Origin: Deltaproteobacteria bacterium
GTDB lineage: Bacteria > Myxococcota_A > UBA9042
Assembly: GCA_016218865.1 (NCBI GenBank)
Contig: JACRCU010000115.1
Location: 1-40,730, forward strand
Length of the DNA: 40,730 nt
Direction of reading: 5' to 3'
Positions 1 through 40,730 of this stretch are shown here, in pieces. A model generated the notes under the pieces. That model was given only the letters and a program-made list of their open reading frames with translations, did not search any database and was not told where the DNA came from. The position numbers were made by a program, and so were the translations under genes. Positions within the stretch are counted from its first letter, which is position 1, and each line of letters opens with the position of its first letter.

Positions 1-566
1 TAAGGCTTGGCCGTGTCCTGGGAGTTGAGCAGAAAGGAGCCGGGCATGGACTCGGGGCTGGGCGGGGTGTGGGCATAGGCCGGCGGCGGCGGCGGCGCGG
101 CGTAGGCCGGCGGCGGCGGGGGCGGTGCATAGGCCGGCGGGGGCGGCGGCGGCGGATAGTAGTCGTCCTGCTCGGACGGAGCCGAGGCAAAACGCGTACT
201 TTCGTCGTCGGCCGGGGCGTCCTCGTAGACGGGTTCGCCGCCCTGGGCGCGGTTGTAGTCGTCGTCGTCGAAGTCGAAGCGCATCTCGAAGTTGCCACAC
301 ATCAGGTAGTGGCCATCCTCGATCGGCACCGGCTCGCCCGGCTTCAGGCGCTCGTTCTCGTAGAACGTGCCGTTCACCGACTCGTTGTCTTGCAGGTAGT
401 AGCCCTGGCCGTCGAAGAACACCCGCGCGTGGTAGCGCGACACGCTCTGGTTGCTGGTGCGGATGTTGCACGACTTGTGACGGCCGATGTGGATCTCGGG
501 TTCGCTCTCGCCGACCGGATACGAAGTCTCGACGCCTTCGTCGCTGATGTACGTCACTGTCGCCAC
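1..566 (-). CDS. FHA-domain protein, 3' part beyond left edge
   Basis: The visible N-terminal 188 residues begin with a forkhead-associated (FHA) domain. FHA domains bind phosphothreonine peptides and usually report on Ser/Thr kinase signalling. The core residues are present: GR at 28-29, the SRYH motif at 43-46, and an NESVNGTF motif where the family has its conserved Asn-Gly. After the FHA core (about residues 1-105) comes an acidic stretch and then a low-complexity linker of Pro runs separated by AYA, after which the frame leaves the window. The GTG at 564-566 is chosen as start because a GGTGGAG ribosome site lies 6 bases upstream and the FHA fold starts at once. The rest of the protein is unknown. 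It is divergent from dnaK. The FHA assignment is confident; the function is not known. Confidence 0.85.
   Translation of the reverse strand, partial: MATVTYISDEGVETSYPVGESEPEIHIGRHKSCNIRTSNQSVSRYHARVFFDGQGYYLQDNESVNGTFYENERLKPGEPVPIEDGHYLMCGNFEMRFDFDDDDYNRAQGGEPVYEDAPADDESTRFASAPSEQDDYYPPPPPPPAYAPPPPPPAYAAPPPPPAYAHTPPSPESMPGSFLLNSQDTAKP
71..160 (-). repeat. Pro-rich codon repeat (PPPPPAYA units)
   Basis: GC-only runs separated by GCATAGGC or GCGTAGGC spacers encode three to four copies of a Pro-run plus AYA unit in the linker of the FHA protein. The tract is low-complexity and likely to vary in length between strains. Confidence 0.7.
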
Positions 567-785
567 GGCAGACTCCACCAAATCAGGACCGCAAATCGGA
601 GGTTTGGCCCACAAGACTCGGCAGCCTGTGGCCTCGGTCAAGCTGGCAACCTACCACGCACCGGGCGGTGTCGACAAGGCGGCGCAGTCACCGCTTCGTG
701 TCGGCCGTCCGAGTTGGCGTCGCCGGGAATAGTTACGAAAATACATAATACTACAGAGTGTGGCGTGCCGTTTGGCGGCCGCCAC

Positions 786-813
786 TTGACACGCAATCGG
801 GCCGACCTACCTT
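786..813 (+). promoter_or_regulatory. Candidate sigma70-type promoter for dnaK
   Basis: A perfect -35 TTGACA (786-791), a 16-base spacer and a weak -10 TACCTT (808-813). Transcription starting near 820 would give a leader of about 190 bases before the dnaK ATG. The -10 matches only partly. Confidence 0.4.
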
Positions 814-889
814 GAGATCGACGGCAGGCCAACGGCATTGCTGTTACAAATCAAGCACTTCCGTCGCAATCTGGGACGATTCCCGGCAG

Positions 890-909
890 CCGCCCCCATG
901 GAGGGGCGG
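890..909 (+). repeat. Inverted repeat in dnaK leader
   Basis: CCGCCCC (890-896) and GGGGCGG (903-909) are perfect inverted repeats around a 6-base loop. No T-run follows, so it is not a classic terminator. It could be an operator or an RNA hairpin in the leader. Confidence 0.4.
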
Positions 910-1009
910 TCACCGTCTCGGAGAGGCAGTGTCTCGGGGAGTCAGGTCCCGGGGAGCAACGGATCACCGCCCGCCAGCTAGAGCGCGGCGCTATTTGGAG
1001 AAGGAACCC

Positions 1010-2908
<1,899 letters not shown>

Positions 2909-2935
2909 TCAACTGGTTGTGACCCGAATGCGCCT

Positions 2936-2963
2936 CGGCCCGTACTGCTCCCGTACGGGACCG
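2936..2963 (+). other. Hairpin between dnaK and dnaJ
   Basis: CCCGTAC (2939-2945) and GTACGGG (2953-2959) form a 7-bp stem with a 7-base loop. Flanking CGG/CCG can extend it across one bulged A. No T-run follows, so it may be a processing or stability element or a weak attenuator rather than a complete terminator. Confidence 0.4.
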
Positions 2964-3033
2964 GGGCGCGGGCGTACCAGGGGCGCGGCCCCCGCATCCG
3001 CTGAAACTGTGCCGCCCACCTTGCAGGTTGTCC

Positions 3034-4005
3034 ATGAAAACCGACTATTACACCCTGCTGGGCGTGACCCGCGACGCCAGTCCCGAGGCGATCAAAAAGG
3101 CCTATCGCAAGCTGGCGATGCAGTGGCACCCCGACATGAACCCCGGGGACAAGGCGGCCGAGGAGAAATTCAAGCAAGTCTCGGAAGCCTATGCCGTTTT
3201 GTCCGATGCCGAGAAACGCAAGAAGTACGACTCGTTCGGCTCGGCCGAGGCCTTTTCGCAGAGCTACTCGACCGACGACATCTTCCGCGACGTCAACTTC
3301 GACGACTTGCTGGCGCAGTTCGGCCTCAAGTCCTCGGGCTGGGGCAATTTCCGCGGTCGCAAAGCCGGCGGCAGCAGCGGCGTCAGCTCGATCTTCGACG
3401 ACCTGTTCGGCACCACCACCGCTAGCGGCGCGCGCGGGCGACCGACCTCGCAACCCGGCGCGGCTGCAGGACAGGCCAGCCCGGCCGGCCGCGGCAAAGA
3501 CGCCGAAGTGCCGATCGTCGTCAGCTTTGCCGAGGCGATGAACGGCGCCGAGCGTCAGCTGCGCCTGCACATCGACGGCGAAGAGCGCCAGCTGACGGTG
3601 CGCATCCCGGCCGGCATCACCACGGGCAAGAAGCTGCGGGTGCGCGGCGAGGGCCACAAAACCGCCATGGGTGCAGGGGATTTGAACCTGCTCGTCACCG
3701 TGGAGACCGACCCGCGCTTCGAGCGCAAGGGCGACGATCTGCACACGGTGGCGCTGGTGCGGCCCAGTACGCTGATCCTGGGCGGCTCGGTCGAGGTCGA
3801 GACCTTGGGCGGCAAGAAGTCGATCAAGGTCGCCGCCGGCACCTCGACCGCGGCGGTGGTGCGGATCAAGCGCCAAGGTGCGCCGATTCTTGGCAAAACC
3901 GGCGAGCGCGGCGATCTGTACGTCAAGCTGGAAGTGAGCGGCACGGCCAGCGCGACCGAGGCCCAGCAGAACGCGGCCAAGCTCTTGCGCGACGCAGGGT
4001 TGTAG
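3034..4005 (+). CDS. CbpA-type DnaJ co-chaperone (no zinc finger)
   Basis: J-domain protein of 323 residues that stimulates DnaK ATPase. The J domain spans residues 3-68 with the HPD triad at 32-34. A linker of about 75 residues, partly Gly/Phe-containing and then Gly/Ser/Ala-rich, follows. The rest is the two beta-sandwich substrate-binding domains (about 155-315). The four CxxCxGxG zinc repeats of full DnaJ are absent, which makes it class B, like E. coli CbpA (306 residues). The ATG at 3034 is chosen because GCAGG lies 6 bases upstream and [11 protein letters not shown] is typical; a TTG two codons earlier is possible. It lies 125 bases after dnaK and is likely co-transcribed. Confidence 0.93.
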
Positions 4006-4161
4006 GCCCCAGCCTGCGCAGCGGAACCCCGACAGCAGCGAAGGACCGGTGAAGCATCGGCGGGCTGCCGCGTTGCACACAGCGGCGGCCGTTGACCCGG
4101 GCGCCACGCTTGGACCACGCTACGGCCCTGGGCGCACGCCCCCCTGCACGAGGATCAGCCG

Positions 4162-5046
4162 ATGAAGCCTTTGTCTGCCGTCTTTTCCGTTCGCCAACCC
4201 TGGACCACTTGGCTGCGCTCCAAATCTGGGCTGAGCCGCGCCCTGGCCGTCGCCGCCCTGGCGGTGCCGCTGGTGGCCTTGGCTGCCGAGTCGTCGATCT
4301 CGCTGAGCGACCCCGCCGGCGACGACAACGGTCCGGGCAGCTACAAGTACCCGACCAACCCCGAGTACAAGACCCACGCCTTCGATCTCCGCAAGTTGGA
4401 CGTGACCGACAAGGGCGACGAGGTCGAGTTCAAGGTCACCATGGGGGCGTCCATCGACGACCCGTGGAACTCGCGCGATTGGCCCGATGGCGGCGGCAAC
4501 GGCTTTTCGCTGCAGTTCGTCCAGGTCTACATCGACACCGACCACCAGAAGGGCTCGGGCCACACCTCGCCGCTGCCCGGCCTGGGCAAGGGCAACTTCG
4601 CCGACGACGAGGCTTGGGACAAGGTGGTGCTGATTTCGCCCCAGCCGCGCACGCGCCTGTCGGCCGAGGTCAAGGCCAAGGCCGGCGCCCTGAAGGCCAG
4701 TGTGGTGGTGCCCAAGTCGACGCGGGCCTCGGGCAAGTCGCTCGTCGCCGTGGTCAAGAAGAGCGACCTGGGCGAATTCAGCGCCAAGTGGGGCTTCAAC
4801 GCCCTGGTCCAGAGCAACGAAGGCTTCCCGGTGGGCAAGGATATTCTGACCCGCCCCGTCAACCAGACCGCCGGCCCGCACCGCTTCGGCGGCGGCGACG
4901 ACAGCGATTGCGACCCGCAGTGGATGGACATGCTGGCCGGCAAGGGCAAGGGCGAGGGCAGCGAAACGCAAGCCCAGCACGCCGCGATGAAGTACTCGTG
5001 CGGCGGCAAGGTCGCCAGCATCCCCATGGTCTACGCTGCGGAGTAG
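4162..5046 (+). CDS. Exported protein with glucodextranase C-terminal-like domain
   Basis: A 294-residue protein with a basic N-terminus and a hydrophobic stretch (residues 24-42), read as a signal peptide ending near AAE. The mature part begins with DPAGDDNGPGSYKYP (50-64), a hallmark of the DOMON-like beta-sandwich at the C-terminus of glucodextranase and some amylopullulanases, which binds carbohydrate or anchors enzymes to the cell surface and carries acidic metal sites. No catalytic glycosidase domain is present. A GAGGA ribosome site precedes the ATG. The next gene starts 7 bases after its stop, and the creBCD genes follow, so it may be the first gene of that transcript. The fold assignment rests on motif memory; the role is unknown. 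Confidence 0.7.
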   Translation: MKPLSAVFSVRQPWTTWLRSKSGLSRALAVAALAVPLVALAAESSISLSDPAGDDNGPGSYKYPTNPEYKTHAFDLRKLDVTDKGDEVEFKVTMGASIDDPWNSRDWPDGGGNGFSLQFVQVYIDTDHQKGSGHTSPLPGLGKGNFADDEAWDKVVLISPQPRTRLSAEVKAKAGALKASVVVPKSTRASGKSLVAVVKKSDLGEFSAKWGFNALVQSNEGFPVGKDILTRPVNQTAGPHRFGGGDDSDCDPQWMDMLAGKGKGEGSETQAQHAAMKYSCGGKVASIPMVYAAE

Positions 5047-5053
5047 GGTCGCG

Positions 5054-6268
5054 ATGGCCACGCCTGCCGGCAACAACTCCAACGCGAAGAGTCGCATCCA
5101 GGCGATTCTGCTGGTGCTTTTGCTCGGCGGCGTGCTGACAGCGCCGTTCCTGTTGCTGCGACCGGGCGCGGTGTGCGGCGACGGCGTCTGCGACCGCGAG
5201 GGCGGCGAGTCGTTCCTGGTCTGTGCCGCGGACTGCCCTTCGGCCTGCGGCGACGGCTACTGCGACCCGGCCAAAGAGACGGTGGCGACCTGCCCGGCCG
5301 ACTGCAAGACCGTGTGCGGCGACGGCCGCTGCGACGCTCCGGTCGAGACGGCGGCCACCTGCCCCAAGGACTGCGCGGTCTGCGGCAACGGCAAGTGCGA
5401 GCCGCCGGCCGAGACCGCCGCCAGCTGCCCCAAGGACTGCAACACCTGCGGCAACGGCAAGTGCGACGCCGGCGAGACGGCCAAGACCTGCCCGGTCGAC
5501 TGCCAGCCGGCCGGCAAGTGCCGCGACCCGGCCTTCCGCAAGATGCTGGTGCGCATCGTCAAGGACTGCGAGGGCGCCTGCGGCTTCGAGGCCAAGAACC
5601 CGGTGGTGGGCCTGGAACTCGACCAGTTCAAGACCATCTTTGCCAGCAAGGGCGACCCGGGCTACGGCACCTACTTCGCGCTGTTCGGCTGCAACGTGTT
5701 CAACGCCGAGGGCAGCGACTGCAAGGGCTTCGACTCGTTCTACGCCGAGCCGGCCAAGTGCCCTGTCGACAACGCCTTCGAGTGCGCCACCCGCGCCACC
5801 GACACCTGCAACCCGGCCGGCGCCCAGGGCCGCTGCCAGAAGTACAGCAAGGTCATCGAGGACGAGTTCCGCGCCTTTGCGAAGAAGTGGAAGAACGCCA
5901 AGTACTTCATCTTGCTCGGCACCGCCAGCCGCTCGGGCAACGACTCGGCGGGCGGCAAGGAAACCATGAGCGTGGGCAACCAGAAGCTGGCGCTGAAGCG
6001 CGCGGCCAGCCTGGAGTCGCTGCTGTCGCGGCTGCGGCCCGAGTTCGCCAGTCGCGGCGACCACTTGGACGGCAAGGCCTACAAGGTGGCGCTGGACAAC
6101 ACCAAGCAGTTCTTCGACACGCCCGAGTTCGGCGCGATGATCAAGACCCAACTTGATGCGATGGGTCGGCCGGACCGCGGCTTTACGCCCACCACGGCCA
6201 ACGCCGTCAACCGCTCGGTGTTCGTGCTGGCGATCGAGTGCGATCTGTCGGCCGAAGGCATCGAGTAG
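5054..6268 (+). CDS. Membrane-anchored Cys-repeat protein with OmpA-like C-terminus
   Basis: A 404-residue protein with one N-terminal membrane segment (about residues 15-35) and no clear cleavage site, so it is probably anchored in the inner membrane facing the periplasm. Residues 40-153 hold five tandem Cys-rich units of about 22 residues, each with the pattern CG(D/N)GxC...ET...CPxDC. The remaining 250 residues contain further paired Cys. Near residues 290-330 there is a segment resembling OmpA/MotB peptidoglycan-binding domains (FILLGTASRSG, then NQKLALKRAASLESLL). The repeats may bind calcium or be disulfide-stapled; this is inference. It starts 7 bases after the preceding gene and ends 15 bases before creB, suggesting one operon. 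Confidence 0.6.
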   Translation: MATPAGNNSNAKSRIQAILLVLLLGGVLTAPFLLLRPGAVCGDGVCDREGGESFLVCAADCPSACGDGYCDPAKETVATCPADCKTVCGDGRCDAPVETAATCPKDCAVCGNGKCEPPAETAASCPKDCNTCGNGKCDAGETAKTCPVDCQPAGKCRDPAFRKMLVRIVKDCEGACGFEAKNPVVGLELDQFKTIFASKGDPGYGTYFALFGCNVFNAEGSDCKGFDSFYAEPAKCPVDNAFECATRATDTCNPAGAQGRCQKYSKVIEDEFRAFAKKWKNAKYFILLGTASRSGNDSAGGKETMSVGNQKLALKRAASLESLLSRLRPEFASRGDHLDGKAYKVALDNTKQFFDTPEFGAMIKTQLDAMGRPDRGFTPTTANAVNRSVFVLAIECDLSAEGIE

Positions 6269-6283
6269 AACACGCAACTCCGC

Positions 6284-6946
6284 ATGAAACCAGCGATCCT
6301 GCTCATCGAGGACGAGGCGGCGATCGCCGACACCTTGGTCTACGCCCTGCAGGCCGAGGGGTTCGAGGTGGTGTGGCGCGCCCTGGGGCAGACGGGCCTG
6401 GCGGCGCTGGCCGAGCGCGACTTCGACCTGGCGATCCTGGACGTGGGGCTGCCCGACGGCAGCGGCTTCGAGCTGTGCAAAGAGATCCGTAAAACCTCTG
6501 AGATCCCGCTGATGTTCTTGACGGCGCGCGCCAGCGAGATCGACCGCGTGGTGGGCCTGGAGATCGGCGCCGACGACTACGTGGCCAAGCCCTTCAGCCC
6601 GCGCGAGGTGTGTGCGCGGGTCAAGACCATCCTGAAGCGCAGTCGCGGCACGGCGGCCCGAACGGCGCTGTTCCAGGTGGATGCTGGGCGAATTCGCTAT
6701 TGCGGCCAGCTGCTTTCGCTGACCCGCTACGAGCTGGGGCTGCTCCAGGTGCTGCTGAGTCAGCCGGGGCGGATCTTCTCGCGCGACCAGCTGATGGACC
6801 GGGTGTGGGGCGACGCCGACGCCTTCGACCGCACCGTGGACACCCACATCAAGACCCTGCGCGCCAAGCTGCACCAGATCGACCCGCAGCGCGATCCCAT
6901 CGCCACCCACCGCGGCTTGGGCTACAGCCTGCAGCTGACGCCGTGA
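6284..6946 (+). CDS. creB: OmpR-family response regulator CreB
   Basis: A 220-residue DNA-binding response regulator. The receiver domain (1-115) has the acidic pair ED at 9-10, phospho-acceptor Asp53 in AILDVGLPDGSG, and the Lys of the AKPFSP motif. The C-terminal winged helix (about 125-218) has the recognition segment RTVDTHIKTLRAKL. The CreB name is supported by context more than by sequence: a kinase gene overlaps it and creD follows, as in the E. coli creBC-creD locus, and boxes of the CreB type (TTCAC-N6-TTCAC) precede creD. No strong ribosome site is seen before the ATG, so translation may be coupled to the upstream gene. Confidence 0.9.
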   Translation: MKPAILLIEDEAAIADTLVYALQAEGFEVVWRALGQTGLAALAERDFDLAILDVGLPDGSGFELCKEIRKTSEIPLMFLTARASEIDRVVGLEIGADDYVAKPFSPREVCARVKTILKRSRGTAARTALFQVDAGRIRYCGQLLSLTRYELGLLQVLLSQPGRIFSRDQLMDRVWGDADAFDRTVDTHIKTLRAKLHQIDPQRDPIATHRGLGYSLQLTP

Positions 6947-8379
6947 AGATCAGCCTAAGAATTCTGCTGGGCTACTTCCTGATCGTCGGGGTGGCGGCCT
7001 GGTTCGTGCTCAACATCTTCATGGACGAGGTCAAGCCGGGCGTGCGCCAGGCCATGGAGGACACGCTGGTCGACACGGCCCAGGTGCTGGCGCGGTTGGC
7101 GGCGCCGGATCTGCAAGCGGGGCGCATCGGCCAGGGCGCGTTTGCCCAGGCGCTGCAAGGGCTGGACCAAGAGCCGCTGCGGGCGCGGGTGTGGAATTTC
7201 GCCAAGAACAAGGTCAACACCAGGGTGTACGTGACCGACGCCCGCGGCATCGTGCAGTTCGACTCGGCCGGGCAGGCGGTGGGGCAGGACTTCTCGCGCT
7301 GGAACGACGTGTACCTGACCCTGCGCGGGCGCTACGGCGCGCGGAGCACCCAGAGCCAGCCCGGCGACGCCGACTCGACCGTGATGCACGTGGCGGCGCC
7401 GATCCGCAGCGGCGAGGCCATCATCGGCGTGCTGACCGTGGTCAAGCCCAACCTGGCGGTGGCGCCGTTCATCGAAAACGGCCGGCGCAAGATCTTCAGG
7501 GCCGGCCTGTGGTTGCTGGGCCTGTCGCTGCTCATCGGCGCGGCGGTCGCGCTGTGGATCACCGGCTCGCTGCGGCAGCTGCTGAACTATGCCGAGCGGG
7601 TGACCCGCGGCGAAAAGGCCGAGCCGCCGGACCTGGGCAGCAGCGAGCTGGCGACCCTGAGCCGGGCGCTGGCCGGAATGCGCGAAAAACTGGAGGGCAA
7701 GCAGTACGTCGAGCGCTACGTGCACACCCTGACCCACGAGATGAAAAGTCCGCTCACGGCGATTGGCGCCTCGGCCGAGCTGCTCCAAGGTGAAGTGCCG
7801 ACCGCGGATCGTCAGCGATTTTCCACTGCTATCGCCGAGCAGGCCGAGCGGCTGCGCCAGTTGATCGACCGCATGCTGGGGTTGGCGCAGGTCGAGTCGC
7901 GCCAAGGACTGCAGCAGCCAGTGGCGATCGACCTGGCCGCGCTGTGCGCCGAGGTGCTGGCGACGCGGGAAGCCCAGCTGCACACCCGGCAACTTACTGT
8001 GACAACTCAGGTTCACGGCCCGTGCACCCTGTACGGCGACCGGTTCCTGCTGGCGCAGGCGCTGGCCAATCTGCTGGACAATGCCATCGACTTCAGCCCG
8101 CCGGGCGGCGCGATCGACCTGCAGCTGCAGGGCGACGACACGCAAGTCCAGGTGCAGATGGCAGATCGCGGCGCCGGCGTGCCGGACTACGCCCAGGCCC
8201 GGGTTTTCGAGCGCTTCTACTCGCTGGAGCGGCCGGCCACGGGCAAGAAAAGCACCGGCCTGGGCCTGCCTTTTGTGCGCGAAGTGGCGCAGTTGCACGG
8301 TGGCTCGGCTGCGCTGGCCAACCGACCGGACGGTGGGGCGGTGGCGACGCTGCTGCTGCCGCGCGCTCCGAAGACCTGA
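6943..8379 (+). CDS. creC: Sensor histidine kinase CreC
   Basis: A 478-residue membrane sensor kinase; E. coli CreC has 474. Membrane segments at about 6-26 and 184-206 bracket a periplasmic sensing domain of about 155 residues. A HAMP-like linker follows, then the dimerisation helix with phospho-acceptor His265 in LTHEMKSPL, the N-box NLLDNAIDFSPPGG, and G-boxes including ADRGAGVP and KSTGLGLPFVREV. The start is the GTG at 6943, which overlaps the creB TGA (GTGA), so the two are translationally coupled. It phosphorylates CreB in the known system. The signal sensed here is unknown. Confidence 0.92.
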   Translation: MKISLRILLGYFLIVGVAAWFVLNIFMDEVKPGVRQAMEDTLVDTAQVLARLAAPDLQAGRIGQGAFAQALQGLDQEPLRARVWNFAKNKVNTRVYVTDARGIVQFDSAGQAVGQDFSRWNDVYLTLRGRYGARSTQSQPGDADSTVMHVAAPIRSGEAIIGVLTVVKPNLAVAPFIENGRRKIFRAGLWLLGLSLLIGAAVALWITGSLRQLLNYAERVTRGEKAEPPDLGSSELATLSRALAGMREKLEGKQYVERYVHTLTHEMKSPLTAIGASAELLQGEVPTADRQRFSTAIAEQAERLRQLIDRMLGLAQVESRQGLQQPVAIDLAALCAEVLATREAQLHTRQLTVTTQVHGPCTLYGDRFLLAQALANLLDNAIDFSPPGGAIDLQLQGDDTQVQVQMADRGAGVPDYAQARVFERFYSLERPATGKKSTGLGLPFVREVAQLHGGSAALANRPDGGAVATLLLPRAPKT

Positions 8380-8402
8380 ACGTTTTCGCGAGGGCAGATC
8401 AC

Positions 8403-8440
8403 TTCACCCTGACTTCACCGTCGGCTCATCGTGGCTTCAC
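8403..8440 (+). promoter_or_regulatory. CreB box (cre-tag) direct repeats upstream of creD
   Basis: TTCAC at 8403-8407 and again at 8414-8418, with a 6-base spacer, exactly matches the TTCAC-N6-TTCAC CreB-binding site described in E. coli. A third TTCAC lies at 8436-8440, 22 bases (2 x 11) after the second, and a degenerate CTCAT sits at 8425-8429, so four half-sites are spaced by 11 bases on one face of the helix. The array lies 45 bases before the creD ATG. No clear -10 was recognised downstream. Confidence 0.75.
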
Positions 8441-8484
8441 CGGGCCACGCCAGACTGGGGCTCCAACCTGCCAAGGAGTCCACC

Positions 8485-9909
8485 ATGTCCCAAGAAATCT
8501 ACAACAAGCTGCTCGCCGATTCGCCGTTGCCGCCTCCCCCTCCGCCCCTGCCGCCGCGGCCGACCAAGCCCAAGGCGAGCGGGCCGCTGGCCAAGCTCCT
8601 CGTCATCGCCGCAGTGATGCTGGCGCTGCTGGTGCCGCTGCAGATGATCGACGGGCTCGTCCGCGAGCGCCAGGCGCAGAGCCGCTCGGTGGTGCAAGAG
8701 ATCGCCGAAAGTGCCAGCGGGGCCCAGCGGTTGCGCGGTCCGCTGCTGGTGGTGCCGTACCGCGAGCGCAAGGTGGTGGCCGAAGAAGTCGTGGTCCAGC
8801 AAGACGGCAAGGCCAACACCGTGGTGCGCAACAAGGAGCTGTTCGAGGACCACGAGCTGGTATTGCAGCCGGCCACTCTGCAGGTCACCGGCGCGGTCAA
8901 GACCGACACCTTGTACCGCGGCTTGTACCAGGCCCTGACCTTCACCTCGCAGACCAAGCTGACCGGCACCTTCGAATTGGCGCTCGTCGATCTGGCGCGC
9001 GATCCCAGCGTCACCATTGGCGAAGTGCGGCTGGCCGTGGGGGTCGCCGATCCGCGCGGCATCCGCAACACGCCGCGACTGCGCTGGCGCACGACCGACG
9101 TGGAATTCCTGCCCGAGACCGGCGTGGGCAAGCTGGGCCGCGGCATCCATGCGCCCATCCCCTTGAGCCAGTTGGGCACTTCGGGCACCGCCACCTTCTC
9201 GCTGGACCTGGAGCTGTTCGGCACCGAGGCGCTGTCCTTCAGCCCGGTCGGCAAGGACACCCGCGTGCAAGTGCAGGCGAACTGGCCGCATCCATCGTTC
9301 TTTGGGCGCGCGCTGCCCAGTCACCGCGAGGTGCGCGACACCGGCTTTTCGGCCGACTGGCACAGCACCTGGCTCAACGCCACCGGCGGGCGCATCGCCA
9401 GGGACGCCGTGGACGACGATCCGGAGTTCGGCGTGCGCTTCATCCAGCCGGTCGACCAGTACCTGCAGACCGACCGGGCCATGAAGTACGCGATCCTGTT
9501 CGTGGTCTTGACCTTCGCGGGGTTCTTCTTGTTCGAGGTGCTGCGCCGCCTGCGCGTCCACCCCATGCAATACAGTCTGGTGGGCGCGGCGTTGGCGATG
9601 TTCTACTTGTTGCTGGTGGCGCTGTCGGAACACCTTGAGTTCGCCGTGGCTTACGCGATCGCCAGCGCGGCCTGTGTCGGTCTCATCGGCTTCTACGTGG
9701 CGCACGTGCTGCAGCACTGGCTGCGCGGCCTTGGCTTTGCCGGTTTGCTGGGGCTGCTGTACGGAACCCTGTATGGGCTGCTGCAGTCCGAGGACAACGC
9801 CCTGCTGCTGGGTGCCGGCCTGCTGTTCGCCGCCCTGGCCGCGGTGATGGTGCTGACGCGGCGCCTGGACTGGTACAACCTGGCCGCGCCGGCGGTCGAA
9901 GCGCCTTAG
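8485..9909 (+). CDS. creD: Inner-membrane protein CreD
   Basis: A 474-residue member of the CreD family (E. coli 450), an inner-membrane protein that is the main CreBC target and is linked to colicin E2 tolerance and envelope integrity. A cytoplasmic Pro-rich N-terminus (14-28) precedes a membrane segment at about 34-54. A large periplasmic domain (55-330) follows, then five or so membrane helices. The family signature RVHPMQYSLVGAALAMFYLL is present, with ALSEH just after it. The ATG at 8485 has an AAGGAG site 6 bases upstream. It ends one base before the stop codon of the convergent oxidoreductase gene on the other strand. Expression is probably driven by CreB through the boxes at 8403-8440. 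Confidence 0.93.
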   Translation: MSQEIYNKLLADSPLPPPPPPLPPRPTKPKASGPLAKLLVIAAVMLALLVPLQMIDGLVRERQAQSRSVVQEIAESASGAQRLRGPLLVVPYRERKVVAEEVVVQQDGKANTVVRNKELFEDHELVLQPATLQVTGAVKTDTLYRGLYQALTFTSQTKLTGTFELALVDLARDPSVTIGEVRLAVGVADPRGIRNTPRLRWRTTDVEFLPETGVGKLGRGIHAPIPLSQLGTSGTATFSLDLELFGTEALSFSPVGKDTRVQVQANWPHPSFFGRALPSHREVRDTGFSADWHSTWLNATGGRIARDAVDDDPEFGVRFIQPVDQYLQTDRAMKYAILFVVLTFAGFFLFEVLRRLRVHPMQYSLVGAALAMFYLLLVALSEHLEFAVAYAIASAACVGLIGFYVAHVLQHWLRGLGFAGLLGLLYGTLYGLLQSEDNALLLGAGLLFAALAAVMVLTRRLDWYNLAAPAVEAP

Positions 9910-12117
9910 CTAAGCGGCGATCGGCCGACCGAAGTGGGTGCGCGTCTGGATGCCGGCCGCCTTGAGCAGCGCCGTGGGCAGGCTGCCGCCGATCGAAACC
10001 AGGACGTCGTCGGCTTGGAACTCTGCGCCATCCTTCAGCTTGACCCGGTCGGCCAGGATCTCGGTCAGACCCGTATTCAAGTGCAGCGCAATGCGCCCGG
10101 CGGCGACCTGGGCGTCGAGCAGCTCGCGGTTGCGGGCCTTGGCGCGGTCGAACACGTCGCGGCGGTGGATCAGGTGCACCGCGCTGGCACCGGCCGTCGC
10201 GCATGCCAGCGCCGCCTCCAGCGCCGAGTCGCCGCCGCCGACCACGCACACGTGGCGATCGCGCATCTGCTCGGGATCCTGCAGGTTGTAGCTGACGTGC
10301 GGCAGGTCCTCGCCCGGCACCCCCGCGCGCATCGGCGTGCCGCGCCGGCCCAGGCACAGCAGCACCCGCCGCGCCCGCCACTGCTGGCCCTTGGCCTTGA
10401 CCGCGAAGCCCGTTCCGCAGGCATCGGCCTCCAAACCCTCGATCGCGACACCAAAAACGATGTTCGGCTTGTGGGTGGCCTTGAGCATGGCAAAGAAGTC
10501 GACCAGCTCCTCTTTGAACACGTTGAAGAAACGCGCGTTGCCGTGCAGCGGCATGTGCATCGGCGCCGTCATCACCAGCTTGCGGCGCGGGTAGTGGCGC
10601 ACCGCCCCGCCGATGTCCGGCTCCTGCTCCACGGTCAGGTAGTCGAGCCCCTGCTCTTGGGCCGCGAGCGACGCCGCCAGACCGGCCGGACCGGCGCCGA
10701 CGATGAGCAAGTCCAGCATGCCCTCGGGCAGCGCACCGCGGTCGCGCTCGCGGTCGCGGGCAATGAAGCCCACCGCCTGGGTCGCCTGTTCCACGGCGTT
10801 GCGCACCAGGCCCATGCCGGTCAGCTCGCCGGCCAGGAAGATGCCGGGGGTCGAGGCCTCGTAGTTCGGCGCCACGTCAGGGATATCCACGCCGCGCTTG
10901 AGCGTGCCGAACACGAGCGAAATCGCGCCGACCGGACAATTGGCGGCGCAGGCGCCGTGGCCGATGCAGTGGCTGGGCTCGGCGAGCTGGCCGCGGCCCT
11001 CGACCAGCGCCAGGATGTCGCCCTCGGGGCACGAGGCCACGCAAGCCGCGCTGGCCATGCACTTGTTGGGATCGACCCACGGGTGCAGGGTCGGCGGCGG
11101 CTCGGGCGGCGGACCTACGTTCTTGATCTTGGCAGCGGCCTTGCCACGGCGGTACAGCCGGCGCCAGCGACCTTCCCAGGCGCCAAAGCCCGCCAGGATT
11201 GCGACCAGGCCTGCGCCCCATGCCCAGGTTGGCCCGGGCAGATCCCAGCGGTAGCCGTGGGCAAAGGCGCTGCGAATGTGCAAGAAGGCCGTCGCCACCA
11301 TCACCAGCGCCGCCAGAAGGTGGATCAGGCGCCAGCGCCGGAGCAAGGCCGAGGCTGCCGCCGCCAGCGCCAGCTCTTGGCCGGTACGGAGCAGCTCGAT
11401 CGCCAAGTGACGCACCTGCTGCCGGCGCTCGCCCTGCAACTCGGCCGCCTCGCGCCGCAGCCAGCGCGCCACCCACAGCGGCCCCAGCAGCCGCCGCGCC
11501 GGGCCCAGCAGCAGGTGGACAAAGCCGCGGCGGGCACTGGCCTTGCTCTCGATGCGGGTGCGCTCCGCCAAGCTCTCCAGCGCTTCGCGGCCTTCGGGCC
11601 ACAGTTCGCGCAGCTCGACCAGCAGCGCCGAGCCGCGTCCGCGCAGCCCGTCCGGGTCTTCCTGGCCAAAGGCGGTGTGCGGCACCAGCGCGTAGATGTA
11701 GCGACCGATGACGCCCGTGGCGAGCAGCGCGATCACCGCCAGCGCCGACCAGCGCGCCGCCTCGCTGGTCATGCGAAAGTTGGCGTGCAGAAGCAGCATT
11801 CCGCCGCCCAGCAGGCCAAAGAACACGTGCGCGCTCATCCAGTGGCGCAGGTGGCCCCACTTGTGCCACGAGCGCAGCCGCCGGCGCAGACCGTAGGCCA
11901 AGTTGGCCAGGAACATCGCGACCGCCAGGGTACCCAGGGCGCGGCCCACCGGCCCGGCCGAGCGCCACCGGTCGTACCACGGATGGTCCAGCTGGGCGTC
12001 GCCGACCACCTCGTAGAAGTCGCGGGCGTAGTGGTAGACCGCGCCGACCAACAGCGCCACCAGCGCGAACAGCAGCAGGTCGATGGTGGTCTGGCGCAAG
12101 CGCCGCGGCGGAGCCAT
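9910..12117 (-). CDS. Membrane b-type/ferredoxin/FAD-NAD(P)H oxidoreductase fusion
   Basis: A 735-residue fusion and last gene of the cytochrome operon. Residues 1-320 contain about six hydrophobic helices with His pairs inside or next to them (for example H97 and H111), resembling a diheme b or ferric-reductase-like membrane domain. Residues 345-400 form a ferredoxin-like domain. Its two Cys motifs read C353-x5-C359-x3-C363-P and C384-x5-C390-x3-C394-P, so the usual second Cys of each is Ser356 and His387. Residues 465-735 are a thioredoxin-reductase-like FAD/NAD(P) module with LLIVGAGPAGLAAS and VCVVGGGDSALEAA. It would pass electrons between NAD(P)H or another flavin donor and the membrane. 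It starts 15 bases after the beta-barrel gene, with GAGG upstream. Haem binding is inferred; the Fe-S and FAD assignments are good. Confidence 0.85.
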   Translation of the reverse strand: MAPPRRLRQTTIDLLLFALVALLVGAVYHYARDFYEVVGDAQLDHPWYDRWRSAGPVGRALGTLAVAMFLANLAYGLRRRLRSWHKWGHLRHWMSAHVFFGLLGGGMLLLHANFRMTSEAARWSALAVIALLATGVIGRYIYALVPHTAFGQEDPDGLRGRGSALLVELRELWPEGREALESLAERTRIESKASARRGFVHLLLGPARRLLGPLWVARWLRREAAELQGERRQQVRHLAIELLRTGQELALAAAASALLRRWRLIHLLAALVMVATAFLHIRSAFAHGYRWDLPGPTWAWGAGLVAILAGFGAWEGRWRRLYRRGKAAAKIKNVGPPPEPPPTLHPWVDPNKCMASAACVASCPEGDILALVEGRGQLAEPSHCIGHGACAANCPVGAISLVFGTLKRGVDIPDVAPNYEASTPGIFLAGELTGMGLVRNAVEQATQAVGFIARDRERDRGALPEGMLDLLIVGAGPAGLAASLAAQEQGLDYLTVEQEPDIGGAVRHYPRRKLVMTAPMHMPLHGNARFFNVFKEELVDFFAMLKATHKPNIVFGVAIEGLEADACGTGFAVKAKGQQWRARRVLLCLGRRGTPMRAGVPGEDLPHVSYNLQDPEQMRDRHVCVVGGGDSALEAALACATAGASAVHLIHRRDVFDRAKARNRELLDAQVAAGRIALHLNTGLTEILADRVKLKDGAEFQADDVLVSIGGSLPTALLKAAGIQTRTHFGRPIAA

Positions 12118-12132
12118 GGCAAGCCTCTGCAG

Positions 12133-13830
12133 TTAGAGCCGATAGGTGAGGGTGGCGGTGGCGTCGAGCCAGTTGCTCTGCGCCGGCACGTCGGTCCACA
12201 GCGTCTGGCGGCCGCCGACCGACACGCCGACGATCCACGGATAGCGGCCCCAGTCCATGCCCGCGCGCACGTCCAGCGCTTCGGCGCTGCTGCTGCTCGT
12301 CTCGACGCGGTCGTGCGACCAGCGCAGGCGGGCGTGCCAGCGCCAGCGCGGCCCCGGCGACCAGTCCGCGCCGGCCGAGAGCGAGCCGCCCGACAGATAG
12401 GGACCAGTCTGCAACACTGCGACAAGTTGACTGTTCCAGTTCGCCCCGGGCCAATTCGGCCGCACGGCTTGCAGGGTGCCGCCAAAGCGCCAGCTTTCCC
12501 ACGGATCTTCGGACGCGGTCAGGCTGCTCCACAGGGCGGTCGAGGTCTGCCAGCCGCGCCAGGCCGGCATTTCGAGCCAGCCCGCCAGCGCGTGGCTGGT
12601 CGCGGTACTCCAGCCCTGGTTGGGCAGCAACCACGCCAACTCCCTGGTGAGTTCGCTGCGCAGGAAGGTGTAGCGCAGGCGCGGCCGCCAGGCACCCAGC
12701 CAGGCCGGGGCGTAGTCGACCATGCCGCGGAGCGGTCGCCAGCCTGCTGTAGTGGGCGCCTGGTCGGCCCAAGCCGTGCCGCTCAGGTCGGCCTGACCGG
12801 CGGCCCACTGCAAGTCCCCTTGCAGCAAGCCCAAACGTGGGTGCTCGGCCCGCCACAGCACGGCGCCCAGCTGGCGATCCCAGCCGCCCGCGACCTTGCC
12901 CGTCGACCAATCGGCGCCGATCACACCTTGCCAGCCGGCCAGGGTACCGCGCAGCCGCGCCGCGCCGCCCACCCGCCACGCATCCTGGCGGAAGCCGGTG
13001 CTGACGATCGACGGCAACAGCCCGCCAAAGCCGGTGATTTCCAGCTGCGGCAGTGGCCGCACCAACAGGGTGGCGCCGTCCACCGTCGCCGAGCCCGCGC
13101 CCTCGGGCACCCAGACCCGGCCCAGCGCCGCGCCCCAGGCCCGCGCGGCAGTAGGATCGACCGACAGCTGGGCCTGTCGCACCTGCAGCGCCCGCCGCTC
13201 GTTCGAGCCCGGCTGCGCCAGCCACTGCTCGACCCACACCGCCGCATCGTGCCGCCACGACAGCGGCGAGCCGAAAATACCCTGCCACTGCAGGTTGTTG
13301 CCGATTCGCAGCAGCGCCCACTGCTCGCCCTGGCCCCCGCGCAGCCCGGCCGCGACCACCGTCACCTGGCCGTCCAGCCGCCGATCCGGGTCCTGGCCGC
13401 GCGGACGCGGGTCGTCGATCCACGGCGTCTGCTGGCGCGACCAGGCCTGCCACTGCTCGGCCAGGGCCCGCTCGCGGGCGGCGTCCTTGGCGTCCTTGGC
13501 TGGCGCGACCTTCCACGGCTCGCGCGGCGCGGCCGCCACCGGGGCACTCCCCACGGGCACACTGACCTTTTGATGTGGCTTAGCGCCCGCCGCTTGGTCG
13601 GACTGCAGGCGGGCGTGCTGTCCGACCACCTCCACCACCTGGAGCGGCCGCCCCTTGGCCACCAGCGTCAATTGGGCGCCTTTCTCCAGGCGCTCGCCGG
13701 GCTCCAGGCGCAAGAACACTTCGCGGCCCGCCGCCGCCACGCCCACCACCTCGGCGGCCGCGGCCACCTGGGGCAGTCCGAGACCCGCTGCCAGCAGCAA
13801 GCCGGCCGTGTTGGTGGGCAGTCGTCTCAT
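12133..13830 (-). CDS. Predicted outer-membrane beta-barrel of the cytochrome operon
   Basis: A 565-residue exported protein. The signal peptide covers residues 1-27 (ending AAAAEV). A small beta-rich domain of about 65 residues follows, then a charged linker (about 85-155). The remaining 400 residues are rich in alternating aromatic/Gly strands typical of a porin-like barrel (repeated W, Y and GxxxxW patterns), and the last strand ends TLTYRL. By position it resembles the MtrB/PioB/OmbB-type barrels that hold multihaem cytochromes across the outer membrane, although no family similarity could be established. The ATG at 13830 overlaps the TGA of the preceding cytochrome gene (ATGA), so its translation is coupled. 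The barrel call is inferred from strand pattern and context. Confidence 0.65.
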   Translation of the reverse strand: MRRLPTNTAGLLLAAGLGLPQVAAAAEVVGVAAAGREVFLRLEPGERLEKGAQLTLVAKGRPLQVVEVVGQHARLQSDQAAGAKPHQKVSVPVGSAPVAAAPREPWKVAPAKDAKDAARERALAEQWQAWSRQQTPWIDDPRPRGQDPDRRLDGQVTVVAAGLRGGQGEQWALLRIGNNLQWQGIFGSPLSWRHDAAVWVEQWLAQPGSNERRALQVRQAQLSVDPTAARAWGAALGRVWVPEGAGSATVDGATLLVRPLPQLEITGFGGLLPSIVSTGFRQDAWRVGGAARLRGTLAGWQGVIGADWSTGKVAGGWDRQLGAVLWRAEHPRLGLLQGDLQWAAGQADLSGTAWADQAPTTAGWRPLRGMVDYAPAWLGAWRPRLRYTFLRSELTRELAWLLPNQGWSTATSHALAGWLEMPAWRGWQTSTALWSSLTASEDPWESWRFGGTLQAVRPNWPGANWNSQLVAVLQTGPYLSGGSLSAGADWSPGPRWRWHARLRWSHDRVETSSSSAEALDVRAGMDWGRYPWIVGVSVGGRQTLWTDVPAQSNWLDATATLTYRL

Positions 13831-15374
13831 TCCTTGCCGTCGGGATGGCACTTGACACAGGCCGCGCTGGAGTACACGTAGCCGCTCACTTCGCCAGCGT
13901 GCTTGCTGTTGGTCTTGCTGGCGGTGTGGCAGCCGCCGCTGATGCAGGAGAATGCAGCAAAATTAGCCGGATTGGTGTGGCATTTGTTGCAGGTCAGCTT
14001 GTGCTTGCCGCTGGTGATGGGGAATTGGTGCGCCGGATAGCCGGCCGGGCTCCAGCCCGCGGTGGTGTGGCAGGTCTGGCAAGTGGTCGGCAGTCCAAGT
14101 GATTTGTGGTTCGGGTTGGTGGCGGCGTTGTAGTCGGGCTGGTGGCAGCCGCTGCAGACCTTGGACGGCTTGACCCCGGGGCTGGTGTGGCACGACTCGC
14201 ACGGCGCGGTGGCGTGCTTGTTGGTCAGGGGGTAGTACTGGTTGTGATCGAATCCGCTGGCCGGCTGCCAGCCTGTAGTGCTGTGGCACGACTCGCAGGT
14301 GGTGGGGAAGCCTACCTTGCTGTGGTTCGGGTTGGTGGTGCCCTGGTACGCCGGCAGGTGGCAGCCGCTGCAGACCTTGGTGGGCTTGTCGCCGGGGGTC
14401 TGGTGGCAGCCCCCACAGGCGGCGGTCTTGTGCTTGCCGGTGAGCGGGAAGAACTTGTCGTGGTCGACGTTGGTCGCCGGCTGCCAGGCGCTGGTGCTGT
14501 GGCAGGTCTCGCAAGTCTGTGGAAATCCTACCGTTGCGTGGTTGGGGCTGGTGGTTGCCTGGTATTGCTGCAGGTGGCACGAGGCGCACACCTTGGCCGG
14601 CTTCATCCACGGGTCCGAGTGGCAGTTCTCGCACGCCGTGGTCAGGTGCTTGCCGGTCAGCGGGTAGGCCAGGTCGTGGTCGAACCCGGGCGCCGGTTGC
14701 CAGGCAAACGTGTTGTGGCACTGGGCGCAATCGCTCGAAAACCCAACATTTTTGTGGGTCGGCTTGCTCGTCGCGTCGTAGTTGCCCTGATGGCAGCCGC
14801 TGCACACCTTGGGCGGCTGGTCGCCGGGGGTCTTGTGGCAGGCGTCGCACGCTAGACCCTTGTGCTTGCCAGTCAGCGGGTAGAACAGGTCGTGGTCGAT
14901 GCCCACCGCGGGCTTCCAGGCCAAGGTGCTGTGGCAATTCTGGCAGGTTTTTGGGGTGTTCTGCTGCACGTGGTTGGGCTGCTGGGCACCTTCGTAGTCC
15001 TTGAGGTGGCAGCTCACGCAGGCCGAGTCGAGCGTGACCGAAAAATCGCCGTGGCACTGCGCGCAAGCCGGCCCCACGTGCTTGCCCGTCAGCGGCCAGA
15101 TCTCTTGGTGATCGAAACCCGTCGCCGGCTGCCAAGCGGTGTTGCTGTGGCAGGTTCCGCACTTGAGACCGAATTGCAGGACCTTGTGCGGCGGCTTGGA
15201 CGAGTTCTGGTACTCGTGCAGGTGGCAGCCGTAGCAGGTCTGCCCCGCCACCGTTGGCGTCGCGGCACTCTGGGAACTGGTCGATTGGCAGCCGGCGAGG
15301 AACGCGAGCAGCGCCAGGATCACCAGCGCCGCCGCCCCCTTTCGCCGTTCATTGGTGCTTGCCGTGACAGTCAT
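13827..15374 (-). CDS. 20-haem lipoprotein cytochrome c
   Basis: A 515-residue cytochrome with 19 CxxCH motifs and one CX4CH motif, all potential covalent c-haem sites. The N-terminus has a hydrophobic stretch and the lipobox LAGC (lipidated Cys29), so it is a lipoprotein, probably on the outer membrane. Residues 47-476 are six tandem units of 72 residues (the last 70) with three haem motifs each and a conserved pattern of the type DHxxxYPLTGKH, whose His residues are likely axial ligands. The start at 15374 lies 26 bases inside the end of the upstream cytochrome gene; the stop overlaps the barrel gene start. It probably forms the surface end of a haem wire. Localisation and electron-transfer role are inference. 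Confidence 0.93.
   Translation of the reverse strand: MTVTASTNERRKGAAALVILALLAFLAGCQSTSSQSAATPTVAGQTCYGCHLHEYQNSSKPPHKVLQFGLKCGTCHSNTAWQPATGFDHQEIWPLTGKHVGPACAQCHGDFSVTLDSACVSCHLKDYEGAQQPNHVQQNTPKTCQNCHSTLAWKPAVGIDHDLFYPLTGKHKGLACDACHKTPGDQPPKVCSGCHQGNYDATSKPTHKNVGFSSDCAQCHNTFAWQPAPGFDHDLAYPLTGKHLTTACENCHSDPWMKPAKVCASCHLQQYQATTSPNHATVGFPQTCETCHSTSAWQPATNVDHDKFFPLTGKHKTAACGGCHQTPGDKPTKVCSGCHLPAYQGTTNPNHSKVGFPTTCESCHSTTGWQPASGFDHNQYYPLTNKHATAPCESCHTSPGVKPSKVCSGCHQPDYNAATNPNHKSLGLPTTCQTCHTTAGWSPAGYPAHQFPITSGKHKLTCNKCHTNPANFAAFSCISGGCHTASKTNSKHAGEVSGYVYSSAACVKCHPDGKE
13947..15236 (-). repeat. Six tandem 216-bp (72-residue, three-haem) units
   Basis: Inside the 20-haem gene, units begin at each of CYGCH, CVSCH, CSGCH, CASCH, CSGCH and CSGCH. 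The first five are exactly 72 codons with no insertion or deletion; the sixth is 70. This is clear internal duplication of a three-haem module. Confidence 0.9.
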
Positions 15375-16386
15375 AGCATGCCCCCGAGTTCCAAGAGTAG
15401 TTGCCAACTTCGCCGTGCTCCTTTGCCATCGCCGCCTGGTTGTGCTCGTGGCAGCTGGTGCAAATCAAGGTGTTGCGGTCGTACCCTCCGCCGTGGCAGG
15501 CGGCACAGCCTAGCCCGGCGTGCTCGCCCGAGCTGATGCGGTAGAAGCCGTCGTGCCAGGTGGCCTTGAGCACATGCCAGCCCAGCGCTGTATGACAGTT
15601 GTCGCATGTGGTCGAAAAGTTCATTTGTTTGTGATCGGGGTGGGCGGTGGCGGTCAGTGCGCCGTGGCAACCGACGCAGGCGCCGCTCTTGCCCTTGAAA
15701 AGGCCGCCGCCGTGGCAGGTATCGCAGCTCAGCTGGCCGTGCTTGCCGTCCAGGGGCCACCAGACGGCGTGGTTGACCCGCGCCGGACTCCAGGCAAAGG
15801 TGCCGTGGCAGGTCTGGCAACCGGGGCCAAAGCCCGGCGAGCGGTGGTCCGGCATTTTGACGGCCAGGGCCAGGTTCTGGTGGCAGTCCCCGCACACGCT
15901 GGGCGTTCCGCGGTACACGGTGCCGCCCAGCCGGGTGTGGCAGGCGCGGCAGTCGGTGGCGGTGTGGGCGCCGGTCAGGGGGAAGCGCGACGTCTCGTGC
16001 GAGGGCAGGCTGCGCGGCGCCAGCCAGTTGGTGGCCGAGTGGCAGTTGGCGCAGGTTTCGCCCAACTCGCCGCGGTGCGGATCGCGGTGGCATTGTTCAC
16101 AGGTTTTGGGGACCTTGGCCTGGCTGCGCTCCGCCGGGCGGTGGCAGCCGCTGCACGGGGCGCGAGCGTGGGCGCCGGTGAGCGGGTTGCCGGTCTTGGC
16201 GTGATCGAAGACCACGTTGTCGCTCAGCCGCGACCAACCCGCGGTCTGGTGGCAGGGGGCACAGGCCCAGGGATCGCCGCCGGTCGCCGTCGGCTTGGCT
16301 TTGGGTTCGGCAGCTTGCAGCGGGGCCGCGAGCGCAATCCACGCCAGCGCCGCCGCGATGACCCCGACGAGTGCGCGCGCCGTCAT
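15349..16386 (-). CDS. 13-haem periplasmic cytochrome c
   Basis: A 345-residue exported cytochrome with a signal peptide (residues 1-25, ending LQAAEP) and 13 CxxCH motifs, from CAPCH near residue 40 to CYDCH close to the C-terminus. Several modules follow the form HxxxxxPLxGxHxxxxCxxCH, as in the two neighbouring cytochromes. There is no lipobox or transmembrane anchor, so a soluble periplasmic or complex-bound protein is likely. The frame is open far upstream, but the ATG at 16386 is chosen because it directly precedes the signal peptide and overlaps the stop of the 23-haem gene (ATGA). It probably links the 23- and 20-haem proteins. Confidence 0.92.
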   Translation of the reverse strand: MTARALVGVIAAALAWIALAAPLQAAEPKAKPTATGGDPWACAPCHQTAGWSRLSDNVVFDHAKTGNPLTGAHARAPCSGCHRPAERSQAKVPKTCEQCHRDPHRGELGETCANCHSATNWLAPRSLPSHETSRFPLTGAHTATDCRACHTRLGGTVYRGTPSVCGDCHQNLALAVKMPDHRSPGFGPGCQTCHGTFAWSPARVNHAVWWPLDGKHGQLSCDTCHGGGLFKGKSGACVGCHGALTATAHPDHKQMNFSTTCDNCHTALGWHVLKATWHDGFYRISSGEHAGLGCAACHGGGYDRNTLICTSCHEHNQAAMAKEHGEVGNYSWNSGACYDCHGKHQ

Positions 16387-18236
16387 GGTTGCCTCCGCGG
16401 CAGGTGCGGGTTGCGGTGGCACTGCTCGCACGCGGTCACGCCGATGCGATAGAAGGTGACGGCGCGGCCCTCGGCGGCCGGTCGGTCCGGGTGGCACTTG
16501 CCGCAGGCCACCTGTGCGTGGCGACCGTCCAGGGCAAAGCGGGTGCGGCTGTGGTCGAACTGGGCGATCTTGAAGGTTGCGTCGGGGCGGTGGCAGTCGT
16601 CGCAGTTGCGCACGGGCTCGCTGGACACGAACTGGCCGGCGTGGCGATCGGCGTGGCAGCCCTGGCAACTCTGCTTGCCACCTGCAAATTGCACGGGCTG
16701 GTCGGGTGCCGGCCGCAAGTGGCAGGCCTGGCAGGTGGGCTTGGCGTGGCCGCCGACCAGGGCAAAGCGGGTCTTGTTGTGGTCGAAGCGCGACGCCGGG
16801 ACGAAGGCCAGGTTGGTGTGGCAGCTCTCGCACGGCCGGACCTTGGCGTCGGTGCGGAACTGGCCGCCGTGCACGTCCTTGTGGCAGCTGGCGCAGTCCT
16901 GCGGCAGGTCGCGCAACTGGGCGACTTTGCTACCGTCGGGCGCGATGTCACCGCCCTTTGGCTGGGGGCGGTGGCAGCCCGCGCACGCCACCACCCGGTG
17001 GGCGCCTTCCAGCGGGTAGCGCGCCTGGCCGTGCTGGTCCACGCCGTAGTCGGCGGGCGCGAAGCCCTGCACCGTGTGGCAGGTCTCGCAGCGATCGCCC
17101 TTGGCCACCGACTTGAACGGTCCGCCGTGGGGATCTTTGTGGCAGTCCAGGCAGGTGTCGCCGTCGCGGCCCAGGTACTTCTTGGCGTAACTGCCGCTTC
17201 CGGCGTGGCAGCTGCTGCACGCGACCTTCTTGTGCAGGCCCACCAGCGGGTAGTGGGTGCTGTCGTGGTTCCACGGAGCGCCCGACAGCATGCGAAAGTC
17301 GAAGAAACCGTGACACTTCTTGCAGTCCTGGCCAAAGCGCCGCTCGTGCGGGTCCTTGTGGCAGGCGGCGCACGCCGCGTCGACCGGACCAAAGCCCGGC
17401 TTGCCGCCGGCCTTGGCCGCGCCCGCGCTGGGTTTGTGGCACTTTTCGCAAGCAATTTCGGCATGTTGCCCAAGAAGGGGCAGGCGCGTGCGCTGGTGCA
17501 GCTCCAGGGCCGAGCCACGGCTGACCTTGGCCCAGTCGTCGTTGCCGTGGCAGTCCTTGCAGTCCTTGCCGCCAGCGTGGCCGGCCTTGGGCTCGCGGTG
17601 GCAGTCCGAACAGGCGGCGAAGGCGATGCCGCGGAATTTGCCTTTAATGCCCGTCGCTTCGTGGCACTTCTGGCAGGCGACGTTCTTGTGCTTGCCCACC
17701 AGCTTCATGCGCGCGGTGTTGTGGTCGAAGCGGTCGGCGCCGGCGAATTTCTTTTCGCTGTGGCAGGCTTCGCACTTGCTGCCCAGGCTGGGCTGGTGGC
17801 TGTCGCGGTGGCAGCTGCCGCAGGTGGTCTTCAGGCCCATCCAGTGCTGCGGCAGGGTGTGGCAGGCCTTGCAGGCGACGATGGCGTGGGCCGACTGCAA
17901 CACGAAGCCCGTCTCGCCGTGGTCGAAGGTCTTGGGCGGCGTCCCGCGCACCCTGGCAAAGTCGCGCCCGCGGTGATCGCGGTGGCAGCCGGCGCAGGTC
18001 TTCTTGGCGGCCTGGGCCTGGTTCCAGTGGTACTTGGAAGTCTTGGCGACCTTGTGGCACTCCAGGCACTTGTCGTCACTGGCGCCCTTGCCTTCGCTGT
18101 GGCACTTCTCGCACTGCTGGTCGTACTTGGCGTGGGCGCTGGCCAGCGGACCGGGCGAGGTGAACTCCTGTCCCTGCGCAGCAGCGCTCCAGAGCAACGC
18201 GACCGCCGTCACCAGCAGGCAAATCCGTAACGGCAT
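16383..18236 (-). CDS. 23-haem periplasmic cytochrome c
   Basis: A 617-residue exported cytochrome and first gene of the five-gene operon. The signal peptide covers residues 1-22 (ending AAAQGQE). It contains 23 CxxCH motifs, from CEKCH near residue 42 to CEQCH near the C-terminus. The module FDHxxTRFxLxGxHAxxxCxxCH recurs, as in large geobacterial cytochromes, with CHxDxHxGQF modules between. The many extra His residues provide candidate axial ligands. No lipobox or membrane helix beyond the signal is seen. It should act in the periplasm, taking or delivering electrons along the stacked haems. The cytochrome assignment is certain; partners and potentials are unknown. Confidence 0.94.
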   Translation of the reverse strand: MPLRICLLVTAVALLWSAAAQGQEFTSPGPLASAHAKYDQQCEKCHSEGKGASDDKCLECHKVAKTSKYHWNQAQAAKKTCAGCHRDHRGRDFARVRGTPPKTFDHGETGFVLQSAHAIVACKACHTLPQHWMGLKTTCGSCHRDSHQPSLGSKCEACHSEKKFAGADRFDHNTARMKLVGKHKNVACQKCHEATGIKGKFRGIAFAACSDCHREPKAGHAGGKDCKDCHGNDDWAKVSRGSALELHQRTRLPLLGQHAEIACEKCHKPSAGAAKAGGKPGFGPVDAACAACHKDPHERRFGQDCKKCHGFFDFRMLSGAPWNHDSTHYPLVGLHKKVACSSCHAGSGSYAKKYLGRDGDTCLDCHKDPHGGPFKSVAKGDRCETCHTVQGFAPADYGVDQHGQARYPLEGAHRVVACAGCHRPQPKGGDIAPDGSKVAQLRDLPQDCASCHKDVHGGQFRTDAKVRPCESCHTNLAFVPASRFDHNKTRFALVGGHAKPTCQACHLRPAPDQPVQFAGGKQSCQGCHADRHAGQFVSSEPVRNCDDCHRPDATFKIAQFDHSRTRFALDGRHAQVACGKCHPDRPAAEGRAVTFYRIGVTACEQCHRNPHLPRRQP

Positions 18237-18311
18237 CCCAGCGGCACTCCCCGCCGCCCGGTTATTGCCCAGGGCGGCCCAGCGCCACGATAGCGGCGGA
18301 GCCCACCTCGG

Positions 18312-18341
18312 AGTATGGGATTTGTCTAAGGAGATTCTTAG
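18312..18341 (-). promoter_or_regulatory. Candidate promoter/operator of the cytochrome operon
   Basis: In the 155-base gap before the 23-haem gene, an inverted repeat CTAAG-N6-CTTAG (18326-18341) overlaps the -35/spacer area of a weak minus-strand promoter (-35 TAAGAA at 18335-18340, -10 CATACT at 18312-18317, 17-base spacer). The position suits a regulator-controlled promoter. The repeat is short and the -35 poor. Confidence 0.3.
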
Positions 18342-18391
18342 GTTTTCTTGCGCCGCATCCGTCCGCTCGGGCCCGCCGCGGCGACGAACCG

Positions 18392-19657
18392 TCAGTCGAT
18401 GCGGAAGTAGAAGCTCTTGCCCACGCGGTGGATGGCGCCGCGCTGCAGGATCTTCTCGTCGGCGGGCACGGCGCGCCAGCGGCTGCGCTCCTTGACCTCC
18501 AGGTCGGTGCGCGCCTCGATGCGAATGTCGTTGCCGTGGGCGTGCAGCACCAGGACGCCGCCGCTGCCGCGCCGCACGGTCATGCCGCTGCCGTCAAAGG
18601 TGCAGCTGGCCGAGCGGTAGAAGCCGCGCCGCCCGCCCGGCACCGAGTACAGCGGCCGACCGCCGTCGCGCGCCAGATGGCTCTCTTGCGCACCCACGAA
18701 CAGCACCGCCGACTTGGGGAAGGCGTGCGGCTTCAGGAAGCCCACCAGGATGACGATGAACAGCGCCAGCCCGATCGCTCCGGCCAAGTAGGGCCAGTAG
18801 CAGAACCACATCGGGTTGGCGGTCACCGCGGCCTTGAGCACCACGGTGGCGGCGCGGTCGGCCTCGACCAGACCCTTGCCCACCGGCGCCAGCACCACCG
18901 CCTCCTGGGTATCGGCCGGCACGGGCTGGCAGCGCGGGGCGGCGTAGCAGAGTTCCAGCGGCTTGTCGGCGGCCCAGGCAATGGCGATGGCCGGCGCGCC
19001 GTGCTCCAGCGGATAGAGTGGCGACCCAGTGCCTTGGCGCACGTGGACCCGCAGTTCGGGCCAGCCCTTCAAGCCCCCCGGCTGGGTCGCCGGCCGCGAG
19101 AGCGCCAGCTTCTGACCGCCGCGCAGCTGCTGGCTGCCGCTCAGGTCCACTGGCTTGCAGTGCTCGTCCAGGGCGCAACCCGACAAGACCTGGGCAAAAT
19201 CGATGCCTGCGCCGGCCTTGAGCCGCACGTTGGGCAGCACGGTGATGGTGATGACCGGGCCCTGTTGCAGCGCGCCACCCACCTTGGCCTGCAGCCTGGC
19301 GTGCAGCGTGCCGCTGGCGGGCGCGGTCCATTGCAGTTTGAAATCGCCACCCTCGCGCGTCAGCGGCGTGGTCTTGCCGTCGACCTCCAGCTCCAGCGAC
19401 TCCAGCTGGCCCTTGAGCCACGCGTCGGACACGGGCTGGCCGTCGCTGCGGCGAATCTTCAGAGTGCGCGCAAGGTTGGTGCCTTCCAGCACCTCCGCCG
19501 GGAGGGGCGGCGGCGGCAGGTTCCAGCCGTCTTGCAGCGCTTCGCCGGCAGCCCAGGCCGGGGCCGCGGTCAGGGGCGCCAGCGCGCTGGCCATGACCAA
19601 GACGGCCAGGCAAACCAGGAGTCTCGGCAGTGCTCGTTGGCAGGCCCTGGGCAACAT
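18392..19657 (-). CDS. Membrane protein of unknown function
   Basis: A protein of 421 residues not recognised as a known family. It has a signal-like hydrophobic segment (about residues 12-36), then an Ala/Pro-rich stretch and a beta-rich periplasmic region of about 250 residues, including an Ig-like segment and Cys residues in the pattern of secreted proteins. One membrane helix follows (about residues 300-322), then a basic, beta-rich cytoplasmic tail of about 95 residues with a weakly FHA-like end (RVGKSFYF). The ATG at 19657 is chosen; the frame extends 22 codons further but runs through DNA next to the tRNA. It lies 155 bases upstream of the cytochrome operon on the same strand and could be co-transcribed or merely adjacent. 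Confidence 0.7.
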   Translation of the reverse strand: MLPRACQRALPRLLVCLAVLVMASALAPLTAAPAWAAGEALQDGWNLPPPPLPAEVLEGTNLARTLKIRRSDGQPVSDAWLKGQLESLELEVDGKTTPLTREGGDFKLQWTAPASGTLHARLQAKVGGALQQGPVITITVLPNVRLKAGAGIDFAQVLSGCALDEHCKPVDLSGSQQLRGGQKLALSRPATQPGGLKGWPELRVHVRQGTGSPLYPLEHGAPAIAIAWAADKPLELCYAAPRCQPVPADTQEAVVLAPVGKGLVEADRAATVVLKAAVTANPMWFCYWPYLAGAIGLALFIVILVGFLKPHAFPKSAVLFVGAQESHLARDGGRPLYSVPGGRRGFYRSASCTFDGSGMTVRRGSGGVLVLHAHGNDIRIEARTDLEVKERSRWRAVPADEKILQRGAIHRVGKSFYFRID

Positions 19658-19693
19658 GCTGGGATCCAGCGCAAACGCGGTGTTTGGGTGCGG

Positions 19694-19765
19694 AGCGGGC
19701 GACGGGATTCGAACCCGCAACATCCAGCTTGGGAAGCTAGCGCTCTACCGTTGAGCTACGCCCGC
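19694..19765 (-). tRNA. tRNA-Gly (anticodon CCC)
   Basis: The minus strand folds into a full cloverleaf: acceptor GCGGGCG pairs with CGCCCGC, the D arm is GCTC/GAGC, the anticodon stem is CTAGC/GCTGG (with one G-U pair) around loop TTCCCAA, and the T arm has GCGGG-TTCGAAT-CCCGT. Loop positions 34-36 are CCC, reading the Gly codon GGG. The discriminator base is T. The 3' CCA is not encoded (CCG follows), so it must be added by CCA transferase. Confidence 0.95.
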
Positions 19766-19815
19766 ACTTGGGGTACTTGCGCCGCGGTGGCCTTGCGAAG
19801 CAGCGACGCGGCCTT

Positions 19816-19845
19816 CAAATACCCCTTTCTGGCCCCTCGTGTCAA
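19816..19845 (-). promoter_or_regulatory. Promoter for tRNA-Gly
   Basis: Minus-strand -35 TTGACA (19840-19845, perfect), an 18-base spacer and -10 TATTTG (19816-19821). It lies between the lipoprotein stop and the tRNA and would start about 44 bases before the mature tRNA 5' end. Confidence 0.55.
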
Positions 19846-19862
19846 TTGCCGGGAGCGCGCGG

Positions 19863-20414
19863 TCAGTTGACCGTGACCTTCATCGCCAGCTTCTCGTCGC
19901 GCAGCATGTAGCACTGCTCGCTGCTGCAGACCGAGAAACTGCCCACGATCTCCAGGTTGCCCGAGCCGGCCGCCAGGCCCTGCAGCGGGACGCTGACCAC
20001 GCCGTTCTCGCCCTCGATCTTGACCTCGCCGCCCTTGGAACTCAGCTTGTCCTTGGTCGACTTGGCGAACGGCGCCGCCGTGACCGCGAACTTGGCCGGG
20101 TACTCGGCGTTGAAGTGCAGACCCGCGGCCGGCTTGATGGTCAGCTTGAACTCGCCGGTCGCGCCGACCTTCAGGGTGACCGCGTCGGCGATCGCCGTGT
20201 ACTGCTTGTCGCCGCCGGGCGCCGCTTCGGGCTGCGCCTGACCGGCCGCGGCCGGAGCCACAGCCGGGGCCGCCGCTTGCGGGGCTTGAGCCTGCGGGGC
20301 CGCCGCGCCGGGCTGCACGCCGGCTCCGGGTTGGACTGCCTCACCTTCGCGATTGCAGGCCACCACCGCGGCCAAGCTCATCGCCACCACACTCGCCATC
20401 CACAACGTCCGCAT
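19863..20414 (-). CDS. Small Ala/Pro-rich lipoprotein
   Basis: A 183-residue lipoprotein: the signal segment ends with the lipobox VVAC (lipidated Cys near residue 20). A low-complexity Ala/Pro/Gln linker (about 25-65) precedes a beta-rich domain of about 115 residues. Near the C-terminus are two Cys spaced by four residues (CSSEQC), as in the N-terminal domain of DsbD-like thiol proteins; a disulfide or metal role is possible but unproven. An AAGGAG site lies 5 bases before the ATG. It follows ybeY by 77 bases and may be the last protein gene of the phoH-pgpH-ybeY transcript. The function is unknown. Confidence 0.8.
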   Translation of the reverse strand: MRTLWMASVVAMSLAAVVACNREGEAVQPGAGVQPGAAAPQAQAPQAAAPAVAPAAAGQAQPEAAPGGDKQYTAIADAVTLKVGATGEFKLTIKPAAGLHFNAEYPAKFAVTAAPFAKSTKDKLSSKGGEVKIEGENGVVSVPLQGLAAGSGNLEIVGSFSVCSSEQCYMLRDEKLAMKVTVN

Positions 20415-20491
20415 TGCTTCTCCTTGCCTTCTTACGGCCGGCGCATGCTGCGGGATGCCGGCAATCGGTGTCAACGCGCCAGCCGCGCCCG

Positions 20492-20992
20492 CTATTCCGC
20501 CAGGCCGTGATCGCTGCGGTCCAGGGCGTGCACGTCGACTTTGCTGACGGGTGCCAAGTACTTGCGCTCCAGGGCTTCCATCACCTCGGCCTCGTCTGGC
20601 TGCTGGTGGTCGTAGCCCAGCAAGTGCAACAGCCCGTGGATGCACAGGAAGGTCGCCTCGCACTGCAGATCGTACTCGGGCGCGCCCAGCTGCTCGCGCA
20701 CCAGCGCCGCCTGTCGCTCGGCCGCGTCCAGCGACACCACGATCTCGCCCAGCACGTCCACGGGCAGGTCCAGGTCGTCATCTTCGTCAAAGGCGAAGCT
20801 CAGCACGTCGGTCGGCCGGTCCACTCCGCGCCACTCGCGGTTCAGGGCGTGGATCTCGGCGTCGTTCACCCAGCTGATCGAGACCTCGGCCTCGGGCCGC
20901 TCTTCCGCGCGCAGCACCGCGCGCAGGCGGGCCGACAGGGCGCGCTGGTTCACTTTGTGGGTCGGGTGGCGCTGGTCGAAGTCGATCGGCAC
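20492..20992 (-). CDS. ybeY: rRNA maturation endonuclease YbeY
   Basis: A zinc-dependent single-strand RNA endonuclease of 166 residues (family 150-180) involved in 16S rRNA 3' maturation and ribosome quality control. The catalytic signature HGLLHLLGYDH with its three metal-binding His is present, as is the upstream DVLSFAFDE motif typical of the family. The GTG at 20992 is favoured because AAGGTGA lies 8 bases before it; a TTG (21013) or GTG (21004) upstream would add 7 or 4 residues. It lies 54 bases after pgpH in the usual phoH-pgpH-ybeY order. Confidence 0.93.
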   Translation of the reverse strand: MPIDFDQRHPTHKVNQRALSARLRAVLRAEERPEAEVSISWVNDAEIHALNREWRGVDRPTDVLSFAFDEDDDLDLPVDVLGEIVVSLDAAERQAALVREQLGAPEYDLQCEATFLCIHGLLHLLGYDHQQPDEAEVMEALERKYLAPVSKVDVHALDRSDHGLAE

Positions 20993-21046
20993 GGGCAAAT
21001 TCACCTTGTGCAAACGAAGTTGCGCGGCAAGCGGTGGGTCGGCCAG

Positions 21047-23668
21047 CTATCCGCGCTTGCCGCGTTGGGCGCGCGACACCAGCGCCGTGGGCGCTTGCGG
21101 CTCGATGGCGTCGTCGTTCTCTTCTTCCAGCGCCGCCACGGGCGTGATGCCGGTGGGCAGCGACGACGGCAGAGACACGGGCAGGTCCGAGCGCGAACCT
21201 TCGTCGGCATCGCGGCTTGCGCCTGCGGGCGGCAGATAGGCGGGGCGCGCGTGGTGGATGCCCACCAGCGTCTTGACGAATGCCTCTTCGACCTGCGCCA
21301 GCTCGCGCAGCGTCAGATCGCACTCGTCGAACTGGCCATCCTCGGTCTTGGCCGCCACGATCTTCTTGACCAGCGCCTGCATGCGCATGGCGTTGGGCTC
21401 GGGCAGCGCCTTGGCCGCCGCTTCGACCGCGTCCGCCAGCATCAACAGCGCCGTTTCTTTGCGCTGCGGCTTGGGGCCGGGATAGCGGAAGTCGCTCTCT
21501 TGCACCTCTTCGCCCGAGTCCAGCCCGTCGCGCTGGGCGCGGTGGTAGAAGTGGGCAATCAGGCTGGTGCCGTGGTGCTGCGGCACAAAGTCGATGATCT
21601 CGTCCGGCAAGCCGAATTCCTTCAGCATCTTCATGCCGTCCTTGACGTGCGACTTGATGATCAGCGCCGACAGGCTCGGCTTCAAGCGATCGTGCGGGTT
21701 GTCGCCCGCCTGATTCTCGGCAAAGTAGCGCGGCGCCCGGGTCTTGCCCAGGTCGTGGTAGTAGGCGCCCACCCGCGCCAGCAGCCCGTTGGCGCCGATC
21801 GCGTCGGCCGCCGACTGGGCCAGGTTGCCGACCATCACCGAGTGGGTAAAGGTTCCGGGCGCTTCCGTGGCCAGCTGCCGCAGCGCCGGGTGATTCATCG
21901 ACGCCAGCTCCACCAGCTTGATGTCGGTCAGGCGGTTGAATACCGACTCGAACAGCGGCGTCGCCGCGGCCAGCAGCAGGTACGTCGAGATACCCGAGCT
22001 GGCGCCGAGCAGTGCCAACCACGCCGAGCGGCTGTCCAAGATCTCGTTGCCGGCGCTGCCCAGCATGCCCACCGCCAGTGCCGCCACCGACGCGATGCTG
22101 CTGATGGTCAGGGTGCCGAACATCAAGTCCGAGCGCTGGCGGAATTGGCGCGCCGCCTGCACGCCCGCCAGGCCGGCGATCAGCGCCATCACGCCGATCA
22201 GGGCCGCCATCTCGTGTGCGTCGCCCACGTGCGGGGCGTTGTTGCACATCAGCGTCGCCACCACCGCGCACAGCGAGGCAAATGGCGCCGCCGTAAAGGG
22301 CCGCAGGAACAGCGTGGCCAGCGACGGCCCCAGCGCGTGCGGCAGACTCACCAGCACCAGCTCGGACGGCACTGGCAGACCCGACTCGACGAGCAGCGGC
22401 ACCACCGCCACAAAGGCGCGCAGCACCGCAGCGTGCACCAGCAGGATCGCCGTCAGCAGCGCCGCATCGCGCGGTCGGTGGCGGAAGTGGTGCAGGTGGC
22501 GGCGGGCGAACAGCACGAACAACAGCAGCGACAGACCCAGCAACAGGCCGGTGGCCACGTAAGCCTTGACGCTGGCAGGCTCTTCTGCGCCCTGCCACAT
22601 CTTGGCGACGCGCGCCTGGACCGGGGGTGTCACCACCTGCCCGCGCGGGATCAGCACCTGACCCTTGGCGATGTGCACGGTGCGAGTCTTGGGCACGGCG
22701 GCGATGGCGGCTTCCTCGGCCTTGCGGGTGGCCGCCAGATCGCGGGTCAGGGTCGGCTCGACCATCGCGCGCGCCACCGAGCGCAGGGCCGCCTGCAGGA
22801 CCGGTTCGTCGAGGCGCGACGGCTTCTTCTGCTTGATGAAGTCCTGCACATAGCCGTCGGCCTTGCGCAGGGCTTGCTCCACGTCCAGCACCTCGGGCCG
22901 GCTGGCGCTGCGCCGCGAATACGCTTGACCCGTGGTGACTTCCATCACGCCGCGGCCCAGGTCGTCGTCGAAGCGATCCAGGTCGCGCACGATGCGCTGG
23001 CTCAGCAGCACCTGGGCGATGTCGGTCAGCACCAGCTCGATCTCTTCGGAAAAGCCAGCCTGCAGCAGCGCACCAAAGGTATTCGCCGTCAGTTCCTTGG
23101 GCACGGCGGCGATCTGCGCCTCGAACTCGGGGCGCAGCTTGGCCATCTCCTCCACGAAGTGCCGCTCCTGCAACTGCGGCGAAGCAGGAGCGTTTTCTAC
23201 CGGCTTGGCATGCTGCTTGGGATCGTGGCCCTTGTCCGGGTGCGGGGCCACTGGCGCAGCTTCGGGCTTCTCGCCTTGGTGGTCGCGGTCGGCCAGGAAC
23301 AAGCGGTAGCGCGGCCGCACCAAGCGGAAGGCATCGTGCAGGGCGTCGATGCGGCGGGTGGCGAGCTGGGTGTCCAGCACATACCGCACCGGCACGCCCG
23401 CGACAGCCTGGTCGATGTGGGACTGCACGTCGGCAGCTGGCTCTTCGTCGTCAAAGTCGCGGACGGCCACGATGTCGTGGCGGGCGGGACCCAGCGGCGG
23501 CGGCTCGATGTTGGGCCGCGATGGTCCGATGAGCAGCGTCAGCAGGGCCCACGCCGCCAGCGCCGCCGACCACCAGCCCGCGGCCCGCCGCAGCCGAGCC
23601 CGCCGTTCGCGGGTTTGCTGCTGGTCGCCCGGCAGCCCCGCCGGCACTTGGCTCCGGCGCAGGTTCAC
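21047..23668 (-). CDS. pgpH: Cyclic di-AMP phosphodiesterase PgpH (7TM-HD)
   Basis: An 873-residue 7TMR-HD protein. A first membrane helix (32-48) is followed by an extracytoplasmic 7TMR-HDED region (about 50-365), a cluster of membrane helices (367-575), and a cytoplasmic HD hydrolase domain (about 600-770) with His609 and the His638-Asp639 pair (YYHDLGK), then HVKDG and QHHGTS. This architecture is that of PgpH, which hydrolyses c-di-AMP to pApA. A disordered tail of about 60 residues ends the protein. The start is the GTG at 23668, which overlaps the phoH stop (GTGA). With cdaA at 34688 the window encodes both making and breaking of c-di-AMP. Confidence 0.92.
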   Translation of the reverse strand: MNLRRSQVPAGLPGDQQQTRERRARLRRAAGWWSAALAAWALLTLLIGPSRPNIEPPPLGPARHDIVAVRDFDDEEPAADVQSHIDQAVAGVPVRYVLDTQLATRRIDALHDAFRLVRPRYRLFLADRDHQGEKPEAAPVAPHPDKGHDPKQHAKPVENAPASPQLQERHFVEEMAKLRPEFEAQIAAVPKELTANTFGALLQAGFSEEIELVLTDIAQVLLSQRIVRDLDRFDDDLGRGVMEVTTGQAYSRRSASRPEVLDVEQALRKADGYVQDFIKQKKPSRLDEPVLQAALRSVARAMVEPTLTRDLAATRKAEEAAIAAVPKTRTVHIAKGQVLIPRGQVVTPPVQARVAKMWQGAEEPASVKAYVATGLLLGLSLLLFVLFARRHLHHFRHRPRDAALLTAILLVHAAVLRAFVAVVPLLVESGLPVPSELVLVSLPHALGPSLATLFLRPFTAAPFASLCAVVATLMCNNAPHVGDAHEMAALIGVMALIAGLAGVQAARQFRQRSDLMFGTLTISSIASVAALAVGMLGSAGNEILDSRSAWLALLGASSGISTYLLLAAATPLFESVFNRLTDIKLVELASMNHPALRQLATEAPGTFTHSVMVGNLAQSAADAIGANGLLARVGAYYHDLGKTRAPRYFAENQAGDNPHDRLKPSLSALIIKSHVKDGMKMLKEFGLPDEIIDFVPQHHGTSLIAHFYHRAQRDGLDSGEEVQESDFRYPGPKPQRKETALLMLADAVEAAAKALPEPNAMRMQALVKKIVAAKTEDGQFDECDLTLRELAQVEEAFVKTLVGIHHARPAYLPPAGASRDADEGSRSDLPVSLPSSLPTGITPVAALEEENDDAIEPQAPTALVSRAQRGKRG

Positions 23669-24744
23669 GGCCGCGCCCCTCGGTGGTGCTGGCGCAGCTC
23701 GAGCTCGCGATCTTCGCTCCACGCCTTGGCAATCGCCGCCACCAGCGGATGGCGCACCACGTCGCCGTGGCTCAGGTGCACCACCGCCACGCCGGGCAGG
23801 GTGCCCGTCACGCGCGCTGCGTGCTCCAGACCGCACACCAGGCGGCCCTGCAGGTCGGTCTGGCTCGGATCGCCGGTGATCACCATCTTGGTGTGTTCGC
23901 CGATGCGCGTCATCACCATCAGCAGCTGCTCGGGCGTGCAGTTCTGCGCTTCGTCGACGATGACGAAGGCGTTGGCCAGGGTCCGCCCGCGCATGAAGGC
24001 GAGCGGCGCCGCCTCCAGCTGACCGCGCTCCATCAGGCGCTCGACCTTGTCCACGTCCATCAGCTCGGCCAGGGCGTCGTGCAGCGGCTGCAGGTACGGA
24101 CTGACCTTTTCGCGCAGATCGCCGGGCAAGAAGCCCAAGTGCTCGCCCGCCTCCACCGCCGGCCGCGTCAGGACGATCTTTTTGATCTCGCGCCGTTGCA
24201 GGGCCGCGAGCGCACACGCCACCGCCAGCCAGGTCTTGCCGCTGCCGGCCGGACCGATGCCAAAGGTCAAGTCGTGGTTGCGGATCGCCTCGACGTAGAC
24301 GCGCTGACCTTCGCTGCGCGGTTGCACCAGGCGGGCACCGTCCAGCCACTCGCCGTCTTCGGGCTTGGCCGCGGCCTTGCGGCGATGCGTAGCCAATTCG
24401 CGCACTTTACCATCGCCGATGCGGCCGCCCAGCGGCTCCAGCGACCGCGGTTCGCCGCGCCCCAAGGCCATCTGCCGCAGCAGGTCTTCAAAAGTGCCGA
24501 TGTCGATGGCGTGGCCGCGCTGGGCGTGGGTCTGCGCCGCCGCCAGGATGTCGATGGCCAAGTCGGCCTCGGCCGCGGGCCCCAGGACATGGAATTGCTG
24601 GCCGCGCGCCAACAATTGCAGCCCCAGCCGCTGCTCTAGCCAGCGCAGGTGCACGTCGCGCTCGCCGCACACGGCGCGGGCGACCTCGATGTCGTCGAGC
24701 TGGATGGTTTTTCGCAGCCTTTCGGCGGTTGGCAACTCGGCCAT
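23665..24744 (-). CDS. phoH: PhoH-family ATPase (PhoH-like/YbeZ)
   Basis: A cytoplasmic P-loop NTPase of 359 residues, of the PhoH/YbeZ type that works with YbeY in RNA metabolism. Residues 1-90 form the N-terminal KH-like region. The Walker A motif GIGPAGSGKT is at 162-171 and Walker B is VIVDEAQNC, followed by the TGDPSQTD motif. The ATG at 24744 has AAAGGGGAT directly upstream. It is the first gene of phoH-pgpH-ybeY, and its stop overlaps the pgpH start. It is divergent from ssb across a 145-base gap. Confidence 0.93.
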   Translation of the reverse strand: MAELPTAERLRKTIQLDDIEVARAVCGERDVHLRWLEQRLGLQLLARGQQFHVLGPAAEADLAIDILAAAQTHAQRGHAIDIGTFEDLLRQMALGRGEPRSLEPLGGRIGDGKVRELATHRRKAAAKPEDGEWLDGARLVQPRSEGQRVYVEAIRNHDLTFGIGPAGSGKTWLAVACALAALQRREIKKIVLTRPAVEAGEHLGFLPGDLREKVSPYLQPLHDALAELMDVDKVERLMERGQLEAAPLAFMRGRTLANAFVIVDEAQNCTPEQLLMVMTRIGEHTKMVITGDPSQTDLQGRLVCGLEHAARVTGTLPGVAVVHLSHGDVVRHPLVAAIAKAWSEDRELELRQHHRGARP

Positions 24745-24816
24745 ATCCCCTTTGTGCCTGCTCGGCGGTGCGCCTCCAGCAACATAGCCGGTTTGCAGGG
24801 CGTTGGCCAGCGCCGG

Positions 24817-24845
24817 TTGATCCCCCTCGCGCCCCCGCGTATGCT
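24817..24845 (+). promoter_or_regulatory. Candidate promoter for ssb
   Basis: -35 TTGATC (24817-24822), a 17-base spacer and -10 TATGCT (24840-24845), placing the start about 40 bases before the ssb ATG in the phoH/ssb divergent gap. Both boxes match consensus at four of six bases. Confidence 0.5.
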
Positions 24846-24889
24846 CCGCCGACACGCCGCAAGGGTTGCCAAGCGCACGGGGAAGGAAC

Positions 24890-25351
24890 ATGGCAAACGT
24901 CAATAAAGTCATTCTGATCGGTCGCCTGGGCAACCAGCCCGAGCTGCGGTACACGCCGGCCAACCGCGCCGTGACCGAGCTGCGCATGGCCGTCAACCGC
25001 ACCTGGACCGACAAGGCCGGCCAGCGCCAAGAAAAGACCGACTGGTTCTCGGTCGAAGTCTGGGACAAAAACGCCGAAAACTGCGAGCGCTATTTGGCCA
25101 AGGGCCGCGAAGTCTACGTCGAGGGTCGCCTGACCAACGACGAGTGGAACGACAAGGACGGCCAGAAGCGCATCAAGACCAAGATCGTGGCCGAGACCAT
25201 CCAATTCATCGGCGGCCGCGGCGATGCCCCCGGCGAGGGTGGGGGCGGCGGTGGCGGGTCGCGGCCGGCCCCGCAGCGCCCGCAGGGCCCGGCGCCGGGC
25301 ATGGGTGGGCCCGAGGACTTTGGCCCGCCGGAAGACGACATTCCGTTCTAG
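24890..25351 (+). CDS. ssb: Single-stranded DNA-binding protein
   Basis: A tetrameric ssDNA-binding protein of 153 residues used in replication, repair and recombination. The OB fold (about 1-110) starts with NKVILIGRLGNQPELRYTP, the standard N-terminus, and includes WFSVEVWDKNAENC. A Gly/Pro-rich linker follows and the chain ends in the acidic tip EDDIPF that recruits partner proteins. The ATG at 24890 follows GGAAGGA. The open frame runs 8 codons further upstream without a ribosome site. Confidence 0.97.
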   Translation: MANVNKVILIGRLGNQPELRYTPANRAVTELRMAVNRTWTDKAGQRQEKTDWFSVEVWDKNAENCERYLAKGREVYVEGRLTNDEWNDKDGQKRIKTKIVAETIQFIGGRGDAPGEGGGGGGGSRPAPQRPQGPAPGMGGPEDFGPPEDDIPF

Positions 25352-25429
25352 ATCAATGTCTTGACAGGGAAATGGGCGACCGCGACGGCGGGGCGAACGC
25401 CCCAGGCTGACGACGAACGGAGGACGGTC

Positions 25430-25765
25430 ATGGGCGCAGTATCCGGTCGCTACTACGTCCGCTACACCTACCGCGTCGACCCGGACCGGCGGCCGCAACT
25501 GATCGAGGCGCTCGCGGTGTTGCGCGACTACGCCGACTGGCTGGGGATGGTCAGCTTCGAGGTCTTTGGCGTCGAGGACGAGCCGTGGACGGTGGTCGAG
25601 CTGCACGGCTACGACTCGTGGTCCCACCACCAGCGGCTGGCCCAGCGGCAAGCTCCGCCGGAGGTCGAGCGCGTCTACGCCCAGCTCGACCTGCTGATCG
25701 ACGGCGGCCTGGACGCCATGACCCGCGAGGCCTGGACGCAGATCCCCTTGCCCATTGAAGAATAG
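25430..25765 (+). CDS. Small dimeric alpha/beta-barrel (ABM-like) protein
   Basis: A cytoplasmic protein of 111 residues. The pattern YYVRYTYRVDPDRRPQLIEA, a helix, then WTVVELHGYDSWSHHQRLAQ resembles the antibiotic-biosynthesis-monooxygenase-like ferredoxin fold fused to some MFS transporters. Substrate and activity are unknown. GGAGGACGG lies just before the ATG; an upstream in-frame start at 25361 would add 23 residues without a ribosome site. It follows ssb by 78 bases and ends inside a terminator hairpin. Confidence 0.7.
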   Translation: MGAVSGRYYVRYTYRVDPDRRPQLIEALAVLRDYADWLGMVSFEVFGVEDEPWTVVELHGYDSWSHHQRLAQRQAPPEVERVYAQLDLLIDGGLDAMTREAWTQIPLPIEE

Positions 25766-25778
25766 TGGGCCCTTTTTT
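25750..25778 (+). terminator. Rho-independent terminator
   Basis: Stem GCCCATT / AGTGGGC (one G-U pair) with a 7-base loop, followed after two bases by TTTTTT (25773-25778). It overlaps the stop codon of the ABM-like gene and would end the ssb transcript. Confidence 0.55.
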
Positions 25779-25926
25779 GGGAATTCGGCCGGTGGCCGTG
25801 CAGGTCGCGGCGCGCTTGGCTGGCGCCGTTGCCGGGCCGCGGTTATCCTAGGGAACAGCCGGCAGTTGCGCGGGCGGTGGGTAGCGGGCGGTGCCAACAC
25901 TGCCCGTTTGGGCACCGATGACGGAC

Positions 25927-26943
25927 ATGAGGGCAATTCGACGGGGCGCGGTGGCGCTGACGCTGCTGATCGCCGCCTGCGGTGACCCGTTTGCTGCGGA
26001 CGGCGTCATGGTCGGACCGGGCGCCGAGGTCGGCGGTGCGGGCGACATCGCCACCTTGGACGTGCCCAGCGACTGGCGCGACGGCCTGGGCGACAGCGCC
26101 CCCGACGTGGCGGACTTGCCCGACATGTCTAGCGAAGTTGCGGACGACGTTGCTCCCGCCGACGTGGCCGACGCCGTCACTGCCGCCCAGGACAGCCAGG
26201 TCGACGCCGAGCTCGACCTGGGCAGCGACGTTGAGGAACCCCAGGACAGCGTTGTCGATATCGGCTGCGTCTGCCCGCCAGCGCAGGTGTGCTTCGACCC
26301 CGGCGCCAACGCCGCGCCGCTGTGCCTGCCCGACCCGGCCTTTGCCTGTGCGCCGTGCCAGACCGACGCCACCTGCCTGGGCGGCCACTGTGTAACCGTA
26401 GGCGACGGCAAGTATTGCCGCATCCCGTGTGCGCAGGGCGTCGCGGGCAGCAGCTGCCCCGCCGGCTTTGCCTGTGTCGCCGACGCTGGCGGCCAACTGG
26501 GCTGCGAGCCCCAGAGCGGCAGCTGCAGCTGTGGGCCGCAAAACCTTGGCATGGTGCTGGCTTGCGGCACCGTCGGCATTTGCGCCGGCAGCAGCACTTG
26601 CACCGGCACGGGCTGGTCGCCTTGCAGCGCGGGCACTTCCGGCAGCGAAGCCTGCAACGGCCTGGACGACGACTGCGATGGCCAAACCGACGAGGATCTG
26701 ACCGGCAAGCCCTGTGGCCTGGCCGCCGACCCGTGGTGCCAGGGCCAGACCACCTGCAACCCTGCACAAGGCTTGGGCTGCACTGCCACCCCCAGCGGCG
26801 CCGAGGTCTGCAACGGCCACGACGACGACTGCAACGGCGCCACCGACGAAGGCCTGAGCGAAGTCGGCGCCATTTGCTCGCTCAGCACGCCGGCCGGCAC
26901 TTGTGTGGGTTACTGGCAGTGCGGCGGCGCCGTGGGGCTGTAG
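25927..26943 (+). CDS. MopE-like lipoprotein, N-terminal part ending at in-frame TAG
   Basis: This is the 5' part (338 residues) of a secreted lipoprotein. The signal peptide MRAIRRGAVALTLLIAAC gives lipidated Cys18. An Asp-rich flexible linker (about 20-110) follows, then a Cys-rich region and two CNGxDDDC(D/N)G units near the end, which are putative calcium-type metal-binding motifs known from MopE and many myxobacterial surface proteins. The TAG at 26941-26943 falls between the second and third such units; the same frame continues as coding sequence to 28851. The ATG at 25927 is chosen for the lipoprotein signal; 25918 is an alternative. The product is therefore truncated unless the stop is read through or is a sequence error. 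Confidence 0.75.
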   Translation: MRAIRRGAVALTLLIAACGDPFAADGVMVGPGAEVGGAGDIATLDVPSDWRDGLGDSAPDVADLPDMSSEVADDVAPADVADAVTAAQDSQVDAELDLGSDVEEPQDSVVDIGCVCPPAQVCFDPGANAAPLCLPDPAFACAPCQTDATCLGGHCVTVGDGKYCRIPCAQGVAGSSCPAGFACVADAGGQLGCEPQSGSCSCGPQNLGMVLACGTVGICAGSSTCTGTGWSPCSAGTSGSEACNGLDDDCDGQTDEDLTGKPCGLAADPWCQGQTTCNPAQGLGCTATPSGAEVCNGHDDDCNGATDEGLSEVGAICSLSTPAGTCVGYWQCGGAVGL

Positions 26944-28851
26944 TGCGAGGCGAGCCAGGCCGCAGTCGAGGTGTGCAACGGCCAGGACGACAACTGCGAC
27001 GGCATGACCGACGAGTCGTTCCAGGTCGCCGGCGTCTACGGGACACTGGTGCACTGTGGAACCTGCGGAAATGCCTGCCCGTTGCCCACCGGCGCCCATG
27101 CCAGCGCCCTGTGCAGCGGCTCGGGCCCGGCGCCCTGCAGCATCGCCTGCGATCCGCCGTGGGTCGACATGGACGGCAGCGTGGCCAACGGCTGCGAGTG
27201 TCCCTTCGTGTCGGCGTGGGACGAGCCCGACGGTGTGGACCAGAACTGCGACGGCATCGACGGCGATGTCGCCCTGGGCATCTTTGTGGCCAAGACCGGC
27301 GCCGACGGCAACCCCGGCACTCTGCAACTCCCGGTGGCGTCGATCCAAGTGGCGGTGCAGCTGGCCGCGGCCAAGGGCAAGCGCGACGTGTACGTGGCCG
27401 GCGGCGTGTACAGCGGCAGCGTCGATTTGCAGGCGGGGATCTCGATCTACGGTGGCTACGGCCCCGGCTTTGTAGTGCGCGACACGGTGCAGCACCAGAC
27501 CGCGCTGGCGGCCACGGCCCCCGACAGCGGCCCCAGCTGGGTGGTGCGCTGTCTGGGCATTGCCGGTCCGGGGCAACCGACTCGCGTCAGCGGCCTGACC
27601 CTGCTGGGCGCCAACGCCAAGGCGGCGGGTCAGTCGAGCTACGGCCTGCTGTCGATCGCCTGCGATCCGCGCCTGCAGGTCGAGTGGTGCACCATCAGCG
27701 CCGGCGACGGCGCGCCGGGTCAGGCTGGCGGCCCCGGGCAAAATGGCGAGGCCGGGCCCGAGGGTGTGGCCGGTCTGCCGGCCAAGGACATCGGCAAAGA
27801 CGGGTGCACCAACGCCGACCACAACGGCGGCGGTCAGGGCGGCAAGCTGGTGTGCGGCGCCTTCGAGACCAGCGGCGGCCAGGGCGGCACCGCCATCTGC
27901 CCGCAAATGGACGAAGACAGTTCGGCGCCGCTGTGCCCGAGCAAGCCCTACTTGCAGACCATCAAGAGCGCCGAGCGCGGCCAGGCCGGCGCCAATGCGG
28001 GCGGTGGTGTGGGCGGCGAGCCGGGCGCCGACAGCTACATCGACTCGAACAAAGGCGTGGTCACCAAGTGCAACAACCCCACTGCCGGCTGCAATTTGTG
28101 CTACGTGCCGGTCAAGCCGCGCGACGGCGAAGACGGCGAGGCCGGCCTGCCCGGCGCCAGTGGCGTGGGGGGCAGCGGTGGCAGCGCCCAGGGCGCCGGC
28201 AGCGTAGTCGACGGTGGCTGGCAATCCGGTTGGGCTGGCACGGGGGCCGATGGCATCCCCGGCAGCGGCGGCGGCGGTGGCGGTGCGGCCGGCGGCGTCG
28301 AGGTTCACGACTGCGGGCAGAGTTCCAGTCTTTTCAGCGACATTGGTGGGTCCGGCGGCGGCGGTGGCGCGGGCGGCTGCGGCGGCACCGGGGGCTCGGG
28401 CGGCCAGGCCGGTGGCGGCTCCTTCGCCGTGCTGCTGGTGGCGAGCGCGAGCGGCGGCGTGCCCGGCCTGTACGGCAACGTGCTCAGCTCGGGTAGCGGC
28501 GGCTCGGGCGGCCCCGGCGGTCCCGCGGGCTCTGGCGCGGCGGGCGGCGACGGCGGCCAGGGCGGCGCCAGCGGCGAGGGCGAGAGCAAGACCTTTTGCA
28601 CCTCGCGCGGCGGGCACGGCGGCGTCGGCGGCTTTGGCGGGCACGGCGGCGGCGGCGGCGGCGGGGCCGGTGGCCCGAGCGTGCTGTTGGCGACCGCGGG
28701 CTTCGAGCCGGGCACCGCCAAGACCCTGTCGCAGGGCAACTTGCTCAAGTCCCTAGGCAAAGGCGGCAAGGGCGGCTTGGGCGGCCCGTCGATCGGCGCC
28801 TTTGGCTTCTCCGGCGAGACCGGCCTCGCAGGTTTCGTGCTCGAGCTGTAG
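26944..28851 (+). pseudogene. C-terminal part of the MopE-like lipoprotein, after the amber codon
   Basis: It continues the same frame right after TAG. Residues CEASQAAVEV lead into a third unit, CNGQDDNCDGMTDE, then paired Cys, a QNCDGIDGD unit, and a region of the type GNPGT...SIQVAVQLAA that begins right-handed parallel beta-helix domains. The last 370 residues are Gly-rich and collagen-like (many GGxGG runs) with scattered Cys. It has no signal peptide and no ribosome site; the first possible start is GTG at 26971 inside the metal-binding unit. It is unlikely to be made or exported on its own. Together the two parts would form one surface protein of about 970 residues. Confidence 0.7.
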
Positions 28852-28861
28852 TCGTTGCGCC

Positions 28862-30625
<1,764 letters not shown>

Positions 30626-30685
30626 AGTTGCCTCGGCGTAGGCCGGCAGTGGGCTCCGGCGCCGCGGCAGTCTAACCGAACGAAG

Positions 30686-31723
30686 GTGCGCTTGCGAGCC
30701 AAAACCCAGCCGGAGCCGGCACTCCCAGAGGACTTGGCGCGCGCCCGCAACCGCACGCTTCAAGCGGTGCGGCAGGCCGTGCGCTCCGGGGAGCTGTGGC
30801 AGCCCGGCGACCGGATTCTGCTAGGAATCTCCGGGGGAAAGGACTCGATCGCCGCCGCAGTGATCCTGGCCGCGCTGCGCCGCAGTCTGGGTCACCAGCT
30901 GGTGCTCGGCCACGTCGACCACGGCCTGCAGCCCACCAGCGCCGCTGCCGCCCCGCTCGTCGCCGAGCTTGCCTCGCGCCTGCAGGTCGAGTTCCACAGC
31001 CTGCAAGCCCACTTGCCGAGCGGTCCCGATCTCGAAGGCCGCGCCCGCACCGCCCGCTACCGGGCTCTGCGCCAGCTGGGCGAGCGGTGCCACTGTCAGC
31101 GGCTCGTCACGGCCCACCACGCCCAGGACCAGGCCGAGACGCTGCTCATGCGCGCCAGCCGCGGTGCAGGTCTGGCGGCGCTGCAGGGTGTGCGCAGCCA
31201 GCGCGACGGCTGGGTGGTGCGGCCGTTCCTGGCGATCGACCGCGACGAGCTCAGAGACTATGCAGGCGATCTGCCGTTTTGGGACGACCCCAGCAATGCC
31301 TGTCCGGACGCGACCCGCAACGCCGTGCGCCTGCAGGTGCTGCCGGTGCTGCAGGCCGCAGTGCCCGGGGCCGTGGCCGGTCTGGCGCGCACGGCCCTGA
31401 ATCTGCAGGGCGCTTCGGCAGGTTTGGACTTCTGGCTCCAGCAGGCGCTCGCGAATCAGGTGCAGCAGTTGGCGCCGGGGGTGCTGCAGCTGCCGGCGGC
31501 ACTGATTCCCGGTCAGCTCGATGCCCTGGCACCGCTGGCGCACTGGATCGCGGCCGCCTTGGCTCTGCCGCCGCCGTCCACGCGCGCCGTTCAGCAACTC
31601 CAGGCGTTGCGGGCCAAACCGGGGCCGGGGCTGGCGCGTCTGAGCGGCATGGACGTGCAAGCGCACCGCGACTTCTGGACGTTTTCGCGCCGCCACGTTG
31701 CGCAGGCCCAGGGTGCGGACTAA
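30686..31723 (+). CDS. tilS: tRNA(Ile)-lysidine synthetase TilS
   Basis: An N-type ATP pyrophosphatase of 345 residues that converts C34 of the CAU-anticodon tRNA-Ile to lysidine so that it reads AUA. The PP-loop SGGKDS lies at 49-54. VDHGLQP, the [15 protein letters not shown] motif and the [12 protein letters not shown] motif support TilS over TtcA, which would carry CxxC motifs. The C-terminal part is short compared with 430-residue TilS proteins. The start is uncertain: GTG 30686 is given, while TTG 30692 has AAGG 5 bases upstream. It lies before ftsH, a common arrangement. Confidence 0.88.
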
Positions 31724-31852
31724 CCTGAGAGACAGGCAGCCGAGCCGGGTGCCTGGCACGCGCGATCCCTAGCCGCGGTTCACACCCGCCGCATCGACTG
31801 CAGACGGTCGGCCCGTCGCCCCACCTGCCCGGCCCGCCTCCAAGGAGTATTC

Positions 31853-33790
31853 GTGAAACAATACCGCAGCATGCTCGTATGGTTGGGCGTGATTGTGCTG
31901 GTCTTCCTGCTGTGGACCGGCGTCCATTCGGGCACCGCCGGCGCCGAGATCTCGTTCACGGAGTTCATCCACAAGGCCACCGCCACCAAGGACATCGCCG
32001 ACCAGGACCGCGTCGACGAGATCACCGTGCGCGGCCTGCAGATCGAGGGCATCAACCACGGCGGCCGCCCCTTCCGCACTACCGGTGATCTGCGCGAATT
32101 CCAAAAGGATCTGATCGCCCACGGCGTCAAGATCACCTACGAGCGCGAAGACGCCAATGCGCTGTGGATCTCGATCCTGTCGACCTGGCTGCCGATGATC
32201 GCGCTGCTGGGCCTGTTCTTCTTCTTCATGCGCCAGATCCAGTCCGGCGGCTCGCGCGCCATGAGCTTTGGCAAGTCGCGCGCCAAGATGATGACCGAGA
32301 ACGCCAACAAGGTGACCTTCGAGGACGTGGCCGGCATCGACGAGTGCAAGCAAGAGCTGGAAGAAATCATCCACTTCCTCAAGGATCCCAAGAAGTTCAC
32401 CAAGCTCGGCGGGCGCATTCCCAAGGGCGTGCTGCTGATGGGCCCCCCCGGCACCGGCAAGACCCTGCTGGCGCGCGCCGTGGCCGGCGAGGCCGGTGTG
32501 CCGTTCTTCTCGATCTCGGGCTCCGACTTCGTCGAGATGTTCGTGGGCGTGGGCGCGTCGCGCGTGCGCGACCTGTTCGAGCAGGGCAAGAAGAACGCGC
32601 CTTGCATCATCTTCATCGACGAGATCGACGCGGTCGGCCGTCACCGCGGCGCCGGCATGGGCGGTGGCCACGACGAGCGCGAGCAGACCCTGAACCAGCT
32701 CCTGGTGGAGATGGACGGTTTCGAGAACAATTCCGGTGTGATCTTGGTGGCTGCCACCAACCGCCCCGACGTGCTGGACCCGGCCCTGCTGCGCGCCGGC
32801 CGCTTCGATCGCCGGGTGGTGGTGCCGTCGCCGGACGCCAAGGGCCGCCTCGCCATCCTGAAGGTGCACACCCGCAAGGTGCCGCTGTCGCCCGGCACGG
32901 ACCTGGAAGCGCTGGCCCGCGGCACGCCGGGCTTTGCCGGCGCCGACCTGGAGAACCTGGTCAACGAAGCGGCCTTGCTGGCCGCCCGCCGCGATCGCGA
33001 AGTGGTGGCACAAGAAGACTTCGAGAGCGCCAAAGACAAGGTGATGATGGGCACCGAGCGGCGCGGCCTGATGCTGAACGCCGAGGAGCTGAAGCTGACG
33101 GCGGTGCACGAGGCGGGCCACGCCCTGGTGTCCAAAAACCTGGTCACGGCCGATCCGCTGCACAAGGTCACGATCGTGCCGCGCGGCCGCGCCCTGGGCC
33201 TGACCCAGAGCCTGCCCGAGCGCGATCGCTACTCGCACAACTCGCAGTATCTGCACGACAACATCGCCATGATGATGGGCGGCCGCATCGCCGAGGACGT
33301 CGTGCTGGGCGAGATCACCACCGGCGCCGCCAACGACATCGAGCGCGCGACCGAGCTGGCGCGGCAGATGGTCTGCGAGTGGGGCATGAGCCGCCTGGGG
33401 CCGCTGGCCTACGGCAAGAAGCACGGCGAGCCCTTCCTGGGCCGCGACTTCACCGCCACCCAGGACTTCAGCGAGAGCACGGCGGTGCAGGTCGACCAGG
33501 AGATCAAGCGCATCGTCGACGACAACTACCAGCGCGCGCGCCAGATCCTGCTGGACCACCGCGAGCAGCTCGACCGCCTGACCGCGGCGCTGCTGCAGTT
33601 CGAGACGCTGGACGGCGAAGAGGTCGACTGGGCGCTTGAGGGCAAGGACATTCAGGAGTTGCGCGATACGCGCGAGGCCCAGGCCCGCCACCGCGCCACC
33701 TCGGGCGGCATCGAGCCCAAGCCCGACAGCAAGCGCCCCACGCCCGTGGTCGACTCGCTGCCCGGTCTGCCCGATCCCCTGCCGCGCTGA
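31853..33790 (+). CDS. ftsH: ATP-dependent zinc metalloprotease FtsH
   Basis: A membrane-bound AAA+ protease of 645 residues that degrades membrane and short-lived cytoplasmic proteins. Membrane helices at about 7-23 and 106-126 flank a periplasmic domain. The AAA module has Walker A GPPGTGKT (197-204), Walker B IIFIDEID (252-259), and the second region of homology ending in RAGRFDR. The peptidase has the zinc site HEAGH (419-423). The start is the GTG at 31853 with AAGGAG 5 bases upstream. It follows tilS by 129 bases and precedes folP by 9, the widespread tilS-ftsH-folP order. Confidence 0.97.
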
Positions 33791-33799
33791 GGGCTTGCC

Positions 33800-34672
33800 A
33801 TGCAACTCGGCGGACGCGCAGTGGATCTCCGGCGTCCCTGGCTTGTCGGCATCCTCAACCTCACCCCCGATTCGTTCAGCGATGGCGGCCTGTTGCAGAG
33901 CCGCGACGATCTCCTCTTTGCCGCCGAGCGCATGGTGGCCGAAGGCGCGGATCTGCTGGACTTGGGCGGGGAATCGACCCGTCCGGGCGCCGAGCCGGTG
34001 GGCGAGCAAGAAGAATTCGATCGCCTGTTGCCGGCCATCGAGGCCCTGCACGCCAGCTTGGACGTGCCGCTCTCGGCCGATACCCGCCGGGCCGGGGTGG
34101 CGCGGGCCGCCGTGGCGGCTGGGGCGGTGATGATCAACGATGTCAGTGGGTTTGCCGATCCGGCCATGGGCGCGGTGCTGGCCGCGAGCGGCGCCGCGTG
34201 GGTGCTGATGCACATGCCGCACGGCGTGGGGGCGATGGCGCCCAGTCAGCGCACCGCGACCATGAGCGACGATCTGGACGTGGGGCTGCAGCAGGTGGCC
34301 GACGGTCTGGCCGACGCGGTGGCGCGCGCCGAGGCGGCCGGGGTGGCGCGCAGCCAGCTGGCCGTGGACCCCGGCATCGGTTTTGGCAAAACGCTGCAGC
34401 AGAACCTTTGCCTCTTGCGCGGCGCGGCGCCGATTGCCATGCTCGACCTGCCGGTGTACCTCGGGCCGTCGCGCAAATCGTTCATCGCGGCGGTGGCTCG
34501 GGCCGCCACGGCCGATCTGCCGTCGCAGCGCCTGTTTGGCACGGCAGCGGCGGTCGCGGCGGCCGTCCTGGGCGGAGCTGCCTTCGTGCGGGTGCACGAC
34601 GTGGCGGCGATGCGCCAGGTGGTCGATGTGGCGGTGGCCCTGCGCGATGCGGGCTCGCCGTCGGCGCGGTAG
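33800..34672 (+). CDS. folP: Dihydropteroate synthase
   Basis: A folate-pathway enzyme of 290 residues that joins 6-hydroxymethyl-dihydropterin pyrophosphate to p-aminobenzoate; it is the sulfonamide target. The TIM-barrel signatures are present: GILNLTPDSFSDGG near the N-terminus, DLGGESTRPG, INDVSG, DPGIGFGKT and GPSRKSF. It begins 9 bases after ftsH and ends 15 bases before cdaA, so it is part of the same transcript. The ATG at 33800 fits the family N-terminus. Confidence 0.96.
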   Translation: MQLGGRAVDLRRPWLVGILNLTPDSFSDGGLLQSRDDLLFAAERMVAEGADLLDLGGESTRPGAEPVGEQEEFDRLLPAIEALHASLDVPLSADTRRAGVARAAVAAGAVMINDVSGFADPAMGAVLAASGAAWVLMHMPHGVGAMAPSQRTATMSDDLDVGLQQVADGLADAVARAEAAGVARSQLAVDPGIGFGKTLQQNLCLLRGAAPIAMLDLPVYLGPSRKSFIAAVARAATADLPSQRLFGTAAAVAAAVLGGAAFVRVHDVAAMRQVVDVAVALRDAGSPSAR

Positions 34673-34687
34673 CGGCGCGGGAGGCGG

Positions 34688-35710
34688 ATGGACTGGAACC
34701 AGCTCAGCGACTGGCTGCACTGGCGGCGCCTGCTCGATGTCGGGCTGGTGGCGGCCTTGCTGTACCAGGTGCTGGTGCTGCTGCGCGGCTCGCGCTCCGG
34801 TTCGCTGCTCACCTCGCTGGGGATCCTGTTCGGCGTCTATTACGGCAGCAGCGCCGACATGCTCGACCTGCCTACGGTGCACTGGATCCTGGACAAGATC
34901 CTGGCCTCGGTGGTGGTGGTGCTGGTGGTGCTGTTCCAAGAGGACCTGCGGCGGGCCCTGACCAGCACGCTGCGCTCGCCGCTGGCCGGGGCCCCCAAGG
35001 CGCGCCTGTCCGACGAAATTATTGACGAAATTGTACGCGCGGCCGCCGAGCTGTCGTCGCGCGGTCTGGGCGCGCTGATCGTGGTGGAACAGCAGGCGCC
35101 GCTCGACCGCTACATCCACGACGGCATCGCGGTGGACGCCGAGCTGTCGTGGCAAATCCTGCTGGCGATGTTCATCCCCGAGCACGCCAGCCCGACCCAC
35201 GACGGCGCGGTGGTGGTCAAGAAGGGGCGCATCGCCGCGGCCGCCTGCTTCCTGCCGCTGGCCGGCGGGGCGGGCATCCCCGGCACCCTGGGCTCGCGGC
35301 ACCGCGCGGCGCTGGGTCTGGCCGACGAAACCGACGCGGTGGTGGTGGTGGTGAGCGAAGAGACCGCGACCTGTTCGCTGGCGCACATGGGGCAGCTGGA
35401 TTTGGGCCTGTCGCCTGCCGATTTGCGCGAGCGGCTGCGCGTGCTCGTCGGTAGCGCCGGCCACAGCGAAGCCTGGCGCGACCAGAGCTGGCGCCGGCGG
35501 ATTCACTTCCATGCGAGCGCCGAGGCCGTGCCGCTGCGGCCGCCGGCCGCCCATGTGCCCATGCCGCAAGACGACGGCGACGAGGAACAACCCGTGCGGC
35601 CGCCCGCGCCGATGCTGGCGCTGGCCGAGGACGACGACTTGAGCCTGGAAGTCGACGGTCTGGGCGAAGAGGACGAACCTTACGCGCAAGAGAGCGGCGA
35701 CGACTCGTAG
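34688..35710 (+). CDS. cdaA: Diadenylate cyclase CdaA with acidic C-terminal tail
   Basis: A membrane-bound enzyme making cyclic di-AMP from two ATP. Three N-terminal membrane helices (about 16-33, 38-52, 66-83) precede the DAC domain (about 100-255), which has the catalytic DGA motif in PTHDGAVVV (172-174) and the RHR motif in GSRHRAALG (204-206). It has 340 residues, about 65 more than typical CdaA (near 273). The extra C-terminal part is Pro/Asp/Glu-rich and acidic, and probably disordered. cdaR follows at 35741, the conserved cdaA-cdaR pair. Confidence 0.95.
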   Translation: MDWNQLSDWLHWRRLLDVGLVAALLYQVLVLLRGSRSGSLLTSLGILFGVYYGSSADMLDLPTVHWILDKILASVVVVLVVLFQEDLRRALTSTLRSPLAGAPKARLSDEIIDEIVRAAAELSSRGLGALIVVEQQAPLDRYIHDGIAVDAELSWQILLAMFIPEHASPTHDGAVVVKKGRIAAAACFLPLAGGAGIPGTLGSRHRAALGLADETDAVVVVVSEETATCSLAHMGQLDLGLSPADLRERLRVLVGSAGHSEAWRDQSWRRRIHFHASAEAVPLRPPAAHVPMPQDDGDEEQPVRPPAPMLALAEDDDLSLEVDGLGEEDEPYAQESGDDS

Positions 35711-35740
35711 CCGCGTGCGCCAGGCAACCACAAGGCCGAT

Positions 35741-36181
35741 ATGCGGAACTTGCTGCAACCTTTGGTGGATCTACTCACCTTCGAGCCCGGCCTCAAGCTG
35801 TTGGCCCTGTGCTTGGCCGTGCTCGTGCAGCTGGCGGTCGAGCGCGAAAGCGGCGACGCCGAGCGCATCCTTTTCGGTCAGCCGGTGGTGGTGCGCGGCT
35901 GTCCGGCCGGCGCCCGCTGCAGCGTCGAGCCCAACGAGGTCAATGTGCGCGTCCAGGGCAGCGCGCGTCTCTTGCGCACCCTGGCGGCGGAACCGCCCGA
36001 CAACCTGGTGATTGCCGACCTGGAGCCCGTGCTCGGCAACCGCGACGGTTTCGTCCACTACACCACCGGACCGCTGCCCGGCGTCACCCTGACCGTCATC
36101 CCCACCGTTGCAAAGTTCCACGTGGTGTACGACGCTCCCCCGGCCAAAGCGGAGCCCGCCAAGCCCGGGCCGGCGCCCTGA
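35741..36181 (+). CDS. cdaR: CdaR-like protein with single YbbR domain
   Basis: A 146-residue protein with one N-terminal membrane anchor (about 17-33, preceded by FEPGLK as in YbbR/CdaR proteins) and one YbbR beta-rich extracytoplasmic domain (about 40-130). It has a Pro/Ala-rich end. CdaR proteins bind and modulate CdaA; firmicute versions have three or four YbbR repeats, so this is a minimal form. It lies 30 bases after cdaA and 58 before lysC. The start at 35741 lacks a strong ribosome site. Confidence 0.85.
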
Positions 36182-36239
36182 GCCCCGCCCGGCGCAACCG
36201 CGCAAGGTCCCCTTTCTTCCCCGCAGACTCCAGGCAAAA

Positions 36240-37502
36240 ATGGCGTTGATCGTTCAGAAATACGGTGGGTCGTCGATGGGCTCGATCGAGCGCATCCAGC
36301 ACGTGGCCCGCCGGGTCGCCCGCACCCAGGCCGCGGGCAACAAGGTGGTGGTGGTGGTGTCGGCCATGGCCGGCGAGACCGACCGCCTGCTGAGTCTGGC
36401 CAGCAAGATCTCGGGCAAGCCGCGCGACCGCGAGATCGACGTGCTGCTGGCGACTGGCGAGCAGGTGTCGATCGCCCTGCTTGCGCTGGCCCTGGGCGAA
36501 ATTGGTGTTGAGGCGCGCAGCCTTTTGGGCCACCAGGTCAAGATCGTCACCGACAACGTCCACGGCTCGGCGCGCATCCACACCATCGACGCGGCACCGG
36601 TGCACGAGTGCCTGGACCGCGGCGAAGTGGTGGTGGTCGCCGGCTTCCAAGGCGTGGACCACGAGGGCAACATCACCACCCTGGGCCGCGGCGGCTCCGA
36701 CCTGTCGGCAGTGGCGATGGCGGCGGCGGTCAAGGCCGATGCTTGCGAGATCTATAGCGATGTCGACGGCATCTACACCACCGACCCCAACCTGTATGCC
36801 AAGGCGCGCAAGATCGACCGCATCTCCAGCGAAGAGATGTTGGAACTGGCCAGCCTGGGCGCCAAGGTGTTGCAGGCGCGCAGCGTGGAGTTCGCCCTGA
36901 AGTACGGCGTGCCGATCTGCTGCAAATCCACATTCGACGACGGCGAGGGCAGCTGGGTCATGCCCGATCTGCCGGGAGGAAGTATGGCTTCGCTGGAAGG
37001 TGCCGTAGTGACTGGAATTGCTGCCGATCGCCAAGCGGCGCGCATCTCGGTAACGCGCATCCCCGATCGCGCCGGCGCCGCCGCGGAGCTGTTCGAGCCG
37101 CTGGCGCGCGAGGCCATCAACGTCGATGTCATCGTGCAGACCGCGCCGCAAGACGGCCACTGCGACCTGTCGTTCACCGTGCCCAAGGCCGCGGCCAAGC
37201 AGGCGCAGGATCTGCTCGAAAGCCTGCGCGGCGAGCTGGGTTTTGCCGAGGTGCGCGTCGACTCCAGCGTGGCCAAGGTGTCGATCGTGGGCGCCGGCAT
37301 GCGCAGCCAACCCGGCGTGGCGCTCCGCTGTTTCCGCGCGCTGGGCCAGGCCGGCGTCAACCTGCAGCTCATCTCGACCTCCGAGATCAAGATCTCGGTG
37401 GTGGTGGACGAGCGGTTTGCCGAGACGGCGGTGCGGGTTCTGCACGACGCCTTCGAACTCGACAAGCCGCAGAGCGAGCGCAAGGGCCTGCACGACGGAT
37501 AG
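36240..37502 (+). CDS. lysC: Aspartate kinase
   Basis: Aspartokinase of 420 residues, catalysing the first step from aspartate to lysine, threonine and methionine. The kinase domain (1-245) begins with VQKYGGSS and contains LLATGEQVS, the [11 protein letters not shown] motif and [12 protein letters not shown]. Two ACT domains (about 265-410) bind the feedback amino acid, with SIVGAGMRS and the ISTSEIKIS motif. The ATG at 36240 gives the canonical N-terminus; the frame extends 44 codons upstream through the end of cdaR. It is the last gene of the tilS-lysC run. Confidence 0.96.
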
Positions 37503-37646
37503 GCACCCTTCCGGATTCGCGCATGGACGGCTGGACAGACCCGTTCGGCAACTGGCGAGAAACAGGCAGGGACTCCGCTGCGGGCACAGCGAATTGCCCA
37601 GGTCTCCGATCGGAATTGGACGGACTTGGTGCGACCCCTGGCTTGC

Positions 37647-38561
37647 CTAGCCCGGCCAGCGATCGCGGCCCGGCCAGGCGGCGAAGGGCGTCAAATCCTT
37701 GGGCTTGATCGACACGTACACCCCGCGGGCCAGCAGCACCGGTTGGTCGGCGGCGGTCACGGTGGCGGCCAGGTACAGGCTGCGGCCGTCGCTCCCGACC
37801 AGCTCGGCGCGGAGGTCCAGCGGCCGGTCGGACGGCGCCGGTGCCAGGAACTGGCTGTGAATCTGAGCCCCTGGAGCGATATGCCCTTCGCACCAGCAGG
37901 CCCAGCCCATGGCTTCGTCGCACAGCGCCGCCAGCAGTCCGCCGTGGACGTGACCCGGCAACCCCTCGGCCGCCGGGCCGAATTGCAGCTGACCCTCTAC
38001 CCTGCGCTCGGCCGAGCGCCAGTGCCAGTCGAGCTGCACGTCGCTGAGCCGCAGGTGTCGGCTGGCGCCCAGCGCTGCATCCTCCGCCAGGGGCCCGACC
38101 CCGGCCTCGACCCGCGCGGACAGGTCGGGCGGCTGCCAACCGGGCGCTGCCATCTCGAAGCCCTGGAAGACGAACGCCGGGGCCACCGTGCAGCTGACCA
38201 GCGTCCAAGCGCCCAGCGGCGCCGCCGCCTGCCAATGTCCAGGTGGGATGACCAGTTGCGGCACCTGCCCGCGCAGGGGATCGCCGCCCAGGCGCAGGGT
38301 CTGCGGCGGGCCCTCGCCGTCCCAGGTCTGCAGCTGCAGCGGGTCGCCGGCATGGAAGTGCCAGATCTCCGTGGCATCCACCCGGTGCCAGTGCGACCGC
38401 TCGCCGCGCTGCAGCAGGTAGTAGATGGCGGTGGCGTGACCGCGCTGGCCCGGCTCGGCCGCGGCGCGCCAGGTTTCGCGGTACCAGCCGCCTTCGGGAT
38501 GCGGCTGCAGCCCGAGTTGTGAAATAATCTCAGTCGCTTGTCTGTTGAGTGTCTGAGCCAT
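37647..38561 (-). CDS. Cupin_5 (DUF985)/hotdog thioesterase fusion
   Basis: A 304-residue fusion. Residues 1-140 match the cupin_5/DUF985 family: the N-terminal LGLQPHPEGGWYRETW, then SHWHRVDATEIWHFHAG with its likely metal-binding His and Glu. Residues about 150-300 are a PaaI/4HBT-like hotdog domain with HVHGGLLAALCDEAMGWA, typical of acyl-CoA thioesterases. The joined product could couple small-molecule binding to thioester hydrolysis; no substrate is evident. A G-rich ribosome site precedes the ATG at 38561. It is convergent with lysC (144-base gap) and divergent from the next gene. Confidence 0.82.
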   Translation of the reverse strand: MAQTLNRQATEIISQLGLQPHPEGGWYRETWRAAAEPGQRGHATAIYYLLQRGERSHWHRVDATEIWHFHAGDPLQLQTWDGEGPPQTLRLGGDPLRGQVPQLVIPPGHWQAAAPLGAWTLVSCTVAPAFVFQGFEMAAPGWQPPDLSARVEAGVGPLAEDAALGASRHLRLSDVQLDWHWRSAERRVEGQLQFGPAAEGLPGHVHGGLLAALCDEAMGWACWCEGHIAPGAQIHSQFLAPAPSDRPLDLRAELVGSDGRSLYLAATVTAADQPVLLARGVYVSIKPKDLTPFAAWPGRDRWPG

Positions 38562-38684
38562 GCCGGCCCCCCGCGGTCGCCCCGCTGCCGCCATTGCACC
38601 GCGAGCGCGCAGCCCCTTGCAAGTCTCCGCAGAAACGGGCATCCCTTGCGAGAGCTGCGCCCGCTACCCGGCGCCTGGAGCACC

Positions 38685-39197
38685 GTGCCGCACCCCGACC
38701 CCTTGCTGGAAATTCAGCGCATTCCCGCCATGCCGTGCGGTCTCTACCGCACCGGAAGGGCGCTGACCGGTGCCGAAGACGACGTGCCGGCCGATACCTT
38801 GGTGCATCTGCACGATCACCGCCCCGAGGAGTGGCCCACCGTGCACCTGCCGGTCGATCAACAAGGCATCCACTGGCAGTTCGACGACACGGGCTGCCAG
38901 GCGCTCGATCCGGCCTTCTTGCTCGATTTGCTGCCGCTGGCCCCCGAAGGCTGGTACGTCCTGCGCCAGCCGCTCGCCACCGGCGGCGAAGCCGACGCGA
39001 CGTTGCCGGCCCGTTCGCTGGTGCTGCTGGGCTACAACCGCCAGGCCCATTGCATCCTGTTCCCCGCGCAATTCGGTCTGCGCGAAGTTCGCTTTGCCGA
39101 GCGGGGGTTTCGCTTCGAGGACCTGGCCGTTCTCGAGGCGCTGGAGCCGGTCAACTTCGACGTGCCCGACGCCGACACCGGGCGCATCGTCCACTGA
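38685..39197 (+). CDS. Protein of unknown function
   Basis: A soluble 170-residue protein with no family recognised. It has no signal peptide or membrane segment. It is rich in His, Asp and Pro in the first half and ends in a beta-rich segment. The GTG at 38685 with GGAG 4 bases upstream is chosen; the frame is open upstream to 38538, but that part is Arg/Pro-rich and looks non-coding and would overlap the start of the divergent fusion gene. The ATG at 38731 would give a shorter protein. Confidence 0.55.
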   Translation: MPHPDPLLEIQRIPAMPCGLYRTGRALTGAEDDVPADTLVHLHDHRPEEWPTVHLPVDQQGIHWQFDDTGCQALDPAFLLDLLPLAPEGWYVLRQPLATGGEADATLPARSLVLLGYNRQAHCILFPAQFGLREVRFAERGFRFEDLAVLEALEPVNFDVPDADTGRIVH

Positions 39198-39439
39198 ACG
39201 CCGCCACTCGATCAGCGCGGTCCGGCGTCGGCTGGTCAGACCGTCGACCCGCCCTTGTGCGTCGCAAAGCAGTGCCATGTGGAACGGGCCGCGTCACGAG
39301 TATGCAAAACCACGAAGTGCCGCCCGCAAAGGTTGCGCAACCTGCGCAGTCACGCTAAGAAGGCGGGTGGGTCGTTGCGACGCGGGTTGCTCGCGGAGGC
39401 GGTCCCAGCCGTCCCAGCCCGCCCTGCCCGGAGGAGCCC
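39198..39439. other. Intergenic region, nothing recognised
   Basis: A 242-base gap before the zinc-ribbon/GYF gene. No RNA gene, strong promoter or terminator was seen; the short ORFs lack ribosome sites. Confidence 0.4.
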
Positions 39440-40730
39440 GTGAGGTTTACCTGCCCTAGCTGTGCAAAATCATACCGCTTGCCGCCAGAACGTCTGGGGC
39501 CGGCGGGGCGGGCCCAGATCAGCTGCCCCAATTGCAAGGCCGTGGTGCTGGTCAAGACCGGGCAGGACGAGAACTTGATCTGCCAACTGCTCGGCCCCGG
39601 CGCCGGCAGTGACGGTGCAGCACCCACGGCAGCCGGCAGTCCGGCGCGCACCAGCGGCGCGGTTGCGGCCGCGGTCCCGCCGACCTGGTTCGTGGTCATC
39701 GATCGCGAGAAGGTGGGCCCGCTCAACCCGGCGCAGATCGCCGAGAAACTCGCCTCGGGCGCTCTGACCATCCACAATCTGGCCTGGCAAAAAGGCATGG
39801 CCGGCTGGACCAAGATCGAAGAACTGCCGGACTTGCTGAAGGAACTGGCCAGGACCGGCCAAGTCGCACAGGCGCGCCAATCCGGCGGTATCGCCCCGCA
39901 GCCCGTTGCTGCGCAGCCTGTGGCCGCCCAGCCTGTGGCCGCCCAGCCCGCGGCGCCTCAGCCGGCGGCGCGACCCACCCAGCCCGCACCGGCCCCCAGT
40001 GCGCCGCACCCAGCCCACACCAGTCCGCCCGCGGCCGCCAAGTCCAGCCCGCAGCCTGTCGCTGCGCGCACTTCGCAGTCGGTCCCGCAGCCGCGCCCGG
40101 TGGCGCCGCGCCCGCCGATGCCTCTGCCCAGCGCGGCCGGCAACGACGACGACGGCGGCGGCCCGACCCTGGAAGCCGCCATTCCGCTGCCCGCACCCCG
40201 CGCCGAGCCCAAGGCCCCGGCCAAGCCGCCGGCCCCGGCCCCGCTGCCGAGTGCGCCCAACAAGGCCCCGTCGACCAACAAGGGGCACCACGACGCCCAC
40301 GGCGACGACTTCTTTGGCAAGCACCACGATCTGGGCGAGGTCGACTTTTCGCTGCCCGACCCCAACAAGCACAAGCCAACCAAAGAGGAATATCAGAATC
40401 TTATCCAAGAATTCAGCGTGATGTTCCGCCTGGACAAGCGCACCAAGCGGCAAAAGGTGCTCATCGCCGTAGTGTTGGCGTCGCTGCTGCTGGGTGCGAT
40501 CAGCTTTGGCGTGGTCCTGGCGGTCGGCGCCAACAAGAAGAAGCAGCTCATCCGCGACAGCAAGGAAATCCTGGCCTTGTTCGACCTGGGCTACAAGCAG
40601 GCGGTGACGCCGGCGGTCTCGGGCGACAACGGTGACGCGGCGACGGCCGATCCCAAGGCGGCGGGTGCAACGGGTCCTGCGGGCGCCGTGGCTGCGGCCA
40701 AGAAAGCCGAGCCGGCCAAGGTGTCGATGA
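39440..40730 (+). CDS. Zinc-ribbon/GYF-domain membrane protein, truncated by right edge
   Basis: The first 430 residues of a protein that runs off the window. Residues 1-36 form an MJ0042-type zinc ribbon (CPSC...CPNC with YRLPPERLG between). Residues about 78-135 are a GYF_2-type domain (WFVVIDREKVGPLN ... LAWQKGMAGW). A Pro/Ala/Gln linker of about 150 residues with AAQPV repeats follows, then a charged stretch, one membrane helix (about 340-365) and the beginning of an extracytoplasmic region. This layout is common in Myxococcota and thought to mediate protein-protein contacts near the membrane. The GTG at 39440 has GAGGAG 3 bases upstream. Confidence 0.85.
   Translation, partial: MRFTCPSCAKSYRLPPERLGPAGRAQISCPNCKAVVLVKTGQDENLICQLLGPGAGSDGAAPTAAGSPARTSGAVAAAVPPTWFVVIDREKVGPLNPAQIAEKLASGALTIHNLAWQKGMAGWTKIEELPDLLKELARTGQVAQARQSGGIAPQPVAAQPVAAQPVAAQPAAPQPAARPTQPAPAPSAPHPAHTSPPAAAKSSPQPVAARTSQSVPQPRPVAPRPPMPLPSAAGNDDDGGGPTLEAAIPLPAPRAEPKAPAKPPAPAPLPSAPNKAPSTNKGHHDAHGDDFFGKHHDLGEVDFSLPDPNKHKPTKEEYQNLIQEFSVMFRLDKRTKRQKVLIAVVLASLLLGAISFGVVLAVGANKKKQLIRDSKEILALFDLGYKQAVTPAVSGDNGDAATADPKAAGATGPAGAVAAAKKAEPAKVSM

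What the first reader, a model, noticed from the sequence alone, without database searches (positions are those of the whole stretch)
13947..15236. Six exact 72-residue three-haem units form a periodic haem array
The first five units are all precisely 72 codons with no indels and the sixth is 70; each carries three CxxCH and the same DHxxxYPLTGKH-type ligand pattern. Such strict periodicity implies selection for repeating geometry, as in a haem wire or filament, and growth by tandem duplication.
Basis: partly seen in the sequence, partly recalled or inferred. Interest (0 to 1): 0.7.

Follow-up and report, generated by a model that had tools for sequence, protein, structure and literature searches.

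The report
Variable-length haem array of surface conduit
The gene makes a lipid-anchored protein carrying 20 haems in six similar three-haem blocks, very probably the outer, length-variable end of a protein wire that moves electrons through the cell envelope; relatives have from none to at least seven blocks while the partner cytochromes next to it stay the same.

Summary
On the minus strand (13827-15374) lies a 515-aa lipoprotein with 19 CxxCH plus one CX4CH. Its first five units are exactly 72 aa and the sixth 70. Every unit examined in this family has three haem motifs and at least three further His, enough for bis-His ligation.

It is the third gene of an apparent operon: 23-haem cytochrome, 13-haem cytochrome, this array, a 22-strand beta-barrel, and an inner-membrane protein with two HX13H motifs, 4Fe-4S and FAD domains. 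That is a porin-cytochrome conduit resembling the published PCC3 type. The best reading is a surface-anchored extension of the conduit.

Across relatives the 23- and 13-haem parts keep their number, while array units number 0 (gene absent), 1, 2, 3, 4, 6 or 7. Last units form one clade and interior units cluster within arrays; two unit pairs with 95-98% nucleotide identity are recent duplications. Gain and loss of interior units is supported.

The exact 72 is a lineage property, uniform within an array but different elsewhere, so periodicity partly reflects descent. There is no evidence of a polymeric filament. AlphaFold of the array failed (pLDDT 56), so haem geometry is untested. Variable haem number in PCC3 is already published; the unit-level anatomy and evolution appear new.

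The parts
13827..15374 (-). 20-haem array lipoprotein (515 aa, 19 CxxCH + 1 CX4CH)
   Evidence: lipobox LAGC at residues 26-29; Pfam Cytochrome_C7 E 1.8e-19
15237..15374 (-). signal peptide with lipobox and short linker before unit 1
   Evidence: sequence
15021..15236 (-). unit 1 (72 aa); orthologous to unit 1 of same-genus G001 (71% identity)
14805..15020 (-). unit 2 (72 aa); orthologous to unit 2 of G001 (69%)
14589..14804 (-). unit 3 (72 aa); interior, no counterpart in G001
14373..14588 (-). unit 4 (72 aa); interior, no counterpart in G001
14157..14372 (-). unit 5 (72 aa); interior, no counterpart in G001
13947..14156 (-). unit 6, the 'last' type (70 aa, FPITSGKH); last units form one clade
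13830..13946 (-). C-terminal two-haem cap with CX4CH (CISGGCH) and CHPDGKE end
16383..18236 (-). 23-haem cytochrome (617 aa, Sec signal), presumed periplasmic; haem number and most spacings conserved in relatives
15349..16386 (-). 13-haem cytochrome (345 aa, Sec signal): five-haem head + two units of the same kind + cap
12133..13830 (-). outer-membrane 22-strand beta-barrel with N-terminal domain; no Pfam family
   Evidence: AlphaFold pLDDT 78.7, pTM 0.66; Foldseek best matches are outer-membrane barrels
9910..12117 (-). inner-membrane protein (735 aa): two HX13H motifs, 4Fe-4S pair, FAD/NAD(P) domain

Best explanation
The protein is the surface-anchored, extracellular part of a trans-envelope porin-cytochrome conduit. 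Proposed path, in either direction: NAD(P)H or quinone / FAD / 4Fe-4S / two b haems in the inner-membrane protein, then the 23-haem cytochrome across the periplasm, then the 13-haem cytochrome in or at the 22-strand barrel, then the 20-haem array outside, then a mineral, redox molecule or another cell. The array is built from self-sufficient bis-His three-haem units between a fixed first unit and a fixed last unit plus cap. Its length changes in evolution by gain and loss of interior units without altering the rest of the conduit. Shown by sequence or tools: unit anatomy, ligand budget, gene order, barrel model, HX13H/4Fe-4S/FAD domains, conserved partners, variable unit number, duplication pattern. 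Inferred: haem insertion, surface exposure, haem contact between units, electron flow, the external partner.
For: Gene order with 4, 26 and 4 nt overlaps and a 15-nt gap from the 23-haem gene to the inner-membrane protein. Barrel predicted with 22 strands at high confidence in its C-terminal part and matching outer-membrane barrels. Inner-membrane protein has HX13H at 97 and 266, 4Fe-4S and FAD domains. Barrel and inner-membrane homologues lie beside the cytochrome genes in relatives whose locus covers them. Unit His columns: proximal 100%; distal columns 17 and 58 100%, column 45 96% of 57 units. Partner haem number is constant (23, 13, or fused 36) in complete family members while array units vary 0-7. 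Last units form one clade 97/94; the nearest neighbour lies in the same array for 20/28 interior, 3/13 first and 0/16 last units. Emticicia oligotrophica plasmid pEMTOL02 joins the five-haem head of the 13-haem protein to eleven array units and the cap in one 40-haem chain, beside a 23-haem cytochrome (35% identity), a split inner-membrane protein and a barrel-like gene, so head and array can be one continuous chain.
Against: No structure of the array: AlphaFold pLDDT 55.6, pTM 0.25. Surface exposure rests on the lipobox, gene context and analogy; lipoproteins can face the periplasm. Which cytochrome sits in the barrel is a guess, and 22 strands are fewer than I recall for MtrB. No expression or physiological data; the organism is an unnamed draft assembly (82% complete). 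In G003 and G008 the conduit has no array gene, so the array is not essential to it.
Confidence: 0.72

Rival explanations
1. The array mainly stores electrons (a capacitor) rather than conducting them over a distance; unit number tunes capacity, and the protein need not reach far from the membrane.
For: Storage has been proposed for haem-rich PCC3 cytochromes (PMC10734462). Variable unit number and 20 haems fit storage as well as length.
Against: A fixed first unit, fixed last unit and cap, and the head-array fusion in Emticicia look like a chain with defined ends; storage alone does not need these.
Confidence: 0.2
2. Array subunits polymerise into a cytochrome filament like OmcS, OmcE or OmcZ.
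Against: Lipid anchor in nearly all complete homologues, unit number variable inside one chain, enough distal His inside each unit whereas OmcS and OmcE take one from the neighbouring subunit (PMC9473688), and no PDB sequence match to OmcS/E/Z at E up to 1. OmcZ shows that internal ligation alone does not exclude polymers.
Confidence: 0.05
3. The lipoprotein stays in the periplasm (inner leaflet of the outer membrane or the inner membrane) and bridges the periplasm beside the 23-haem cytochrome.
For: A lipobox alone does not define the side; two homologues have Asp at +2 (G011, G015), which keeps lipoproteins at the inner membrane in E. coli (general knowledge).
Against: A 23-haem cytochrome that could already cross the periplasm is present; most homologues have Gln or another residue at +2; PCC3-type clusters with a similar gene set are modelled with an extracellular cytochrome (PMC5566968).
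Confidence: 0.12
4. The uniform 72-aa period only records tandem duplication from one founder and carries no structural meaning.
For: Within-array variance 0.60 against 7.11 overall; the period differs by lineage.
Against: Window units have lost synonymous similarity beyond codon usage and differ at 39-60% of residues, yet contain no net length change across five units; C1-C2 = 25 is held across nearly all arrays. Some constraint on length is likely.
Confidence: 0.3

Closest known systems
PCC3 porin-cytochrome complexes (He et al. 2017, PMC5566968; Gallionellaceae survey 2023, PMC10734462)
   Same: Porin, periplasmic multihaem cytochrome with 21-27 haems, repeat-rich extracellular cytochrome with variable haem number (10-35 in Gallionellaceae, up to 85 elsewhere), inner-membrane protein with two HX13H motifs; models described as long and mostly linear
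   Different: Here an additional 13-haem cytochrome, the inner-membrane protein fused to 4Fe-4S and FAD/NAD(P) domains, and a 22-strand barrel. The 2017 survey reports PCC3 in Alpha-, Beta- and Gammaproteobacteria; relatives here include Bacteroidota. Sequence homology to PCC3 proteins was not testable here
PCC4 porin-cytochrome clusters (PMC5566968)
   Same: Three multihaem cytochromes; a 4Fe-4S partner of the inner-membrane protein in subgroup II
   Different: PCC4 has no extracellular cytochrome, and its cytochromes carry 4, 5 and 10 haems
Emticicia oligotrophica plasmid pEMTOL02 cluster (NC_018749.1, annotated 'cytochrome c3 family protein')
   Same: Homologous 23-haem cytochrome (35% identity), array units and cap (40%), HX13H protein, 4Fe-4S/FAD protein, barrel-like gene
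   Different: Array fused to the head of the 13-haem protein (5 + 33 + 2 = 40 haems) instead of a separate lipoprotein; inner-membrane protein split in two; CcsA gene alongside
GSU1996 dodecahaem 'nanowire' of Geobacter (3OV0; PMC10138318)
   Same: Single chain of tandem three-haem domains, haems 3-5 A apart in GSU1996
   Different: GSU1996 has one His-Met haem per domain and four domains; no sequence match at E up to 1
OmcS / OmcE / OmcZ filaments (PMC9473688)
   Same: Multihaem chains outside the cell
   Different: Non-covalent polymers of small subunits; here one covalent, lipid-anchored chain
MtrCAB / MtoAB
   Same: Porin plus cytochrome conduit, with or without a surface cytochrome
   Different: Decahaem proteins; NCBIfam MtrA-like (TIGR03508) and OmcA/MtrC (TIGR03507) cut-offs are far from reached

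Membership tests
PCC3-type porin-cytochrome complex | Outer-membrane beta-barrel encoded in the cluster | tested here: met
   22 strands, pLDDT 78.7; Foldseek matches to outer-membrane barrels, TM 0.3-0.4
PCC3-type porin-cytochrome complex | Periplasmic multihaem cytochrome with about 21-27 haems | tested here: met
   23 CxxCH, Sec signal; location inferred
PCC3-type porin-cytochrome complex | Extracellular multihaem cytochrome rich in repeats | tested here: inconclusive
   20-haem repeat lipoprotein present; extracellular location not shown
PCC3-type porin-cytochrome complex | Inner-membrane protein with two HX13H motifs | tested here: met
   H97 and H266; but fused to 4Fe-4S and FAD domains
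PCC3-type porin-cytochrome complex | Sequence homology to Sideroxydans or Leptothrix PCC3 proteins | not testable with these tools
   No named PCC3 reference genome was reachable after the single genome-contig scan
c7 / GSU1996 three-haem domain proteins | Match to Cytochrome_C7 profile | tested here: met
   PF14522 E 1.8e-19, 69.7 bits, cut-off 24.8
c7 / GSU1996 three-haem domain proteins | Sequence match to the GSU1996 chain | tested here: not met
   Not among PDB matches at E up to 1; best are 1Z1N (1e-8), UndA, NrfB
OmcS/OmcE/OmcZ filament cytochromes | Sequence match to filament subunits in the PDB | tested here: not met
   None at E up to 1
OmcS/OmcE/OmcZ filament cytochromes | Polymerisation | not testable with these tools
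   Needs microscopy
MtrA/DmsE decahaem family (TIGR03508) | Curated score 192.2 bits | tested here: not met
   29.5 bits (array) and 63.2 bits (23-haem protein)
OmcA/MtrC family (TIGR03507) | Curated score 209.3 bits | tested here: not met
   No hit for the array; 26.3 bits for the 23-haem protein

The most novel reading that the evidence does not exclude
A length-tunable molecular wire: a fixed electron conduit (23 + 13 haems, barrel, inner-membrane module) whose outer arm is extended or shortened during evolution by whole three-haem units between conserved ends, from no arm at all to at least seven units as a lipoprotein or eleven as a fusion, with arm length adapted to the distance or kind of external partner.
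Probability: 0.3. Interest if true: 0.75.

Novelty: new variant of a known kind. Interest (0 to 1): 0.5.

Why it matters
It gives a natural series of one conduit with 0, 1, 2, 3, 4, 6 and 7 three-haem units, and 11 in a cultured Bacteroidota relative, while partner cytochromes stay constant. That makes the open question of whether haem number outside the cell sets reach, rate or storage directly testable. It also shows how such arrays change: interior units are gained and lost, ends are kept. The conduit type is found here in several families of one class and in Bacteroidota records.

Tried and rejected
AlphaFold of the full array gave pLDDT 55.6, pTM 0.25: no geometry was taken from it and it was not searched by fold. 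The apparent 47-haem three-gene fusion in G050 was rejected: the reading passes through what looks like a frame-slipped 13-haem gene into the start and signal peptide of the array gene. phmmer of the array and of the 23-haem protein against the PDB gave nothing. iqtree2 called directly failed; treekit gave the tree. A class-wide search only re-found the same 52 genomes. Plasmid searches for PCC3 relatives gave only Emticicia as a full match. Paper searches for this kind of cluster in Myxococcota or Emticicia gave nothing relevant. Recent duplication within the window gene was rejected: synonymous sites are saturated. The phylum of the window was not established.

Full report
OBSERVATION. The window holds a 515-aa reading frame on the minus strand, 13827-15374 (ATG at 15374), with lipobox LAGC followed by a linker of about 17 residues. 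CxxCH motifs are spaced 25/32/15 five times over, then 25/30, then 15 to a CX4CH (CISGGCH) and 29 to a final CxxCH: six units of 72,72,72,72,72,70 aa and a two-haem cap, 20 haem motifs in all. The finding's coordinates are exact for the six units but omit strand, signal and cap. Spacer order was not reached in 200,000 permutations; shuffled proteins average 0.24 CxxCH. All 57 units extracted from this and 15 related arrays carry three CxxCH and at least three other His; the three distal His columns are filled in 100, 96 and 100%. The window protein has 20 proximal and 20 other His in its mature part (counted), although one of these, near the start of unit 1, is not shared by all relatives, so a terminal haem may lack a second His.

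SURROUNDINGS. Five genes run on the minus strand with overlaps of 4, 26 and 4 nt and a gap of 15 nt: a 23-haem cytochrome (16383-18236), a 13-haem cytochrome (15349-16386), the array, a protein without Pfam family (12133-13830), and an inner-membrane protein (9910-12117). The fourth is predicted by AlphaFold as a 22-strand beta-barrel with an N-terminal domain (pLDDT 78.7, pTM 0.66) and its best Foldseek matches are outer-membrane barrels, with modest TM-scores of 0.3-0.4. The fifth has HX13H motifs at residues 97 and 266, a 4Fe-4S pair and a FAD/NAD(P) domain. This is the gene set of a porin-cytochrome conduit.

RELATIVES. Of 90 genomes searched (the window's own included), 22 carry matches; the class has only 52 genomes held and all were covered. 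Twenty loci were read. The 23-haem and 13-haem proteins keep their haem number and nearly all spacings in the window's family, separately or as a 36-haem fusion in G009, G011 and G012, and G029 of another family also has the 36-haem form. Array units number 6 in the window; 3 in G001 and 2 in G002 of the same genus; 3 in G012 (two copies) and G015; 1 in G018; 2 in G011; 4 and 7 in G009 (two arrays); 6 complete ones and a truncated start at a contig end in G007; 4 in G029; 3 in G040; 4 in G050; 1 in G074; and seven by spacing in G082, of which the script separated five. G003 and G008 have the 13-haem gene followed directly by the barrel, and no array elsewhere in the genome by these searches. 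In G009 the seven-unit array lies apart from any barrel or inner-membrane gene. Most complete homologues start with a lipobox. These are draft assemblies, so collapse of repeats cannot be excluded, but units are usually divergent enough to assemble.

HOW THE ARRAY CHANGES. In a unit tree all 14 last units form one clade (97/94), 1 change against 12.5 in shuffles. The nearest neighbour by identity lies in the same array for 20 of 28 interior units, 3 of 13 first units and 0 of 16 last units. Between the window and G001, units 1, 2 and the last are orthologous (69-71%) and units 3-5 have no counterpart. The tree places window unit 4 outside the pair of unit 2 orthologues (96/81), which points to loss in G001 at least as much as gain in the window. 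Recent gain is seen in G050 units 2/3 (95% nt) and in two Emticicia units (98% nt). In the window gene itself the duplications are old: identical residues share codons about as often as codon usage predicts.

PERIOD. Unit length is uniform within arrays and differs between them (within-array variance 0.60, overall 7.11, none of 20,000 shuffles as low). C1-C2 spacing is 25 in all arrays but G082 (and the single-unit G074), while C2-C3 (30-40) and C3-next (14-18) drift. The exact 72 is therefore a lineage trait inherited through duplication. That five units have kept it while diverging to 40-61% identity still argues for some constraint on length.

A SECOND WAY TO BUILD IT. The 13-haem protein is itself a five-haem head, two units of the same kind and a cap. 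In Emticicia oligotrophica DSM 17448 (Bacteroidota, plasmid pEMTOL02) one 1001-aa, 40-haem protein has the same head, eleven units and the cap, beside a 23-haem cytochrome (35% identity over the full length), a split HX13H protein and 4Fe-4S/FAD protein, and a barrel-like gene. A Bacteroidota metagenome contig has a similar arrangement (L006). Head and array in one chain supports electrical continuity between the 13-haem protein and the array; that is inference, not a measurement.

MECHANISM. Best reading: electrons pass between the inner-membrane module, the 23-haem and 13-haem cytochromes, and the surface array, whose units provide a covalent chain of bis-His haems. By analogy with GSU1996 (12 haems, 12 nm by the title of its structure paper cited in PMC8227773; 3-5 A contacts, PMC10138318) a 20-haem chain could reach roughly 20 nm; this is an estimate, not a result. 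Direction, partner and location are not shown.

KNOWN OR NEW. PCC3 (PMC5566968) has a porin, a periplasmic and a repeat-rich extracellular cytochrome of varying haem number, and an HX13H inner-membrane protein; long, mostly linear models and variable length are published (PMC10734462). The window cluster works like PCC3 and may be a member; sequence homology could not be tested. It differs by the 13-haem protein and the fused 4Fe-4S/FAD domains. What I did not find published is the unit-level anatomy: conserved ends, variable interior, no array gene in some conduits, and the head-fused alternative. The library searched is not complete.

Tandem growth: supported. Haem wire: plausible. Filament: not supported. 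Strict period as proof of selection: weakened.

Noticed in passing
L057 (NC_018749.1 78424-97347), genes at 2876-11572: Emticicia oligotrophica plasmid pEMTOL02 carries a complete conduit cluster with a 40-haem protein, next to a CcsA cytochrome c maturation gene; annotated only as 'cytochrome c3 family protein'.
   Followed up: partly
L043 (G009) 4796-6553: A second, seven-unit array lipoprotein in the same genome as a four-unit one, without barrel or inner-membrane gene nearby.
   Followed up: partly
window 13830-13946 and caps of the arrays in family f1: The penultimate haem motif is CX4CH in the array cap of the window's family, but CxxCH in other families and in the 13-haem protein's own cap.
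   Followed up: partly
window 18392-19723 (-): 443-aa protein with signal sequence and one apparent membrane segment, no family match, directly upstream of the 23-haem gene but not found beside it in the related loci read.
   Followed up: partly
window 25891-28851 (+): Protein with a MopE-type metal-binding motif followed by a 626-aa protein without any Pfam family.
   Followed up: no
window 4162-5046 (+): Stand-alone protein matching the C-terminal module of glucodextranase (PF09985), downstream of DnaK and DnaJ-like genes.
   Followed up: no
window 8431-9909 (+): CreD inner-membrane protein, convergent with the conduit operon, near an OmpR-type response regulator at 6284-6946.
   Followed up: no
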